Assembly (NCBI RefSeq): GCF_000473045.1
Contig: NZ_AXAY01000009.1
Coordinates: 62,001-126,000, forward strand
Direction of reading: 5' to 3'
Source: Bradyrhizobium sp. WSM3983
Lineage (GTDB): Bacteria; Pseudomonadota; Alphaproteobacteria; Rhizobiales; Xanthobacteraceae
DNA: 64,000 nucleotides
Part shown: in pieces, positions 1-64,000 of the stretch
How the letters are laid out: every line of letters starts with the position of its first letter
Numbering within the stretch: the stretch's first letter is position 1
The notes under the pieces: generated by a model
Seen by the model: only the letters and a program-made list of their open reading frames with translations
What the model was told of the DNA's origin: nothing
Database searches by the model: none
Made by a program: the position numbers and the translations under genes

Positions 1-432
1 GACGCCAGTTGAGAGTGATGCCGACGGCAACTCGGCCAGCCGCCCTCTCATGACTTTCTCTACCGTATACTGAGGGACCCACTGCGCGGCTTCCGGAAAC
101 CGCGGGTCACGCCGCTTTGCGCCTTCGAACGCATTTTCAATAACTGCAAGCGTCCGGCCGAGCAGAGTAGTCGCAAAGACGACATCTGTCGGATAGTCGA
201 ACGGTAGCGGAGATGCCTTACGCAGAGCGTCGGCTATTCCCCATCGCCGCAGATGCTGCATGGTACGGACGTTGGTGGTTTTTGCTCGAGGCTGGGCGCC
301 TTCCCGTTTGCGTCGCTCAATCAACTGTACGCGAATGTTTCGCATGCCGAGTTCGATTGCCAAAGCCAATCCAACGGGGCCTGCGCCGACGATCAGCACA
401 TCAGTCTCTGCGCGAATGAGGTTTGCAGTCAT
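1..432 (-). CDS. FAD-dependent aromatic monooxygenase, N-terminal part (runs off window)
   Basis: The minus strand reads open from an ATG at 432 to the window edge, giving the first 144 residues. Residues 11-21 form the Rossmann start with GAGPVG at 16-21, followed by an acidic end of beta2 (IERR) and a segment QPRAKTTNVRTM typical of PheA/TfdB/MhpA-class flavoprotein hydroxylases. Such enzymes use NAD(P)H and O2 to hydroxylate phenolic rings before ring cleavage. The substrate cannot be read from this part. It is divergent from the XRE regulator at 1192. Only the FAD-binding N-terminus is visible, so subfamily is uncertain, but the family call is firm. Confidence 0.85.
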   Translation of the reverse strand, partial: MTANLIRAETDVLIVGAGPVGLALAIELGMRNIRVQLIERRKREGAQPRAKTTNVRTMQHLRRWGIADALRKASPLPFDYPTDVVFATTLLGRTLAVIENAFEGAKRRDPRFPEAAQWVPQYTVEKVMRGRLAELPSASLSTGV

Positions 433-1191
433 GACTCTTCCCAAGAGGGTACCGGGGCCCCCTCGGAAAGGGGCGTTGATCTTCAAGTCTGCGTGTAGGG
501 ATAAAGGCCGAGCGACAGTTGCCGCAGTGAAGGTCGCTTCAGCGTCGTAACGAAGCGATCGGGCAGATATCCGATAGCGTTCCAGCAGCAGCGTTTATCG
601 TGGCAGGAGATACGATCGCTCGCTTGGAAAGAGCGAAATAGAGTCGCTCGATGCGTGATATCAAACCCTCCTTAAGTAGCCTGCGACGAAGGTATTCATC
701 AGCCGGTGCACCTCCCTAAGACTTATGTATTTGGAGGAGCGTTAGCGATGAGAAGTCAGCGCAGGAAGATGCTAAAAGAGTCTCTGCGTTCACATTAGAT
801 GATCGGTCGTGCTACCCGCATCCCTTCCATGACGAGAAGCTTTAGACAGGTCGCCTTTTGCGATACCCGATATTGATCGCCACGATGAATCTGCCATCTA
901 TCGGCAACTGAGAGAAGATTGCAGTCTGCGCGCGAAATTGGATGGTCCAGTGGGCGAGTCTAGATAGCTCGGTGGCTCTTTATTGTTGGCCGCCATTGCA
1001 TCGATCGCTTACTAGACGACCGATTCCATGAAACCGATCATATGCAAAATGCCAGTTTTGCCGAATTTTCCGGCTGTTCTCGGAGGTCGCATATGATTCG
1101 AACTTTGGAAGCGCTCGACTAGGACGTCTGCGTGGAAGTATGTGAGATTCGATGATCTGAGCGAAGCTTTGCTCGACTATCAAGGCGATCC
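433..1191. other. Intergenic region between divergent genes
   Basis: I see no convincing gene in this stretch. It must hold the promoter of the monooxygenase ending at 432. A good ribosome binding site (ggagg near 733) precedes only a 15-codon frame. The one structured object is the MITE-like repeat at 1016-1118. Confidence 0.5.
1016..1118 (+). mobile_element. MITE-like element, copy 1 (103 bp)
   Basis: Bases 1011-1124 are identical to 6409-6522. Inside the repeat, 103 bp are bounded on both sides by CTAG (1012-1015 and 1119-1122), which looks like a 4-bp target duplication. The ends form imperfect terminal inverted repeats of about 30 bp: CGAcCGaTTCCA pairs with CGAgCGcTTCCA, then ATCATATGC on both arms. 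It is too short to code for a transposase, so it would be moved in trans. A CTAG-type target is known for the IS5 group; that link is inference. Confidence 0.6.
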
Positions 1192-1533
1192 ATGAATAGC
1201 GAAGCTCGTGAGCGTCCAGGTCGAGGGGCGATGGTTCTCTACCGCCAATCAAAGCTGGTGATCGCGCGGCAGGTTAAGGCCGCTAGATCCCTCCTTGGAT
1301 GGCAGCAGTCCCGTCTTGCGGAGGCCTCGCAAGTTGCAATTTCCACGATCCGAAGAATCGAAGTGCTGAATGGTGCGATCTCGGCCAGGAAAAGGACCGT
1401 AAGCAAGCTGGCAAAAGCGCTCGAGGACGCGGGGATCGAATTCATTGGAGCCCCCGGCCCCGGTGTGAAGTTGTGTGCCGAACCTCACGAGGTGCATTCC
1501 ATCGAATCGCGTGGAGTGCAGCGCATTGCGTGA
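1192..1533 (+). CDS. XRE-family helix-turn-helix regulator
   Basis: This 113-residue protein has one XRE/Cro-type HTH at about residues 24-80: VKAARSLLGWQQSRLAEAS, then QVAISTIRRIE, and a closing LAKALEDAGIEFI. Small single-domain regulators of this type, common in Rhizobiales, have little beyond the DNA-binding domain. Starts at 1231 (ATG) or 1258 (GTG) would also keep the full HTH, so the first 13-22 residues are unsure. It stands alone between the divergent monooxygenase and the IS66 element. Its target is unknown; the monooxygenase is the obvious candidate. Confidence 0.8.
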   Translation: MNSEARERPGRGAMVLYRQSKLVIARQVKAARSLLGWQQSRLAEASQVAISTIRRIEVLNGAISARKRTVSKLAKALEDAGIEFIGAPGPGVKLCAEPHEVHSIESRGVQRIA

Positions 1534-2068
1534 CCTCGGTTGAGAAGCAGACGGAGTACATATCTTGACCCTATTCGGGGTGGGGTGTTTCGCTCGAAAA
1601 AAACCAGTAGTGATCGTGGTTACGGAGTAGAGTGTTGCTTACGCGTACCCACGCATTTCGAAATTGGGTGCCTGTCCCGTTTTCTTGCCCTAGAATCCGA
1701 TAGCGCTCGTGTACTCGAACGGCTCCGGAAATATCATCCAACGCAATGGACAAAGAGTTGACGGCAGCAAACCACGGCGCTGACAAGCTGTGTCTATAGA
1801 TTGTGTACTCGGCAGGAAACGTCTCGCGGAGATTCACGAGCGTTTCATTGTCAGCGGAGAGCCATCCCATTAGGCCAAAAGACATTCCGTAGGGCACGGG
1901 AGCGCATTCGCCTTAGCCGTGACGATGATCGTATCGTCGGTTTCGCTGGCGGTCGGTGTGTGGCGATTTCTTCAGCCCAAAAAGCGGCCGCTACTTCAGA
2001 AATCGGCGGCCGCGCTCGTGACGTTGTACTCGGTGTAGCGATCTGGATCACGATCCCAATCTTGCAGT
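1534..2068. other. Intergenic region with possible decayed frames
   Basis: A minus-strand frame at 1571-1885 (104 residues from ATG 1885) has a fairly protein-like composition but no ribosome binding site and no family I recognise. A plus-strand frame around 1905-2040 encodes one hydrophobic segment followed by a lysine/arginine stretch, like the last helix of a membrane protein. Both may be remnants of genes lost around the IS66 insertion. I do not call either as a gene. Confidence 0.3.
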
Positions 2069-2076
2069 CCTGTGTC
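2069..2076. repeat. IS66 target-site duplication, left copy
   Basis: CCTGTGTC at 2069-2076 is repeated exactly at 4581-4588, directly outside the two ends of the IS66 element. Eight base pairs is the normal duplication length of the family. Confidence 0.9.
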
Positions 2077-2154
2077 GTAAGCGTCGTTCCGCTCCCACCT
2101 TCTCGCGGCACATAGGATAGGCGAGTTTCACGATCTCTTTGAAGGGATCGGCTT

Positions 2155-2613
2155 GTGTCTATGCTTGACCATACGCTTAAGTCGGACGTGACGGCGCGCC
2201 GGCTGGAAGTGATCACGGAGACGGGACGCCGTCGTTGGTTCTCCAAGGACGACAAGGCCCGGATCGTCGAGGAGACGTTGGTACCAGGCGCGGTCGTTTC
2301 CGAGATTGCCAGGCGGCACGGGCTGAGCCCACAACAAGTGTTCACCTGGCGCCGACAAGCACGCCGGCTGCCGACGCCGATGGCTGACGATCCGCCGTTT
2401 GTACCGGCGGTGGTAGACGCCATGGCACCATTCGCGGTTGCTGGCCAAGAGCGCAAGACAGCGCGACGCAAGGCCAAGCCGGATGTCCGGGCTCGCCGTT
2501 GCGATGCCGGGGGCATCGAGATCGAAGCCGAGGGCGTCACGATCCGGGTCGGCCGAGGCGCGGACGTGGCGTTGATTGCGGCCATCGTCCATGCGTTGAA
2601 GGCAAGCCGATGA
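2155..2613 (+). CDS. tnpA: IS66 accessory protein TnpA
   Basis: This 152-residue protein is the first frame of the IS66 element. Residues 24-70 form the helix-turn-helix that binds IS ends: RRRWFSKDDKARIVEETL, then VSEIARRHGLSPQQVFTWRR. The C-terminal part (IEIEAEGVTIRVGRGAD, then a short helix) is the usual tail of the family. The listed start is GTG 2155; ATG 2161 is equally possible. Its stop overlaps the tnpB start as ATGA at 2610-2613, which suggests translational coupling. Confidence 0.92.
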   Translation: MSMLDHTLKSDVTARRLEVITETGRRRWFSKDDKARIVEETLVPGAVVSEIARRHGLSPQQVFTWRRQARRLPTPMADDPPFVPAVVDAMAPFAVAGQERKTARRKAKPDVRARRCDAGGIEIEAEGVTIRVGRGADVALIAAIVHALKASR

Positions 2614-2966
2614 TCGGCCCGTCCGGAACTGTCCGGGTGATGGTGGCAACCAAGCCAGTCGACTTCCGCAAGGGAATAGAGGGGCTCGCTATGCTGGTGC
2701 GCGAGCACATGAAGGCCGATCCGTTCTCGGGTGCGGTTTATGTGTTCCGTGCCAAGCGGGCGGACCGGATCAAGCTGATCTTCTGGGATGGTACGGGCTT
2801 GTGCCTGTTCGCCAAGCGGCTCGAGGAAGGCGTCTTCCGCTGGCCGAAGATCGAGGATGGCGTGATGCGTTTGTCGGCGGCGGAATTGTCGGCACTGCTC
2901 GAAGGGCTCGATTGGCGGCGTGTCCACGCGGTACGGGAGACGGTCGTCCCGACGCAAGCCGGATAA
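2610..2966 (+). CDS. tnpB: IS66 accessory protein TnpB
   Basis: This 118-residue protein has the conserved TnpB core: VDFRKGIEGLA, FSGAVYVFRAKRADRIKLI, WDGTGLCLFAKRLEEG, FRWP. I chose ATG 2610, which overlaps the tnpA stop and gives the usual family length; the frame is open further upstream but that is antisense-like extension into tnpA. The protein is needed for transposition in IS66 elements but its biochemistry is not settled. Confidence 0.93.
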   Translation: MIGPSGTVRVMVATKPVDFRKGIEGLAMLVREHMKADPFSGAVYVFRAKRADRIKLIFWDGTGLCLFAKRLEEGVFRWPKIEDGVMRLSAAELSALLEGLDWRRVHAVRETVVPTQAG

Positions 2967-3040
2967 TTGTGGGCCGCGCTGCGGCGAAGTGAATCAGGGG
3001 CATCGAGCACGTCGTCAGGCGGGCGCGAATATGTTCTGAT

Positions 3041-4567
3041 TTGCCTGTGAGCGATAACCTTCCTGATGATCCCGAAACGCTGAAGGCGATGCTGCTTGCC
3101 GAGCGGCACGAGAGCGAGCGGCTGCGCCAGATCATCAAGGAATTGCAGCGTCATCGCTTTGGCCGGAAGGCAGAGTCGCTTCCTGAGGAGCAGATGCTGC
3201 TGGGCCTCGAGGACGTCCAACAGGTTGCGGCCTGTACGGAAGCCAGCCAAGACGAGACAGCTCCTGAAGGCCGGGCGGAGCGCGCACGCAAGCGCCGCAA
3301 TAATCGCGGAGCACTACCGGCGCATCTGCCGCGGATCGAGGTCGTCGTCGACCTCGACGCCAGGACCTGTCCCTGCTGCAAGGGCGACCTGCACCAGATC
3401 GGTGAAGACAAGAGCGAGCGGCTGGACATGGTGCCGGCGCAGTTCCGCGTTGTCGTCACCCGGCGTCCCAAATACGCCTGTCGCGCATGCGAGGACGGCG
3501 TCCTGCAGGCCGAGGCTCCGGCCCGGCTGATCGAGGGCGGACTGCCGACGGAGGCAACGATCGCCCAGGTTCTGGTGTCCAAATATGCCGATCATCTGCC
3601 TCTCTACCGGCAGGCCCAGATCTATGCCCGCCAGGGCATCACTCTCGATCGATCGACGCTGGCGGATTGGGTTGGGCATGCCGCCTTCCATCTGCGCCCG
3701 CTGCATGAGCGCCTTCTCACGGTGCTTCGAGCAAGGTCTAAGCTGTTCGCCGACGAGACGACGGTGCCGGTGCTCGATCCTGGTCGAGGGCGCACCAAGA
3801 CCGGCCAGCTCTGGGCCTATGCCGCCGACGACAGGCCCTGGGGCGGCCTCGATCCGCCAGGGATCGCCTATGTCTATGCACCCGACCGCAAGGCCGAGCG
3901 GCTGTTCAGCCATCTTGCCGGCTTCAAGGGCGTCCTGCAGGTCGATGGCTACAACGCCTATCCTAAGCTTGCCGAACGTGGCGCGGTCGAGCTCGCATTC
4001 TGTTGGGTGCACATGCGGCGCAACTTCTACGAACTCGCCACCGCCGGCCCCGCACCGATCGCAAGCGAGGCGCTGACGCACATTGCCGCATTCTACGCGA
4101 TCGAGAAGGAGATCCGCGGCCGCAGCTCGGAGGCGCGTCGCCTCGTGCGGCAGCAGAAGAGCCGACCATTGGCCGATGCCTTCGAAGTATGGCTGCGCGC
4201 CAAGCTGGCTCTCATCAGCCAGAAGATCAAGCTCGCCGAAGCCATCCGCTACGCACTCTCGCGCTGGCAAGGCTTAACGCGCTTCATCGATGACGGCCGC
4301 ATCGAACTCGACGACAATACCGTCGAACGATCAATCCGTGGCATCAAGCTCAGTCGCAAGAACTCGCTGTTTGCAGGATCGGATGGTGGTGCTGAACACT
4401 GGGCTGTCGTCGCCTCCTTGGTTGAGACCTGCAAGATCAACGACGTCGATCCGCTCGCCTATCTCACCGACGTCCTGACCAGGATCGTCAACGGGCATCC
4501 AAATCGCGATATCGACCAGCTACTGCCCTGGGCCTACAGCGCTCAAGCCCTCAAAGCCGTGGCCTGA
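3041..4567 (+). CDS. tnpC: IS66 transposase TnpC
   Basis: This 508-residue protein is the DDE transposase. The start is TTG 3041, giving PVSDNLPDDPETLKAM. Order: N-terminal leucine-zipper-like coiled segment (about 10-45), zinc-finger region with CPCCKGDL and CRACEDGVL, then the catalytic core with candidate residues D238 (FADETT), D302 (QVDGYNAY) and E429 (NTVERSIR), and the short C-terminal domain ending before 4567. Length and all motifs are normal, with no frameshift. Confidence 0.95.
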   Translation: MPVSDNLPDDPETLKAMLLAERHESERLRQIIKELQRHRFGRKAESLPEEQMLLGLEDVQQVAACTEASQDETAPEGRAERARKRRNNRGALPAHLPRIEVVVDLDARTCPCCKGDLHQIGEDKSERLDMVPAQFRVVVTRRPKYACRACEDGVLQAEAPARLIEGGLPTEATIAQVLVSKYADHLPLYRQAQIYARQGITLDRSTLADWVGHAAFHLRPLHERLLTVLRARSKLFADETTVPVLDPGRGRTKTGQLWAYAADDRPWGGLDPPGIAYVYAPDRKAERLFSHLAGFKGVLQVDGYNAYPKLAERGAVELAFCWVHMRRNFYELATAGPAPIASEALTHIAAFYAIEKEIRGRSSEARRLVRQQKSRPLADAFEVWLRAKLALISQKIKLAEAIRYALSRWQGLTRFIDDGRIELDDNTVERSIRGIKLSRKNSLFAGSDGGAEHWAVVASLVETCKINDVDPLAYLTDVLTRIVNGHPNRDIDQLLPWAYSAQALKAVA

Positions 4568-4771
4568 GCACGACGCTTACCCTGTGTCGATACGGCGCCA
4601 CGCTTGTTCCATCGCGTCGCCGGATGCTTAGCGCCCATCGCCAGAGGGGCGCCCAGCGGGAGTCATGGGGATGCCTATTCGCGGCCGCGGAACACCGCGG
4701 CCGATATCGGACGATCGAGCTCTGTCCCGAGATAGAAAGGCGCGGCGCGTCCTGCGCTCCGCTATATCACG

Positions 4772-5749
4772 CTACTTGCGGATTAGCGGGACTTTAGGCG
4801 TGTCCGGCTTGTCAAACGACCACAATCGGTAACTGAGCGAAGCAAAGACTGTGGTGCCATTTGGAGCGGAACCAAGAGCCGGCGTGGCTCCAACCACGTG
4901 CGTTGAAACCTCCTTGAGGCACCATACATTGAGAGCCACTGGGCCAAAGTCATAGCCCACGCGCGCTCCAACGCCCCAAATGTCGTAAGACCGCGTGTTG
5001 ATGACATTGTTGTAGAATGCACTCGACTTGTCGCTCGTTACCTGGCCGGCGTAATAGCCGACACCGCCAACGGTCCACTTGTCGATCGTTTTAGCGACCG
5101 TAAACTCGGCGTGTAAAACATCGCCGCTTTGATACTGAGTGACACTATTACGCGTGTGCAACTCATCGAAGATATTTGCCGTCAGATTCCATCCATCCTT
5201 CAAATAAGAAACGATGAACTCGGGCTGAAACGTCCACCAAGGGTAGGCGGCACCGGACAAGCCTGCGGGTCCGAACGAGTCTCCATCGGGAAAATAGATT
5301 CCGAGCCCGGTCTTGATCTTGAACCCGCTGTCACCCAGGGAGCGGCTTAATTCGATCGGAACGACATATGAGTTGAACACGCCGACATTCTGAGAGCTGA
5401 AGGGAGGGCCTACAGATGTGGAGACAAACGGCTGCACGAAGACGGCGTCGTACTTAAATCCGAGGAACTCCCAGCCTGGCACGAACAGGAGCCCGACGCC
5501 TTCATTCGCCGAGCGTATCTGAAGAGGCGTGCCTCCGACCATTGGAGCCGACGGTCCTACGCGATGTGCCGAATAGCTCAAAAACTGGTCGAACTGGTAG
5601 ATGCCCGGATCCGGAAGCCCTGCAGAGCCACCGCCGAGGGTGATTCCTGGTTTCTGCGTCCATCCGGAAGACCCGACTTCAAATGCCTGCGCGGCCACGG
5701 ATGAAGCAATCAAGAGCGAAGCAACAGTAATCAATTTTGCAGAAGTCAC
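4772..5749 (-). CDS. SphA-family outer-membrane protein (phenol-degradation MetA type)
   Basis: This 325-residue protein has a Sec signal peptide (residues 1-22, cleavage after AAQA) and then alternating beta-strand sequence to the end, closing with LSYRLWSFDKPD. Features such as GVGLLFVPGWEFLG, GDSGFKIKTGLGIYFPDG and a final amphipathic strand fit the SphA/phenol_MetA_deg family of barrel proteins, which sit beside aromatic catabolic genes and are thought to pass hydrophobic aromatic substrates across the outer membrane. It is alone on the minus strand, with more than 650 bp of non-coding DNA upstream. Substrate unknown. Confidence 0.82.
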   Translation of the reverse strand: MTSAKLITVASLLIASSVAAQAFEVGSSGWTQKPGITLGGGSAGLPDPGIYQFDQFLSYSAHRVGPSAPMVGGTPLQIRSANEGVGLLFVPGWEFLGFKYDAVFVQPFVSTSVGPPFSSQNVGVFNSYVVPIELSRSLGDSGFKIKTGLGIYFPDGDSFGPAGLSGAAYPWWTFQPEFIVSYLKDGWNLTANIFDELHTRNSVTQYQSGDVLHAEFTVAKTIDKWTVGGVGYYAGQVTSDKSSAFYNNVINTRSYDIWGVGARVGYDFGPVALNVWCLKEVSTHVVGATPALGSAPNGTTVFASLSYRLWSFDKPDTPKVPLIRK

Positions 5750-6547
5750 GTATCCCTCCTTAGACGAGTGCCGTTTACATTCTCTTGATCCCTTCGCTTG
5801 CGTTACGCGTTTTCAGGATCTGTCTGCAGAAGGGGGTGGATCGTTTCGAACATCAATTGGAAACGTAAATGTCTGCGAATTATCTCGACAGCTCGTAGCG
5901 AGACGATCACATGTTGTATCTTAAATACAATTTGGCGGAAGCGTTACGCCTTGTCTGCTGCCGCGGGCGCAAGCTGAAAGCGATCCACCGATGTTCTCTG
6001 ACTCGTCATGTCGGTGTACGACTCGCAGTCGGTCGAATGAAGATCATCGATCGCCTGGAGAGTCGAATTGAAATGAACTCGCTAGCTTGAGAATGGAGGC
6101 ACCGATGTTTGGTTCGGTGCTTCAAGAAGGAGATGCTCTCATCCAGGTCGTCGCACCAATCGACTAATCCGGCTTCGCTTATGCGATTGTCAGAGTGTTT
6201 TGGTGTCAGGCGGTGAGCGCGCGGAAGCAAGAAATTGTATCGATACAGTCAATGCGACTGACTTGAGTGAAGGAACGCCGGCGGTCGGGACGTGAACACT
6301 TGCATCGAGCAGATGATGGTGATCGCGAATGGTCGCGATCGTACTGGGGCGCCAAACGCTCCCATTATCTCTGCGTCACTGGCTCTGGCCCGGTCGGTCG
6401 CGTCGGTAACTAGACGACCGATTCCATGAAACCGATCATATGCAAAATGCCAGTTTTGCCGAATTTTCCGGCTGTTCTCGGAGGTCGCATATGATTCGAA
6501 CTTTGGAAGCGCTCGACTAGGAGCTGGCCCAGCCGCTTTCACGGGTG
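5750..6547. other. Long intergenic region
   Basis: No gene is supportable here. It holds the upstream region of the SphA-like gene (AT-rich around 5765-5935), and the second MITE-like element at 6414-6516. The frames in it are short and have no family resemblance. Confidence 0.5.
6414..6516 (+). mobile_element. MITE-like element, copy 2 (103 bp)
   Basis: This copy is identical to 1016-1118, in the same orientation, and is also bounded by CTAG (6410-6413 and 6517-6520). It lies 31 bp past the stop codon of the FAH-family gene. The two copies are direct repeats about 5.4 kb apart, so recombination between them could delete the IS66 element and the SphA-like gene. Confidence 0.6.
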
Positions 6548-7516
6548 TCAATATAAGCGAGAAATGACCGTCTGGTCGATCGCGCCGAATACCGAAGTCC
6601 CCATTGCATCGAGCGTTTCGATTCGAACTTGATCGCCAAATCGGAGAAATGATGTTTGTTCGACCCCTGCCACGGCGTCGAGTGCACGGCGTTCTGCAAT
6701 GCAGGCAGATCCAACGCGCGAAGCGTCGATATTCGAAACAGTTCCGGATCCGATAATCGTCCCCGCGGCAAGATCACGCGTCAACGCGGCGTGGGCAATG
6801 AGCGCGTCGAAGCCGTAACTCATTTCGCTGCCGACCGGAGACCCGAAGCGCTGCCCATTCCATTCAATGTTGACTGGCAAATGTAAGCGTCCCGTATGCC
6901 ACGCAGAGCCGAGTTCGTCGGGTGTTACCGCGATCGGAGCAAAGGACGATGGTGGTTTTGCCTGGATGAATCCAAAGCCGCCCTTCATTTCGCTGGGCCC
7001 AAATGCGCGCAGGCTCCAGTCATTGAGAAGCACCAGCAACTTGACGTGATCAAGAGCGCGATCGGGAGTGGTACCGAGCGGTACGTTGTCGACGATGACT
7101 CCAAACTCTGCTTCGAAATCGATGCCGTCATCCATCGACCGAAACGGTACAGGCTGGAATGGACCATAGAAGCGGTCGGATAGGCCCTGATACATGAGAG
7201 GGCGATCTGCGGCAGTCCGTCGTTCGTAACCCCAAGCGTCCGCCAAAATGTGGTTGTGGGCAAGGAATGCGGAAGCATCCAAGAACTGGGGTGCACGCGG
7301 TAAGGGCGCTGCGAGACTGTGGAAGTCGAAAGGCCCTCCGCGTTCCCCTCGCTCAAGCGATTGGGCTTCCGTCTCGAGCATTGGAGAAATATCGTCCCAT
7401 GATTTCAGGGCCGCTTGCAAAGTCGGCGCCGCCTTTGCTTCAACTGCTCGTGTCAAGTCGCGCGAGATAAGCAGAAGCGTGCCGTCTTCGTCGGCCGCTC
7501 GGGTCGCAAGCTTCAT
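6548..7516 (-). CDS. Fumarylacetoacetate hydrolase family protein
   Basis: This 322-residue protein has an FAH N-terminal-type extension (residues 1-75) followed by the FAH fold. Candidate metal ligands are E135 and E137 (DFEAEFGVIV) and D166 (LLNDWSLR); GTIIGSGTVSN and the region around FGDQVRIETLDAMG are the C-terminal landmarks. The family cleaves C-C bonds in acylpyruvates formed after ring opening, in the cytoplasm, with Mg or Mn. It is transcribed away from the LysR gene at 7913-8830 in the same direction, about 400 bp downstream. It could act on the product of the monooxygenase at the window edge; specific substrate unknown. Confidence 0.85.
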   Translation of the reverse strand: MKLATRAADEDGTLLLISRDLTRAVEAKAAPTLQAALKSWDDISPMLETEAQSLERGERGGPFDFHSLAAPLPRAPQFLDASAFLAHNHILADAWGYERRTAADRPLMYQGLSDRFYGPFQPVPFRSMDDGIDFEAEFGVIVDNVPLGTTPDRALDHVKLLVLLNDWSLRAFGPSEMKGGFGFIQAKPPSSFAPIAVTPDELGSAWHTGRLHLPVNIEWNGQRFGSPVGSEMSYGFDALIAHAALTRDLAAGTIIGSGTVSNIDASRVGSACIAERRALDAVAGVEQTSFLRFGDQVRIETLDAMGTSVFGAIDQTVISRLY

Positions 7517-7912
7517 AGTCTGTGCCTGTCAGTTACCTGGGCGATCCTCAGCATCTACAACGTCGATGGCAAATTCTCATCGAGCCACCGATTGCTTGAA
7601 TCGTGGATCGTGTGTTGCCGACGGCTCGAACCGGCTACCAGTAGCGTCTCGAAAAAGGTTGTGAGGCATACTGAGCCTCAAGCCAAATTCATATCTCGTA
7701 CGAGCGAAATCAATCCGGTGAATAGACTGCGTCGATCTCAGCGTTCCATCCTGTTGGATGAGGCAGCAAAGTGTCGCCAAGTTGAAAATCGGTGCCGGGG
7801 GATGCCGTATGTGCCGGCCGTCGGTTTTGCGAAAGGAGACGTTTCCGGAATTGGGTCTATCGAATCGAGGGCGAACATCACCGCGCATAATCGGCCGGAA
7901 ACGGATGTGACG
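7517..7912. other. Intergenic region, no gene recognised
   Basis: Frames on both strands here have no start with a good ribosome binding site and no family I recognise. It probably holds the promoter of the FAH gene that starts at 7516. Confidence 0.4.
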
Positions 7913-8830
7913 CTAAACGCCCGCATTCGCAAATATGCTCCGCAACCAGCGGTGACCAGAATCTTCGGAATTGCGCTTGTGCCACCATTGATAGACGTGA
8001 TTTGGTTCGATCGAGAAGGGCGTCGGCACGGCATGGAGCCCACCCGATGCACAGAGAGCCGTCGCGACGATTTTGGGTACTGTGGCGATCAGTTCGGTCT
8101 CCCCGATAATCATGGGAAGCACCGTGGTGTGTGGTATCGACAAGGCGATGCGCCGATTTGCTGCGCGCTCGAGGAGAGCCGTACCGATCGGATCGGGTGA
8201 CGCCCCCCTTGGCTGGACCAGTATGTGGGGTGCCGCGACGTAATCGTCAAAACTGATGCGAGCCTCGCCATCCGCCGCGAATTGTAGCCGCGGATTAGAC
8301 TGGCTGAGGAGTACGACAAACTCGCTCTTGTGTATCCATTGGGAGCACAAGGAATCGGACAGCTTAATTCTTCCGATGACCAAATCCGCCGCGCCGCTCT
8401 CGAGCATTTCCTCTGAGCTCGCAAGTCCCGACTCCATGACCACGAGATCAATATGTGGAGCGGACCGACCGAGTATCGAGAGAAGGGGCGGAAGAAATGC
8501 GATTTCTCCCGTATCGGTCATCAACAGAGTAAACCGCCGTTCCGAATTCGCAGGATCAAAATCCATACCGGATGCGAGACCCGCCCGAATTGTCGCCAAG
8601 CCATCATTGACGGCCTGTGCGAGACGAATGGCTTTCGGCGTTGGCTGCATGCCTGTTTTCGTTCGAACAAAAAGCGGATCATTGAACTGCTGCCTGAGCC
8701 GGTTCAGTGCACTACTGACCGCAGGCTGCGAAAGGCAAAGCTTCTCGGCTGCCTTTGAGACGCTGAGGTCGCTGCTGATCGCTTCGAAAACGCGCAGCAA
8801 ATTCAAATCGAATGTCCGCAGATTGAGCAT
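7913..8830 (-). CDS. LysR-family transcriptional regulator
   Basis: I start at ATG 8830, giving MLNLRTFDLNLLRVFEAI and a normal 305-residue LysR protein; the frame extends 30 codons upstream but that part is not LysR-like. The winged HTH is at residues 5-65 (SVSKAAEKLCLSQPAVSSALNR, then FVRTKTGMQPT), of the NodD/NahR/PcaQ-like branch. The rest is the periplasmic-binding-protein-like effector domain. Upstream DNA at 8831-8880 is very AT-rich. It may control the FAH gene downstream or the divergent MFS transporter at 9099. Confidence 0.9.
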   Translation of the reverse strand: MLNLRTFDLNLLRVFEAISSDLSVSKAAEKLCLSQPAVSSALNRLRQQFNDPLFVRTKTGMQPTPKAIRLAQAVNDGLATIRAGLASGMDFDPANSERRFTLLMTDTGEIAFLPPLLSILGRSAPHIDLVVMESGLASSEEMLESGAADLVIGRIKLSDSLCSQWIHKSEFVVLLSQSNPRLQFAADGEARISFDDYVAAPHILVQPRGASPDPIGTALLERAANRRIALSIPHTTVLPMIIGETELIATVPKIVATALCASGGLHAVPTPFSIEPNHVYQWWHKRNSEDSGHRWLRSIFANAGV

Positions 8831-9098
8831 AGCCAGATCAATATAAATAGGATGAATTATTATGGCGCCCATTATTAATTTGTCAATGTGCCGAGGCTGC
8901 TTCAAATCTGCTGGCCGCAAACGTTGAATACGCTCGCCCCAGCCGAGCGACTGATCGGGTGCGACGTAAAGTTGTTTTAGGTCGGTCGGTGCGGCGGTGC
9001 TGAGCCCGACTAAGTCGTTGGCGCCCGTTCGATTCTCCCGGCCAGACTTCCGGGAAAGTCCGCGGTCGCTCTCCGATAAAGTCTAGGAGAAGACTGCA

Positions 9099-10385
9099 TT
9101 GGCTTACGATCGGACTTCCTTGGTCGTTGTGGCGGCGGGCGTCGCGGCTGGCTTCTTGGTTGCCAATCTCTACTACGCTCAGCCCTTAATTGCCCAGATC
9201 GCCGCAGATTTGTCAGTACCTCCGCAGTTGGCGGGGGCGTTCGTGGGAATTACACAGGTCGGTTACGGTTTGGGGCTCTTCCTGGTGGTGCCGCTCAGCG
9301 ACACGCTGGAGAACAAGGGCCTTATCCTTGCCTCCTTGACGGTTGCAGTTGTTGCCATCGGAGCCATAGTGGGCTTTCGGTCGCCGGTTTCTTTTCTATG
9401 CGCCTCCCTCGCGCTAGGTCTGTCTTGCAGCGCAGCCCAGATCCTTATCCCGTTCATTTCCCACATCGTCGCGGCAGACGCGCGAAACCGCGTGGTCGGC
9501 AACGTGATGGGTGGAATCCTGGCAGGCGTCACTCTGGCGCGGCCCGTTTCGCTTCTTCTAGCCAGTGTCCTGGGCTGGCGTAGCGCGTTCATCGCTTCGG
9601 CTGCTTTCATGGCTGCGATCGGTACCACGCTCTATCTCATCATGCCGGTTCGGCATTCAAATCGAAACGAGCCCTATCTACTGCTGCTCACATCAATGAA
9701 GACCCTGTTGTCGAAATACCCGTTAGTTCGGCGCAGAGCTGTCTATCAGGCATTGCTGTTCGGCGCGTTTAGCATGTTCTGGGGCGTCGCTCCCGTCATG
9801 CTCGCGGAGCGACTTGAACTGAGCAGCTACCAGATCTCTCTGTTCGCTCTGGTGGGGATTGGCGGGGTCTTTGCCGCGCCACTCACGGCCAGGTTCGCTG
9901 ATGCAAAGTCAGTGTATGCCGGAACTTTGGCAGGCTGTTTTGCGATGGCAATCGCCTTTTTCCTCTCTATCGCAGCAGTTCAATTACGATCCGTAGCCGT
10001 CCTTCTAATCTCGGCGATCGTCATCGACGCGGCAGTGCACGTAAATCAGACCTTCGGTCGGTTGATCACGCTAACCGTCGACTCTTCCGTCCGCGGTCGC
10101 GTCAATAGCATCTACATGACAATACTGTTCACTGGAGGAGCCGTAGGATCGTTTGTCGGGCCAGCCGTCTACAAGGCCATGGGGTGGGACTCCGTGGCCA
10201 TGTTAGGGGCAGGAACTGCGACGATCGTATTGTTGGCCACGGGACTGGACATTTGCCGCGAAAAACGTCGCAGGCTTGCTGATGAGGACCTCGCGCCGTC
10301 ATTCAAGGCAATGCCTAGCCGTATCTCCCCGCCTTTTTCAGAGGCGTCACTCGATGTTGCTTCGGTAGGCGCCGACACCGGATAA
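9099..10385 (+). CDS. MFS transporter, AraJ/sugar-efflux-like
   Basis: This protein of 428 residues has about 12 hydrophobic segments. The TTG at 9099 follows aggaga at 9085-9090, and the first helix starts almost at once (LVVVAAGVAAGFLVANLYYAQPL). The motif FLVANLYYAQPL and the loop LSDTLENKGLI resemble MFS_1 proteins of the AraJ/YnfM branch. It is divergent from the LysR gene. Role as uptake or efflux of an aromatic acid is inference from context. Confidence 0.82.
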   Translation: MAYDRTSLVVVAAGVAAGFLVANLYYAQPLIAQIAADLSVPPQLAGAFVGITQVGYGLGLFLVVPLSDTLENKGLILASLTVAVVAIGAIVGFRSPVSFLCASLALGLSCSAAQILIPFISHIVAADARNRVVGNVMGGILAGVTLARPVSLLLASVLGWRSAFIASAAFMAAIGTTLYLIMPVRHSNRNEPYLLLLTSMKTLLSKYPLVRRRAVYQALLFGAFSMFWGVAPVMLAERLELSSYQISLFALVGIGGVFAAPLTARFADAKSVYAGTLAGCFAMAIAFFLSIAAVQLRSVAVLLISAIVIDAAVHVNQTFGRLITLTVDSSVRGRVNSIYMTILFTGGAVGSFVGPAVYKAMGWDSVAMLGAGTATIVLLATGLDICREKRRRLADEDLAPSFKAMPSRISPPFSEASLDVASVGADTG

Positions 10386-10602
10386 CCTTCGTCGAGAAAT
10401 CATTCGGCATAGGCGTCTTTGGGACTGCTCTCCCAGGGAGGAGTATCGATCGAATCAATAATGGTCGGTAGCGATATCAATTTGGCGTCGATGTCGATTT
10501 CGTGCAGCATTCCGAAACCGCTTCAGACAATCCGACGAAGATCGGTCCTTGCCTCGCTTCCGCTTGATGAGAAGCCGGGCTTAACAGCGCCAGGGAGAGA
10601 AA

Positions 10603-10734
10603 ATGAAGTCGATCTTAAAACGATATGTCGGGTCGAGGCCGCCGTCGCGGATGGGGCACGGCATGGCTGTCGCTCTTGTCGGAATTTTCGATCTTGCGCA
10701 ACGCGGTGACTTCTCGGGATTCTTGACGCGATGA
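10603..10734 (+). CDS. Small protein, 43 residues, coupled to downstream MFS gene
   Basis: ATG 10603 is preceded by gggagaga (10593-10600), a good ribosome binding site, and the stop overlaps the next start as ATGA at 10731-10734. The peptide is basic at its N-terminus (MKSILKRYVGSRPPSRMGHG) with a short hydrophobic stretch AVALVGIFDLA. I do not recognise a family. Coupling to the MFS gene suggests it is translated, either as a real small protein or as a leader that delivers ribosomes to the transporter. Confidence 0.4.
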   Translation: MKSILKRYVGSRPPSRMGHGMAVALVGIFDLAQRGDFSGFLTR

Positions 10735-12101
10735 ATCAGCTTACAAACATGGACTCCGGTTCTCTTGCCGTATCATCTAGTCTCGCTGCCGAAGCCGAGA
10801 GCTCCGCGGTGGCGGCGCGTGTCTCGTTTTCCGGGCGACATTCGTCGGGCGGCGCCAGGCCGACGATTGAAACGGCTCTCACAGGCCGGCAAGTCGGTAC
10901 GATCTGCGCGGTCTTTTTGGGGATGGCCGTTGGTTACGCCTGCGCCTATGGAGCGACCTCGACCACGTTCATTTTGCCCCTGACGAAGGAATTCGGCTGG
11001 GGGCGGACCGTTCCATCTCTGATGTTCGTCTTTGCGATGCTCGGCGCGGCCCTCGCGTCCGCATTCCTCGGTCGTTTCATCGACCGGTTTGGTGCCCCGC
11101 GAGTCGCCGTGTTGTCTGGCCTTTGCCTCGCGCTGGTCATGATGAGTCTGTCGGTGATGTCGGGATCTCCCACAATCGCGGTTCTACTCGGTTTTCTGGC
11201 CGGTCTTTCGGGGGCGGGGACTGGTACTGGCCTCTATGTCTCGGTCTTGCCGGGTTGGTTCGACCGCCAATTGGGCAGGGCTCTTGGAATCGCCGTCGTC
11301 GGACAGAGCGTTGGATCGATGCTCATGCCGCCAATTTCGGTGGCAGTGATCTCGGGTTATGGCTGGCGAGCCGCTTATATGACTCTCGCGTTGCTCCAGC
11401 TGGCTCTTACGCTGTGCGCTGCACTGATCCTCGCCCGCATCGGTCGGCCTCCCGCTCCCGCGCCGGCAGTCGCTGCGGCCAAGGCGGCCAATGGTGATAT
11501 CTCGCCCAGCGAAGCGATGCGCACACGACGTTTCTGGCTTCTTCAGGCGATGATCTTCTTTCAGTCCTTGGGCATGTTCGGAATGTCAGTGCACATCTTT
11601 CCAATTTATTCCGATCGCGGAGTGGCCTGGAGCATGTTGCCTTCGATCACCATCGTCCTCAGCGTCGGGATGATGGTCGGCAGGGTCGTATCGGGTTTTC
11701 TGCTCGATCGCTTCGATGCTCGAGCCGTGACCGCTGGGATGTTCGCTATCGGCGCAGCGGGGATTGCGTGGTTGGCGAGTGCCAGTGGCAGTCCGACATT
11801 GGCGTTGATCTACGTGCCGCCATTTGCAATTGGGCTCGCCTTTGGTGCCGAAACGGACATCTTGGCCTATCTGGCACGGCGCCTGTATGGCCTCACGCAT
11901 TTCGCTACGATATTCAATCGTCTTCTGATCGGGTTCTTCGTGGGTTCCATGGCTGGTCCACCAATCGTAGGCTGGGCATTCGACCGGTTCGGACAGTCTC
12001 ATTCTATCCTATGGGCCCTCTCCGCGAGTTGTATGCTGGCTGCGATCATAGCCCTTAGTCTGCCCCGTCCCTCTCTCTCAGTGGGAGAACGCCAGGCCTG
12101 A
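10731..12101 (+). CDS. MFS transporter (aromatic acid / monocarboxylate type)
   Basis: This 456-residue protein has an unusually long polar N-terminus (about 55 residues) before the first membrane segment (VGTICAVFLGMAVGYACAYG), then about 12 helices. GRFIDRFGAPRVAVLSG matches the loop 2-3 signature of the major facilitator superfamily and FDRQLGRALGIA the repeat in the second half of the N-domain. OFA/MCT-like carriers with this pattern import organic acids. It heads the cluster of molybdenum hydroxylase, ring-cleavage dioxygenase and aldehyde dehydrogenase genes, so uptake of that substrate is likely. Confidence 0.85.
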   Translation: MNQLTNMDSGSLAVSSSLAAEAESSAVAARVSFSGRHSSGGARPTIETALTGRQVGTICAVFLGMAVGYACAYGATSTTFILPLTKEFGWGRTVPSLMFVFAMLGAALASAFLGRFIDRFGAPRVAVLSGLCLALVMMSLSVMSGSPTIAVLLGFLAGLSGAGTGTGLYVSVLPGWFDRQLGRALGIAVVGQSVGSMLMPPISVAVISGYGWRAAYMTLALLQLALTLCAALILARIGRPPAPAPAVAAAKAANGDISPSEAMRTRRFWLLQAMIFFQSLGMFGMSVHIFPIYSDRGVAWSMLPSITIVLSVGMMVGRVVSGFLLDRFDARAVTAGMFAIGAAGIAWLASASGSPTLALIYVPPFAIGLAFGAETDILAYLARRLYGLTHFATIFNRLLIGFFVGSMAGPPIVGWAFDRFGQSHSILWALSASCMLAAIIALSLPRPSLSVGERQA

Positions 12102-12197
12102 GATTCAGGACCAAGAAATCCGAGCCGACGCGACGCATCGCGGCGGATCGAGTGAACCTCCAATCTGGCTTTGCCGGAAAGTTATTGAGCATGTTGC

Positions 12198-14474
12198 ATG
12201 AAGACTGACCCCGAGACGTCGCCGAGCGCGCGTGACTATCGCCCGTGCAATAACGAGGCCCATAAGCACGGAGCAGTCGGTCAGCCAATTTCGCGTCTGG
12301 ATGGTCCGCTCAAGGTCCAGGGTAAGGCTCCCTTCGCGGCGGACGTATCGCTGAGCGGACTGCTGTTTGGAAGCCTGCTCTACAGTACTATCGCGCGGGG
12401 GAGCATTGCGACGATCGATACGATCGAAGCCGAGAGGGCGCCCGGAGTCGTTCTCGTCATGACCTACAAAAACGCGCCGCGAATGCATCCCCCGAGGCCG
12501 ACGATGAGCGCGCCCAAGGCGGCTGCTCCGAGTGAGCTGCCGATCATGCAAAATCCCACGATTCACTGGAATGGCGAGGCTGTCGCGGTCGTGCTAGCCG
12601 AAACGCAGGAGCAGGCGGATCACGCCAAAAGCCTTATCCACATCAACTATAACGAACTTCCCGCGGTGACTTCCTTCGATGCAGCAAAGGCCAACTCGCG
12701 AACGCCGGCGATGGTCATAGGCCAGCCTCCGGTAGTTGAAATCGGCGATGCGGAGGCCGCGCTTAAGGAAGCACCATACAAAGTAGATCAGATTTATAGA
12801 ACTCCACGACACAACCATAATGCCATCGAGCTTCACGCCGCGACGGCGTCATGGGTCGGTGATAATCTCACGATTCATGATGCGACACAGAAAGTAACGC
12901 ACTCTGCCTGGACCCTTGCTCAGGTATTCGGAATAGAAGAGAGGCAGGTTCGGGTCATCTCCCCATATGTTGGTGGCGGCTTCGGAGGCAAGGGGCTCTG
13001 GTATCATCAAGTATTGGCCGCCGCCGCAGCCCGTCTAGCTGGTCGCCCCGTCCGAATCGTGCTCTCGCGCGAAGGAGTCTTCAGGATCGTCGGTGGAAGG
13101 ACTGTCACCGAACAGCGTGTAGCTTTGGGTGCCAACGCCGATGGCCATTTGATGGCGCTGATTCATACCGGCGTCAGTGCCATGACCGCCCACAACAATA
13201 TGGCTGAGCCGTTCACTCATTCGACGCGCCATCTGTACGCGGCCAAGGCGTTCAAGATTGTGCAAGAAGTAGCCGACATGAACATGATCGCCAATGCGTT
13301 CATGCGCGCGCCGGGCGAATCGGTCGGGACCTTCGCCGTCGAATCCGCAATTGATGAACTTGCGGAGACCATGCAACTCGACCCGATCGATCTCCGTGAG
13401 CGTATGGAGCCGACGAAAGATCCGACGTCGGGTTTGAAATTCTCGTCACGTCACCTCGTCGAGGCTTACAGACGAGGCGCCGAACGGTTTGGTTGGCAAA
13501 GGCGTCTTTCTCGCCCGCGAGCTCGCCAAGAAGGTGATTGGTTGGTGGGCTTGGGCGTGGCCACCGCGACCTACCCCTACATACGAATGCCAGGTGGTGC
13601 CGCCCGGATCAAAATCTATTCCGATGGTCGAGCTGTCGCCCAGATGGCAAGCCAGGAAATGGGTATGGGAACTGCGACCGTTCAAGCGCAACATATTTCG
13701 CAGCGACTTGGCCTTCCAATTGAAATGGTCACTTTCGAATACGGAGATAGCTCGTTACCGGACGGCACCATCGCAGGTGGATCATCGCAGACGGTCTCGA
13801 TAGCCCGCGCGATCATGGCGGCTTGTGATGTGCTGGCGTCGGACTTGCTAAAGATCGCGGGCAATGACACCCCGCTTGCCGGTCTAACGGCGGACGAGGT
13901 AGAGTTTCAGAACGGCGGTCTTTCCAAGAAAGGGCAGCCCGAAATATTCGAGAGTTTCGTATCCATACTGCGCAGAGCGGGACGAGACGTCCTGGCGAGC
14001 GAAGCGGCGGCCCCTCCTCCGCTCGAAATGAAAGAATACTCGATGCACTCTTGGGGTGCGCATTTCTGTGAAGCACGCGTCAATACCCTGACAGGTGAAA
14101 TTCGTATTCCGAGAATTCTCGGATCGTATGATTGCGGCCGTATCCTGAATCCCAAGACAGCAACGAGCCAATTCAAGGGCGGAATCATTATGGGTTTGGG
14201 ACTTGCCTTGACGGAAGAGACGCTCTTCGACGAACGCTCCGGTCGGATCATGAACCGATCGCTCGCCGAATATCATGTGCCGGTCCATCTGGACGTCCCA
14301 GACATAGACGTTATCTGGACCGATATCCCGGACCCCTGCAGCCCACTCGGTGCGCGCGGGATCGGGGAAATCGGCATTACAGGGGTCGGCGCCGCAGTAG
14401 CGAATGCCATCTACAACGCGACCGGGAAACGGGTGCATGATCTCCCGATCACCCTGGACAAATTGTTGGACTAG
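12198..14474 (+). CDS. Molybdenum hydroxylase, large (molybdopterin) subunit
   Basis: This 758-residue protein belongs to the xanthine oxidase family. The a/b hammerhead domain covers about 30-140 (GQPISRLDGPLKVQGKAPFAAD). Cofactor-binding landmarks follow: GGGFGGKG near 260, AFMRAPGE near 370, and the C-terminal GARGIGEIG with the expected catalytic glutamate. The following two genes supply the 2Fe-2S and FAD subunits. Together they would hydroxylate an aromatic aldehyde or N-heterocycle with water as oxygen source. No Tat signal is visible, so the complex is probably cytoplasmic unless carried by the FeS subunit. Mo first, then FeS, then FAD differs from the paoABC order. Confidence 0.92.
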   Translation: MKTDPETSPSARDYRPCNNEAHKHGAVGQPISRLDGPLKVQGKAPFAADVSLSGLLFGSLLYSTIARGSIATIDTIEAERAPGVVLVMTYKNAPRMHPPRPTMSAPKAAAPSELPIMQNPTIHWNGEAVAVVLAETQEQADHAKSLIHINYNELPAVTSFDAAKANSRTPAMVIGQPPVVEIGDAEAALKEAPYKVDQIYRTPRHNHNAIELHAATASWVGDNLTIHDATQKVTHSAWTLAQVFGIEERQVRVISPYVGGGFGGKGLWYHQVLAAAAARLAGRPVRIVLSREGVFRIVGGRTVTEQRVALGANADGHLMALIHTGVSAMTAHNNMAEPFTHSTRHLYAAKAFKIVQEVADMNMIANAFMRAPGESVGTFAVESAIDELAETMQLDPIDLRERMEPTKDPTSGLKFSSRHLVEAYRRGAERFGWQRRLSRPRARQEGDWLVGLGVATATYPYIRMPGGAARIKIYSDGRAVAQMASQEMGMGTATVQAQHISQRLGLPIEMVTFEYGDSSLPDGTIAGGSSQTVSIARAIMAACDVLASDLLKIAGNDTPLAGLTADEVEFQNGGLSKKGQPEIFESFVSILRRAGRDVLASEAAAPPPLEMKEYSMHSWGAHFCEARVNTLTGEIRIPRILGSYDCGRILNPKTATSQFKGGIIMGLGLALTEETLFDERSGRIMNRSLAEYHVPVHLDVPDIDVIWTDIPDPCSPLGARGIGEIGITGVGAAVANAIYNATGKRVHDLPITLDKLLD

Positions 14475-14533
14475 ACTGGACTGCGCTCCGATCCTTCTAG
14501 CCCTCGACTATTAGTTCGCAATAAGGCTTTGCC

Positions 14534-15037
14534 ATGTCGATCCTCGTTAACGGAACCGAAGCACCATTGCCGAGCGATCCGCGAACATCGTTGTTGGATT
14601 TCATGCGCGAGCAACTCGGACTAACCGGTACGAAGAGAGGATGTGGTCAAGGGGCTTGTGGCGCCTGTACGATCCTTGTCGATGGCGAGCGGATCCTGTC
14701 CTGCCTTGCACTTGCGATCCAATATGCCGGGCGGGCGGTCACCACGATCGAGGGGCTTTCCAACGATGATGGGCTGCACCCGCTCCAGCGTGCTTTCGTG
14801 GAGTGCGACGGCTTACAATGCGGCTACTGTACGCCAGGGCAAATCTGCTCGGCGGTTGCAATGATGAGCGAGTTGAAACGGTTTGCTCCGAGCAACATCA
14901 CACCCGTCCTTTCGGCGTCGCGCATCGAAATTACACGCGATGAAATCCGAGAACGAATGAGCGGAAACCTGTGCCGCTGCGGAGCGCACAACGGCATTAT
15001 CGATGCAATTGAAAGCGTCTTGGGAGAAGTCGGATGA
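14534..15037 (+). CDS. Molybdenum hydroxylase, 2Fe-2S subunit
   Basis: This 167-residue protein has the plant-type ferredoxin cluster motif GCGQGACGACTILVDG with a fourth cysteine in RILSC (residues about 36-60), and the second cluster in the C-terminal four-helix domain: LQCGYCTPGQ and GNLCRCGAHNG. All eight cysteines are present. An unusual insert (ELKRFAPSNITPVLSASR) separates the two halves of the C-terminal domain. It passes electrons from the Mo subunit to FAD. Its stop overlaps the FAD-subunit start as ATGA at 15034-15037. Confidence 0.93.
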   Translation: MSILVNGTEAPLPSDPRTSLLDFMREQLGLTGTKRGCGQGACGACTILVDGERILSCLALAIQYAGRAVTTIEGLSNDDGLHPLQRAFVECDGLQCGYCTPGQICSAVAMMSELKRFAPSNITPVLSASRIEITRDEIRERMSGNLCRCGAHNGIIDAIESVLGEVG

Positions 15038-16020
15038 CTCCATTCCAATACTCGCGCGCCATCTCAATTGATGACGCGATTCGTCTGCACGGCACTGTTG
15101 GAGCGAAATGTCTCGCTGGTGGAACCAACCTTGTCGATCTCATGCGCGAAGCGATCGAACGGCCGACGTCGCTCGTCGACGTGACCGGTCTGTCCGCAAC
15201 CATTCAGGAAAGCGCGGGCGGCGGGTTGATAATCGGCGCAGCCGTCCGGAACAGCGCTGTTGCGGAAGATCCCGTTGTGAGAATGCGCTACCCCGCGCTC
15301 GCTCGCGCGATACTGGCTGGCGCTTCCGCGCAAATTCGAAATATGGCCACGGTCGGTGGCAATATCCTTCAGCGAACCCGCTGCATGTATTTCTATGATC
15401 AGGATGGATCGCGCTGCAACAAACGAACACCTGGACAGGGTTGCGATGCATTGGAGGGATTCAACCGTATGCATGCAATTCTGGGTTCTTCTCCTTCATG
15501 CGTAGCCACACATCCATCCGACATGTGCGTTGCTCTCGCGATGTTGGATGCGATCGTACATGTCAAGGGAATACGAGGAGAGCGTACAATTCCGTTGACG
15601 GAGCTTCATTTTTTGCCAGGCAACAATCCGGAGGTCGAGACACAGCTGGCCTACGACGAGTTGATAGTTGCAATCGAGCTGCCGGCGCTTTCGTTCGCGC
15701 AACAGTCGACGTACGTCAAGGTGAGGGATCGTGCAAGCTACGCCTTCGCTCTGGTTTCGGTTGCCGCGGCAGCCGACGTTCAAGATGACAAATTCAAGGA
15801 TGTCCGTCTTGCACTCGGCGGGGTCGCACATAAGCCATGGCGCGCGTTCAAGGCCGAGAGCTTGTTGCGTGGCGAGACCGCAACAGTTGAATTGATTCGA
15901 GCTGCGGCTGAAGCGGAGCTTGCTGACGCAAAGCCATTGAGAGACAACGCGTTTAAGATCGAGCTTGCCAAGCGGACGATTGCTTCGGTTCTCAGTCAAC
16001 TTCTGAATTCGAAGCAATAA
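15034..16020 (+). CDS. Molybdenum hydroxylase, FAD subunit with extra Fe-S loop (PaoB/YagS type)
   Basis: This 328-residue protein shows the FAD-binding pattern KCLAGGTNLVDLM and ATVGGNILQRTRC, then a cysteine-rich insert C-M-Y-F-Y-D...SRCNKRTPGQGC, the signature of PaoB/YagS-type subunits that bind an additional [4Fe-4S] cluster in E. coli PaoABC. The CO dehydrogenase flavoprotein C-terminal domain follows from about residue 215. The extra cluster points to an aldehyde-oxidase-like complex rather than a xanthine dehydrogenase. It is the last gene of the three-gene set and converges on the LysR gene at 16093. Confidence 0.9.
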   Translation: MTPFQYSRAISIDDAIRLHGTVGAKCLAGGTNLVDLMREAIERPTSLVDVTGLSATIQESAGGGLIIGAAVRNSAVAEDPVVRMRYPALARAILAGASAQIRNMATVGGNILQRTRCMYFYDQDGSRCNKRTPGQGCDALEGFNRMHAILGSSPSCVATHPSDMCVALAMLDAIVHVKGIRGERTIPLTELHFLPGNNPEVETQLAYDELIVAIELPALSFAQQSTYVKVRDRASYAFALVSVAAAADVQDDKFKDVRLALGGVAHKPWRAFKAESLLRGETATVELIRAAAEAELADAKPLRDNAFKIELAKRTIASVLSQLLNSKQ

Positions 16021-16092
16021 GTTCTCTGGACTGGTCTCCGCTTCCGGCGCTGACGGCCAACATGATGTCGCCAACGTGTACGAGATTGGTGG

Positions 16093-17007
16093 TTAGCGGC
16101 TCTTTTGCTTTGGTTGTTGCTTGGGAATGGCACGCCGTAGTAGATCTAGAAAATGTTCGGCGGCTGGTGTCAGGGGTAGCCCTGCTCGCCGAACCGTCAC
16201 CATCGCCGGAGCAGGCAGGGTCTCTCTTACGAGAATCGGCGCAATCGCACTGTTTGTTGCCATGAAGGTGCTCCACTGCACGGGTACCATCGCAAGCAGA
16301 TCGGTGTTCGTGAGCGTGACCATCAGTGTAACCGCCGACTGGCTACGCAAGGCAAGCCGTGGCGCTCGAAGATTGTGCTGCGCAAAGAGTTGTCCCATCT
16401 CTTCTTCAGCTTGGAACGTAACGGACGTGGTAGCCCATTCGGCATCGACGAGGTCGCGCAGCGACTTGGCCTGCGCCAACGGATGTCCTTTCCTTCCTAA
16501 TATGATCCGAAAATTGTCAAAAAGCTTTTCCTGGACGAGCTCAGATCTCGGGGGTCGCTCGGGTTCGGGTCCCACGTACAAATCGACGGAGCCGTCGCTA
16601 AGGCTCGCCTCCATCGTCGGATACCAGCCCTCCATGACGTGCAGCTCCACGTTCGGATAACGAGCCCGAAATGGCTGCAGCGCCTTCGGCAGTAATGCCA
16701 CTAGACCAGCAGTCGAAAGACCAACGACCACGCGGCCTTGAGTCCCACCATTGAGCTGCTCGACTTCGTCGCGGGCACGCTTCACCTCGCTGAGTACGAC
16801 CGCTGCGCGGCGGACGAATGCCTGCCCGACCGGAGTGAGTGCCATTCCCCGTGCGCGACGCTCGAACAGCGGCGCCCCCAGTTCGCGCTCAAGTTCGTGC
16901 ACGCTTCGGGTCAATGCGGGTTGCGCGAGTCGGAGATGCCGTGCGGCCGCCCGCAAGCTCCCGCGCTCGGCAATCGCAACAACGTCCCGCATCTGGTTGA
17001 ATTTCAT
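16093..17007 (-). CDS. LysR-family transcriptional regulator
   Basis: Starting at ATG 17007 gives MKFNQMRDVVAIAERGSLRA and a standard 304-residue protein. The HTH is at residues 5-62 (AAARHLRLAQPALTRSVHELERELGAPLFERR), with the effector-binding domain from about 90. It is of the CbbR/TcbR-like general aromatic type. It is divergent from the extradiol dioxygenase gene at 17345, so control of that dioxygenase-FAH-aldehyde dehydrogenase unit is the best guess. The 338-bp gap between them would hold the operator. Confidence 0.9.
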   Translation of the reverse strand: MKFNQMRDVVAIAERGSLRAAARHLRLAQPALTRSVHELERELGAPLFERRARGMALTPVGQAFVRRAAVVLSEVKRARDEVEQLNGGTQGRVVVGLSTAGLVALLPKALQPFRARYPNVELHVMEGWYPTMEASLSDGSVDLYVGPEPERPPRSELVQEKLFDNFRIILGRKGHPLAQAKSLRDLVDAEWATTSVTFQAEEEMGQLFAQHNLRAPRLALRSQSAVTLMVTLTNTDLLAMVPVQWSTFMATNSAIAPILVRETLPAPAMVTVRRAGLPLTPAAEHFLDLLRRAIPKQQPKQKSR

Positions 17008-17344
17008 TGGTCTACCGAAGGATAATAAATGGTGATCCCTTGGATCAATCTGACATCTGTTCGGAATAGGCGTCAACAGCTACCCATCCCGCAACGCCAG
17101 ACGCGGCAGAAACTTGAAGACGGTTCGGCTGACTTTCAAGATCGGAGAGACGCGCCAAGCTACAAGGCGCCTGGAAAAGGTCGGAAGGTCCGAACTCGAC
17201 TTCATCTCCGATGGGGTTGAGTACGAAGGGTAACCCGAGCTGATCAGCCTGCACGATCAATCCGAATCTCGCAATCGTTCACAATCGCCTCGCAGCCCGC
17301 GGGCTCGACTTCAGGGGTTGAGCAGTTTCATCAAGGAGAGCGCA

Positions 17345-18310
17345 ATGACTGGGATACGAGGGCTTTCTGCAGCGCGTCGCCGGCCCGGCGTCCTTGGTGT
17401 CCACTCGCTCGATCATTTCAGTATGAGCGTGCCGGACCTGGAGAAAGCAAAAAACTTCTACGATGCGTTCGGGCTCGATGTCAGGCGAAATGGCTGCCAT
17501 CTCACGCTCCATACGAATGATCACCCTCATTGTTGGGGAGTTCTGAGCGAAGGTCACAGGAAAAAGCTTCTCTATGTGTCGTTCGGCGCGTTCGAAGACG
17601 ATTTGCCGCGCTTTCGTGAACACCTCGGCGCGATGAACATAGAACGCCTTCCGGCACCTCCAGGCTTCGAAAGCAACGGCCTCTGGTTCAGAAATCTAGA
17701 TGGCCTGCCGATCGAGATCCGGGTGGCCGAGAAGGTCTCGCCCGACTTCAAGTCGAGATTCACCGCACCGTCCGCAGGGCCTGCAGTCCGTGGGACGATT
17801 TCTCGAAGCAAAGCGCCCACTACACGGCCTCGCCGACTGGCGCATGTGGCGACATACACTTCCGACGTCCCGCGCGCAGTCGAGTTCTATACGAGAGTCC
17901 TGGGACTTCGCTTGTCGGACTCGTCCGAAGGGAACGTAGCCTTTATGCACGGTGCGCACGGTAGTGATCATCATATGATTGCGCTTGCTCGTTCCGACGG
18001 TCCTGGCCTTCATCACTGTAGCTGGGACGTCGGCGGAATACAGGACGTGGGACTCGGTGCCATGCAAATGGCCAACAAGGGATACGATCAGGGGTGGGGA
18101 ATGGGCCGTCACGTTCTCGGCTCGAACTACTTCCACTACATTCGCGATCCATGGGGAAGCTATTCCGAATACTCCGCAGACATGGATTACATCCCGGCCG
18201 ACGTAGATTGGGCCGCGAGCGATCACCATGGCAACGACTCGTTCTATCTGTGGGGACCGAGTCCGCCTGCTGATTTTGTACGCAACTTCGAAACAGACAA
18301 CCAGGCGTAG
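17345..18310 (+). CDS. Type I extradiol ring-cleavage dioxygenase (VOC fold)
   Basis: ATG 17345 follows aaggag at a good distance and gives 321 residues. Two VOC modules are present: residues 20-110 (LDHFSMSVPDLEKAKNFYDAF) and 160-290. The second carries the iron facial triad: H167 (RLAHVATYTSD), H223 or H224 (GLHHCSWDV) and E275 (SEYSADMDY). Members open catechol-like rings next to the hydroxyls with Fe(II). The next genes, an FAH hydrolase and an aldehyde dehydrogenase, fit the processing of the ring-opened product. Substrate is unknown; 2,3-dihydroxy-N-heterocycles or biphenyl-type catechols are possible. Confidence 0.9.
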   Translation: MTGIRGLSAARRRPGVLGVHSLDHFSMSVPDLEKAKNFYDAFGLDVRRNGCHLTLHTNDHPHCWGVLSEGHRKKLLYVSFGAFEDDLPRFREHLGAMNIERLPAPPGFESNGLWFRNLDGLPIEIRVAEKVSPDFKSRFTAPSAGPAVRGTISRSKAPTTRPRRLAHVATYTSDVPRAVEFYTRVLGLRLSDSSEGNVAFMHGAHGSDHHMIALARSDGPGLHHCSWDVGGIQDVGLGAMQMANKGYDQGWGMGRHVLGSNYFHYIRDPWGSYSEYSADMDYIPADVDWAASDHHGNDSFYLWGPSPPADFVRNFETDNQA

Positions 18311-18322
18311 GAGGAGAACCAG

Positions 18323-19186
18323 ATGCGGTTCATGATGTACCGGGACGAACAGACGACGGGCCTTGCCGTTCAGGTCGACGGTGGGGCATTCCGCTCGTTG
18401 TCGGCGGGTGATGCAAAGTTTCCTGGAACCCTTGATGAGATCGTCCGGCGAGGGCCGACAGCTTTCCGGGATGCTTCCTTGGCACTTGCAACTGGTAAAT
18501 TGATCGATTCAAGCCAGCTCGAATTCCTGCCACCGTTTTCTCGGGCCTCGAAGATCATCTGCGTGGGGTTGAATTATGCCGATCACTCGGCTGAAAGCGG
18601 CATGAAGACGCCGGACTATCCGACGGTCTTTGCGAGGTTCAATTCGAGCTTGGTCGCGCACGGCCAGCCATTGATCTGCCCGAAGGTCTCGACGGCATTC
18701 GACTACGAGGGGGAGATGGTCGCGGTCATCGGGCAGGGGGGGCGTAACATTCCGGAAGAAGATGCGCTCGACCACGTGGCCGGCTACTCGGTCTTCAACG
18801 ATGGTTCCGTCAGGGATTATCAGCTGCGTACGCCGCAGTGGACCATTGGCAAGAACTTCGATGGTACTGGTGCGTTTGGTCCATATTTTGTCACCGAGGA
18901 TGAGTTGCCGCGCGGCGCCAAGGGCTTGCGCCTCGAAACGCGTCTCAACGGCCATACGATGCAGAATGCGAGTACGTCCGACCTGATTTTCGACGTGGCG
19001 CGCCTGGTGTCCCTGGTGAGTGTCAGCATGACATTGGAGCCGGGGGATCTGATCGTGACCGGCACACCTGCCGGCGTCGGCAATGCACGCAAGCCCCCTG
19101 TTTTCATGAAGCCGGGCGACGTCTGTGAAATCGAGATCGAAAAGATCGGTGTCCTCAAGAATCCGGTCATTGCCCAGCCTCAATGA
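18323..19186 (+). CDS. Fumarylacetoacetate hydrolase family protein (2-hydroxymuconate/acylpyruvate type)
   Basis: This 287-residue protein begins 12 bp after the dioxygenase stop, with ggagg in front. It has KIICVGLNYADHSAE, the metal-binding set in AFDYEGEMVAVIG (two glutamates) and YSVFNDGSVRD (aspartate), the substrate-loop sequence QWTIGKNFDGTGAFGP and the end motif GDLIVTGTPAGVG. These are hallmarks of the acylpyruvase/2-hydroxyhepta-dienedioate isomerase group. It would hydrolyse or isomerise the ring-opened product of the preceding dioxygenase. It is clearly a different paralogue from those at 6548 and 39211. Confidence 0.92.
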   Translation: MRFMMYRDEQTTGLAVQVDGGAFRSLSAGDAKFPGTLDEIVRRGPTAFRDASLALATGKLIDSSQLEFLPPFSRASKIICVGLNYADHSAESGMKTPDYPTVFARFNSSLVAHGQPLICPKVSTAFDYEGEMVAVIGQGGRNIPEEDALDHVAGYSVFNDGSVRDYQLRTPQWTIGKNFDGTGAFGPYFVTEDELPRGAKGLRLETRLNGHTMQNASTSDLIFDVARLVSLVSVSMTLEPGDLIVTGTPAGVGNARKPPVFMKPGDVCEIEIEKIGVLKNPVIAQPQ

Positions 19187-19393
19187 CCTAAGGCAAGGAC
19201 ATTGATCAACGGCACCGCGCGGCCAGTTGTCGATCCGACGACTGCGGTGGTCTTTGTTGGTGGGCGAGTACCTGCACCGAATTCAACAATAGACGTCTGT
19301 AGACGGTGATGAAGAGCGTCCTCTGACAAGGATCTTCGAAGTTCGACGAAGTTGTCCGCAAACGCGCGGCGTAAATTGACTTGGAGAAGCAAG

Positions 19394-20857
19394 ATGGAGA
19401 ATGTCGCAACAATCTCGCGTAAAGCCCGCCATTGGATCGGCGGTAAGTGGCGTGAGATCGGCTCGCAGATGTCGAGCTGCGATCCGGCCACAGGAAAAAG
19501 CATTGGGGTCTTTTTCGACGGTGGTGGTGAAGCCGCGAAGGCGGCAATTGAGGCAGCTCGCGCCGCGTTCGAGGCGAACGATGTCTGGCGCATGGATGGG
19601 ACGCTGCGCGCAGCGGCGCTAGCCCGCCTTGCTGAAGCGTTCGCCGAGCGCAGAGACGAGCTCAGTCAGATCATATGTCTAGAGAACGGTAAGCTCAAAT
19701 ACGAAGCTGAACGTGAGATCTCCGGCCTCATTCGCCTGCTGCGATACACCATGGGCTTGTCGACCCAGACCCACGGGCGAGTTCTGGATTCCGCGCCGGG
19801 CAAGCAAGCGATGTGCTTGCGCCAACCCGTCGGCGTTGCGGGCCTGATAGTACCATGGAATGCACCAAGTTATCTTTCCATTCGAGCCATAGCACCTGCG
19901 CTGGCTGCGGGTTGTTCCACGGTCGTCAAGTTTCCCGCACAATCAGCTCAAACCGCTGACCTCTTGGCGCACATATTTGACTCGGTAAAGGACATTCCAT
20001 CCGGCTTCGTGAATATGTTCGTCGAGGCCGGCAGCGCAGGCGCACAACTTCTGGTGCAGTCTCCGGTCGTGCGCGTCATTAACTTCACGGGGAGCACTCG
20101 CATCGGCATAGAAGTTGCGCGCGCCGCGGCAGTCCATCTCAAGCGCGTTGGGCTGGAGCTCGGAGGTAAAACGCCGAACATCATCTTCGCGGATGCCGAT
20201 ATTGATGCCGCGCTTCCGATTCTCGAAAAGTCGGTGACAACTTTTGCCGGTCAGTTCTGCATGACAGGGAGTCGTATCCTCGTGCAGCAGACGATCGCAA
20301 AGGACGTGGCTAGCCGTCTAGGGGCGCGCCTTAGCGCGGCCAAACCGGGGCCGGCGTCGGATCCGTCAAGCGACATGGGTCCGATGATCGACCGCGCCAA
20401 CGTCGTTCGGGTCGATCAGATGGTCGAGCAGGCGATCGCTGCAGGGGCCAAGGTCATCGTACGGGGGGGGCCAGCCGTCGAGCCGAGCTTGCGGGACGGT
20501 GCGTTCTATCATCCCACCATGCTCGAGGTGACAGATAGTTCTCTGTCTATCGTGCAAGAGGAGATTTTCGGTCCCGTATTGACGCTGCAGACATTCGACA
20601 CGGAAGAAGAGGCCATCGCGCTCGCAAATGACAATCCCTTCGGCTTGTCAGCCTCAATTTGGACGCGCGACGCGAGCCGTTCGCTCCGACTGTCGCGGCG
20701 GCTCGATGCTGGGCTCATCTCCATCAATAGTTGGGCCAACCTCGCGATGGAGATGGAGGAGGGAGGCTTCAAGAATAGCGGCTCGGGGCGTCTCGGCGGC
20801 ATTGCGTCCTTGGATGACTTCTTGGAGTACAAGCAGATCACCCAGGATTACGCCTGA
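19394..20857 (+). CDS. Aldehyde dehydrogenase family protein
   Basis: I start at ATG 19394 (ggagaag upstream), giving 487 residues; the frame is open from 19352. Conserved elements: VIVPWN-type loop (GLIVPWNAPS), GSTRIG cofactor motif, general base E255 (LELGGKTPN), nucleophile C289 (GQFCMTGSR) and EEIFGPV. It oxidises an aldehyde, probably a semialdehyde from the pathway of the two genes before it. A terminator-like hairpin follows at 20878-20905. Confidence 0.93.
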   Translation: MENVATISRKARHWIGGKWREIGSQMSSCDPATGKSIGVFFDGGGEAAKAAIEAARAAFEANDVWRMDGTLRAAALARLAEAFAERRDELSQIICLENGKLKYEAEREISGLIRLLRYTMGLSTQTHGRVLDSAPGKQAMCLRQPVGVAGLIVPWNAPSYLSIRAIAPALAAGCSTVVKFPAQSAQTADLLAHIFDSVKDIPSGFVNMFVEAGSAGAQLLVQSPVVRVINFTGSTRIGIEVARAAAVHLKRVGLELGGKTPNIIFADADIDAALPILEKSVTTFAGQFCMTGSRILVQQTIAKDVASRLGARLSAAKPGPASDPSSDMGPMIDRANVVRVDQMVEQAIAAGAKVIVRGGPAVEPSLRDGAFYHPTMLEVTDSSLSIVQEEIFGPVLTLQTFDTEEEAIALANDNPFGLSASIWTRDASRSLRLSRRLDAGLISINSWANLAMEMEEGGFKNSGSGRLGGIASLDDFLEYKQITQDYA

Positions 20858-20877
20858 CTTGCATTTCAAAGGGCAAG

Positions 20878-20905
20878 GGTCGACGCCGCGGAGAGCGGCT
20901 CGACC
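20878..20905 (+). terminator. Hairpin after aldehyde dehydrogenase gene
   Basis: GGTCGA-c-GCCGC pairs with GCGGC-TCGACC around a short loop, and flanking AAAGG/CCTTT can extend the stem. No long U-run follows, so factor-independent termination is not certain. Confidence 0.5.
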
Positions 20906-21036
20906 GTCCTTTGGAGGCGCGCCGCGCTGGGATCTTGACGACGACTAATGAACGCCGCAGCCATCGAGATACTGAGCACAAGTCTGATCTGGCCGGCCTG
21001 CGTCCCTTCACAAGCAGATAGGTTAGTATCACCATC

Positions 21037-21305
21037 ATGATGCCGGCGGCCGACCAGGCGGTGCTCTCGCGCCGCGCCGAGATCTTGGCTGCTTTGCGGG
21101 CGATCGTGCCGGGCGAGGGCGTGATCGATAGCACCGCCGAGCTGCAGGTCTATGAGTCCGACGGGCTGACCGCCTATCGGCAGGCGCCGATGGTCGCGGT
21201 GCTGCCCGACACGACCGAGCAGGTGTCGCGCGTCCTCAAATATTGCCACGCGGAAAGGTGGTGCCGCGCGGCTCCGGCACCTCGCTTTCCGGCGGCGCGT
21301 TGCCG
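21037..21305 (+). pseudogene. glcD: glcD fragment (glycolate oxidase FAD subunit, N-terminus)
   Basis: The first 74 codons read like the start of GlcD (RRAEILAALRAIVPGEGV, then VAVLPDTTEQVSRVLKYCHAE). Then the frame shifts: the next bases encode VVPRGSGTSLSGGALP in another frame, which is the FAD_binding_4 signature that should follow. Homology stops at about 21305, where DNA matching a LysR gene on the other strand begins. The rest of glcD is missing from the window. It is a dead fragment joined by recombination. Confidence 0.85.
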
Positions 21306-22090
21306 TGTCGCCAGGTATCGGTTGATAAAGCTGTCGCGGAGCTTTATGGCGCGCCAGTCGGGATCCGTGATTTCTGAATCAATTGCTGTCCGCGGCAGGA
21401 TCAAAGAGCCAACGCCCCGCTTCGCGAGGAGCTTCATCTGCGGTATCCCATCCACCGCTGCTACAACGGTCAGGTGTTGGCCGCTACGTTTTGCGAGTTG
21501 CTCGTAGGCGTAGCGTTCGCGGTGCGGTCTGTGCGGGAGAATGAGTGGGAGCCCGATAACATCGGCGGCGTCGCACTCGTCGCGGAAATCGGATGGACAA
21601 TTGTTGCTCGGTGCCAGAAAAAAGATCTGCTCACGGAAAAGAACAGCAAGATCGAACCCGGGCAACGTATCCGGAAACGTCAGCACGGCGGCATCCAACG
21701 TCCTCTAAGAAGATGTTCTTGCAGCGGCGAAGTTAGTTCCTGGTCCAGGTCGACCCTCACTCCCGGATAAAGTCGTCGCATCTGTTGGGTCAAATGAGGA
21801 AAGATGAACTGTCCGTCAGACGGGTGAGCGCCTATGGCCACGTCTTCGGCAATGCATTCGTCTTCGGCAAGCGGGAGGCCGCGCAAGGCATCGGCGTCCA
21901 TAAGAAGCTTTAGCACTGCTGGTCTGAGGCGGCATTCTGCAGGGGCCAACTGTATCCGCTTGCCTGTCCTGAGAAACAGACTTACGCCCAGCTCCGCCTC
22001 AAGATTGCCGATCTGCCGGCTTAGCGCGGATTGGGCGACGTTGAGTCGGCTCGCAGCGGCGGTGAAGTTTCCCAGCTCCGCGACCGTTGT
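21306..22090 (-). pseudogene. LysR-family regulator, truncated and frameshifted
   Basis: Read from about 22090 downwards, the strand encodes VAELGNFTAAASRLNVAQ, the middle of a LysR HTH, through the effector domain to INRYLATRQ. The first 12 or so residues, including any start, are missing, replaced by IS21-type DNA. A frame change occurs near 21690, between HLLRGR and DAAVLTFPD. The C-terminus is joined to the glcD fragment near 21305. The gene cannot make a complete regulator. Confidence 0.85.
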
Positions 22091-22134
22091 CTCAGATCCA
22101 TTAAGCAGCGCCGGGAAAATCTTGTATGCCGGCG

Positions 22135-22553
22135 TCACGAGCGGAAGCGCAGGGTTGGCTTGAGACGGCCGGCCCATTCCCTGTAGCGTTCGCAGAACCA
22201 CGCATAGCTGAAGCTGTCGGAATTGGCGTCGCAATACTCTTCCCACAACAGCATCAGCGTGACGTTCGGGCGCCGCAGCTCGCGATGTACGAGCGCCCAG
22301 TCGGGATGCGGACGCTCGTCGCTGGGCCGATCGGAAGGCGGAGGAAACAGGCGGTTCTCGAGCTGGACGTCGTCATCCAGCTCCGTTGGCAACGGCCAGG
22401 TCGGGCCGGCGCGGCGGGCTCGGTTGACGTATTTGCTGACCGTGCCCTGGGCCAGACGGAGGCTGCAGGCAACGGCGCGTTGCGACATGCGACGCTGAAG
22501 TGCAGGCGTAGAACTTCGCGAATGTGGCGCATGGACAGTCTCTCGGTCGGCAT
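22135..22553 (-). pseudogene. istA: IS21-family istA remnant (transposase N-terminus)
   Basis: From ATG 22553 the strand starts MPTERLSMRHIREVLRLHFS, the usual IstA N-terminus. It then shifts frame and continues with SQRAVACSLRLAQGTVSKY (HTH), LFPPPSDRPSDERPHPDW, WVHRELRRP-like sequence and WFCERYREWAGRLKPTLR. Only about 145 of some 500 residues remain; the catalytic DDE part and all of istB are missing. It is the left end of an IS21 element fused to the LysR fragment. Confidence 0.88.
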
Positions 22554-22644
22554 CTCGATCCTCTGCGGTTAGGCAAAAGATCAAGCTACCAGGTTGCAGA
22601 CTGTCAGCGGTGCGCCTCCTCCTGGTTGCCCCGATCGCGATCGA

Positions 22645-22725
22645 CTGGAAATGGTGATCACGATGCTCTGGAATGGGCGATCACGATGGCCTGGAATCGG
22701 TGATCACGATCGGCTGGAACGCGCA
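22645..22725 (-). repeat. IS21 terminal repeats (23-bp period) and element end
   Basis: CTGGAA occurs at 22645, 22668, 22691 and 22714, exactly 23 bp apart, with GATCACGAT in between each pair. IS21-family ends carry several such transposase-binding repeats. The outer end is probably near 22725, read as TGCGCGTTCCAG on the minus strand. Beyond it lies the cut amidohydrolase gene. Confidence 0.7.
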
Positions 22726-22817
22726 ATGTAAGGAGCTTCCTGTTGCATAGTCGGGCCCGTAGCCTCGGCAACCAGAGGATCGACGGCATGCTCTTCGACG
22801 CAGATGAGCTTTAGCAT
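22726..22817 (-). pseudogene. Amidohydrolase N-terminal fragment cut by IS21 end
   Basis: From ATG 22817 the minus strand encodes MLKLICVEEHAVDPLVAEA, continuing TGPTMQQEAPY, which matches the start of amidohydrolase_2 proteins such as aminocarboxymuconate-semialdehyde-decarboxylase-like enzymes (the EEH is the first metal-binding segment). At 22725 the reading frame runs into the IS21 end. About 30 codons survive. The lost enzyme would fit an aromatic decarboxylation or hydrolysis step. Confidence 0.65.
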
Positions 22818-22847
22818 TGCATTTCTCTTCGCGTTTGGCCGAGCGCG

Positions 22848-23708
22848 TCACGGCTTCAGGGTAGCGACGAGCACATCGCGCATCGTCTGGGGGCGGCGGC
22901 CTAGCAGGCTTTCAAGCGCCGGATTGATCGTCGCAAAATCACCGCGCCGAGCCGCTTTGAAGAGACCCACCAGGAGGTCTGCCTGCGCGGCAGGCATTCC
23001 GTGGGAGACCAGGTTTTCGCGCCAGCGCTCATCCGTGACCGTGATGCGCTTGATCTGGCGTCCGGTGATCTCGGTTGCGATCGCCGCGAGGCTGTTAAAG
23101 TCGAACGCTTCAGATGCCGTCAGGGGCGGCGTAATGCCGTCAAACCGACTTTCGCTCGCAAGTACGGTCGCTGCCGCTTCCGCCAGGTCGGCATGAGTGG
23201 TCCATGAAACTTTGCCATCCTCCGGCAGATAGAGTTCTCCTGTTTGAAGGCCGCGCTCCATCAGTCGCAGCGCGTTGGCAGCGTAAAAGCCATTGTGCAG
23301 CGAGGTGAAGGCCAGGCCGCACCCGTGTAGCAGCGCCTCGGTGGCGGCGTGGTCAGGCATCGGCGGGAAGGATGAATCCAGTCGTGCTCCCATGTGGCTG
23401 GTGTAGAGGACGCGCTGCGCGCCCGCGTTTCGCGCCGCCTCGATAGCCTGAGCATGCAGGCGCACCGCTTTTTCGCCAGTGGTGTCGACGGAGATCACCA
23501 GAACTTGGCTGGCACCTGCAAATGCTTCCGCCAAGCTCTCTGGGTCGTCAAAGTCGCCTCGCCGGACCCGGACGCCTTTCTCTGTCAAGGCAACGATCTT
23601 TTTAGGATCGCGCACAACCACGCCCAGCTGGCTCGCCGGGATGCGCAAAAGGAGCTGCTCGACGATCGCCCGGCCGAGCTGGCCGCTTGCTCCGGTTACA
23701 ATGATCAT
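22848..23708 (-). CDS. NmrA-family NAD(P)-binding reductase (QorB-like)
   Basis: I start at ATG 23708, giving MIIVTGASGQLGRAIVEQLL and 286 residues. The Rossmann glycine motif TGASGQLG is at 5-12. The protein then follows the atypical short-chain dehydrogenase pattern of E. coli QorB (VVVRDPKKI, GDFDDPESLAEAFAGASQVLVIS, YTSHMGA, TSLHNGFYAAN, SWTTHADLAEAAA). QorB-like enzymes reduce quinones with NAD(P)H. The TetR gene is divergent 102 bp away and probably controls it. Such pairs often respond to quinones or aldehydes. Confidence 0.88.
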   Translation of the reverse strand: MIIVTGASGQLGRAIVEQLLLRIPASQLGVVVRDPKKIVALTEKGVRVRRGDFDDPESLAEAFAGASQVLVISVDTTGEKAVRLHAQAIEAARNAGAQRVLYTSHMGARLDSSFPPMPDHAATEALLHGCGLAFTSLHNGFYAANALRLMERGLQTGELYLPEDGKVSWTTHADLAEAAATVLASESRFDGITPPLTASEAFDFNSLAAIATEITGRQIKRITVTDERWRENLVSHGMPAAQADLLVGLFKAARRGDFATINPALESLLGRRPQTMRDVLVATLKP

Positions 23709-23722
23709 TTCACACCTTTCGG

Positions 23723-23792
23723 GTATCAACGATATCAACAAGGTTGTATCATTGATATATCGTCGATAGCAAGATACTGCTGTCATTGATAC
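23723..23792. promoter_or_regulatory. Repeated palindromes in QorB-TetR intergenic region
   Basis: Three related sites occur between the divergent starts: GTATCAACGATATC (23723-23736), GTATCATTGATAT (23746-23758) and TGTCATTGATAC (23781-23792). They share GTATCAnTGATAC, a perfect palindrome with a one-base centre. Position and symmetry fit a TetR operator controlling both genes. Confidence 0.55.
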
Positions 23793-23810
23793 GAATGTGA
23801 GTGTGTCCCC

Positions 23811-24551
23811 GTGCGCCAAGTGAGCGGAGTTGAGGAAAACGGGGAGGGCGGCACAGGTACGCGCGAGAAGATTGTGGCGCGTGCCGCCGAGCTACTCGCG
23901 GATGCAGGCCGCGAGTCACTCACGACGCGGGCGGTAGCGGCAGCCTCGGGCGTTCAGCAACCCACCATCTATCGCTTGTTCGGTGATAAGGACTGCCTGC
24001 TTGAGGCCGTGGCCGAGTATGGCTTTCTCGCCTATTTGAAGCAAAAGGATCTCGGTGAGCCCAGGCAGGATCCCGTGGATGCTCTACGAGAAGGATGGGA
24101 CCTGCACGTCGGCTTCGGACTGGCAAATCCCGCTATCTTTTCGATCATGTACGGTAACCCCTGTCCGGGAAAGATGTCGCCGGCCGCAGCTAAGGCTGTC
24201 AACATGCTCCGTCAGCGGATGCGAGCGATCGCCGCTTCCGGCCGGCTACGTGTGACCGAGCAGCGGGGCGCCGATCTGGTCAGAAGCGGGGGATGCGGAA
24301 CAGTGTTCACCCTGCTGGCGATGCCGGAAGCCGAGCGCGATCTCGCATTATCAATCGAGGCGCGCGAGGCAATCATCGCCGCCATCACTACGGAAAAGCC
24401 CATTCTTAATGCGCCTAGCGCCGCAACGGCCGCGATCACGCTTCGAGCCGTCCTCTCTGACGTAACCGCATTGACGGGAAGCGAGCGGCAACTTCTCCAG
24501 GAGTGGCTCGACAAGATCGCTGCGCATGCTGATCAGACCAGAGGTGAGTGA
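23811..24551 (+). CDS. TetR-family transcriptional regulator
   Basis: This 246-residue protein starts at GTG 23811. The HTH is at about residues 18-64: TREKIVARAAELLADAGRE, LTTRAVAAASGVQQPTIYRLFGDKDCLLEAV. The rest is the all-helical ligand-binding domain. It is divergent from the QorB-like gene, whose promoter region holds three palindromes, so it likely represses itself and that gene until an effector binds. The effector is unknown. Confidence 0.92.
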   Translation: MRQVSGVEENGEGGTGTREKIVARAAELLADAGRESLTTRAVAAASGVQQPTIYRLFGDKDCLLEAVAEYGFLAYLKQKDLGEPRQDPVDALREGWDLHVGFGLANPAIFSIMYGNPCPGKMSPAAAKAVNMLRQRMRAIAASGRLRVTEQRGADLVRSGGCGTVFTLLAMPEAERDLALSIEAREAIIAAITTEKPILNAPSAATAAITLRAVLSDVTALTGSERQLLQEWLDKIAAHADQTRGE

Positions 24552-25303
24552 CAAATCCTAGGTTGGGCGAAACCCATTCTCCGGTTGTAGCTCAAATGGT
24601 GCGTTTTGGCCCGGAAAGGACGAAAATGCTTTATCCCTTCGATGGGAGTTGAGTGACACTCTCTCCAGGACATCTTACTCTTGATTTTTGAGCCCCCGGA
24701 TGTGCTCTTCGTATCTTCGCGATATGAGCTACCGCGCGCAGACCGATCGGATACGGGTCAATCCGATGCACGTCGCAAAATAGAATATCAGGGCGAGAGA
24801 AGCAGTATCAACCGGAAGCTGAAATCGTCTTTGCGACGAGGAGCGATTCTGCCCGCTGCGGTGTGTTGCGGGACGTCGCCGCGGTGGGTTTCTGCGTCCG
24901 ACATGCCCTTCGAGAGACTTCAAAGTCGCGCTACGGACCGGCGGGAAGTAGACTCGACCGGTTGAGACTCAAGCGAAGAGGCTTGACGGCTGAAGAAGCC
25001 GACAGGTCACAGAAGCACTAGATGCAGGCGAGCGGCCTCGAAGACCTTCTTCCTCCTCCCTGCCAATCCCGTGAGCGGGTTCGAATATCCCTGAACAGGA
25101 TGGCCGCCATATGCGGCCATCGCCGGACGATCTGACGGCAAAGCAAAACGGCTTTGGTCCGAGCCTCTTCATCCGCGCTAGGAATGCTCGACCGAATTGC
25201 GATCGGGACAGGGCTGCTTCCGCGGGACAGCCCGGCCTCCGCAGTCCTGCGGTTCGGGCGAAATCAAGCAAAAATCGATGAGACAATCGAATCTGAGGGG
25301 AGG
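24552..25303. other. Intergenic region upstream of demethylase operon
   Basis: I find no gene here. The distal 266 bp (24916-25181) is the repeated leader described separately. The remaining part (24552-24915) has only short frames without ribosome binding sites. Confidence 0.5.
24916..25181 (+). repeat. Shared upstream sequence, copy 1 (inverted repeat of 31385-31647)
   Basis: This stretch matches the reverse complement of 31385-31647 over its full length with scattered differences, starting GACTTCAAAGTCG and ending TTCATCCGCGCTAG. It lies upstream of the O-demethylase gene, in the same relative orientation as copy 2 upstream of the outer-membrane channel gene. It contains a 21-bp hairpin ATGGCCGC-catat-GCGGCCAT near 25100-25120. 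It may be a common promoter or leader, or a small mobile repeat. Confidence 0.8.
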
Positions 25304-26641
25304 ATGGCATCTGTGAAAACACCCAGCTTGCAAGATGGCTTGGACCAGGCCGGAAGCGCCGTAAAGCTCCTGTGGAAACCGAATACTCCATCCGTCGCGA
25401 ACCCGGTGGTTCCGCCGGAATATAGTGGCTGGCGCGCCGAGCAGCGGTCGTGGGAAGAAGGAACGGCGCTATTCAACCTCTGCCATCAGATGTGCGATCT
25501 AGTGGTGGAGGGACCGGACGCCTTGCGCCTCTTGTCGGACGTCAGCGCCAACAACTACGAGAAGTTCGCGGTCGGTCAGGCAAAGCAGCTCGTTGCCGTT
25601 ACACATGAGGGGTACCTCATCCAGGACGCGATCATGTTCCGTCTGGGAGAACAGCGGTTCAATCTGGCTGGTCTTGGCGGAGCCCACAAATGGGTCATGT
25701 ATCATGCCAAGCGCGGTAACTATGACGTCCAACTGACATTCGATCCGGCTTCGGACCACCGCGAGGGCAATCCTCTCTTTTTCCGCTATCAGATCCAGGG
25801 GCCGACCGCGATGGGTCTGTTGAACAGACTCTTCGACAATAAACTGGACGACATCAAGTTCATGCGCTTTCGCGAGCTGTCGGTGGCCGGCCGGCCAGTA
25901 TCCGTGCTCCGCCACGGCATGGCGGGCCAAATCGGCTTCGAATTCTTCGGCGACTGGGAAAATGAAGAGACATTCAGGCAGACCGTGCTCGAAGCCGGGA
26001 AGGAGTTTGGCCTCATCCAAGTAGGTGGCCTAGCCTATTACACCACAGCGGCGGACAGCGGCTGGGTGCCGATCCCGATTCCGGGGATTTATACGGATCC
26101 TGCCCTCGAAGATTATCGGCGCTACGTGGGACTTTATTCTCTCGAGGGCCAATTTCCTCTGCAGGGAAGCTTCTACTCTCCCGACATACGGGACTACTAC
26201 TGCTCTCCCTTCGAAATGGGATATGGCCGCTCGGTCTCATTCAATCACGAGTTCATAGGGCGCGAAGCGCTGCTCAAGGCCAAGGATGCGGCCGCGCGAA
26301 CGAAGGTAACGCTTGTGTGGAATGCCGATGACGTGAAGCGCGTGTTTGGCGCTGATCATGGCTTTCTCATGCACATGACGTTCGACCGCGTAGAAAAAGA
26401 CTCAGAAATGGTCGGCTTGTCCCAGTATAGCGCCTACATTGACCCGGACAACACCATCCACTCCTTGGCTCTGGTGAAGAAGGAATTTGCGCAGCCGGGT
26501 ACCGAAGTGACGGTGATCTGGGGACAGCACCCCGGACCGGCGGCCGAACCAGGCATCACGGTCGCATTCGAGCGCATCCGGGCGATCGTGCAACCAGCGC
26601 CCTTCAACGAGTTTGCTCGCACCGCGTACCGAGTGGACTGA
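25304..26641 (+). CDS. THF-dependent aromatic O-demethylase, LigM/DesA-like (GcvT family)
   Basis: This 445-residue protein starts at ATG 25304; GTG 25313 is better spaced from the aggggagg at 25296 and is an alternative. It follows the LigM/DesA pattern: VPPEYSGWRAEQRSWEEG near the N-terminus, the GcvT folate-binding fold through FRYQIQGPTAMGLL, LRHGMAGQIGFEFFG and GREALL, and the aminomethyltransferase C-terminal barrel at the end. LigM and DesA of Sphingobium move the methyl of vanillate or syringate to tetrahydrofolate, leaving a phenol. The next four genes all handle folate-bound carbon, which strongly supports O- or N-demethylation. The methoxy (or N-methyl) substrate is unknown. Confidence 0.85.
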   Translation: MASVKTPSLQDGLDQAGSAVKLLWKPNTPSVANPVVPPEYSGWRAEQRSWEEGTALFNLCHQMCDLVVEGPDALRLLSDVSANNYEKFAVGQAKQLVAVTHEGYLIQDAIMFRLGEQRFNLAGLGGAHKWVMYHAKRGNYDVQLTFDPASDHREGNPLFFRYQIQGPTAMGLLNRLFDNKLDDIKFMRFRELSVAGRPVSVLRHGMAGQIGFEFFGDWENEETFRQTVLEAGKEFGLIQVGGLAYYTTAADSGWVPIPIPGIYTDPALEDYRRYVGLYSLEGQFPLQGSFYSPDIRDYYCSPFEMGYGRSVSFNHEFIGREALLKAKDAAARTKVTLVWNADDVKRVFGADHGFLMHMTFDRVEKDSEMVGLSQYSAYIDPDNTIHSLALVKKEFAQPGTEVTVIWGQHPGPAAEPGITVAFERIRAIVQPAPFNEFARTAYRVD

Positions 26642-26710
26642 AGCCGACTCCACATTTTTTGCAGTCTGGGCTCCGCGGTCGCGCGCGGCGCGATGGGACA
26701 GCTGTACCTG

Positions 26711-26728
26711 AGAGGCCTTCGGGCCTCT
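26711..26728 (+). promoter_or_regulatory. TTCG tetraloop hairpin before metF
   Basis: AGAGGCC (26711-26717) pairs perfectly with GGCCTCT (26722-26728) around TTCG. It lies between the demethylase stop and the metF GTG and is not followed by a U-run. It could stabilise a processed mRNA end or tune expression of metF and the genes after it. Confidence 0.5.
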
Positions 26729-26748
26729 ATCGTCCATGGGAGAATATC

Positions 26749-27618
26749 GTGACTGTGCCGGTAAAGCACGCAGGCTGGGCAGATAATAGCACCACAATCG
26801 TAGATGGCTTCTCGCTGGAGATGACGGCCAAGGACGTCTTGTCTCTCCGTGAGGCTGCCTCGCACATTCCCCGTGGAGCTTCGGTCGCCGTTACGTTTCT
26901 GGCAGGAGAGACATTCGAAGCGCGCCTGGATGCAATCAGGGAGTTGCGCGCTCTGGGTTTCGAGCCGATGCCCCACCTTTCCGCCCGCCGCATTCGGTCT
27001 TCCTCCGAGTTCGAAGGCTTTTTGGTCTCTGTGGCGTCCGGCTACCGCGTGAAGCAGTGTTTCGTCATCGCCGGCGATGCGGCGGCGCCCGAGGGTCCCT
27101 ATTCCGACAGCATGGCGCTCCTCACGTCCGGTGCGTTCGAGCGAAGCGGAATATCCGCCATCGGAATCGGGGGTCACCCGGAAGGAAATCCCAGAATGTC
27201 GGGGGAGCAATGCTGGACCGTCCTCCAGCAAAAGTGTTCAGAGATTGCGAGCAGGGAGATGGAGCCATTTATCGTGACCCAGTTCGCGTTCGACGCCGAA
27301 CGTGTACTGGCTTGGCTCTCCCAGTTGCGCGCCCGTGGTATTGACGCTCCGGTTCGCATAGGTGTGCCGGGTCCCGCCGGAATCAAGGTTCTGCTTAGAT
27401 TCGCAGCGCGGTGTGGCGTCGCCGCGTCCGGCGCCGTGTTGGCAAAATACGGCATATCGCTCACCAATCTATTCGGGACGGCCGGCCCGGAAAAGATGAT
27501 CAACACGCTGGCGGCTGGCCTGAGGCCCGAGCACGGCCCGGTCAGCCTGCACTTCTATCCCTTTGGCGGTCTCGCGAAGACAGCGAACTGGGTCAGCGAA
27601 TACGCGCGATCGCGCTGA
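26749..27618 (+). CDS. metF: Methylenetetrahydrofolate reductase
   Basis: I start at GTG 26749 (gggaga 5 bp upstream), giving 289 residues, a normal bacterial MetF length. The TIM-barrel FAD enzyme pattern is clear: [79 protein letters not shown] and HFYPFGGL at the end. In this operon it should run as an oxidase of 5-methyl-THF, delivered by the demethylase, to methylene-THF, as MetF does in lignin-aromatic degradation by Sphingobium. It is a catabolic paralogue rather than the methionine-biosynthesis copy, judged only from its place. Confidence 0.92.
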
Positions 27619-27652
27619 TGGGCGCTACCGCAAAGGGGACGGGGAGCCTTGG

Positions 27653-28510
27653 ATGAACGATATCAATATCTTGAAACTGCAATGCCCAAACCGTCCGGGT
27701 CTCGTCGCGGAAGTGGCGGGCTTTCTGGCCGATCGCAATTGCAACATCGTTGACGCGCAACAGTTTGACGACCCGTTCAGCGGTCGCTTCTTCATGCGTG
27801 TGGCGTTTCAGCCCGGCCAACGGGACAGCCTTGCGTCATTGGGACGGGAGTTCTCAGTGATCGCAGAAAACTGTAGTATGGAATGGTCCCTACGCGACTC
27901 GAACGAACGGAAGAAGGTTCTCCTGATGGTCTCCAAGTGGGACCATTGCCTTGGTGACCTGCTGTATCGCACTCGTATCGGAGAGCTGCCGATGGATGTC
28001 GTGGCGGTCGCCTCGAACCATCCTCGCGAAGCGATGCGAACGTTCGGTATCCTCGATATTCCCTTCCATTACTTCCCGGTAACAAGAGATTCAAGATCCA
28101 ACCAGGAAGCACAGATCAGGCAGCTCGTAAACCAGACCAAAGCCGATCTCATCGTACTGGCACGCTACATGCAAATCCTATCGGATGACCTTGCCGCGTT
28201 TCTGTCCGGCCGCTGCATTAACATTCATCACAGCTTCCTGCCTGGCTTCAAAGGCGCCAAACCCTATCATCAAGCGCATGAGCGTGGCGTGAAGATGATC
28301 GGAGCAACCGCTCATTACGTGACGGCAGATCTCGACGAAGGGCCGATCATCCACCAGGACGTAGAATCTATCAGTCATGCCGACAGCCCGGACGACCTGG
28401 TCCGCAAGGGTCGCGATATCGAGCGGCGCGTATTGGCGGAGGCGGTACGCCTCCATCTGAACGACCGTGTACTGTTGAACGACAGCCGCACCGTTGTCTT
28501 CAGGAATTGA
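27653..28510 (+). CDS. purU: Formyltetrahydrofolate deformylase
   Basis: ATG 27653 gives 285 residues. The N-terminal ACT domain is residues 1-85 ([27 protein letters not shown]). The formyl-transferase fold follows: [38 protein letters not shown] with catalytic histidine, [17 protein letters not shown] with catalytic aspartate. PurU hydrolyses 10-formyl-THF to formate and THF. In this operon it would close the cycle by freeing THF for the next demethylation. The ACT domain senses the methionine/glycine balance in E. coli PurU. Confidence 0.95.
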
Positions 28511-28513
28511 CGC

Positions 28514-29374
28514 GTGGCGCAGTTGATTGACGGTCGGGTGATGGCCCGCATCATCCACGGTGAAACAGCGGTCCGCGTGAGGAGGCTGAACGCGGAGGGT
28601 ACGAATCCAGCTCTCGCTGTGGTGCTTGTTGGCGATGACCCCGCCAGCGAGGTGTACGTCAGTCGCAAAGTGGCTGAATGCCGGAAAGCGGGCATCACGT
28701 CGGTCGAACATCGTATGCCTGCAGACAGTGACGAAACCAGCGTACTCGTATTGATCGATGCCCTGAACGAGGACCCATCCATCCACGGGATTCTTGTTCA
28801 GTTGCCGCTGCCGATCCAAATCAATGCGACCAGTGTGCTTGATCGCATTGCACCGGCAAAGGATGTCGACGGCTTTCACCCTGTCAATGTTGGACGCTTG
28901 TCAACGGGCATGGGTGGTCTGGTTCCATGTACGCCCCTCGGCGTCATGCGGTTGCTCGACAGCGTGATCGCCGACTATCGGGGACTCAACGCCGTCGTGA
29001 TCGGCAAGTCGAACATCGTCGGAAAGCCGGTCGCGATGCTACTGCTCGAGCGCGAGGCGACCGTCACGGTCACCCATATCCAGACGCGCAATCTTCCCGA
29101 TATTGCTCGCACCGCCGACATCATTGTGGCGGCGGCGGGGGCACCGCTGCTGGTGCGAGGCTCCTGGGTGAAGTCGGGCGCTGTCGTCATCGACGTCGGC
29201 ATCACACGGATGGTGCAAGCGGACGGCACGACGAAATTGGTGGGAGATTGCGCGACGACGGAGCTCGATCACGCACGTGCCGTAACTCCGGTGCCTGGCG
29301 GTGTCGGCCCGATGACTATCGCCTGTCTGCTCAGCAACACCGTTCAGGCCGCGGAGGCCGCACAACATCCGTAA
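28514..29374 (+). CDS. folD: Methylenetetrahydrofolate dehydrogenase / methenyl-THF cyclohydrolase
   Basis: GTG 28514 lies 3 bp after the purU stop and yields 286 residues. FolD motifs are all present: VGDDPASEVYVSRKVAEC with the catalytic lysine, ILVQLPLP, PAKDVDGFHPVN, CTPLGVMRLL, VIGKSNIVGKPVAMLLL, and TPVPGGVGPMTIACLL. It oxidises methylene-THF to methenyl-THF with NADP and hydrolyses it to 10-formyl-THF, the substrate of PurU. Order metF-purU-folD with tight spacing supports one transcript. Confidence 0.95.
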   Translation: MAQLIDGRVMARIIHGETAVRVRRLNAEGTNPALAVVLVGDDPASEVYVSRKVAECRKAGITSVEHRMPADSDETSVLVLIDALNEDPSIHGILVQLPLPIQINATSVLDRIAPAKDVDGFHPVNVGRLSTGMGGLVPCTPLGVMRLLDSVIADYRGLNAVVIGKSNIVGKPVAMLLLEREATVTVTHIQTRNLPDIARTADIIVAAAGAPLLVRGSWVKSGAVVIDVGITRMVQADGTTKLVGDCATTELDHARAVTPVPGGVGPMTIACLLSNTVQAAEAAQHP

Positions 29375-29399
29375 GAATGTCCGCACAAGCGATGTCAGG

Positions 29400-29744
29400 G
29401 TGTGTGTTAGCGACCTGAGACTGATGGCCCTGGTCGGCGTTCATTCGCACGAAATCGAACGCTCGCAGCCCATCATTGTTTCGGTCGAGCTGTCTCTCAT
29501 CGGAGAAGCTCCCGAGGCCCTTTGCGATACCATCGACTATCGCCAGATTATTCAGGTGGCCGAGGCTCTGTCCAAGATGCATATTCCGCTTATCGAGACC
29601 TTCGCGGACAGACTCGGGCGGGCGTGCATCGAATGGAACGGGGTCGAGCAGGCCCGGGTCAAGATCGTAAAGCCGCATGCCCTTGAGAAAGGGATTGCGA
29701 GCATTGAAGTCACGATCCGACGTGAAGACGAAATGACACTCTAG
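29400..29744 (+). CDS. folB: Dihydroneopterin aldolase-like protein (FolB/FolX family)
   Basis: The frame gives 114 residues from GTG 29400; the same frame is open upstream without a standard start, and the family usually has a few more residues before VSDLRLMALVGVHSHE, so the true start is uncertain. The remainder fits FolB: IIVSVELSL, DTIDYRQIIQVAEAL, IPLIETFADRLGRACIEW, VKIVKPHALEKGIASIEVTI. FolB makes 6-hydroxymethyl-dihydropterin on the way to folate. Beside a folate-consuming demethylase it may raise the cofactor pool. Confidence 0.8.
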   Translation: MCVSDLRLMALVGVHSHEIERSQPIIVSVELSLIGEAPEALCDTIDYRQIIQVAEALSKMHIPLIETFADRLGRACIEWNGVEQARVKIVKPHALEKGIASIEVTIRREDEMTL

Positions 29745-30296
29745 CCTCCTCCTTCCGAAGAAAGATTGTGGGTATCTGGTAGACGTTGCGTGGCTGGGAG
29801 AGAAAAAGAATCTCTGTCTATTCAGAAAAGGCGTGAAGCTTCGTATCCCCGAATCCAGAATAGAAGATCACGTCGCCAATTGCGGCTCGTTCATATCCGG
29901 CTTGAGCAGTTAACGCCACGTCCACTGCGACGCCGTCCGGCGAGGAGGCTTGTTGCAGCTTGCAAACCCTTTCGGCGAAGTCGTTCAGGCGTCGTGGTCG
30001 ATCGCGAACAATCTGTCTTCGCTTTGATGCATGCGGGCAATGAGGATACACTCGTCAAAGCCCGCCAATTGCCGCTGAAAGGAACGAAATCGTGGTACGC
30101 CGAAAAGGCGGGAAGACTTGGATAGCCAAAATCAATACCGCGGTCGAATAGCTTGCTCGCCGGCTCATCAAGAGTCCGCCCACAATCACCTGGCTGAAGC
30201 CCGGTTCGCGCTGACAAGCTCCGGGCTCCGTATGCAACACCTCGATATCTAGAGACAGCTAGAGCCAGACGACAATTGAGACGTCTGGCCCTAGCG
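29745..30296. other. Convergent intergenic region
   Basis: Two convergent units end here. Minus-strand frames around 29818-30051 and 29891-30217 look partly protein-like (GVAVDVALTAQAGYERAA), perhaps one decayed gene with a frame change, but I recognise no family. A terminator-like hairpin occupies 30259-30294. Confidence 0.35.
30259..30294 (-). terminator. Hairpin after outer-membrane channel gene
   Basis: CTAGAGCCAGACG pairs with CGTCTGGCCCTAG with one mismatch around a 10-base loop, just past the stop at 30297. No clear U-run follows on either strand, so efficiency is uncertain. Confidence 0.55.
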
Positions 30297-31343
30297 CTAG
30301 AATTTTACGGTTATGCCGGAATAGAGCGAGTTTTCTGTGCAGGTATGATTGTTGACACCATTAGTGTAGCACAAAAAGTTGGCCGGGTTGCTGTCGTCGA
30401 GACCGAACTTGTTTTTCCAGTATCTGTAGGCGACCCAGACGTCGACAAAGTGCGAATATTTCTCTCCCCAGATGGCCTTGCTGGCGTCGAACGTTAGCCG
30501 TATCGGCTCACTCTCTATCTGGACTGTCGTGTTGAATGACGCGGGAACCGAGTACGGACCCGGTCCGCCCGTTCCGCCCGGCCCATAGAAACCAGCGCGA
30601 CCACTGATTGCAAAGTATTGGAGCTCGGCAGGAAGGAAACCGAGGTCCATATAATAATTGATTTCCAGTGCCCAAGACGGATGATAGTTGAGCTCGCCAT
30701 CGGGAAGACCGGTCAGCCCGGGTGGCACAAACTGAGATCCGGTCTGAAGATATCCGTCGTGGGTCCACTCCTGATAAATAAGTGGAGCCACGTTCACATA
30801 GCCCTTATAGGGCAATGCAAACTGAAATTGCAGGCCCGCTAAGAGTTTCCTCGTATCAGAGGCATAATATGAATTTTCCGTGCCAACGTCCGCGCCCACT
30901 TCAAATGAGATATTATTCAGAGGACCGAGATTGAACGCCTTGGTGTCGAAAATCTGGTTCCAGCCAAAGGTGCTTCGCGCGACGGCGTAAAATTCTGTTC
31001 GGCCGGCGCACCCAGTGGGGATAGCCAGCACAGGAGTGCAAGGTACGGCTGGATCGCTGTGGCTGGACTTGGAATAACCGAGATTGATGAAGTTGGTCCC
31101 GTAAGCCCACGCGTCAAAGTGCGTGAATGCAACCGTTTGTCTCGAGGTAAGATTCGTGACCCCAGGAAATGTCCCCGTGAATAAGTAGGCGTACGTCAAT
31201 CGGTTGTCGTTGACCAAAAAGAACGGAAGTTCGGGAGGAGGCGAGGTCTTTTTTACCGGCTTGGCCGGCACATCGGCCGCATAAACAGAACCTGCAATTG
31301 ATGCGGTAAACACCGCGGCAAGCACCAGCGAGCTGCGCTTCAT
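30297..31343 (-). CDS. Outer-membrane beta-barrel channel, Tsx-like
   Basis: I start at ATG 31343, which gives a signal peptide (MKRSSLVLAAVFTASIAGSVYA) and a mature protein of about 326 residues; the frame extends upstream into the shared repeat but that is not coding. A proline-rich linker (PAKPVKKTSPPPELP) precedes barrel sequence with FTHFDAWAYGTNFI, which resembles nucleoside-specific channel Tsx-like proteins, and the chain ends in phenylalanine (GITVKF) as barrels do. Its upstream region is shared with the demethylase operon, so import of the methoxylated substrate is a reasonable guess. Confidence 0.7.
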   Translation of the reverse strand: MKRSSLVLAAVFTASIAGSVYAADVPAKPVKKTSPPPELPFFLVNDNRLTYAYLFTGTFPGVTNLTSRQTVAFTHFDAWAYGTNFINLGYSKSSHSDPAVPCTPVLAIPTGCAGRTEFYAVARSTFGWNQIFDTKAFNLGPLNNISFEVGADVGTENSYYASDTRKLLAGLQFQFALPYKGYVNVAPLIYQEWTHDGYLQTGSQFVPPGLTGLPDGELNYHPSWALEINYYMDLGFLPAELQYFAISGRAGFYGPGGTGGPGPYSVPASFNTTVQIESEPIRLTFDASKAIWGEKYSHFVDVWVAYRYWKNKFGLDDSNPANFLCYTNGVNNHTCTENSLYSGITVKF

Positions 31344-31384
31344 CGAAATATCCCCCCTGGAAAGGCATTTTGTGAGCAGCACCA

Positions 31385-31647
31385 CTAGCGCGGATGAAGA
31401 GGCCCGGACCAAAGCCGTTTCGCTTTGCCGTCAGATCGTCCGGCGATGCCCGCATATGGCGGCCACATGTTCAGGGATATTCGAACCGGCTCACGGAATC
31501 GGGCAGGAGAAGGATGTCTTCGAAGCCGCTCACCGAGAGCTATTCGCTTCTGTGAGCCATTGGCGTCTTCGGCCGCCAAGCTTTCTTTGCTTGAGTCTCA
31601 ACCGGGCGAGTCTGCTTCCCGTCGGTCGGTAGGGCGACTTTGAAGTC
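31385..31647 (-). repeat. Shared upstream sequence, copy 2
   Basis: This is the inverted partner of 24916-25181. It lies 42 bp upstream of the channel gene start and ends near the stop of the MetE-like gene. The hairpin seen in copy 1 is partly lost here (GTGGCCGC-catat-GCGGGCAT), while the flanking bases are well kept. Confidence 0.8.
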
Positions 31648-31681
31648 GTCCAAAGGACAAGATCTCGCTCTCACCTGAGGT

Positions 31682-32701
31682 TCAATCGGCCAAGGCAATT
31701 TCTCGATGGAGTTCGAGAAGATCGCCGATCGTTTCGGGTGGCCGACGCCCAAATCCGCATTCGGTCGCTACCCCAAACTCCGTTCTGACCTGTCTTGCGG
31801 CGTTGAGACGGCGCTTTGCGCCTTCAATGCCGTCCGAGCGATGGATCAGTCCGAGATACAACTCCGCCGTTGCAGGAAGATCAAGCGCACGCAGCGGAGC
31901 GAAGTAGGACGCATCGTCCCGGTTTGCGGGGACCGGCATATGAACCCAGTGGATGGGGTGCGAGAGACCGTTGACCAGAGCGTTGGTGAACTCGACCATA
32001 AGGCCCATATCCTTCGGGTCGACGAAATGCTTTTCATCGCCTGGATCACCGTAGCAAAGATGAAACCCAAGCTCGACTTCGGGAGGTATGTCCGCGCTCA
32101 CGCGCACGATCGAGTCGACCAGTCGGTCCATCGGTAGCGCCTTGGCAAGCTCTGCATTCTCCAGAATGTACCAGAATTCGACCGCGACATCGAATTGAAG
32201 TGCGAGCTCAGTCGAGGGAATGTGGCTCACAATCTGCGAGATCTCTTCGCACAAGCGCATCTCATAGGCTGGCCACGCGACAGGTAGAGAATCGAGCTCG
32301 CAGAAGGAGGAGATTACCGCGATGGGCGTCGGCAAGCTGACCTGGAAGCGCGTTTCCGGCGCAATGTTGCCGGCAGCTTTCGCAGTTCGGAAGTCGCGAT
32401 AAGACGTCAGCGCGGCTTCGGCGTAGCCCAAGGCGCCGAACTGGACCTCTCCGGTCGCGCGAAAGACGGGAAACTTGAAGCCGCCTTCGATTTCTCGTAT
32501 CGCGGCCACTTCGAGACCCCTGGTTTTGGCAAGGACGTCTGTTTGCCACAATATCCAGTTCCTGCGCACGCCCGTCTCGCCGTCGGGGATCCGCTTGATC
32601 CGCGCCCCCAGTGTGGTTCCGATCAGGTCGAACACAGCCGAAGCAGACTCGAGAGGAACGCTCCCAACAAGAGCGATCGGTCTTCCTGTCTTCTTAGCCA
32701 A
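31682..32701 (-). CDS. MetE-like cobalamin-independent methyltransferase (UROD/MetE fold)
   Basis: This 339-residue protein matches the C-terminal catalytic half of MetE-type enzymes. Zinc ligands expected for thiol activation are visible: H214 and C216 in FHLCYGD and C315 in TECGFGRR. Other landmarks are LVGSVPLES and IRRIPDGETG-like IKRIPDGETGVRRNW near the start. Short stand-alone forms transfer methyl groups from folate or other methyl donors to thiols. Opposite a THF-demethylase operon it could recycle methyl-THF into methionine or transfer the methyl from another donor. It lies upstream of the channel gene in the same direction. Confidence 0.8.
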   Translation of the reverse strand: MAKKTGRPIALVGSVPLESASAVFDLIGTTLGARIKRIPDGETGVRRNWILWQTDVLAKTRGLEVAAIREIEGGFKFPVFRATGEVQFGALGYAEAALTSYRDFRTAKAAGNIAPETRFQVSLPTPIAVISSFCELDSLPVAWPAYEMRLCEEISQIVSHIPSTELALQFDVAVEFWYILENAELAKALPMDRLVDSIVRVSADIPPEVELGFHLCYGDPGDEKHFVDPKDMGLMVEFTNALVNGLSHPIHWVHMPVPANRDDASYFAPLRALDLPATAELYLGLIHRSDGIEGAKRRLNAARQVRTEFGVATECGFGRRPPETIGDLLELHREIALAD

Positions 32702-32765
32702 CCCAGCCTCCTTTGAACGGTGTCACGCGAGACCCGATTTCTGAGCCAGGCCGGTGCGCTGGAGC

Positions 32766-33005
32766 TTACCCCTGGGGCCCTTCTGGATCTTTGTCAAAAT
32801 AACGATTTTGCGTGACATCTTTCAACTCCAGACGACCACCAATGCGACCGGGCACTGAACCATCTCCATCGCTCGGCTGCATCTGTTCTTCCTCAATGAA
32901 TGCGAACCCCTCGCTCACGCCATGCCGGTATCGGACCCACAATGTCTCGCAGTTGCCCCTCCTAGGCCTAGGATCTGGACGCTGAAATCCCACAATCTCC
33001 GCCAT
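32766..33005 (-). CDS. Small uncharacterised protein (79 residues)
   Basis: From ATG 33005 the frame gives a charged protein with MAEIVGFQRPDPRPRRGNCE at the start, then WVRYRHGVSEGFAFIEEEQM and a C-terminal GGRLELKDVTQNRYFDKD. It is 64 bp upstream of the MetE-like gene on the same strand, so they may be co-transcribed. The ribosome binding site is weak. I recognise no family. Confidence 0.4.
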   Translation of the reverse strand: MAEIVGFQRPDPRPRRGNCETLWVRYRHGVSEGFAFIEEEQMQPSDGDGSVPGRIGGRLELKDVTQNRYFDKDPEGPQG

Positions 33006-33150
33006 ACCGCTCAAGCATTTTCGGTCTGCCCTCGAACAGTTTTTGTTCTTCGAAAGGGGAAGAGGGGGCCGGTAATAGTGCCGACGATATCGGCGCCGTA
33101 CTGGGATTGTCGATAATAAGGCTTCAGCAACATTACAGGAGAGGGTCGCA

Positions 33151-33690
33151 ATGCGTTCCAAGGAAATGACGGCTGTTGACGTGGCTGCATCTGCTCCACC
33201 GAAGATTGAGCGCTTCGCCCATGTCAGCTTGCCTTGCCGGGATCTCAAAGAAGGCGTGGCGTTCTACGCCGATGTTTTCGGTGGGCAGCTTCGGGTCATG
33301 ACGGAGATCTTCGCCGGTTTCGTGATCGGCGAAGTGAATATTGGTCTTGGCACGGAAGGCGTATCGTTCCCCCAAGGTGGGGCGGAGTACCCTCATATCG
33401 CCTTTTACATCGCTGCGTCGGAAGTTCAGCCGTGGCGGCAATGGCTGTCTCAATGGGACATTCCGATAACGAAAATGTGGACCCGCCTCGGCAAGGAGGC
33501 GCTGATGTTCCTGCGCGATCCGTCTGGGAACGTCATCGAAATGTTCTGCCGCGAGGGGTTCGAGGGCGCGGAAAGCCTCGCCCGCGGGACAGCGCGTGGC
33601 GGCGGGATCGCGGTGGATCTGGATACGCTGCGCTATGACACGTGGAAGCGGCCACCCGAGCGCTCGCGGACCATTGTCTGGAGTACATGA
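33151..33690 (+). CDS. VOC-family protein (glyoxalase/extradiol fold)
   Basis: ATG 33151 follows aggagag with good spacing and gives 179 residues. One VOC module pair is visible: IERFAHVSLPCRDLKEGVAFYADVFGG, then YPHIAFYIAASE and LRDPSGNVIEMFCREG. Potential metal ligands are H24 (RFAHVSL), a histidine in YPHIAFY and a glutamate in NVIEMF. It could be an isomerase, hydrolase-like or single-domain dioxygenase; nothing fixes the reaction. It starts the plus-strand run of genes leading to the CrtI-like oxidoreductase. Confidence 0.8.
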   Translation: MRSKEMTAVDVAASAPPKIERFAHVSLPCRDLKEGVAFYADVFGGQLRVMTEIFAGFVIGEVNIGLGTEGVSFPQGGAEYPHIAFYIAASEVQPWRQWLSQWDIPITKMWTRLGKEALMFLRDPSGNVIEMFCREGFEGAESLARGTARGGGIAVDLDTLRYDTWKRPPERSRTIVWST

Positions 33691-33866
33691 ACGCCTCCGG
33701 CTGCGGCGCGTGGCGAACCGTCAGAGTCGGCGCGCACCGCGCCTGCGACGCCAGGAGGGCGTTGCGGGCTCGCAGGCCTTCGAATTTGAACGCAGGCGGT
33801 AAGGCTCGTAGACTGACGAGCATAGCGCGGATCGCCTGAGAGACTATTACAGAGCGGGAGTGGAGT

Positions 33867-35474
33867 ATGGTGCGAGAATTCGACGGCATCGTAGTTGGCG
33901 GTGGTCACAACGGGCTCATCTGCGCCTCATATTTGGCCAAGGCCGGCTGGAAGATGGCCGTCGTCGAGCGCAATCAGGTAATGGGCGGCGGCTGCTCCAC
34001 CGAGGAGATCGCTGCGCCTGGTTACCGGCACAATACGCACAGCTGTTACCACTTCATCGGCGAAGGTCCCGTGCTGGATGATCTCCAGCTGCACAAGTAC
34101 GGTCTGTCCTACATCTATCCCGAGGTCCAGCACGCGCAGATCTTTCGCGATGGGAAAGCTGTAACCATTCATCGTGACTTCGAACGGACCGTGCAATCGA
34201 TAGCGCGGTTCTCGCGTGCGGACGCAGAGCGCTATCGCGAGGTATATCATCGTTTCGGGCACAAGATGGGTCCTCTCATGACCCAGTTCATGTACTCTGA
34301 TCCTCTTTCTCCAGCTGAGCTTGCCGATCGGTTCTCCGGGCCGGACAGCGATGAGCTGTTCTCCTACGCGCCGCTCACACTGCATCAGGCGGTCGAGCGG
34401 AACTTCGAGAATGAATATGTCCGCATGTTCTTCAATTGCATTTTGCACGCGGTGGCTGTGGAGAATATTCCGGGCGTCGGATTGCTCTTTCCCCGACTAC
34501 TGACCCGCCTGAACAAGCTGGGCCTTCCCGTTAACGGCGCCGTTTCAGTTTCTTTGGCTCTGGAGCGGTTGTTGGAAGAGCATGGCGCGACGTTGATCCG
34601 CGGGCGACATGTCAGCGCCATCACGTCCGACTCGGAAGGTGTAACCGGCGTTCGGCTGGATAATGGCGACATTCTTTCATCGCGCCTGGTCGCGAGCTCG
34701 ATTGACGCCCCCCAGACGATTCGCATCGCAGGTGAGGAGAACTTTCCGGGCAAGGTCGTCGAAGGTCTTCGGAACTATGAATGGTGCGCGCACAGCTTGG
34801 TAACCTTGCACGTCGCCTTGAACGAGCCCCCCCGCTATGAAGCGGCGGAGAAATTCGATCCCGACGTAGCGCGCGCTTGGGACACGGTGTTCGGGGCGGA
34901 TACCACTGCGGAGATCGACAGGGTCTTCGATGAGGTGCATGAAGGCAAGCTGCCGACGCGACTGGCAGGAAACAGCTGTTGTTCCTCCAAGTTCGATCCG
35001 TCACTGGCCCCGGCGGGAAAGCACGTGGCCTTCTGGTGGCCCTGGGCACCTTATGAACTGGATGGTGACCCTGCGAATTGGGATGTCCGCGAGGATGAAA
35101 TCTCCGAGACCATGCTTTCGCAATGGCGCGAGTTCGCTCCGAACATGAATGAGAAGAATGTCGTCGCGAAAGCGATATTCTCACCGGTCGATATCGAGCG
35201 ACATTGCATCAACATGGTACGTGGGAGCCACCACTCGGGTGCCTACACGCCGACGCAGCTTGGCGCCAATCGCCCGATCCCTGAACTTGGCCATTACGGT
35301 ACGCCCCTGAAGGGGCTCTACCTCTGCGGTGCGAGCAGCCATGCGGGCGGGGCGGTGACGGGTAGTCCAGGGTACAATGCGGTCCGGCGGATTGCGCAGG
35401 ATTATGACGTCAAGAAGTGGTGGAAGCCCGTGCCTCGACCAGCTTGGCCTCCAAGGTCGGGCGAGCATGGCTAA
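33867..35474 (+). CDS. FAD-dependent oxidoreductase, phytoene-desaturase-like
   Basis: This 535-residue protein has an N-terminal ADP-binding motif GIVVGGGHNGLICASYLAKAG (glycines at about 10-15), the dinucleotide E with ERNQVMGGGCSTEE, and the C-terminal FAD motif GLYLCGASSHAGGAVTGSPGYNA. The overall pattern is that of CrtI/PYROXD2-like amine oxidoreductases. Several such proteins sit in aromatic clusters with unknown substrates. It is followed by a dehydrogenase and a hydrolase in the same direction. Confidence 0.85.
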   Translation: MVREFDGIVVGGGHNGLICASYLAKAGWKMAVVERNQVMGGGCSTEEIAAPGYRHNTHSCYHFIGEGPVLDDLQLHKYGLSYIYPEVQHAQIFRDGKAVTIHRDFERTVQSIARFSRADAERYREVYHRFGHKMGPLMTQFMYSDPLSPAELADRFSGPDSDELFSYAPLTLHQAVERNFENEYVRMFFNCILHAVAVENIPGVGLLFPRLLTRLNKLGLPVNGAVSVSLALERLLEEHGATLIRGRHVSAITSDSEGVTGVRLDNGDILSSRLVASSIDAPQTIRIAGEENFPGKVVEGLRNYEWCAHSLVTLHVALNEPPRYEAAEKFDPDVARAWDTVFGADTTAEIDRVFDEVHEGKLPTRLAGNSCCSSKFDPSLAPAGKHVAFWWPWAPYELDGDPANWDVREDEISETMLSQWREFAPNMNEKNVVAKAIFSPVDIERHCINMVRGSHHSGAYTPTQLGANRPIPELGHYGTPLKGLYLCGASSHAGGAVTGSPGYNAVRRIAQDYDVKKWWKPVPRPAWPPRSGEHG

Positions 35475-35654
35475 TGCTTCGAGGAGGCCGCGTCTCGTGC
35501 CGGACGAAGTCCTCTTCGTTTAGGACAAGCTTTTTCAAGGAGGACCGGGAGCGTCCGATCCTCTCGCAATCGAACTATGGCGAGCAGTGCTGGTCGCGAG
35601 CCGGCTGTCGTTAGCACGGCGTCCCGTCGCAGCCGCTCATGAACCTGGCCGGAC

Positions 35655-36488
35655 ATGATCAAAGGAGCAGCGCAGGTGGTTATGGAGACAGTGGGGGTCG
35701 TCGGTCTCGGAAAGATGGGCTTGCCCATAGCCGCGCATATCAAAAAAGCGGGCTTCAAGGTGCTCGGCTACGACGTGGTCGACGCCGCTCGCCAGGCCGG
35801 TTCGGCGGAGGGCATCACGATCTCCGATGATTTGTCAAAGCTTGCCCGCGAGTCGGATCTCGTCATCATCTTCGTGGCTTACGACAGCCAGGTGGAGGAG
35901 GTATTGTTCACCTCCGGCGGGCTCGTTGACCATGCGCGGCCGACCACTATCTTCGCGGTCGGTTCTACTATTGCGCCCAGCGCGATGCTGTCCTTCGCAA
36001 AGCGCTTGGCCGCGGCAGGGTTCGTCGCCATCGATATCCCCAATTGCCGAGGCGAGGCGGCAGCCAAGGCGGGCACGTTGCTCATTACCGGTGGGGGAGA
36101 GGAAGAAGCATTCGAGCGTTGTCGCCCGGTGCTCGAGGCGTTTTCAGACTCGATTCACCGCTTGGGTCCCGCCGGCGCGGGGCAGGTGGGCAAGATGATC
36201 AACAACCTCACTATGTGGGCCTGCATTTCGATCAACGCAGAGGCGGCGAAGCTCGCCTCCCTCTACGATATGGACCTTCTCTCGCTGCGCAGCATGTTAC
36301 TCGAGAGCAGCGCCCAGAATTGGGCGCTGCGAAATGTCGAGGCGAGCCTACCCCTTCCGTGGGCCGAGAAGGACATGATGATGGTACTCGACGAAGCCGA
36401 CAAGCTTCGGCTCAGCGTGCCGCTCAGTGGCGTGATCAAGGAAGTGATCAAGGCGGTGAAGATCGAGCGCGGGGACCAGCGCGCGTGA
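35655..36488 (+). CDS. NAD(P)-dependent oxidoreductase, 3-hydroxyisobutyrate dehydrogenase family
   Basis: This protein of up to 277 residues shows VGVVGLGKMGLPIAAHIKKAG (Rossmann), a middle IDIPNCRGEAAAKAGTLLI segment that corresponds to the substrate-binding motif, and the catalytic lysine K180 in GQVGKMINN. ATG 35682 would remove nine leading residues and begins directly before the Rossmann motif, so it is a good alternative start. The family oxidises beta-hydroxy acids. The next gene overlaps it by a GTGA or starts 48 bp after it. Confidence 0.87.
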   Translation: MIKGAAQVVMETVGVVGLGKMGLPIAAHIKKAGFKVLGYDVVDAARQAGSAEGITISDDLSKLARESDLVIIFVAYDSQVEEVLFTSGGLVDHARPTTIFAVGSTIAPSAMLSFAKRLAAAGFVAIDIPNCRGEAAAKAGTLLITGGGEEEAFERCRPVLEAFSDSIHRLGPAGAGQVGKMINNLTMWACISINAEAAKLASLYDMDLLSLRSMLLESSAQNWALRNVEASLPLPWAEKDMMMVLDEADKLRLSVPLSGVIKEVIKAVKIERGDQRA

Positions 36489-36535
36489 GTGTAGATCTTT
36501 CCGGGTGTACTGAATTGCGCGAGGACGAGGTTGAG

Positions 36536-37429
36536 ATGCCCAAGGGCCCGGTGATCTGGGGTGAGTACGATCAGGCTGGTCTGGATCGCGCCTATGATCA
36601 GATGGCCTGGGCACCCAACTTCAAACAGCTTCACGCGCGGCGGCTCGCTCTGGCCGCCGCCGCCCGCGATCGCCTCGGGACGCCGTTGCGGGCCAGTTAT
36701 GGCCCGGGTCCGATCGAGGGGATCGACATCCATCGATCGAAGGCGACCACGGCTCCGGTAATCGTTTTCGTGCATGGAGGGGGCTGGATGAACGGCAGTG
36801 CGACTGATTATGCGCACTATGCCGAAGTCGCGACGCAGGCTGGCGCCCACTACGCCATTCCTGACTTCGCCAGCGTCGCGGACACGGGCGGCGATCTCAC
36901 GGTGCTGGTCCGTCAGGTGCAGGCTGCCATCGCGTGGCTATATCACCATGCCGGCGACTTTGGTGGCGATCGCGAGCGATTTTACCTGTGTGGTCACTCG
37001 TCAGGTGCGCACCTTGCGAGCTCAGCGCTTGTTGCTGGATGGGATGACTTCCCGGGTATATCGGCGGAAATCGTCAAGGGAAGCGTCCTTTGCTCGGGAA
37101 TGTACGACCTCGCGCCAGTGCGTCATACGAACCGGTCGCGGCAGGTCGACTTCTCCGACGCGGTCATAGACGGCCTCAGCGCCGTTCGTCATGTGGATCA
37201 CCTGTCGAGCCCCGTCACCCTGCTTTACGGCACGGCGGAGTCGCCTGAGTTCCAGCGTCAGTCGCAGCATTTCGCGGAGCTGATCCGGATGGCGGGCAAG
37301 TCCGTCTCGTTGCGGGCCGCGCCGCATTACAATCACTTTGAGATGACCGACAGCTTCGCCCATCCCTACGAGGCGGCGGGTCGAGCGCTGCTTGAGATGG
37401 TCGGCCTTGCTCCCGGCGGTGCGCTATAA
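36536..37429 (+). CDS. Alpha/beta hydrolase, kynurenine-formamidase/esterase-like
   Basis: I start at ATG 36536 (gaggacgagg upstream), giving 297 residues; GTG 36485 overlapping the previous stop would add 17. Oxyanion-hole motif HGGGW, nucleophile motif CGHSSGAHLA, a late aspartate around LLYGTAESPEF and histidine in HYNHFEM form a standard catalytic set. Closest in pattern to arylformamidase-type alpha/beta hydrolases. It may open an amide or ester made by the preceding oxidoreductases. Confidence 0.8.
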   Translation: MPKGPVIWGEYDQAGLDRAYDQMAWAPNFKQLHARRLALAAAARDRLGTPLRASYGPGPIEGIDIHRSKATTAPVIVFVHGGGWMNGSATDYAHYAEVATQAGAHYAIPDFASVADTGGDLTVLVRQVQAAIAWLYHHAGDFGGDRERFYLCGHSSGAHLASSALVAGWDDFPGISAEIVKGSVLCSGMYDLAPVRHTNRSRQVDFSDAVIDGLSAVRHVDHLSSPVTLLYGTAESPEFQRQSQHFAELIRMAGKSVSLRAAPHYNHFEMTDSFAHPYEAAGRALLEMVGLAPGGAL

Positions 37430-37625
37430 AGCTCGCGGCATCATCATGCGGCGGCCAGTCCCGTTGCACTTTGCGACTTCGGCAAGTCAGGGCAGGGCTT
37501 TGCTGCCACGCGATCCCGGCAGGCAGTCCTGAACGCCGACGATCCTGGCCCATCGGGGCGGTCGCTCTGGTAGGCTGCACCGCTTCCCGCCAACTGGGTG
37601 CGAAGGGGTGTGGCCTGCCGCAAGA

Positions 37626-38627
37626 TCAGGTGTCGAGCAGGTCGGGGTGGAAGATCTCGTCGAAGCATATCAACCTCTTGGACAGGCCCTGCTCATAGTG
37701 ATGACGCAGGAAGGTATCTATGACCTTACGATTGGCGCCGATGCCATAAGGCCACCAGTCGTCCGGAAATATCTTGCTGTTCTCTTCGAAAAGCTTCCCA
37801 AACCAGGGAACCATGGACACATTCTGCTGATCGACGCGGCCGGAGCGGTACTGCCCAATTGCCGAGTCTTTCGATCGTAGATAGGCGTTGTAAATCGCCT
37901 GCGTGAGCGCGGGATGCGCGTCCAGCACCTCCTTTCGCACAGCGAGGAGGTGCATAATCGGGAAGATCCGCGTCCGTTTATAATATTGGCTTTCAACGAT
38001 GTCATAGTCGGGAAAAAGCCGGTCAACCTTTGGCGAGCCGCGGACATAGCATTGCGGGACGTGCGCTGAAATCAGCGCGTCGATTTCGCCTGCTTCGAGC
38101 ATGTCGGAAAGGGTCCGTCCTTCCGGCGCCGGTCGGATGTCGACATTTTCGGGATGGATTTGCGGAATGAAGTCGAAGGGCTTCATCGGATGGTTGGGGC
38201 CGCCGATCACCCAGCGACACTGATCTGGCGTCACCCCGTAATCATCTGCGAGGGCACCCTTCGCCCAGACGCCGGCGTCATGGCCGAAGGCGCCGAGTTC
38301 GCCGATCGTCTTGCCGGCTAGATCCTGCGGGCCTCGGATACCGCTTGCCTTGTTGATGAAGACTGACGCATGACGGAATTTGCGGGCCGGAAAGACGGGC
38401 AATGCGATGATCGGGGAATTGCCCTGCTCGAACAGCCTTACAAAGAAGCTAAAGCCGAACTCGGCGATGTCATAGGCCTTCTGCTTCAGCATCTTGTCAA
38501 AAACGTCCGATACGATTGCACCGGATTCGAAGCTGCATTCCGCTCCCTCGACGCCGATGTCCCCGTCGAACAAGGCACGGGTGTGATCGTATCGCTGACC
38601 GCCGATCCGCAGCTTGATGGTGCTCAT
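37626..38627 (-). CDS. 4,5-dihydroxyphthalate decarboxylase-like protein (Pht5 family)
   Basis: I start at ATG 38627 (aaagg upstream) for 333 residues: MSTIKLRIGGQRYDHTRALF, then IALPVFPARKFRHASVFINK, DLAGKTIGELG, IFPIMHLLAVRKEVLDAHP. This is the pattern of proteins annotated as 4,5-dihydroxyphthalate decarboxylase, whose fold is that of a periplasmic solute-binding protein. No signal peptide is visible, which favours the cytoplasmic enzyme over a transporter subunit, and no permease genes are near. It is transcribed away from the FAH gene at 39211. Confidence 0.75.
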   Translation of the reverse strand: MSTIKLRIGGQRYDHTRALFDGDIGVEGAECSFESGAIVSDVFDKMLKQKAYDIAEFGFSFFVRLFEQGNSPIIALPVFPARKFRHASVFINKASGIRGPQDLAGKTIGELGAFGHDAGVWAKGALADDYGVTPDQCRWVIGGPNHPMKPFDFIPQIHPENVDIRPAPEGRTLSDMLEAGEIDALISAHVPQCYVRGSPKVDRLFPDYDIVESQYYKRTRIFPIMHLLAVRKEVLDAHPALTQAIYNAYLRSKDSAIGQYRSGRVDQQNVSMVPWFGKLFEENSKIFPDDWWPYGIGANRKVIDTFLRHHYEQGLSKRLICFDEIFHPDLLDT

Positions 38628-39210
38628 CGTTAACCTTTCATCCTTGTAACAGACGCGGGAATCGACCTCAGCCGCCCGTCGCGCCGGTTCGATCGCGAAC
38701 CTCGGTTCCTGGAATTTGCCCAAAAGCCGCAGGCCATGGGCTAGTCGTATCGTCCGGTATCCTCGCGGGCACTCCGGTCCGGAGTAGATGAAGAACGAGG
38801 GCATAGCCGTGCGATCGGTCCGCAACCATCGGGGGTGTCTGCTTGTCGCAAGGTTGCCAAGGTGTGTTGATTTCTCTCCCCGGGCCACTTGTCTCCTTAG
38901 ACCGTTGATGATGAGCGAGCTAAAGCCATTTCGGGTTAGCGTCAGACTGGGTCTGCATGGGCTCACTGAGCAAGCCGTGGCTACGAGCCTTTGGGGCAGC
39001 CTGGATCGATATGGCCTCAGTCTCAGACGGTATGAGCTGCCCTCACATCCCTCGTAATAGGCTGACCAGCGTCAATGGCTGAGCAGAGCACCGGCTAGAG
39101 TTCTGGTCTTGCTCAGGCGCTCTGTCTTTTGTGCCGGTTGACAGGGAGAAATCGGCGAGCCGACGCGTTTCGGTTTGAGCAATCATAATGAAGCGAGCAG
39201 AACCTAGGCA
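38628..39210. other. Divergent intergenic region
   Basis: No gene is supportable. It must hold promoters for the decarboxylase-like gene (minus) and the FAH gene (plus). One plus-strand frame (38788-39057) has no family resemblance. Confidence 0.45.
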
Positions 39211-40068
39211 ATGTGGTTGTGTCAGTTCAATGAAAGAGGTTTCGGGCTCGTCGAGGGGAACGAGATCGTCGACCTGACTCACTTGCTGGAAGAGCTGCCG
39301 GCTACGGGCTATCCCTATCCAACTCACGATACCATGATCGCGGCCTTGCCCGACCTTCTGCCTCGCATCGCCGATGCGAAGATGGGGCCGCGCCTGCCAC
39401 TCGCATCAGTTCGCTTGCAGGCTCCGGTTCGCAACCCGGGCAAATTTGTCGCGGCGCCGGTCAACTATGCCAAGCACCATGAAGAGACGATCGCCGATCC
39501 TGCAACGTTTGCGCGCGAGCACGTCCGCAAGATACAGGAAACGGGACTTTTCCTCAAAGCAACGAGCTCGAGCAGCGGTCCGTCCGATCCGATCCGGACG
39601 CGCTTTCCGGACCGGCGCACCGACCATGAGATCGAGCTTGCGGCGGTGATTGGTCGCGCCGGCAGCAATATAGCGGCCGCCGATGCCTTGTCCTATATCG
39701 CGGGGTATTGCATTGGTCTGGACATCACAGTTCGCGGGCCTGAGGAACGCAGTCTTCGAAAATCCATCGACAGCTACAGCGTGCTGGGCCCTTGGCTGGT
39801 AACCGCAGACGAAATTCCAGACCCTTCGGGGTTGAACTTCGAGCTAAGCGTCAATGGCGAGATCCGCCAGAAGGCCAATACGAGCGACTTGATCATGTCG
39901 GTGCCTGAGCTCATCGAGTTCGCGTCGCGCTACTACACGCTTCATCCCGGGGATGTGCTGTTTACAGGCACACCGGAGGGCGTAGGGCCGATCCAGCCAG
40001 GTGACAAGGTCCATGCGAATATCGAGCGGATTGGTTCAATCTCTATTTCCGTCGATTCGTCGGAGTGA
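39211..40068 (+). CDS. Fumarylacetoacetate hydrolase family protein (third copy)
   Basis: This 285-residue protein has the FAH fold with metal set HEIELAAVIG (two glutamates) and CIGLDITVRG (aspartate), PGKFVAAPVNYAKHH, and the ending GDVLFTGTPEGVGPI. An unusual insert LKATSSSSGPSDPIRTRFPD sits before the metal motif, as in some fumarylpyruvate hydrolases. A gentisate-dioxygenase-type gene lies at 44277, so fumarylpyruvate or maleylpyruvate is the likely substrate. The vanA remnant follows about 80 bp downstream. Confidence 0.88.
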   Translation: MWLCQFNERGFGLVEGNEIVDLTHLLEELPATGYPYPTHDTMIAALPDLLPRIADAKMGPRLPLASVRLQAPVRNPGKFVAAPVNYAKHHEETIADPATFAREHVRKIQETGLFLKATSSSSGPSDPIRTRFPDRRTDHEIELAAVIGRAGSNIAAADALSYIAGYCIGLDITVRGPEERSLRKSIDSYSVLGPWLVTADEIPDPSGLNFELSVNGEIRQKANTSDLIMSVPELIEFASRYYTLHPGDVLFTGTPEGVGPIQPGDKVHANIERIGSISISVDSSE

Positions 40069-40148
40069 TGATGGACCCGTCAACGGTGGGATTACTACAG
40101 ACCAAAAGAACCGCCCTGGCGAAAAGATGGAGTGGTGCAGCAGAGGAG

Positions 40149-40660
40149 ATGAGCGTGAACTTTCAGCGGAACGCCTGGTATGTTTGTGCGCAACCGAATG
40201 AGGTCGTTCGCCAAGCGGTACGTCGGGCCATTCTCGACAAGCTGGTTTTGCTCGCTGGCGACCGGGCCAGGTGATGACTTTCGAGTTGAGGACCGTGCCT
40301 CTGGACGGCGCGCGCGAGCATGTCGGGGTTCTCCGCTTCTGCAAAATAGCCACCCCGGAAACAGCCGGCTCAGCACAGTATTTCATGTCAATAACGCGCG
40401 ATTTCGCGCCGGACCCAACGGTCGACGGCGCCTTCTCCGCCCGGCGGTTGGACGTGGTCCGCTCGGACGACAGCCCGATGCAGGAGGCCGTCGACCGGGA
40501 GATGAAAGGACGAGACCTGCTTACGATGCCGTCCGTTATCCTGCCGACGGATGCCGGCGCTCTCGCGGTGCGAGGGGTCACAAGCCGTCTGATTAGGCCA
40601 GCCGAAACCAGTCCGGAACTGCTCTGTCCGATCTCGCGTCATAGGTCGTGCACTGAATGA
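40149..40660 (+). pseudogene. vanA: vanA-like Rieske oxygenase with large internal deletion
   Basis: ATG 40149 starts MSVNFQRNAWYVCAQPNEV, the typical VanA N-terminus, and stops at TGA 40272 after 41 residues. The next frame gives the family C-terminus: CKIATPETAGSAQYFMSITRDFA, MQEAVDREMKGRD, LPTDAGALAVR. The Rieske CxH...CxxH domain, the iron site and about 200 residues are missing. Junction near 40270. So the ring-hydroxylating O-demethylase is dead. Its stop still overlaps the next gene as ATGA at 40657-40660, showing the original operon structure. Confidence 0.85.
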
Positions 40661-41367
40661 CGCTCGACCAATCGACTCAGGAGATTGTCGATGCCAGTCA
40701 TATTCTGGCGGCTGAAGATATCCTAGACGCATTCGGCCACGTCAGCCGACGCAGCCCCACGCGGAGCGATCGATTTCTGATGTCGAGGTCGCTGGCGCCT
40801 GCACTCGTCACAACGGACGACATCGTCGAGCTGGATTTTGACGGAACATGCGTGAGCGATCCTTCGGCTCGCGTTTTCCTCGAGCGCTTTATCCATAGCG
40901 AGATTTACCGCTCTCGACCGGATGTCGCGGCAATCGTTCATAGCCACGCGCTCTCGGTCATTCCTTTCACGGTCCTCGACGCGGCTCCTGTGCGACCGGT
41001 CTTTCACATGTGCGGTTTCCTCCATGGCGCACCGGCCCCCTTCGACCTCGCCGACCATGCCGGGCCAGCCAGCGACCTCCTGGTTCGAGACCCCCGCCTG
41101 GGGGCGGCCTTGGCAGACCACCTCGGCGCGGCTGCTATTGTCCTGATGCGAGGCCATGGCTTCACGGCTGTGGGCGATGGCGTGGCCCAGGCCACCTATC
41201 GCGCGATCTATGCGGCCAAGAACTGCACTGTTCAGTCGGCAGCTATGGCCATGGGGACGCCCCTTTATTTGACGGGTCCTGAAGCAGAAGCCTGCGACAG
41301 GGCAGTTACTTCCCAGCTCGATCGAGCCTGGGATCTCTGGCGCAAAGCGCTTGGCCGCGAGAAGTAA
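40657..41367 (+). CDS. Class II aldolase/adducin family protein
   Basis: This 236-residue protein has the zinc-binding histidines H95 and H97 (VHSHALSV) and H167 (MRGHGF), with the early part AFGHVSRRSPTRSDRFLMS typical of the family. Members are aldolases, or decarboxylases such as the dihydroxyphthalate and 3,4-dihydroxy-aromatic decarboxylases. Given its neighbours, decarboxylation or retro-aldol cleavage of a ring-derived acid is likely. Its start is coupled to the vanA remnant. Confidence 0.87.
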   Translation: MTLDQSTQEIVDASHILAAEDILDAFGHVSRRSPTRSDRFLMSRSLAPALVTTDDIVELDFDGTCVSDPSARVFLERFIHSEIYRSRPDVAAIVHSHALSVIPFTVLDAAPVRPVFHMCGFLHGAPAPFDLADHAGPASDLLVRDPRLGAALADHLGAAAIVLMRGHGFTAVGDGVAQATYRAIYAAKNCTVQSAAMAMGTPLYLTGPEAEACDRAVTSQLDRAWDLWRKALGREK

Positions 41368-41494
41368 GCCGCGCGCCAGCTTGTTCCCATTTGAGAATGA
41401 CGTAAAGTCGGCGTTTGTCCTCCCTCACGCACGGGAGTAAAAGATATGCAAGCGAACCAGGCAACACTGGTCACATTGATGGAGAGGACGTCCC

Positions 41495-42541
41495 GTGAAA
41501 CTGCGCCAGCTCGATTGTTTCATTCATGTCTGTGACGTTGGCAGCATAACTGGAGCCGCGCGAGACTTGAACATCGCTCAACCGGCGCTGGGCCTTCAGA
41601 TCCGCGGCCTCGAACATGAGTTCGGTGCAACTCTTTTGGTCCGCAGCTTCCGTGGCGTGACCTTGACCCCTGCCGGGGAGGAGGTTCTGCGCTGGGCTCG
41701 TTCGATACGAGAGCAGACCGAAGAAGTGCGTCAGCGATTGTCGGAAATGGCTGGTGCAGACCCCACGACATTCACGATTGCCCTGACACCAAGTCTGACG
41801 AACCTGATCTCGGGCGATCTCGTCGAGCGGGTGCGCGCACGTTTTCCGGACATGCGCCTCAGGATTGCGGAAGGCATGAGCTATTCCATTGCGCAGTGGG
41901 TTGACGACCGATCTGTCGATATCGCGATCGCCTCGGGGCCATTCGAAACCGAACAAGTCGAATATACTCCCGTAGTTTCGGAGCGCCTGTTCTACATCTG
42001 CAAGAATGAAGGTGTGGAAGGACCGATCAAACTGAGTGATGTGCTGCAACGTCCGCTTGCACTTCCGGCGCAATTTCACTCGGTTCGCAGCAAGCTTGAA
42101 GAAGCGGCGGCGACGATCGGAATTCCCGTGCAGGCCAGTCTTGAGACCGCATCCGTTTACGCTGCGCTTGATCTTGCCTCGCGAGGCATCGCGGGATCGG
42201 TTGGGCCCTATGCATCGATTGCCGAGCGCTGGTCGGGGAATCTCACGGTGCGGCCGATAGTCGAGCCCATCGTCGAACGCACCTTGTACATCATGCGGCC
42301 GACCAGCCGGCGGATCGGTGCCGCCGAGCAGCGCTTGCTCCAAATTCTCCGCAACATGCTCCATTCCATCACAGCCGAGGAGAGCGCCGGGGCCGGATAC
42401 CGACTTCTGACCAACAAGGAAGAGCCCGGGCGCGAGCCGGCCTCTCTCGCTGCGGCTCGGAAAAGCTCGGGCGGCTTCTCGTCCTACGCCGTGCGGCGAT
42501 CGCCGCAACGGCAGATGGCAAGGTCTCGCGCTGCTCCCTAA
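41495..42541 (+). CDS. LysR-family transcriptional regulator
   Basis: GTG 41495 follows ggagagg and gives MKLRQLDCFIHVCDVGSITG. HTH residues 15-60 (AARDLNIAQPALGLQIRGLEHEF, LVRSFRGVTLTP), effector domain from about 90 to 295. The last 40 residues (EEPGREPASLAAARKSS...) are a low-complexity basic tail beyond the normal LysR end. It lies between the aldolase gene and the aldehyde dehydrogenase and is the likely regulator of the gentisate-type unit. Confidence 0.9.
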   Translation: MKLRQLDCFIHVCDVGSITGAARDLNIAQPALGLQIRGLEHEFGATLLVRSFRGVTLTPAGEEVLRWARSIREQTEEVRQRLSEMAGADPTTFTIALTPSLTNLISGDLVERVRARFPDMRLRIAEGMSYSIAQWVDDRSVDIAIASGPFETEQVEYTPVVSERLFYICKNEGVEGPIKLSDVLQRPLALPAQFHSVRSKLEEAAATIGIPVQASLETASVYAALDLASRGIAGSVGPYASIAERWSGNLTVRPIVEPIVERTLYIMRPTSRRIGAAEQRLLQILRNMLHSITAEESAGAGYRLLTNKEEPGREPASLAAARKSSGGFSSYAVRRSPQRQMARSRAAP

Positions 42542-42764
42542 AAATGGGCAGCGGCATTCCCCACCGATGCCGCACCCCGATCCGACGAGCACGAGTTCTG
42601 CTGAGGATCATTCCGACAATGTCTGACGACAAATCGAAACGGCTTTAGCGCGCCGGCTACGTGCGAGCTACAGAATGGAGGAGCAAAACAGAGAGGGGAG
42701 AGGACATGGTGGCGTTTCGATCGATCGAGGATTTGAGTCAGGCTGGTGCGTTCGGAGTTTCGCT

Positions 42765-44228
42765 ATGAGCCAAGCGGAAATCGTCGTCCCCACGCAAAAA
42801 GGCCTGTTCTTTGGTGGTCGTTGGCAGACGCCGGCCGAGGCCAAGCCGGTTGAGATCCGCAGCCCGGCGACCGGCGCGCTTCTGACCAGTATCGTCGAGG
42901 CGTCCGAACGGGACGTGGATGCGATTGTTGCGTCGGCACGCAAGGGGTACGCGATCTGGCGCGACGTCCACCCATTTGAGCGGGCAAAGATCCTTCGCGA
43001 GATGGCGGCCATCGTTCGCGCTAACATAGAGGAACTAGCGCTTCTCGAGGCGATCGACTGCGGAAATCCGGTGGATGAGTTGCGGCGTGACGTGGAGATG
43101 TCCGCCTGGCTGCTCGACTTCTTTGCGGGTCTGGTCACCGAAATGAAGGGATCGTCGGTGCCGGCCGGCCCGAACGGACTCAGTTTCTCTGTTCGCGAGC
43201 CCTATGGGGTGGTGCTCCGGATCGCACCCTTCAATCATCCCTTCATCTTCAGCATTGGCCGCACCGCCGCGCCTCTTGCTGCGGGCAATTCAATCATCGT
43301 CAAACCGCCCGAGCAGGCCCCGCTATCGGCGCTGCGCACGACCGAACTGGTTGGCCATCTGTTTCCGCCGGGCGTCCTTAATATGATACCGGGAGATCGC
43401 CATCTGGGCGCCGCGCTCACCGCACATCGCGACGTCGCGCTAGTCGCTGTGACAGGGAGCGTGCCCACCGGAAAGGCGGTGATGCGCAGTGCGGCGGACA
43501 GCCTCAAGAGAGTTCTTCTCGAACTCGGCGGCAAGAATGCACTCGTCGCCATGCCTGATTGTGATCCGGAAGCCGTCGCGTCCGCGATGGTACGGGGCAT
43601 GAACTACACGTGGTGCGGCCAGTCCTGCGGCTCCACAAGTCGGGCGTTCGTCCATGCCGACATCTATGACGCCGTGATTGAGCGACTGCCGGCGCATGCG
43701 GCACGGTACAAACCCGGTGTCCCCACTGATCCCGGCACGACGATGGGCAGTCTTGTGAGCCAGGCCCAACTCGACAAGTCGCTGGCCTATATCGAGGGGG
43801 CAAAGGCCGAGGGAGCCCGGCTTGTCTGCGGCGGAAGCCGGCCAGTCCATGACGGTCTTGACAAGGGATTCTTCCTTGAGCCGACAATCTTTGCCGATGT
43901 CACGATGGATATGAAGGTCGCGCGGGAGGAGATCTTTGGACCTGTCATGTCCGTGCTGAGATGGACTGACGAGGATGAGATGATGCGGCAGGTCAACCAG
44001 GTCGAATATGGGCTGACCTTTTCAATTTACACGCGCGACATCGTCAAGGCGCACCGTCTCGCGGCGCGCGCCGAAGCTGGGTATTGCTGGGTAAACGAGG
44101 TCTCCCGACACATCGTCGGCTCTCCGTTCGGAGGATTCAAGCAATCCGGCATAGGCCGCGAAGAATGTCTCGATGAACTTCTCTCCTATACCCAGGAGAA
44201 GAACATTTTTGTCAATCTCGGGATCTGA
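42765..44228 (+). CDS. Aldehyde dehydrogenase family protein
   Basis: I start at ATG 42765 for 487 residues; the frame is open from 42675 but that extension is not family-like. Landmarks: RIAPFNHPF, TGSVPTGKAVM, E253 (LLELGGKNAL), nucleophile C288 (WCGQSCGSTSR) and EEIFGPVMSVL. The end FGGFKQSGIGREE is standard. It lies upstream of the gentisate-dioxygenase gene and may oxidise an aromatic aldehyde, for instance from side-chain cleavage, to the acid. Confidence 0.92.
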   Translation: MSQAEIVVPTQKGLFFGGRWQTPAEAKPVEIRSPATGALLTSIVEASERDVDAIVASARKGYAIWRDVHPFERAKILREMAAIVRANIEELALLEAIDCGNPVDELRRDVEMSAWLLDFFAGLVTEMKGSSVPAGPNGLSFSVREPYGVVLRIAPFNHPFIFSIGRTAAPLAAGNSIIVKPPEQAPLSALRTTELVGHLFPPGVLNMIPGDRHLGAALTAHRDVALVAVTGSVPTGKAVMRSAADSLKRVLLELGGKNALVAMPDCDPEAVASAMVRGMNYTWCGQSCGSTSRAFVHADIYDAVIERLPAHAARYKPGVPTDPGTTMGSLVSQAQLDKSLAYIEGAKAEGARLVCGGSRPVHDGLDKGFFLEPTIFADVTMDMKVAREEIFGPVMSVLRWTDEDEMMRQVNQVEYGLTFSIYTRDIVKAHRLAARAEAGYCWVNEVSRHIVGSPFGGFKQSGIGREECLDELLSYTQEKNIFVNLGI

Positions 44229-44276
44229 GTTGTGCGGTACGAAGAACAACATCGTGCGAGGACGTGAGGTGCGTTG

Positions 44277-45332
44277 ATGGAAGGGCCGTTGGCAAATGAT
44301 CGGCAGGTCGCGTTCGAGGCGCTTTACGCCGACATGGAGCAGGAGCATCTTTATCCGCTCTGGAAGGCGCTGGGCACAATGGTCACTCCCGTCCCGCGCG
44401 GGGGCGGCACGGGAGTGAAATGGCGCTTCTCCGATATCCGTCGCCATCTCATGCGCGCCGGTGACCTGATCAGCGCCGAAGAGGCCGAGCGACGTGTCTT
44501 GATCCTGGAGAATCCGCAGTTACCAGGCAGCCGGGGGATCACCACCAGTCTGTACGCCGGCCTTCAACTGATTCTTCCTGGTGAGGTAGCACCTTGCCAT
44601 CGGCACAGCCAGTCAGCGTTGCGCTTCGTTCTGGAAGGGGAGGGGGCTTTCACCGCGGTCGACGGCGAAAAGGCCTTCATGCACGAGTTCGATCTTATCC
44701 TGACGCCCGGCTGGCAATGGCACGATCATGCCAATCCGTCGTCCAGGCCCATGATCTGGCTCGACGGCCTGGATGTCCAGACGGTCAAGACATTCGACGC
44801 GAGCTTTGCCGAAAAAATGGGAGAGGCCTCGCATCCCGAGACGGTGCCAACCGGCGATAACGTGCTGCGCTATGGCCGAAATCTTCGTCCAATGCGCGGG
44901 ACGAGTGCCGAGCGCCGGCCCCGTGCTCTGCCGTTGTTCTACTACCCCTATGCGCAATGGCGTGAGAGCTTGGACCGTTTGGCGCGGAGCGACGAGCCGG
45001 ACCCGCATTTCGGCTTTGCTCTGGAATTCACGAATCCAGCAGATGGTGGCTCCATTATGCCCACCATGTCGGCCCACGTGCGGCTGATGCCGCGAGGTTT
45101 TGCTGCCGCGCCGCGCCGCGCCAGCGATGCGACGGTGTTCGTCGTTGTTGAGGGCCACGGGAGCGCGCGCGTCGGTGATATGGAGCTCACTCTCTCCGGG
45201 AGCGACATATTCGTAGTGCCGGCCTGGCATCGTCTGACCCTGACGGCGAACAGTGATCTTGTGCTCTTCGGCTATTCGGATCGGGCTGCTCAAGAGAAGC
45301 TAGGCCTATTCCGCGAGGCGCGCGGTGACTGA
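44277..45332 (+). CDS. Gentisate 1,2-dioxygenase-type bicupin
   Basis: ATG 44277 gives 351 residues. Two cupin domains are present. The first has the iron ligands H108, H110 (CHRHSQSALRFVLEG) and H149 (WQWHDHAN); the second (260-345, VVEGHGSARVGDMEL) lacks the HxH set, as is normal for gentisate and salicylate 1,2-dioxygenases. The enzyme opens the ring of gentisate to maleylpyruvate with Fe(II) and O2. An FAH gene at 39211 could hydrolyse the product. Related enzymes accept salicylate or 1-hydroxy-2-naphthoate, so the exact substrate is open. Confidence 0.88.
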   Translation: MEGPLANDRQVAFEALYADMEQEHLYPLWKALGTMVTPVPRGGGTGVKWRFSDIRRHLMRAGDLISAEEAERRVLILENPQLPGSRGITTSLYAGLQLILPGEVAPCHRHSQSALRFVLEGEGAFTAVDGEKAFMHEFDLILTPGWQWHDHANPSSRPMIWLDGLDVQTVKTFDASFAEKMGEASHPETVPTGDNVLRYGRNLRPMRGTSAERRPRALPLFYYPYAQWRESLDRLARSDEPDPHFGFALEFTNPADGGSIMPTMSAHVRLMPRGFAAAPRRASDATVFVVVEGHGSARVGDMELTLSGSDIFVVPAWHRLTLTANSDLVLFGYSDRAAQEKLGLFREARGD

Positions 45333-45430
45333 GCGCTGCGCGTCATCATTCCTCCGCTCGGTCTGATGCGAAGGTCATTGCCACGATCCGAGGCCATCCG
45401 CATAGCGAAACGCTCGTTCGCGAAGGGGAA

Positions 45431-46711
45431 ATGGACCTTAATCGCAGGTGCTTTTGTGCATTCGGCAATGCCAGATGTCGCGGGGAACCGTCGTTGAAAA
45501 ATGCTGCAATTCTAGACGGGGTCCGGATCCTCGAAATCGGGCATTTTGTGGCAGCCCCCTTCTGTACGCGGCTCCTCGGCGATCTCGGTGCGGACGTTAT
45601 CAAAATCGAACCGATGGCGGGTGATCCGGTACGGCAATGGGGAGAGGCGGTCGACGGGCATTCATTATGGTGGTCCATGCATGGCCGCAACAAGCGCAGT
45701 ATGACCCTGGACCTCAAGTTGGACAAGGGACGAGCCATCGCGCTCGATCTTGTTTCTCATTGCGATGCGGTTGTCGAGAACTTCAGACCCGGGCAACTCG
45801 CGCGCCTGGGACTAGGACCGAACGTGCTGCGCAAAGCGAAGCCTGATCTCGTGATCGCCCATATCTCGGGCTATGGCCAAACCGGTCCGGATCGCGATCG
45901 AGCGGCATTTGGCCTGATCGGAGAGGCCGTTGGAGGTTTGCGCTATCTCACCAATCACCCGCCTGGTACGACCGACCTCCCACCCGTCAGGGTAGGGGTC
46001 AGCATCGGAGACTCGATCGCTGGTCTCTATGCCGCATTCGGCGTGATGAGCGCGCTATGGCAACGTGACCGACGCGATGGCGACGGGCAGGGGCGCACAA
46101 TCGATGTCGCACTCAGCGAGAGCATTTTGAGCATGATGGAGGGCATGCTTCCGGAATATGGAGCGTTGGGAAAGATCAAGCAGCCGACCGGCGGTCGTAT
46201 CGCGACCGCAGCTCCTACCAACGCCTATATGACTCGTGACGGATTGTGGGTCTTGATTGGAGCCAATTCGGAGCCCCTGTTTGCCAAGCTCGCGCGGTTG
46301 ATGAAACGCGAGGATCTGGTGGAGGCGCGCGACTATCAGGGCAACCGGGCTCGCGTCCGCAATGCCGCGACGCTTGATGCGATTATCGGTGAATGGACGC
46401 GACGACATGATGCCATGGATCTGATCGCGCTGCTTGACAGTGCGGACATCCCCAACAGTAAAGCCTATACCGCCGAGGATTGCGTCAAGGACCGTCAATA
46501 TCGCGCGCGCGGCATGGTGCGAGAAGTCAGCGATCCTCTTTTTGCCAAACCGGTGCTCCAGGCCGGTGTGGTTCCTCACATCGCAGAGACGCCCGGCGAG
46601 GTGCGTTGGGCAGGTCCCCGTATCGGTGAACATAATGAGGAGATACTTGGGGGCCTGCTCGGCCTGACTAGGAGCGAGATAGCGCAGCTGCGAGTTGAAG
46701 GAGTGATATAA
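45431..46711 (+). CDS. CaiB/BaiF-type CoA transferase
   Basis: This 426-residue protein is a family III CoA transferase: RILEIGHFVAAPFCTRLLGDLGADVIKIEP, HGRNKRSMTLDLK, AHISGYGQTGP, and the catalytic aspartate D194 in VSIGDSIAGLYA. ATG 45431 follows gaagggga; TTG 45494 would drop 21 poorly conserved residues. The stop (TAATG) overlaps the start of the lyase gene, so both act together: the acid is activated to a CoA thioester and then cleaved. Confidence 0.92.
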   Translation: MDLNRRCFCAFGNARCRGEPSLKNAAILDGVRILEIGHFVAAPFCTRLLGDLGADVIKIEPMAGDPVRQWGEAVDGHSLWWSMHGRNKRSMTLDLKLDKGRAIALDLVSHCDAVVENFRPGQLARLGLGPNVLRKAKPDLVIAHISGYGQTGPDRDRAAFGLIGEAVGGLRYLTNHPPGTTDLPPVRVGVSIGDSIAGLYAAFGVMSALWQRDRRDGDGQGRTIDVALSESILSMMEGMLPEYGALGKIKQPTGGRIATAAPTNAYMTRDGLWVLIGANSEPLFAKLARLMKREDLVEARDYQGNRARVRNAATLDAIIGEWTRRHDAMDLIALLDSADIPNSKAYTAEDCVKDRQYRARGMVREVSDPLFAKPVLQAGVVPHIAETPGEVRWAGPRIGEHNEEILGGLLGLTRSEIAQLRVEGVI

Positions 46712-47643
46712 TGCAGGCGGGCGTCGAAATCGTCGAGGTGGGTCCACGCGACGGCTTCCAGGCGATCACAACGATCATCCCCACCGATCGGAAGATCGAA
46801 CTCGTTCAGGCGCTCTACTGCGCCGGGGTGCGACGCATCGAGGCGACATCCTTTGTCAGCCCTTCGGCCTTGCCGCAGCTTGCGGACGCGGCCGAGATCG
46901 TGAGGGCAGCGAATGCGTTGGACGGACTCGATGCGCAGGTGCTCGTGCCTACGCTCCGGCATGCCGAGCGCGCTCTGGCGGCGGGAGCGAAGCATCTCGC
47001 CTTCGTTCTCTCTGTGAGCGAGCGGCACAACCGCGGCAATGTTCGTCGATCGCCGGAAGAGTCAGCGGGACAATATGCCGAGATCGCGCTTCTTGCGCCC
47101 GCCAATGTCAAACTGCGCGTCAACGTGGCCACCGCATTCGACTGTCCGCACGATGGCTTCGTCCGGGACGATGCGACCTTGGCCTTGCTCAACCGCGTTG
47201 CCGTTGCCTCGCCCCGAGCGGAGATCGCGCTGTGCGATACCTCTGGGCGCGCTGGTCCCGCCCATGTCAGCCGCTTGTTCAATGCCGCCATGGCGCGCTT
47301 TCCCGAGGTCGAGCGATGGGCCTTCCACGCACATGACACCTATGGGATGGCTGCGGCCAATGTGCTCGGCGCTTGGAACGCTAACGTACGTGTCTTCGAC
47401 GGAGCGGTTGCGGGACTTGGCGGTTGTCCGTTCGCACCGGGAGCCACCGGCAATGTCGCAACCGAAGATCTCATCTGGATGTTTGAAGGCATGGATGTGG
47501 GTACGGGCATCGATCTTGATGCGCTGGTTCGGGTTGCGAGAGATGTTACATTGCTGCCCGGTGCTCAGACCGGCGGCCGCGTGCGTGACGCGCTCGGCGC
47601 ACGGATGCGCATCCGACCGGGGCGCCCGCCCGCGCCGATCTGA
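46711..47643 (+). CDS. HMG-CoA lyase-like enzyme
   Basis: This 310-residue protein belongs to the HMGL family: VEVGPRDGFQ with catalytic arginine and aspartate, EATSFVSP, LCDTSGRAGPAHV, AFHAHDTYGMA with metal-binding histidines, and the lid cysteine segment GLGGCPFAPGATGN. It cleaves a 3-hydroxyacyl-CoA such as HMG-CoA or a citramalyl-CoA analogue. Paired with the CoA transferase it would finish degradation of a branched hydroxy-dicarboxylate, for instance from a methylated gentisate or citramalate-type intermediate. Substrate is inference. Confidence 0.9.
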   Translation: MQAGVEIVEVGPRDGFQAITTIIPTDRKIELVQALYCAGVRRIEATSFVSPSALPQLADAAEIVRAANALDGLDAQVLVPTLRHAERALAAGAKHLAFVLSVSERHNRGNVRRSPEESAGQYAEIALLAPANVKLRVNVATAFDCPHDGFVRDDATLALLNRVAVASPRAEIALCDTSGRAGPAHVSRLFNAAMARFPEVERWAFHAHDTYGMAAANVLGAWNANVRVFDGAVAGLGGCPFAPGATGNVATEDLIWMFEGMDVGTGIDLDALVRVARDVTLLPGAQTGGRVRDALGARMRIRPGRPPAPI

Positions 47644-47869
47644 AGATTCACTTCCAGCCCCTCGAGCAGCTCCGCGGCGACCTTAGCGGGTATGAATGCG
47701 CCTCCTTCCTTGACCCCGCCGGAGATCGCGTGAGGCTGCACACTGCCGCTAGCGCGAGAAGCCAGAGATCACTGCAGCCATCGCTATTCTGCCCCGCAGA
47801 TAGTGCGGGTAGCAGTTGACACGCGGGATGGCAACCACTGCCTGAACGAGGTCTGCTTTGCGGCTCACT
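47644..47869. other. Intergenic region with possible VOC remnant
   Basis: Directly after the lyase a plus-strand frame reads GDLSGYECASFLDPAGDRVRL, which resembles the end of a VOC-family protein (the FLDPAGDR part), without a start or upstream part. It is probably a remnant. Nothing else is seen. Confidence 0.35.
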
Positions 47870-48130
47870 CTACCGGGACTGAGCCGGCTGTGCAGGCGGG
47901 AGTCCTGCATCATACCGGCCTGAGGATCGTGCAGGATTGTAGGAGTCAAATACGACACGCTTCACTTGAGTAGCTGTCAAGCTCTGCGTGACGGCAGGCT
48001 TTCGCCTTACATTTTCAGACTTGAGATGAGTTTGGGTGAATGCCGCAGTCGAAAGCTGTACCGCAATTACCCCAGAAACAACAAAGCTGACCGTGTGGTA
48101 CAACACTTTAGTTCGATGGTTCATGGACAT
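47870..48130 (-). CDS. Small secreted protein of unknown function
   Basis: From ATG 48130 (or 48124, agaagga upstream) the frame gives about 86 residues with a signal-peptide-like start: MSMNHRTKVLYHTVSFVVSG, then VIAVQLSTAAFTQ. The mature part is polar and basic. It lies alone on the minus strand. No family recognised; the ribosome binding site and signal-like N-terminus make it more credible than other short frames here. Confidence 0.5.
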   Translation of the reverse strand: MSMNHRTKVLYHTVSFVVSGVIAVQLSTAAFTQTHLKSENVRRKPAVTQSLTATQVKRVVFDSYNPARSSGRYDAGLPPAQPAQSR

Positions 48131-48279
48131 GATCCTTCTATGATCGAAGGGCACGTCTTCAGGAGAACCCGAAAGCCACGCGCCCCTTTGAGGCGCCGTG
48201 GTCCCGCAAGCAGCAAGTGATCCCGCTAGATGATGCGAGCCGCCGGAGTACCAACCGGCCGTTCCTTTTCGGCTAGTTG

Positions 48280-48585
48280 CTACATATGAGTCTTTAGGAA
48301 GCAAGGCAAGTAAATTGACTGCAAGAAATGACGCCAAATAAAGGAAATCTGGAAATCGTTCTTTTCGGCGGACGCGGTTATCCGTGTGACGGAGTTGATC
48401 ACGAGGTCGACCGACGGAGCTTCCCGGCCGAGGATGGAGAGCAGCGACGAAGCTAACGCCATTGTCGTGAAGTCGTTGGCAGCCAAAGTGAGTTGCTTGG
48501 TCGCCTGGACGATCGGTGATGGCGTCGAACGGTCGGTGAAGCCGGTAACGGGCGCGTTGCTGGATGTTATGATCAGTTTCGGCAT
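48280..48585 (-). pseudogene. Chimeric ORF containing a duplicated LysR segment
   Basis: ATG 48585 has a good ribosome binding site (aggaga). The first 28 residues (MPKLIITSSNAPVTGF...) belong to something else. From TKQLTLAANDFTT to LVINSVTRI it repeats residues of the adjacent LysR protein (TKQFTLAANDFTT to LVIKPVTRI). Bases 48379-48501 match 49248-49370 with few differences. Then it departs. It is an N-terminal gene start fused to a LysR fragment and is probably non-functional. Confidence 0.6.
48379..48501 (-). repeat. Partial duplication of the neighbouring LysR gene
   Basis: These 123 bp match 49248-49370, within the effector-domain start of the LysR gene at 48573-49658, in the same orientation. 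The copies are direct repeats about 870 bp apart. Confidence 0.85.
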
Positions 48586-49658
48586 CTGGAATCTCCTAGG
48601 CGGTTTGTGGTTTTTGGTTCGTGATGATCGCCAGCTTGAGCGTGAGGATCACGGCTTGTTTCGTGTTGCTCCTTTTTGCGATATCCGACGGCCTTGAGTG
48701 AGTCGCTGGCGCGCCGCAAGATATCATGAAGCCATTCTTGCGAAGGATCGCCTTCGACGCGCTGGTGCCAAAGCATTCTCACTTCCAGCGGAGTGGTCGG
48801 ATACGGCAGTTCATGCGTTGCGATGGCGTGTCGTTCGGCGAATGCCCTGGCTAACGGTCGCGGGACGATCGCTGCCAGTTTCGTGTTTTCGAGCAGCGCC
48901 GGAAGTGCGAGGAAGTGTGGCAGGGAGACGGCAGTTCGCGGCGGACGATCGCTGTCGCCAAGCGCGCGTTCCAGTGCGGCGCGATCATACATTTCCGATC
49001 TTCTTGCGAGCCCGCGTTCCGAGATGAAGCCGTCAATCGCGCCTTCCTGCTCACCGCCGAAAGAGACCACGACCAGCGGAAGTGCCGCCAGCCGCTTGTT
49101 GTCGAGCCTGTCAAGCTTGTGCTTTGCCGCTACGACCAGGACGTCATCATATTCGAACAGGAAACTCGACCGGAAACGATCGGGAAGCGCTGAGAATACG
49201 CCGATGGCGACGTCGACGCGTCCGAGGTCTATCTGTTCGGCCAGGTCTATCCGTGTGACGGGCTTGATCACGAGGTCGACCGATGGAGCTTCCCGGCCGA
49301 GGATGGAGAGCAGCGACGAAGCCAACACCATTGTCGTGAAGTCGTTGGCAGCCAAAGTGAATTGCTTGGTGGAGTTTGTCAGGTCGAATTTGGGAAGCTC
49401 GACTGCAGCCTTCAGGGACCGCAGGGCGTCGCGGACAAGCGGGGCCATCGCGAGAGCCCGGCTGGTTGGCTGCATGCCTGTTGCTGTACGCACGAACAAG
49501 TCGTCTTCGAGCATTTCGCGCAGCCGGGCGAGGGAGTGGCTTACTGCGGATTGGCTGAGCGCAACTTTCTGACTCGCGCGCAAGACGCTGCGTTCCTCCA
49601 TCACTGCGTCGAATACCTTCAGCAAATTCAAGTCCAAGGTCTTGAACGAAACGGACAC
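48573..49658 (-). CDS. LysR-family transcriptional regulator
   Basis: I start at GTG 49658 (MSVSFKTLDLNLLKVFDAV), giving 361 residues, about 50 more than usual. HTH at 4-65 (SVLRASQKVALSQSAVSHSLARLRE, FVRTATGMQPTS) of the NodD/NahR branch, effector domain to about residue 300. The extra tail (VGYRKKEQHETSRDPHAQ...) is polar and may be read-through into rearranged DNA, since a duplicated piece of this gene lies just beyond. It is divergent from the Mo-hydroxylase genes at 50124. Confidence 0.88.
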   Translation of the reverse strand: MSVSFKTLDLNLLKVFDAVMEERSVLRASQKVALSQSAVSHSLARLREMLEDDLFVRTATGMQPTSRALAMAPLVRDALRSLKAAVELPKFDLTNSTKQFTLAANDFTTMVLASSLLSILGREAPSVDLVIKPVTRIDLAEQIDLGRVDVAIGVFSALPDRFRSSFLFEYDDVLVVAAKHKLDRLDNKRLAALPLVVVSFGGEQEGAIDGFISERGLARRSEMYDRAALERALGDSDRPPRTAVSLPHFLALPALLENTKLAAIVPRPLARAFAERHAIATHELPYPTTPLEVRMLWHQRVEGDPSQEWLHDILRRASDSLKAVGYRKKEQHETSRDPHAQAGDHHEPKTTNRLGDSRCRN

Positions 49659-50123
49659 GGCTGCAATCTCTCGATCGTGAAGCGCAAGCCTCGGCGAGGC
49701 TGCACGCGGGTTCGATGTTAGAGCCAAGCGCTCCGGGGTCGCAACTCCCTGTCAGGATGAATACCGCTCGAAGGGACGCGGGCAGCCTTTGTAGGCTCGC
49801 GGCTGTCGGGTTGGTCGTCAATGGCAAGCTGAATCTCGCTCATTCTCAAGCTGCAATGTTTGCACTTCCGTAGGACGGCGGCGGGTCATTATTGAATGCC
49901 GGTTAGAGGAGGGTGGGGATGATCTTTTGGAAGACGATCGGAGTCGGCCAGCGTGGCGCTATCCGGTTGGCCTTTGCTGCGGCTGTCATCTACGATTCGT
50001 GTGGCCAGCCCGAGGTGGCGACGCAGGCAAACGGAAGCGTGTTCCAGCCTGCGCCCAAACCGGACATCGACCGCTTATTACATCAACGGGTATCGGGGGC
50101 TTAAGAAGAGCGAGAAAACGATC
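49659..50123. other. Intergenic region with a small ORF
   Basis: A 61-codon frame (ATG 49919 to 50104) with a strong ribosome binding site (gaggaggg) precedes the iorA-like gene by 20 bp. Its peptide ([20 protein letters not shown]...) has one weakly hydrophobic stretch and no family I recognise. It may be a leader or a decayed gene start. Nothing else is visible between 49659 and 49918. Confidence 0.35.
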
Positions 50124-50576
50124 ATGATCAAATTGAAGATTAACGGCCAGCAACAAAACTGGGACGGCGACCCGGATCTTCCCCTGCTTTGGTTTCTCCG
50201 CGATGAAGTGGGATTGACCGGCACAAAGTTCGGCTGCGGCCAGGCCTTGTGCGGCGCCTGCACCGTCATCGTCGACAAGGAAGCGGTGCGCTCCTGCATC
50301 ACTTCGGTCTCCGACGTGGTCGGCCGCGAGATCACCACCATCGAAGGCCTCCACCCCACCGGCGATCACCCCGTGCAAAAGGCCTGGCGTCAGGTCAACG
50401 TGCCGCAGTGCGGCTACTGCCAGGCCGGCCAGATCATGCAGGCGGCCGCGCTGCTGAGCGAGAATCCCAAACCCTCGCATGACCAGATACGAGAGGCGAT
50501 GGCAGGCAATATCTGCCGCTGCGGCTGCTACCAGCGCATTGAAAACGCCATCCATCTCGCTTCGACAGGGGTGTGA
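50124..50576 (+). CDS. Molybdenum hydroxylase, small 2Fe-2S subunit (IorA-like)
   Basis: This 150-residue protein has both cluster-binding sets: [15 protein letters not shown] with RSC, and QCGYCQAGQ with [11 protein letters not shown]. That short two-domain form is typical of IorA (isoquinoline 1-oxidoreductase alpha) proteins. It passes electrons out of the Mo subunit next door; there is no FAD subunit, since IorAB-type enzymes use a cytochrome acceptor. Third-position GC is higher here than in most of the window. Confidence 0.93.
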
Positions 50577-50578
50577 CC

Positions 50579-52906
50579 ATGAATATTCCCACCAACCCCA
50601 AGAAACTCCGCGGCTTTGAGCAGTCCATCCGAACGATCAAGGTCGAAAACGTTTCTCGCCGCAGCATCCTCAAAGGTCTCGGGATTGCCGGCGGCTTCGT
50701 GCTTGCCGCGCCCGTGATGAGCCGTCGTGCTTTCGCCGCCTATGAAACCGGCGCCGGCAAGATGCCGCATGGCACCGTAGTCGATCCGCGTGTGTTCGTG
50801 GCGATCGCCCCAGATGGCACCGTCACCATTGTCGCACATCGCGCCGAAATGGGCACCGGCGTCCGCACCAGCCTGCCGCTGATCGTTGCCGAGGAAATGG
50901 AGGCCGACTGGTCGCGCGTTCGCGTCCAGCAGGCGCATGGCGATGAGGTCAAATACGGCAACCAGGACACCGACGGCTCGCGCAGCACGCGGCATTACCT
51001 GATGCCGATGCGCCAGATCGGTGCGTCGGCCCGCACGATGCTGGAGCAGGCCGCGGCGAAGCACTGGGGCGTTCCAGTCGTCGAGGTGAAAGCCAATAAC
51101 CACGAGGTGGTCCACGACGTGAGTGGACGGAAGATCGGATTCGGGGATCTCGCCGCCGATGCCGCTAAGGAACCCGTGCCGGTCTTCGGCAGTCTCAAGC
51201 TTAAGGACCCGAAGAACTTCCGTTATCTCGGCAAGGGCGAGATCAGCATCGTCGACCTGCACGACATCACCACCGGTAAGGCCGGCTACGGCGCGGATAT
51301 CCGCCTGCCTGGGATGAAATACGCCGTGATCGCTCGTCCGCCGGTGACCGGCGGCAAGCTGGTGGCGTTCGATTCGACGGACGCCATGAAGGTCTCCGGC
51401 GTCGAGAAGGTCATGGAGGTCCAGGGATGGCCGTGGCCTTCGAAATTCCAGCCGCTCGGCGGCGTGGCCGTGATCGCGCGCAATACGGGGGCCGCGATCA
51501 AGGGTCGCGACGCGCTGAAGATCACCTGGGACGACGGCACCAACGCCAAATACGACTCGGTCGCCTACCGCGCCGAGCTTGAGGAGGCCGCGCGCAAACC
51601 GGGGCTCGTCGTGCGCAAGGAAGGCGACGTCGACGCCGCCTTGAAGAGCGCCGACAAGGTGATCGTCGGCGAATATTATCTGCCTCATCTCGCCCATGTC
51701 AGCATGGAGCCGCCGGTCGCGGTCGCCGACGTCAAGGGTGACAAGGCCGAGGTCTGGGCGCCGTTGCAAAGCCCGGGCGGCACGCGCGAGGACGTTGCCA
51801 AGACGCTTGGCATCCCCGAGGACAATGTCACGGTCAACGTCACGCTGCTCGGCGGCGGTTTCGGCCGAAAGTCGAAATGCGACTACGCGCTGGAAGCGGC
51901 CCTGCTCTCGAAGGCGCTCAATGCGCCGGTCAAGATGCAGTGGACGCGCGAGGACGACGTGCAGCACGACTTCCTGCACACGGTGTCGGTCGAACGGATC
52001 GAGGCGGGCCTCGACAAGAACGGCAAGGTGATCGCCTGGCGCCACCGCAGCGTCGCGCCCAGCATCGCCTCGACCTTTGCGGCCGGTATCGTCCATGAAG
52101 CGCCGTTCGAACTCGGCATGGGTCTGATCGACAATCCTTTCGAGATGGCCAACCTCCAGTGCGAGAATCCGCAAGCCGCGGCGCATACAAGGATCGGCTG
52201 GTTCCGCTCAGTGTCCAATGTCCCGCATGCCTTTGCGGTCCAATCCATGGTCGGCGAGCTCGCGCAGGCCACCAACCGCGATCAGAAGGAGATGCTGCTC
52301 GAGCTGATCGGCTCGCCCCGGATCGTCGATCTGTCGTCGGTCAAGGATCCCTGGAACTATGGCGAGCCCTATTCCAGTTACCCGATCGACACGGCACGGC
52401 TGCGGCGCGTGGTCGAACTGGTTGCCGACAAAGGCGGCTGGGGACGGTCGGTGCCCAAAGGCCATGGACTGGGGATTGCCGTCCACCGCAGCTTTGTCAG
52501 CTATATCGCGACCATCGTCGAGGTGGCTGTCGACGATAAGGGCAAACTGACGGTGCCGCAGGTCGACACTGCCATCGATTGCGGAACCTACGTCAATCCG
52601 GAGCGGATCCAGTCCCAGATCGAGGGTGCGGCCATCATGGGGCTGAGCCTCGCCAAATATGGCGAGATCACCTTCAAGGACGGCAAGGTGCAGCAGAAGA
52701 ACTTCGACGACTTCCCGGTGGTCCGGATCGACGAGGCGCCGCTGGTGACGAACGTCCACATCGTCCGGCCCGGTCCCGACACGCCGCCCAGCGGCGTCGG
52801 CGAGCCCGGCGTACCGCCGTTCGCACCGGCCCTGATCAACGCCATCTTTGCCGCGACGGGAAAACGTATCCGCGCGCTGCCGATCGGCAAGCAGCTCGAG
52901 ACGTGA
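50579..52906 (+). CDS. Molybdenum hydroxylase, large subunit (IorB-like), Tat-exported
   Basis: ATG 50579 gives 775 residues; GTG 50573 is also in frame and overlaps the previous gene. A Tat motif SRRSILKG is at residues 26-33, followed by a hydrophobic stretch and AFA cleavage site, so the complex works in the periplasm. Two hammerhead-like domains follow, then [35 protein letters not shown] and [13 protein letters not shown] with the catalytic glutamate. It would hydroxylate an N-heterocycle or oxidise an aldehyde. The usual cytochrome c partner downstream is broken. Confidence 0.93.
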
Positions 52907-52960
52907 GGGGAATATCAATCGCCAGAAATCGTTTTCATTGATCTGACCGGAGACGGATCG

Positions 52961-53387
52961 ATGAACTTCAGGCATCGGGCGCTCACCGCGTCGCTGGTGG
53001 TGGGCGCTCTTTTATCAACACCCAAGCCATCAGCGCTGAGGACGGATCTGCGGCGCCGACGACCGCGACGAGGCCGGCAAAAACGTTGCCGCAGCAGTCA
53101 TCCATCCCTAACAACAATGATCCGGCGGCCACGACGACACAGACGACAGGTCAGGCCAATCCTGATGCGACTGTCAAGCAGATGAACGATGACCCGAAGC
53201 GAAAGCTCGAGATTGCTAGGGAGACATTTTCGAAAAACCACGGGATTTTGCGCTCGCTGCTGTCGATCCCCGAGGAGCAAATATTGGTCTGCGGGATGTC
53301 GGTCGGCTTCGCGAGGAACCCGCCCGAGAGGCGGCTGATGCCACGAGCGGGATCCAGGAATTCGTATCGTTCGTCGGATTTAAATGA
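52961..53387 (+). pseudogene. Chimeric pseudogene: cytochrome c-like 5' part joined to nitroreductase 3' part
   Basis: ATG 52961 starts a signal peptide (MNFRHRALTASLVVGAL). The frame then needs one more T in the run at 53010-53013 to continue into INTQAISAEDGSAAPTTA, a low-complexity segment like that of secreted cytochromes behind iorAB, and breaks off near 53240. From there the DNA encodes RSLLSIPEEQILVCGMSVGF, the C-terminal part of a nitroreductase, and after another frame change EFVSFVGFK and a stop at 53387. Both parent genes are incomplete. Cytochrome identity is inferred from position; the nitroreductase call is stronger. Confidence 0.65.
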
Positions 53388-53410
53388 ACGGCCTTGAGGG
53401 AGGAAGCACT

Positions 53411-53950
53411 ATGGGCAGCAGAGAAGACCTTATCCAGCGCAGCATTCGGTTCTTGCGGGAAGTCAAGGACATGACGCCCGGCGCAGAGATGGAGAAATGG
53501 CTCAATGACGAGTATGGCGAAGAGAGCGAGCTCTATCAGGAGCTGTCACGTTTGATAAAGATCGGTGTTGCGGAGGGCTGGGCGGCCAATCAGGAGCTGG
53601 AAGGTCCCAATTATCGCCGTAGCCGGATCCTGGAGCCGGTGCCAGAGACGTTCCAGTTCAGCATCACGGCCGTGTACATGAACAGCAAGGACGCGCGACG
53701 TTTCAAGGACGAAGACGAAAGGGACGTGCTGCGCGGCCAATACCACGGGCACCCATACGGCGAGCTCAACCTGGTCGTCCCGCTGGACAAAGGAGCGCAA
53801 CTGAAGGGCTTACAACGATGGCAAGGCCCAGGTTGGACCGCACCCGATCCCGGCAGCCGGCACTTTCCGGAAGTCAGAGGCGGTGCAGTCATCGCGCTGT
53901 TCTACCTTCCGGCTGGCCGTATCTCGTACGAGTTTCAGGCGCCCTCTTGA
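53411..53950 (+). CDS. pnbB: 4-hydroxylaminobenzoate lyase (PnbB, DUF4863)
   Basis: ATG 53411 follows gggagg at good distance and gives 179 residues: LIQRSIRFLREVKDMTPG, then EMEKWLNDEYGEES, ITAVYMNSKDARRF, HPYGELNLVVPLD, WTAPDPGSRHFPEVRGG and ALFYLPAGRISYEF. This is the pattern of PnbB, which turns 4-hydroxylaminobenzoate into protocatechuate and ammonia in the reductive 4-nitrobenzoate pathway. The nitroreductase that would feed it, PnbA, survives here only as a C-terminal fragment just upstream. The lyase itself looks intact. Confidence 0.82.
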   Translation: MGSREDLIQRSIRFLREVKDMTPGAEMEKWLNDEYGEESELYQELSRLIKIGVAEGWAANQELEGPNYRRSRILEPVPETFQFSITAVYMNSKDARRFKDEDERDVLRGQYHGHPYGELNLVVPLDKGAQLKGLQRWQGPGWTAPDPGSRHFPEVRGGAVIALFYLPAGRISYEFQAPS

Positions 53951-54006
53951 CCGCGCGCGCTCGCCAGGGGTAACGCGCATTCCTGCAGCGCTGTGAACGG
54001 GTTCGA

Positions 54007-54942
54007 TCAAGTGGGGCTACTCGCTCGATCGGGCGGCCTTTTTGGCGGCAGATCAGAACAAATTTGTCCTTTGTACCAGTCGAGTATCTGTTCGCCCCTC
54101 CACATCAAGACCGAGTCGTGCCCAAGAATGTAGTCGTAAAGCATTTCAAGATATTTGATGCGGTGAGGAACGCCGGTGAGATAGGGATGGATTGAAATTG
54201 CCATAATACGAGGGGCCTTTGCGCCCTCGATATAAAGCCGGTCGAACTGATCGCGGCCGCGCCGGTAGATTTCATCCGATGGCTGCTGCTGCACGGCGCT
54301 CAGCACGACGTCGTTGATTTCGACGGAATAGGGCACGGAGACAATAGCGCCGGAGCGGGTCTTCAACGACACTGGCTGATCATCCAATACCCAGTCTGCA
54401 ACATATTCGATACCGGCCTCAGCAAGAAAATCGAGTGTTGCGTCGGTTTCGGTGAGACCAGGGCTCTCCCATCCGCGCGGCGCGTGCCCGGTGATCCCGG
54501 CGATTGCCCGCATCGTAGCTACGATCTCTGCCCCTTGATCGTCGACCATATGCATCGGCTTTTGGGCCAAGCCGTGCCCCATGAACTCCCAACCGGCCCG
54601 ATGTGCCGCCTCGCAGGCTTCGCGGTAGTCCGCGCATGCGGAGCCATTGACCGCCAATGTGGCGTTCAGATTGCGCTCGCCGAGCGCTTCGAGAAACCGC
54701 CAGAAGCCGACGCGCATCCCATATTCGTACCAGGCCCAGTTCGGAAGATCGGGCAAGAGTGGCTGCCCCATGGGTGGCGGGAGGATGGTGCGGGGCATCG
54801 CGCCAGATGGGCTCCAGTTCTCCAGATTGACGATCGTCCACACGGCGACTCTGGCATTACCAGGCAGGGTCAGCGCTGGGCGGTTGTAGATCGAGGCGTA
54901 GTTCAGGCGATTGCGGAAACTGCTGCCGAACTCACTGTTCAT
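54007..54942 (-). CDS. Polysaccharide-deacetylase-family hydrolase (PuuE/allantoinase-like)
   Basis: I start at ATG 54942, giving 311 residues and an 11-bp overlap with the MFS gene upstream on this strand. NodB-fold markers: NATLAVNGSACADY, WEFMGHGLAQKPMHM, APRGWESPGLTETDATLDFLAEAG, ISIHPYLTG. This subgroup (PuuE-like) opens cyclic amides such as allantoin rather than sugars. With the C-C hydrolase and transporter it may hydrolyse an N-heterocyclic intermediate. Substrate unknown. Confidence 0.82.
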   Translation of the reverse strand: MNSEFGSSFRNRLNYASIYNRPALTLPGNARVAVWTIVNLENWSPSGAMPRTILPPPMGQPLLPDLPNWAWYEYGMRVGFWRFLEALGERNLNATLAVNGSACADYREACEAAHRAGWEFMGHGLAQKPMHMVDDQGAEIVATMRAIAGITGHAPRGWESPGLTETDATLDFLAEAGIEYVADWVLDDQPVSLKTRSGAIVSVPYSVEINDVVLSAVQQQPSDEIYRRGRDQFDRLYIEGAKAPRIMAISIHPYLTGVPHRIKYLEMLYDYILGHDSVLMWRGEQILDWYKGQICSDLPPKRPPDRASSPT

Positions 54943-56209
54943 GAATGATTTCCTTAACAACTGCGGTCCGTTTCGTGCCGCGAACGGCGGATGTGTCGAG
55001 AAACAGCATCGCAACGATGGCGACGAGGGGGACGAGGCAAAGTTGCAGGAGGGCTGCATTGCCCCAGCCCGAATGATTGACCAGAAGCGCAAACAGGTAA
55101 CCTGCTAGGCTGGCCGGCAAATAGAGGCAGGTAATCATCACACCGGATGCACGGCCGACCTGCGCGGGTCGTACACAGCGCTGAATCAAGGCATAGGTAT
55201 TAATGAAAACGAAGCCGCTTCCGATCGCGCCTGCGAGCAACGCCAACATGCCTTGGGCTGCTGCTGATCTAGCGAGATTGAAGATCGAATAGTTGTTTAC
55301 CATCATCACGATGGTCGCAAAGATCGCAATCCAGCGCTGGTTGAAGCGGTCTGCTACGTAGCCGGCGGGTATCCCGAACAGGGCGCCGGCGCCGAACAAA
55401 CTCGCCGCCAAGCCGGCTTCGGTGACGCTGAAACCCAGCTCGCTGCGCAGGAATGTGGGATAAAGACCGAGGAAGCCGTAGCCTGCGACACCAAGCGTGA
55501 CCGCACTGATCGCGCAAATGACTACATTCCAATTGAGAACATTAGGCGGAAGGTTTTCCGTTGAATCCTGCACTACCATATCGACGAGCTCGCCTGCTTG
55601 CTCGGTAAACGAAGGCGAGACCGCAGCGACGGTGGCGATGATAATGACAAGGCCCAATAGACCATAGCTGATCAGGGGAACGCGCCAGTCACCACTCCAG
55701 AACAGCAGGTACGCCGCCAGCATAGGTCCCACAAAGGAGCCGACGCCATAGGCGAAATTCATCGACCCGAGCGCCACTGCGCGGTTGTTGGCGAAGTAGG
55801 CGCCCACGGCAGTGAAGAGTGCTGCTTGTTGCATGCCCTCGCCGACGCCGGAAAGTGTCCGATAGAACGCCATGTCGTAAAAGCCGATAGAGAAGGCCGA
55901 CATGATTGTCAGGACCGAGTAGAGCGCGACCCCGATGACAAGCACCTTTAGTCGCGTCAGCCGATCCATCAGGAAACCCGTCGGAAGGCCGGAGAGGCCG
56001 ATTCCCAGCGTGAAGATAGTGGATAGAAATCCACCCTGTTCGAGAGAGAAGGCGAAGGACTTATTGATGTTTGGCAGCAGTACCGGAAAGACGATGCGGT
56101 CCATGGCATTGATCGCGTAGGTGATGCCGAGCATACCTAGCATCGTCAGCGCGACCTTGATTGGCAGCCGCGCTCGCGATGTCGTATGGATTTCGAACGG
56201 TTGGGTCAT
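54932..56209 (-). CDS. MFS transporter
   Basis: This 425-residue protein has about 12 hydrophobic segments, beginning VALTMLGMLGITYAINAMDR. GFLMDRLTRLKVLVIG is the loop 2-3 signature and RTLSGVGEGMQQAALFTAVG the fourth-fifth helix region, as in anion/aromatic acid carriers. A cytoplasmic loop near 200-235 separates the halves. It is flanked by hydrolase genes on the same strand and probably imports their substrate. Confidence 0.85.
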   Translation of the reverse strand: MTQPFEIHTTSRARLPIKVALTMLGMLGITYAINAMDRIVFPVLLPNINKSFAFSLEQGGFLSTIFTLGIGLSGLPTGFLMDRLTRLKVLVIGVALYSVLTIMSAFSIGFYDMAFYRTLSGVGEGMQQAALFTAVGAYFANNRAVALGSMNFAYGVGSFVGPMLAAYLLFWSGDWRVPLISYGLLGLVIIIATVAAVSPSFTEQAGELVDMVVQDSTENLPPNVLNWNVVICAISAVTLGVAGYGFLGLYPTFLRSELGFSVTEAGLAASLFGAGALFGIPAGYVADRFNQRWIAIFATIVMMVNNYSIFNLARSAAAQGMLALLAGAIGSGFVFINTYALIQRCVRPAQVGRASGVMITCLYLPASLAGYLFALLVNHSGWGNAALLQLCLVPLVAIVAMLFLDTSAVRGTKRTAVVKEIIHEQ

Positions 56210-56282
56210 GGCGCCCCGGGCACATATAGTTTCAAGCTGTGGGCTGAACGGTCCAGGTCCCGTCGACCGGGTCTGGAATGCT

Positions 56283-57515
56283 TCAAATGAGAGGCGCCAC
56301 GGGGGATTCTCTCCTCAGAACCTTCTCGTCGATGCCGAATGTTTTGCAGAGCCAGTCGCCGATGATTTCCTGGCCCAGCGTCGGATTGTCGTGCTGACAG
56401 TGATCCGCGCCCGTCTCTTCCTCGCTGACCAAGTGAAATGTCACGTCGACTCCCTTGGACACAGCATAGTCCCTGACGATCTGCGCCTGTTTCACGCCGA
56501 GGACGTCGTAGCCACCATGAACGATCAAGTACGGGCATTTCATATTGTCGAGCGCGCCTTCGAGCCGAAATCGCTTGACCACCTCGGGAAGCTCTTTCAT
56601 CGACTTCGCGCCTGTGACCCACAACAGATGCTTCGCGAGCGGGTGATCCTCGGACCGCTCTCCGATTTGAGCCGCAAAATCCCAGATTGCGCCGTGCGAG
56701 ATGCAGGCGGCAAGACGCGGCTCAAAGCTGCCAGCCCGGGCCGCGTAGTAGCCGCCAAGGCTGGATCCGCACACCGCGATCCTTGACGCGTCCACGTCGT
56801 TGCGCGTCGCCAGATAGTCGATGCAGCGGCCGATCGGGACTTCATAATCATAGCGGCTGACGACCCCGTGGCGGCGCAGTGTGCCGCCCTGACCCGGCCC
56901 GTCAACCATCAGAACGGAAATGCCGCGCTGGAGGGCGCCGCGTGCCTGCATGAACCACATTTCGTCCTTGATCGAGTCGAGGCCGCCCATCGAAATAAGC
57001 ACCGGCTGCTTTCCGGCACCATGTGGCGAGCGCACGAAATAGGCGCAAAGAGACACGCCTTTCTCGTACGGTACATCAACGACCTCGCCAGCGGGCGCGA
57101 GATAGGAGATGAACTTCTTGGAGCAGGCTTCCATCAACTCGAACGTTGCTAGACGGCGCGGATCATTCGCAGGCAACCAGAATTCGGCCTGCCGGTAATA
57201 TCCAGCTGCCCGCAGCCAACAGTTCTGAGCGGTCTGGATATGACCTGCCTCCTCGGCCCTGGTAGCTCGCTCGCGATTCCGCTCTGCGACGCCCATCCAC
57301 TCCCGATGCCAGCTTTCGTCATCACCCGGCTTCATTCTTGAGGCCGCCAGGAAGACTTCGCTGATGGCGCCGGCACCTTCCTGCGTCTCTCCAAGGCCGC
57401 GTCGAAATTGATACGACCACCACGGATGATCCGGCCAATGCTGCCATCCGTACGGTTCGTAATGCGGATTTGAGTTCGTCGCCTGCGTTTCGATCAACGT
57501 GGTTTCGCGAGCCAT
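56283..57515 (-). CDS. Alpha/beta hydrolase, FrsA/2,6-dihydroxypseudooxynicotine-hydrolase-like
   Basis: This 410-residue protein has a helical N-terminal domain (1-150) with AQNCWLRAAGYYRQAEFWL, then an alpha/beta hydrolase core: DGPGQGGTLRRHG, nucleophile S252 in CGSSLGGYYAARA, IVHGGYDVLGV (aspartate) and a late GADHCQHDNP (histidine). That layout is that of FrsA-like and nicotine-pathway C-C bond hydrolases. It is the first gene of the minus-strand unit and is divergent from an XRE-cupin regulator 178 bp away. Confidence 0.85.
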   Translation of the reverse strand: MARETTLIETQATNSNPHYEPYGWQHWPDHPWWSYQFRRGLGETQEGAGAISEVFLAASRMKPGDDESWHREWMGVAERNRERATRAEEAGHIQTAQNCWLRAAGYYRQAEFWLPANDPRRLATFELMEACSKKFISYLAPAGEVVDVPYEKGVSLCAYFVRSPHGAGKQPVLISMGGLDSIKDEMWFMQARGALQRGISVLMVDGPGQGGTLRRHGVVSRYDYEVPIGRCIDYLATRNDVDASRIAVCGSSLGGYYAARAGSFEPRLAACISHGAIWDFAAQIGERSEDHPLAKHLLWVTGAKSMKELPEVVKRFRLEGALDNMKCPYLIVHGGYDVLGVKQAQIVRDYAVSKGVDVTFHLVSEEETGADHCQHDNPTLGQEIIGDWLCKTFGIDEKVLRRESPVAPLI

Positions 57516-57567
57516 AAGGGCACCCTCAAATACATAAGGTTAGAGCACGCTTTTACGTGGTACCGCA

Positions 57568-57594
57568 ATGTCGTTCAAGTACCTTGAATGACAT
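57568..57594. promoter_or_regulatory. 27-bp palindrome, probable operator of XRE-cupin regulator
   Basis: The core TTCAAG-TAC-CTTGAA extends outward to ATGTC...GACAT with one mismatched pair. It is in the gap between the divergent hydrolase (start 57515) and regulator (start 57694) genes, so it can control both. A further half-site TTCAAG follows at about 57605. Confidence 0.65.
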
Positions 57595-57693
57595 TCACGT
57601 ACAATTCAAGCCGCGGCGGCATAATTTCTAAGGCGCTGGAAAGTTTCGGCTTTTAGCTTAAGGTCCTCGATTGGGTCCAACCGAGAATCGGAT

Positions 57694-58320
57694 GTGTCTA
57701 CGAGAAACAAAAAGCGGCCTTCGGCCGCCCCGAAAAGCGCGAAGGCGCCGCAACGCGAGGAGGACGCGCATATCGGGCTTCGGCTTCGGCACGCGCGCAT
57801 GACTCGTCGAATGACGTTGCGCGAACTCGCGGAGCGAGCGGGTTGCTCCGAGAGCCTCCTGTCAAAGGTGGAGAACGAGCGAGCGATGCCGTCGTTATCA
57901 ACCTTGCACCGGCTCTGCCGGTGTCTCGATCTTACGGTCATGGAGTTGTTCGCGCGGCCGAACGCACCACCCGGCATCGTATCGCGGGCGGGAGAACGGC
58001 CCGTGTTGAAAATTCATCCGCTCCGGCCGAATAGTAACGTGACGGTCGAACAGCTCATTCCTTTCAAGGCAACCAACCTCTTGGAGGGCAGTATTCACCT
58101 CATTCCGTCTGGCACGGGAGGACGCGACCTCATCTCCCACCAAGGCGAGGAGGTCATGTATGTTTTGGAAGGTACGCTCGAGGTGACGGTTGGATCGGAG
58201 AAGTACATCTTGCACGAAGGTGACTCCGTGCATATCCGATCAGAGCTGCCGCATGGCTACCACAATCCGGGTCCTACGCCGGCACGGGCACTCGTCGTCA
58301 ATACGCCTCCAACCTTTTAG
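57694..58320 (+). CDS. XRE-cupin transcriptional regulator
   Basis: GTG 57694 gives 208 residues. HTH at about 27-80 (GLRLRHARMTRRMTLRELAE, CSESLLSKVENERAMPSLSTL), cupin from 130 to 205 with SHQGEEVMYVLEG and GDSVHIRSELPHGYHN. Basic N-terminal tail (STRNKKRPSAAPKSAK). PuuR-like regulators of this class control amine and N-heterocycle catabolism. It very likely controls the divergent hydrolase-MFS-deacetylase unit through the palindrome at 57568. Confidence 0.92.
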   Translation: MSTRNKKRPSAAPKSAKAPQREEDAHIGLRLRHARMTRRMTLRELAERAGCSESLLSKVENERAMPSLSTLHRLCRCLDLTVMELFARPNAPPGIVSRAGERPVLKIHPLRPNSNVTVEQLIPFKATNLLEGSIHLIPSGTGGRDLISHQGEEVMYVLEGTLEVTVGSEKYILHEGDSVHIRSELPHGYHNPGPTPARALVVNTPPTF

Positions 58321-58698
58321 AGGTTTCGAACCTCATCCGGAATCAGGCGTTGAAGGGGGCCGCGCCGCTGTTTCGACGAAGCAATTGGAATTTCTGCCTT
58401 TCCGCTTGCCACGTCGATGCCGACATCGACTAGGATGCGATCCTTGCCACCAGCCGTTATGATTGGGCTGACCGCACCGGGCGGCCCGTGCTGCGGGCCT
58501 CTCCGAGATGCGGCGGCGGATAAGCTTTCGCCTGAGGCGCTCGAAGCCGCCGCCGATAACGCATCGTCGCTCAACGGTCGAACCGTGGCCACGCCGGCTT
58601 CGCGCAAGGAGGTGGCATGAGCCGGGGAAGTTGAATGACACCCCCTGCCGAACTCGAACTGAACGTCCGGTTGGTTTCAAGGATGTGAACCGCGTGGT

Positions 58699-58863
58699 CA
58701 CATCCACTTTGACTTTCTCGGCTTCCAGTCTTGAGCCCGAAAGATCATGTGGGTAACGCCGGACAGGCGCATGTTCGCCCAAAGTTTTCAGCGTGCCGCC
58801 AGCCCGAAAACTTTGACCCGAATCAGCGGAGAGATTCGCAGCTAGGCGCTCGGAATGGTCAAG
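58699..58863 (+). pseudogene. Group II intron maturase remnant
   Basis: The plus strand encodes HFDFLGFQ, a stop, then ARKIMW, RRMFAQSFQRAASPK, TRISGEIRS, a second stop and ALGM. This matches the end of the reverse-transcriptase domain and the start of the maturase X domain in bacterial group II intron proteins (pattern FDFLGF...ARK..W...AASPKA.K.ISREIRSWAL). Two internal stops and the loss of both ends make it a dead fragment of under 60 codons. Confidence 0.65.
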
Positions 58864-58977
58864 TTCCGCAGCTTGGCGACGGCTCTGCGCGGCTCCGTTC
58901 TCCGCATGATCCGCTTTGTCCTCAATGCGGTCGTTCATTACCGCCCTCGCGCAAACCTCAGCCTGCTTCGCAGGCTA

Positions 58978-59010
58978 TGGCCCCGGCGATCTCAAGCGTC
59001 CCCGGGGCCA
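58978..59010. terminator. GC-rich hairpin after LLM monooxygenase gene
   Basis: TGGCCCCGG pairs perfectly with CCGGGGCCA around a 15-base loop. It lies 34 bp past the stop of the minus-strand operon and may end it, but the expected U-run is weak. Confidence 0.4.
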
Positions 59011-59043
59011 AATCTGATTAAATTAGACGCAACGCTGGCGTGT

Positions 59044-60189
59044 TCACGCGGCGACCGCCGACTTAGTCAACGGCTTGCGCAACCCGGCCTGCTCCAGAAG
59101 GGGCATGACCTTGGCGTTCCAGTATGGAAGCTCGTGGTTGTAGTCGACCATCGAGATCAGAGTGCCATCGATGCCGGTCCGCGCCAAATCAACTAGCCTA
59201 TCAGTGACCTGCTCCGGCGTCCCCACAAGCGGATAACCGCCCCATCCCGCAATGAAGTTTTCGCGGAACTTGTCGAAGTATTCGGGAGTATAACTTCCGC
59301 TTTGCACGCCGAACACCTTGCAGATGTTATCACACGCCTCCCAATCGCCCTTCTCGTGGACGTAGTAGTTGAAGTACTCGCGCGCCTCCTTCTCCGTATC
59401 GCGTACCACCGCATACGAATAGGTGAACGTCCCCACCTCGCGCTTGTACTGCTCCCATGCGAGCTTCTTCATGGTCTCCACCCACTTCGTGCCCTTCTCG
59501 ACGTCTTCGACTACCGAGAAGTTGATGTCGCAAAATCGAGCGGCGAACTCGCGTCCCTTGCTGGAAGATCCAGCGCTGATCAACACCGGGCGAGGCTTCT
59601 GATATGGTTTCGGATCGGAGAAGCCTTGATTGATAGCAAAGAATTCGCCCTTGTGATCGAACCATTTCTCGGTCCAGAGCTTCTCAAGAACTTGGACCCA
59701 TTCGGTGGCATATTCATAGCGGTTGTCGTGCTCCATCATTTTCACCCCGAACATTTCCATTTCGGGGGTGAACCAACCGCATACCATATTCAGGCCAAAG
59801 CGACCCTTCGATATCCGGTCGATCGTGGTCGCCATTTTTGCCGCAACGATCGGATGCAACGTAGGCACATGGGACGTGGCGAAAAGGAAGATCTTTTGGG
59901 TTCGAGCCGCAAGGGCCGACGCCCACGTGTAGGTCTCCATACAGTTGCCGTTGAAATTCGATGGCCCGCCAAAACCACGCCAGCGCGCGATCGGTACGAT
60001 GCATTCGAAGCCAGCATCCTCGAGCATCCCGACGATCTCGAGATTCTTCTCGAAGGTCGGTTCGAAGGTCGTCTCTGCTAGTGTGATGGCGCAAGCATTC
60101 GAACAGTTCGGTCCAAATATTCCGAGCTTGAGCTTGTTCTCGTTGAACAAGGGGTTGCCGGCACTGCGATATGCGTCGAGATTGCTCAA
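59044..60189 (-). CDS. LLM-class FMNH2-dependent monooxygenase
   Basis: This 381-residue protein follows the bacterial luciferase-like pattern: LKLGIFGPNCSNACAIT, RWRGFGGPSNFNGNCMETYTWA, TSHVPTLHPIVAAKMATTIDRISKGRFGLNMVCGW, PVLISAGSSSKGREFAARFCD and GYPLVGTPEQVTDRL. It resembles RutA and SfnG-like enzymes, which use FMNH2 and O2 to open pyrimidines or oxidise sulfones. A flavin reductase gene 70 bp upstream on the same strand would supply FMNH2. Substrate unknown; an N-heterocycle is plausible. Confidence 0.9.
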   Translation of the reverse strand: MSNLDAYRSAGNPLFNENKLKLGIFGPNCSNACAITLAETTFEPTFEKNLEIVGMLEDAGFECIVPIARWRGFGGPSNFNGNCMETYTWASALAARTQKIFLFATSHVPTLHPIVAAKMATTIDRISKGRFGLNMVCGWFTPEMEMFGVKMMEHDNRYEYATEWVQVLEKLWTEKWFDHKGEFFAINQGFSDPKPYQKPRPVLISAGSSSKGREFAARFCDINFSVVEDVEKGTKWVETMKKLAWEQYKREVGTFTYSYAVVRDTEKEAREYFNYYVHEKGDWEACDNICKVFGVQSGSYTPEYFDKFRENFIAGWGGYPLVGTPEQVTDRLVDLARTGIDGTLISMVDYNHELPYWNAKVMPLLEQAGLRKPLTKSAVAA

Positions 60190-60259
60190 GGTTTCCTCCT
60201 CATTGGTTTACGTGGTCGAGCAGTTGTGCTCGTTATTGTTTTGTCGGTTTGGGCGTGGG

Positions 60260-60763
60260 CTAAGAGAGTGCAATTGACTTGTAAAGGGCCCCCTCCTGAT
60301 AAAGTAGAGGCGACGGCTCGCCGAACAACACGACCTTTTCGACATTGCCGATGAAGACCGAGTGGCTACCGTGAGCCAAGGTCTCTGAGACGCTGCAGAA
60401 GACATTTGCTTGGGCATTTGCCAGGTAGGGGATCTCGAACTCGCCAATCGCCCAATCGCCGGAGCAAAATCGCTCCTCGCCCGTCATCTTCCCGCTGAAT
60501 ATCGGCACAAGATGGCCATGTTCGCACGCCAGCAGATTTACACAGAATTGACGACTTCTGATGATCGGCTCATGGATGCTGGCGGATCGATTGATGCACA
60601 CCAAAAGAGAAGGCGGTGTTGTCGTCAACGAGGTTACCGCGGTCGCCGTCATGCCGTGCCGTCTCCCATCGCTCTGGCTGGTGACGATCGCCACCGTGGC
60701 CGCGAGACGTCTCATGGCCGCCTTGAAGTCGCCGACCACGTCGTCCGAATTCGGATGTTGCAT
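60260..60763 (-). CDS. Flavin reductase (HpaC/RutF family)
   Basis: ATG 60763 follows gggagag and gives 167 residues: FKAAMRRLAATVAIVTSQ, MTATAVTSLTTTPPSLLVCIN, FCVNLLACEH, FSGKMTGEERF and GSHSVFIGNVEKV. This is a short-chain flavin reductase that uses NAD(P)H to make free FMNH2 or FADH2. It lies between the aldehyde dehydrogenase and LLM monooxygenase genes and is the partner of the latter. Confidence 0.93.
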   Translation of the reverse strand: MQHPNSDDVVGDFKAAMRRLAATVAIVTSQSDGRRHGMTATAVTSLTTTPPSLLVCINRSASIHEPIIRSRQFCVNLLACEHGHLVPIFSGKMTGEERFCSGDWAIGEFEIPYLANAQANVFCSVSETLAHGSHSVFIGNVEKVVLFGEPSPLLYQEGALYKSIALS

Positions 60764-60792
60764 GTCGCTCTCCCAAGTTGTCCGCGAGAACC

Positions 60793-62271
60793 TCAACCCA
60801 TGACGAATGGATTGGGAACGTCCGGGTTGCCGTTGATGAACACGCTCTTGGTTTCGAGGTACTCTTTGATGGCTTCGATGCCGTTCTCCCGTCCAATGCC
60901 AGAACCCTTCACGCCACCGAACGGGGCGAGGTAGCTAACGACTCGATAGGCGTTGACCCAGACGGTCCCGGAATGCAGACGCTTGGGCATCTTCACAACT
61001 CGCTCGAGGCTTGTCGTCCAGATGGCCGCTGCGAGGCCGTACGGCGTGTCGTTGGCGATTTCCACCGCCTCATCATCACTGTCGAATGGAATAACGGTGA
61101 GCACCGGCCCGAAGATTTCCTCGCGAGCAATCCTCATCGAGTTCTTCACGCCGGTAAAAATCGTCGGCTCCACGAACCAACCGTCACCGCACGCCTCCCC
61201 CGATCCGCGGCGGCCACCTGTGGCGCACTTGGCACCTTCGCTCCTGGCGATCTCGATATACTTCATGACGCGTTCGAGTTGCGGCCTAGTGGATACTGGC
61301 CCCATGTTCGTTTCGGGCCTGCTCGGATCCCCAAGCTTTGCCGCGGATACGAATGCGACGAGCTTGTCCACGAACCGGTCGTGAATGGATGAGTGCACCA
61401 GGAGGCGAGAGCCGGCCATACAAGTCTGTCCTGTTGCCGCGAACACGCCGGAAATCACTCCCTTGACTGCAGCATCCAGGTTGGCATCTGCAAAGACGAT
61501 GTTTGGGGATTTGCCGCCCAATTCCAGAGAGATGCGCTTGAATGTTTTTGCAGCGGCGGTCGCGACTGCTTTTCCGCCGACGTCGCCCCCGGTGAATGCA
61601 ACTCGCCTAACCAGAGGATGCGTGGTCAATACCTCTCCCACTTCCGCACCGTAGCCGGTCACCACGTTCACGACTCCGGGCGGGAACCCTGCCTTTTCGA
61701 AGAGCCGTGCAAATTCGATCACTGACGTCGAAGCGAATTCGGATGGCTTGATGACCACGGTGTTGCCTGCAGCAAGAGCCGCGGCAACCTTCATCGTCGT
61801 AAGAAGGAGGGGCGAATTCCAAGGAACGATGCAGGTAACGACGCCGAGAGGCTCGTACGCTACATAGTGAAACATTCCTGGCTTATCGATCGGAGTGACG
61901 GAACCCTCGATCTTATCCGCCAAACCGCCGTAGTACTGGTACCAGCGGGGCAGATATCTGAGATTGCCGAGCATTTCGGCCTTGAGTTTCCCTGTGTCGC
62001 GGACTTCCAATTCGGCAAGATGCTCGGCATCCGCAGCCATGCAATCGGCGAGCTTGTAGAGGAGCAGACCTCTATCGGCCGGGCTCATGCGGCTCCAGGG
62101 GCCCTCGGTGAAGGCTTCATGAGCGGCCAGTACCGCAGCCTCCGCGTCGCGACTCGTTCCGCGGGGCACCCGCGCCCACGGCTTACCGGTATAGGGATTT
62201 TCGGACTCAATCCATTCGTTTGACGTCGCCGCCTGCCAACGGTCGCCGATACGCATGAGAAACTCTTCCAT
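60793..62271 (-). CDS. Aldehyde dehydrogenase family protein
   Basis: I start at ATG 62271 (aaggagg at good distance), giving 492 residues; upstream codons in frame are not family-like. Markers: CIVPWNSPL, FTGGDVGGKAVA, ISLELGGKSPN (catalytic glutamate), nucleophile C284 (GQTCMAGSR), EEIFGPVLTV and GGVKGSGIGREN. First gene of the minus-strand unit with the flavin reductase and LLM monooxygenase. Could be the third step after monooxygenation, or act on an aldehyde from another cluster. Confidence 0.93.
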   Translation of the reverse strand: MEEFLMRIGDRWQAATSNEWIESENPYTGKPWARVPRGTSRDAEAAVLAAHEAFTEGPWSRMSPADRGLLLYKLADCMAADAEHLAELEVRDTGKLKAEMLGNLRYLPRWYQYYGGLADKIEGSVTPIDKPGMFHYVAYEPLGVVTCIVPWNSPLLLTTMKVAAALAAGNTVVIKPSEFASTSVIEFARLFEKAGFPPGVVNVVTGYGAEVGEVLTTHPLVRRVAFTGGDVGGKAVATAAAKTFKRISLELGGKSPNIVFADANLDAAVKGVISGVFAATGQTCMAGSRLLVHSSIHDRFVDKLVAFVSAAKLGDPSRPETNMGPVSTRPQLERVMKYIEIARSEGAKCATGGRRGSGEACGDGWFVEPTIFTGVKNSMRIAREEIFGPVLTVIPFDSDDEAVEIANDTPYGLAAAIWTTSLERVVKMPKRLHSGTVWVNAYRVVSYLAPFGGVKGSGIGRENGIEAIKEYLETKSVFINGNPDVPNPFVMG

Positions 62272-62722
62272 GCCATTTCCTCCTTGGAAGTCCCGAGGCG
62301 AAGTCTTTGTGCGCCTCGTTCGCTTGCGGTCGTTGTCTGCCGCTGAGTTTCGATACTTACACGAGCGAGGGCCGTCGTAAAGCAAAAATTCCACTATAGA
62401 GGATTTCCGTTTGGCGTGTGAGGGCTTTTGAGCGGCGCTCGTCGGTCCTTCAGACCATGCCCTCGACGTGCGTTCGGGTTTAAGGTCAAGGCTGTAGCCG
62501 TCTGTAGGGAGCAATGATTAAACTTGCTGAGCTTCGAGGGCGCGGCAATTTCTCAGGCTGGTTCACAAGGCCAGGATGAACGGACGGAATGTTTGCGTTT
62601 CAAGCGGCCCGCAATATGCGCGCGGCGCTCCACGGAAACGGAGCAACGGAAGCCGGATCGCTCGCGGCCCGCGATTCCGGCAAAGTCTTGAGGCACGCAA
62701 TTAAAGCGCTTTGAACACCGGG
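62272..62722. other. Promoter region of the aldehyde dehydrogenase operon
   Basis: No gene is seen. It contains the operator-like site at 62388-62405, 117 bp upstream of the aldehyde dehydrogenase start. Confidence 0.5.
62388..62405. promoter_or_regulatory. Operator-like site, copy 1 (ATTCCACTATAGAGGATT)
   Basis: This 18-mer matches the perfect palindrome at 63701-63718 at 15 of 18 positions, keeping TTCC-n-CTATAGAGGA. The regulator gene lies between the two sites. Confidence 0.6.
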
Positions 62723-63358
62723 TCAGCTCGCTACGCGCTGATGAATCATAAAGATGTAATATCGACAGCGACTAGGGTGCGTATTCCTGAAGCGGTACTC
62801 GCCAGTTATCTCGAACGTTATGCTGTCCTCGGCATCAAGCGTGTACACGACGTTGCCGATCTCCAACGTCAATTGGCCTTCAATCACAACAACGCACTTG
62901 CTGGTTCGTATTCCGGCGTAGGGAAGCCCCTCAAACGTTTGTCCGTTTGGGAGGACATGCTCGACGACTTCCATGCCTGTATCGAGATGCGTCGGAGAAA
63001 GAAGATGCCGCTCGATGCCGGTCTGCTCATCCCGGTAAATGAGCCGGTTTCGCCGGGGAGTGGCAGATGCGACAACCGACGGCGACTGCTCCCCCATGAG
63101 TTCGGATATCGTAACTCCCAACCCCGCCGCCATTCTGGCAAGAACTGGCAGGGTCGGATTCTTATCCCCACGCTCCACGCTCGACCACATAGCACGGCTC
63201 ACGCCTGACGACTCCGCAACTTGCTGCAGCGTCAAGCCGGCGCGCCGGCGAAGTTTTCGGACGATGGGGCCAAGTCCTTTATTGACGGGGCGCGTTTCGA
63301 TGGCCGCGCTGTCGACTTCCGCGCGAGGTTTAAGTGTTTTCGAGCCCTTCTGCGTCAC
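62723..63358 (-). CDS. XRE-cupin transcriptional regulator
   Basis: This 211-residue protein has an HTH at about 30-85 (IVRKLRRRAGLTLQQVAESS, VSRAMWSSVERGDKNPTLPVL) and a C-terminal cupin (GMEVVEHVLPNGQTFEGLPYAG, VIEGQLTLEIGN, DSITFEITGEYRFRN). Its gene is upstream of the aldehyde dehydrogenase operon on the same strand. Two copies of a palindrome flank it, one before the operon and one before the genes that start past the window end, which makes it the likely regulator of both. Confidence 0.9.
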   Translation of the reverse strand: MTQKGSKTLKPRAEVDSAAIETRPVNKGLGPIVRKLRRRAGLTLQQVAESSGVSRAMWSSVERGDKNPTLPVLARMAAGLGVTISELMGEQSPSVVASATPRRNRLIYRDEQTGIERHLLSPTHLDTGMEVVEHVLPNGQTFEGLPYAGIRTSKCVVVIEGQLTLEIGNVVYTLDAEDSITFEITGEYRFRNTHPSRCRYYIFMIHQRVAS

Positions 63359-63700
63359 GTCTTGCTGCCTCTTCTTTCAGCTCAATCCGACTGATCGGGT
63401 GCACCCTCCGGTCAAGGGCTGGATAGTCCAAACCTCAGTGGTAGCGATCGCGCCCGCGAAGTTCGCATCGTCGAACCGCTCAGTGCGTCGCGAGTGTTCC
63501 CGAGATCGATTCTGTCCCCGGGTTTTGTTCGGTCTTTCCGGATCTCGCTGAGCATTCGTGCCAATTTTCTCAAAAGCGGAGCCGCATTGCAACACGTTGG
63601 GTCGGCGCCATGGGTTTTGGTGCCGGCGCTGGCCGAAATAGCGAGAGACTTGCTCTGCCGGTTGAGCAACTTAGGCGTCCCCCGCTACCAATGTACTATT
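63359..63700. other. Intergenic region upstream of the XRE-cupin gene
   Basis: No gene is supportable on either strand. The region would hold the promoter of the regulator gene that starts at 63358. Short frames here have no ribosome binding site or family resemblance. Confidence 0.45.
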
Positions 63701-63718
63701 TTTCCTCTATAGAGGAAA
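63701..63718. promoter_or_regulatory. Operator-like palindrome, copy 2 (TTTCCTCTATAGAGGAAA)
   Basis: The 18-mer is a perfect palindrome. It is related to 62388-62405 and lies about 200 bp before a well-placed ribosome binding site (gaggaga, 63914-63920) and ATG at 63926. Confidence 0.65.
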
Positions 63719-64000
63719 GAAGCAATCTTTGTCCGACCTTAGGGATGAGGCAACGCCCGCTACGAGCAGCGAATTGCAGCGGACATTTTTCGTACGGCGA
63801 CGGATTACCTGTCTCTCTCACAAGAGCGGGGGTGTGGACTTACCGCACTTTGGCGCTCGCAGCACCGGACTCAGATGTCCCCGTTTCGGCTGCGAACGAC
63901 GAAAAGCGAAACTGAGGAGACACGAATGACTGCAATCAAAGGACATGACTCTAGCGGCAGCTGCTGTGCTTACGGCGAGTAAGGGCGCGAGCTGCTGAGA
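63719..64000. other. Window end: start region of a plus-strand unit, first frame short or broken
   Basis: ATG 63926 has a strong ribosome binding site but stops after 18 codons. The overlapping frame from ATG 63947 encodes a signal-peptide-like MTLAAAAVLTASKGASC and also stops. A single frame change would join the two into a usual secreted-protein start (MTAIK...LAAAAVLT), so this may be a decayed gene. The window ends before this can be settled. Confidence 0.3.

Follow-up and report, generated by a model that had tools for sequence, protein, structure and literature searches.

Demethylases that depend on tetrahydrofolate (THF) require neither O2 nor NADH, but their product, 5-methyl-THF, can choke them. 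In Rhizorhabdus dicambivorans Ndbn-20, THF-dependent demethylation of dicamba is reportedly encoded by dmt-metF-dhc-purU, a single transcript said to have been described by Yao et al. in 2016; the demethylase Dmt is said to be ~46% identical to DesA, and the operon is not known to include folB. It reportedly covers four of the five functions discussed below, with a DesA/LigM-type head, MetF, a FolD-type Dhc and PurU, but dhc precedes purU, whereas purU precedes folD in the locus studied here. Dmt and Dmt50 are described as severely inhibited by 5-methyl-THF (PMC9404685).

In the cmu chloromethane pathway of Methylobacterium extorquens CM4, the methyl group enters THF and exits as formate via MetF2, FolD and PurU; metF and purU are described as essential for growth on chloromethane, and the plasmid carries a folate-building gene, folC2, where our locus has folB (PMC3621897). 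There, the corrinoid proteins CmuA/CmuB deliver the methyl group to THF, whereas our locus has a GcvT-type head. As the cmu pathway and, reportedly, the dmt operon share the one-carbon arm, the original prediction that the gene set is not a described system was too strong.

Sphingobium sp. SYK-6 carries a ligM-metF-ligH operon (PMC6888825), in agreement with the route of ligM, metF and formate–THF ligase that the same prediction had named. It has the head family and the MetF type (48% identical) in common with our locus, but its exit is LigH, a formyl-THF synthetase, with FolD outside the operon as described, whereas the exit here is PurU. S6MTHFR of SYK-6 oxidises 5-methyl-THF (PMC12585457). 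In Agrobacterium fabrum, a THF-dependent vanillate O-demethylase, Atu1420, is paired with Atu1418, a MetF for which the reverse direction has been proposed; unlike our locus, the six enzymes listed for that region do not include PurU, FolD or FolB (PMC7797058). BrdA and SesA, like the head family considered here, are THF-dependent GcvT-like enzymes, described as acting on plant aromatics, but they transfer methylene rather than methyl (PMC5547118), and MetF would not be needed. Against this background the chemistry of our locus is known, and it is the membership of folB, the clade of the head and a hinted joining of one tail to different heads that appear to be novel.

The five-gene locus and its predicted pathway

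In the window, that is, the whole stretch of 64,000 nucleotides from Bradyrhizobium sp. WSM3983 that was analysed, five intact co-directional open reading frames occupy 25304–29744 on one strand in the order LigM/DesA-like, MetF-like, PurU, FolD and FolB-like (Table 1), which confirms the predicted gene content. The intergenic gaps are, in order, 107, 34, 3 and 25 nt. The width of the first gap, which holds a small UUCG hairpin, counts against the operon reading proposed below. This stretch folds no better than shuffled sequences (z 0.18); as the hairpin is unremarkable for the composition, the idea that it serves as a terminator or in regulation was dropped.

Table 1. Coordinates of the five genes and of neighbouring features in the window.
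Feature	Position	Strand	Remarks
TetR-family regulator upstream of operon, candidate controller	23811..24551	+	PF00440
~285-nt duplicated upstream region, possible shared promoter/operator	24904..25188	+	inverted repeats 85-93% complementary
Palindrome ATGGCCGC-CATAT-GCGGCCAT, candidate operator	25100..25120	.	inside duplicated region, read from sequence
LigM/DesA-like (GcvT-superfamily) putative THF-dependent methyltransferase, head	25304..26641	+	445 aa
MetF-like, SYK-6 (S6MTHFR) type	26749..27618	+	GTG start
PurU, 10-formyl-THF deformylase	27653..28510	+	ACT + formyl transferase domains
FolD, methylene-THF dehydrogenase/cyclohydrolase	28514..29374	+	GTG start
FolB-like dihydroneopterin aldolase, cassette subfamily	29400..29744	+	GTG start
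Outer-membrane porin-like protein	30297..31343	-	porin likeness and signal peptide judged by eye
Second copy of duplicated upstream region, in front of porin gene	31378..31659	-	inverted relative to first

The MetF-like protein barely exceeds the cut-off of the general MTHFR Pfam model (25.3 against 24 bits) and stays below that of the canonical MTHFR model TIGR00676 (20.9 against 293.7 bits). It matches 7xg9, a 5,10-methylene-THF reductase (E=6.5e-80), of which a 268-residue segment is identical to the MetF adjoining a LigM that equals SYK-6 LigM. Further, it is 48% identical to the SYK-6-type MetF of locus L149 and is thus kin to S6MTHFR. Judged by sequence, it is of the 5-methyl-THF-oxidising SYK-6 type, and it would work in the same direction here. 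PurU exceeds the cut-off of TIGR00655 (339.4 against 285.95 bits), as do both domains of FolD for their models (PF00763, catalytic, 125 bits; PF02882, NAD(P)-binding, 201.8 bits).

We infer, with a probability of about 0.7, that the five genes form a catabolic operon, presumably co-transcribed, which takes the O-methyl group off an aromatic compound and releases it as formate. In this scheme the LigM-like head would probably pass the methyl group of a methoxy compound to THF, and the MetF-like enzyme would oxidise 5-methyl-THF to methylene-THF, the reverse of the textbook MetF reaction, as in SYK-6. FolD would convert methylene-THF to 10-formyl-THF, which PurU would hydrolyse irreversibly to formate and free THF, while FolB most likely replenishes the folate pool acting as methyl acceptor. 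Since the hydrolysis by PurU is irreversible, the chain would be pulled forward and the inhibition by 5-methyl-THF relieved. Formate–THF ligase (FTHFS, PF01268) has no match in the genome and two formate dehydrogenase alpha subunits exceed their cut-off, so that formate is probably released through PurU. This supports the predicted closed route from methyl to formate via THF with PurU in place of the ligase.

Relatives of the unit in this and other genomes

The contig (C69) carries a second five-gene set, MetF-PurU-FolD-FolB-LigM, at a distance of ~27 kb (~56036–60655, minus strand). The proteins of this set are 36–39% (LigM), 44% (MetF), 66–67% (PurU), 63% (FolD) and 41% (FolB) identical to those of the first copy, and because such a diverged second set exists in the same genome the grouping is not due to chance. 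Clean descent of the whole second operon with locus L145 was considered and rejected; the tail fits, but the head does not, being nearer to L152 and L163. Other PurU, FolD, FolB and canonical MetF genes, the last scoring 308 bits on the MTHFR Pfam model, are each found on other contigs (C70, C11, C17 and, for MetF, C24) and are presumably housekeeping, making the window copies extra.

Searching genomes for the five-gene order, as had been suggested, returned the exact order in one other genome, in addition to the rearranged set described above. On five of the seven FolB-bearing sphingomonad plasmid records that were read, among 11 listed, metF-purU-folD-folB is contiguous and stands beside a demethylase gene. 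The heads of the cassettes L057, L059 and L060 pass the cut-offs of both the DesA model (835–901 bits) and the LigM model (613–635 bits), and the FolD proteins of L057, L058, L061 and L062 are 74–77% identical to that of the window. There is a hint here of one tail joined to different heads. A Rhodococcus plasmid carries a LigM-MetF-PurU-FolD set with the folate-building genes pabB, a Mur-ligase type and folP nearby.

Among 78 MetF places (397 genomes, family of G539), counting genes within the stretch fetched around each MetF, a LigM-like gene was present at 70, FolD at 40, PurU at 38, FolB at 10 and all four at five; genes for cobalamin-independent methionine synthase II (MetE-like) were present at 21. 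Of 19 LigM-like loci fetched from the organism's own taxonomic family, five had MetF nearby, one had FolD, and none had PurU or FolB. A class-wide MetF search found a match in 66 of 385 genomes, and at the two MetF places fetched solely through it the stretch contained no LigM-like gene. The own-family and class-wide results both weigh against the operon reading. Some sets have no MetF close by, such as PurU-GcvT-like-FolD in a same-genus genome (L170) and FolD-FolB-GcvT-like on pEP1.

A broader interpretation is tentative, and we hold it with rather less than even confidence. MetF-purU-folD-folB may be a portable one-carbon disposal tail with its own folate gene, attached to at least three heads (DesA type, copy-2 type and window type), while other lineages may have independently added pabB, a FolC-like ligase, folP or folC2 in response to the same scarcity of free THF. 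In that case the head in the window would be a new class of demethylase for a methoxy compound without the benzoate carboxylate of LigM/DesA substrates. For converting lignin or degrading herbicides, a compact tail draining 5-methyl-THF to formate would be an off-the-shelf module, and its folB may increase the supply of folate. The head clade, as yet uncharacterised, suggests a further demethylation substrate, and whether metF occurs in clusters of this kind may distinguish methyl from methylenedioxy donors by sequence alone.

Substrate of the head, fate of the carbon and role of FolB

The head is homologous over its full length to LigM and a DesA-type protein (39–41% identity; 39% over 462 columns to SYK-6 LigM) and matches the LigM structures 5tl4 and 5x1i (E ~1e-97; for 5tl4, E=1.7e-97 over residues 6–442), which places it in the THF-dependent aryl O-demethylase superfamily (LigM/DesA/Dmt). 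Tyr247 of LigM, which we take to be the catalytic residue, is kept as Tyr245, and 102 of 108 aligned rows have Tyr at this position. The closest relative seen, L153_1, is 50% identical and is adjoined by pabB. A scan of genome contigs for head relatives gave a single locus, in Novosphingobium hassiacum (37%), and among 265 same-genus genomes relatives with E <= 1e-60 were found in two others only, one broken and one 37% identical. The head appears to belong to a new, uncharacterised clade.

The full-length identity could also mean a diverged vanillate/3-O-methylgallate or syringate O-demethylase, and the sphingomonad tails do adjoin proteins passing the DesA and also the LigM cut-off. However, the head scores far below both NCBIfam cut-offs (DesA, NF047633, 415.1 against 800 bits; LigM, NF047885, 392.5 against 580 bits), and in a quick, long-branched tree it joins L153_1 in a clade apart from those of LigM and DesA. 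Further, His60, Arg122, Gln57 and Arg245 of the LigM/DesA rows (majority residues in 100, 90, 97 and 92 of 108 rows) are replaced by Gln, Leu, Leu and Leu. LigM or DesA function is thus unlikely, the suggestion that the first protein acts on vanillate or syringate finds no support, and none of vanillate, 3-O-methylgallate and syringate is likely to be the substrate. With 39% identity to LigM and conserved residues missing, the head could even act on something that is not an aryl methyl ether. A role of the unit in general methylotrophy, on an N-methyl or S-methyl compound, would fit the DMSP, TMAO and dimethylglycine enzymes among the GcvT-superfamily relatives matched, but is very improbable, as other NCBIfam models reach at most 84 bits, against 392–415 for the aryl O-demethylases, and aromatic-catabolism genes neighbour both copies. 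The chance is remote that the head is a demethylenase of BrdA/SesA type for methylenedioxy rings, yielding methylene-THF directly: although THF-dependent GcvT-like demethylenases are described (PMC5547118) and sets with no MetF close by exist (L170; pEP1), both copies carry a 5-methyl-THF-oxidising MetF, needless for a methylene donor, and in the quick tree the head sits among LigM-like enzymes, apart from the most divergent rows.

Instead of leaving as formate, the methyl carbon might feed methionine, serine and purine biosynthesis, as proposed for LigM-S6MTHFR of SYK-6, which supplies 5,10-CH2-THF (PMC12585457); the products of MetF and FolD are biosynthetic donors. PurU, however, would destroy 10-formyl-THF, and the window genes duplicate functions encoded elsewhere in the genome, which makes this fate improbable. 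In the catabolic operon that we favour, the place of FolB is less firm. The protein exceeds PF02152 (70.9 against 31.8 bits) but falls below the equivalog TIGR00525 (56.4 against 72.15 bits), and its occurrence in only 10 of the 78 comparable loci means that the scheme can do without it. It is conceivable, though doubtful, that FolB is a bystander or catalyses another pterin reaction, the functional unit being the four-gene set. Against this, FolB adjoins folD in both copies and in the five contiguous plasmid cassettes, and Glu18, Tyr47 and Lys91, presumably the catalytic Glu/Tyr/Lys of FolB, are conserved in 20 of 20 aligned rows; folate-building genes also accompany the Rhodococcus set and the nearest head. 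The recurrence in the second copy and the plasmid cassettes supports the view that folB is part of the unit, though most comparable loci are without it, and as a repeated member it appears to be new.

Upstream region and neighbouring genes

In full length, the duplicated upstream region occurs only twice in the genome, the copies being 86% identical; one further match spans 35 nt. The palindrome in the second copy differs by one missing base and one substitution. The porin-like protein, which has no Pfam match, lies behind this region and is possibly a co-regulated substrate channel. Promoter and terminator scans gave six sites (2.8 expected) and five sites (6.6 expected), respectively, none of the six promoter sites being on the plus strand just before ligM; both scans were set aside. 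The open reading frame at 31682–32701, a lead for a possible MetE-like partner, matches no Pfam family even at E values as high as 1, and shows a weak local match to one MetE-like gene (E 8e-4, a single comparison).

The five-gene set and its second copy

The original prediction described an operon in the window that could carry methoxy carbon to formate via folate, and its five genes are all present and intact (table), with intergenic gaps of 107, 34, 3 and 25 nt. The first product, the head, is related over its whole length to the THF-dependent O-demethylase LigM (5tl4, E 1.7e-97; 39% identity), and falls under both equivalog cut-offs (LigM 392 vs 580, DesA 415 vs 800). In the four-gene tail, MetF scarcely passes the MTHFR Pfam cut-off, yet matches 7xg9 at 6.5e-80; this second gene product is evidently not an ordinary MetF. 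The 7xg9 protein itself is the MetF of Sphingobium sp. SYK-6 or its twin, because its 268-residue segment, taken from the alignment, recurs unchanged in a MetF adjoining the gene of a LigM identical to the SYK-6 LigM segment. The SYK-6 enzyme, S6MTHFR, oxidizes 5-methyl-THF (PMC12585457). PurU is over its equivalog cut-off and both FolD domains are found. The FolB-like protein, over the Pfam cut-off and under the equivalog one, retains the catalytic Glu, Tyr and Lys.

Features of the window and of compared loci
Feature	Position	Strand	Remark
Window operon	25304-29744	+	LigM/DesA-like, MetF, PurU, FolD, FolB
Second copy	G000:C69:56036-60655 (L032 14036-18655)	-	MetF-PurU-FolD-FolB-LigM; directly left of window
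IS66-family transposase	3041-4567		near left window end, between the two operons
Inverted duplication, ~285 nt	24904-25188 and 31378-31659		upstream of operon and of porin-like gene
Direct repeats, 120-123 nt	48379-48501/49248-49370; 1005-1124/6403-6522		95-98% identical
Gentisate 1,2-dioxygenase	44274-45332		over cut-off
FAH-family hydrolase, aldehyde dehydrogenase	39211-40068 and 42675-44228		gentisate dioxygenase region
339-aa protein	31682-32701	-	HLC and ECGFG motifs by eye
Conjugation genes, LuxI/LuxR	L032 789-11978, L180 9603-16712		same contig
folD-folB plasmid cluster	L063 9096-12591		distant GcvT-like gene
PurU-FolD cluster	L170 583-3602		G1145, same genus; distant GcvT-like protein

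A second, old copy of the whole set lies in the same genome, with ~27 kb between the nearest edges of the two, flanked by an aromatic-ring hydroxylase before and an amidohydrolase-2 protein after. Identity between the copies is lowest for LigM (36-39%) and highest for PurU (66-67%). Both clustered copies are extra, because the remaining MetF, FolD, PurU and FolB genes of the genome are on four other contigs. The grouping of the five genes is not due to chance.

The proposed exit to formate and known relatives

No match to formate-THF ligase (PF01268) was found in this genome, rated 100% complete; the same search was positive in 4 of 14 control genomes. An exit through LigH, as described for SYK-6 (PMC6888825), therefore looks closed in WSM3983. 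The genome encodes two formate dehydrogenase alpha subunits over cut-off. Hydrolysis by PurU forgoes one ATP, but is irreversible, and would pull one-carbon flow towards formate. Such a pull would make sense because 5-methyl-THF is a severe inhibitor of the related demethylases Dmt and Dmt50 (PMC9404685).

The same one-carbon arm (metF2, folD, purU, folC2) is known from chloromethane degradation, where metF and purU are essential (PMC3621897). Among papers listed in searches of the open literature, from which most subscription papers are missing, none was recognised as describing folB in such an operon. In dicamba demethylation by Rhizorhabdus dicambivorans Ndbn-20, dmt-metF-dhc-purU reportedly forms a single transcription unit (Yao et al. 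2016); a related paper deals, by its title, with MetF1 of that strain, and Yu et al. 2025 are said to survey such gene sets.

The FolBs of the cassettes have a common signature and lack a three-residue stretch of the protein encoded on contig C17 of the same genome. Other folate-building genes recur beside such sets: pabB (chorismate-binding domain) adjoins L153_1, the nearest relative of the window head; pabB, a Mur ligase and folP accompany a Rhodococcus set; and folC2 is present on the chloromethane plasmid (PMC3621897). This repeated recruitment would fit a need for more folate.

Distribution across genomes and plasmids

In the family of G539, taken as a sphingomonad family, MetF of the window kind occurs in 73 of 397 genomes, at 78 places. 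As these were taken with at most 7 kb on each side, some clipped by contig ends, the counts are lower bounds: LigM-like genes lie near at least 70, FolD at least 40, PurU at least 38 and FolB at least 10, and all four near at least five. Most of the loci are without FolB, and many without PurU or FolD. The five-gene order proposed as a search target was recovered exactly in one locus (L103), and L145 has the order of the second copy.

The set is not a habit of the organism's own family. LigM-like matches occur in 24 of 296 genomes there, and among 19 such loci examined MetF is nearby in five, FolD in one and PurU or FolB in none. Across the class, MetF was found in 66 of 385 genomes; in the two loci examined outside the own genome and the 78, the stretch holds no LigM-like gene. 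None of 265 same-genus genomes holds a close head (E <= 1e-60), the search returning one broken relative and one 37% relative between PurU and FolD.

FolB (tblastn) matched 11 plasmid records, all from sphingomonads, of which seven were examined. Five (L057, L058, L060, L061, L062) have contiguous metF-purU-folD-folB, from which a demethylase gene and one for an alpha/beta hydrolase diverge; L059 is rearranged, with ligAB inserted. The three demethylases scanned (L057, L059, L060) pass both cut-offs (DesA 835-901, LigM 613-635). In the seventh record, L063, metF and purU are absent from the stretch, and MetF is not near the L170 cluster; such clusters are as expected for methylene (demethylenase) donors.

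The LigM-like query matched 84 plasmid records, five of which, picked for variety, were examined. On a Rhodococcus opacus plasmid, LigM, MetF, PurU and FolD follow one another as in the window; pabB and a gene of the Mur-ligase type lie upstream of them, LigAB-like genes come after them, and folP and fdhD are close by. This order may have arisen independently, because its proteins are remote from the window's (MetF 30%, PurU and FolD 44% identity). A Rhizobium anhuiense plasmid has LigM-MetF-PurU, the LigM-MetF pair occurs on an Agrobacterium plasmid and in the archaeon Halobellus, and a Thermomicrobium plasmid has the head gene without MetF, PurU or FolD nearby.

Heads, tails, mobility and substrate

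In a quick-method tree of 108 head proteins, with long branches and uncertain deep placements, the window head and L153_1 form a pair (50% identity, support 100) outside the LigM (34 rows) and DesA (51 rows) clades. The nearest rows to the window's MetF, PurU and FolD are mostly DesA-linked loci. The window's MetF falls in a 14-row group (nine DesA-linked, three with other heads including the window, two without a head in the stretch) at support 86, below the 95 mark; the smallest strongly supported group (97) has 28 rows, LigM-linked loci among them. These groupings point, short of proof, to a single tail that has been joined to different heads. In the second copy, MetF, PurU and FolD are nearest by tree path to their L145 counterparts, and the head shares a five-row clade with that of L145, but is more similar to those of L152 and L163 (58% and 55% identity) than to it (46%).

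The operon was likely gained horizontally. Conjugation genes (for TrbL, TrbI and a coupling protein of the TraG type) and a LuxI/LuxR pair are on the contig, and the catabolic region may lie on an integrative or conjugative element. The inverted duplication (86% identity) has two full copies in the genome and no more, and contains a 21-nt palindrome whose second copy differs at two positions. Its placement is compatible with joint regulation of uptake and demethylation; with the same geometry, it could be the remnant of a mobile segment.

The catalytic Tyr247 of LigM is retained in the window head as Tyr245, and the invariant Glu215 is kept too. At LigM His60, Arg122, Gln57 and Arg245, the majority residues in 100, 90, 97 and 92 of the 108 rows, the window head has Gln, Leu, Leu and Leu; as the set is mostly LigM and DesA, these substitutions show a departure from those two rather than from the whole family. 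The second head retains His60 and Gln57 and likewise lacks Arg122 and Arg245. We infer that the window head would act on a substrate other than vanillate, 3-O-methylgallate and syringate, perhaps one without the benzoate carboxylate. The window also encodes gentisate 1,2-dioxygenase and two FAH-family hydrolases, which may be linked to the operon. The 339-aa protein has no Pfam or NCBIfam match and weakly resembles cobalamin-independent methionine synthase II, members of which occur in 21 of the 78 MetF loci.
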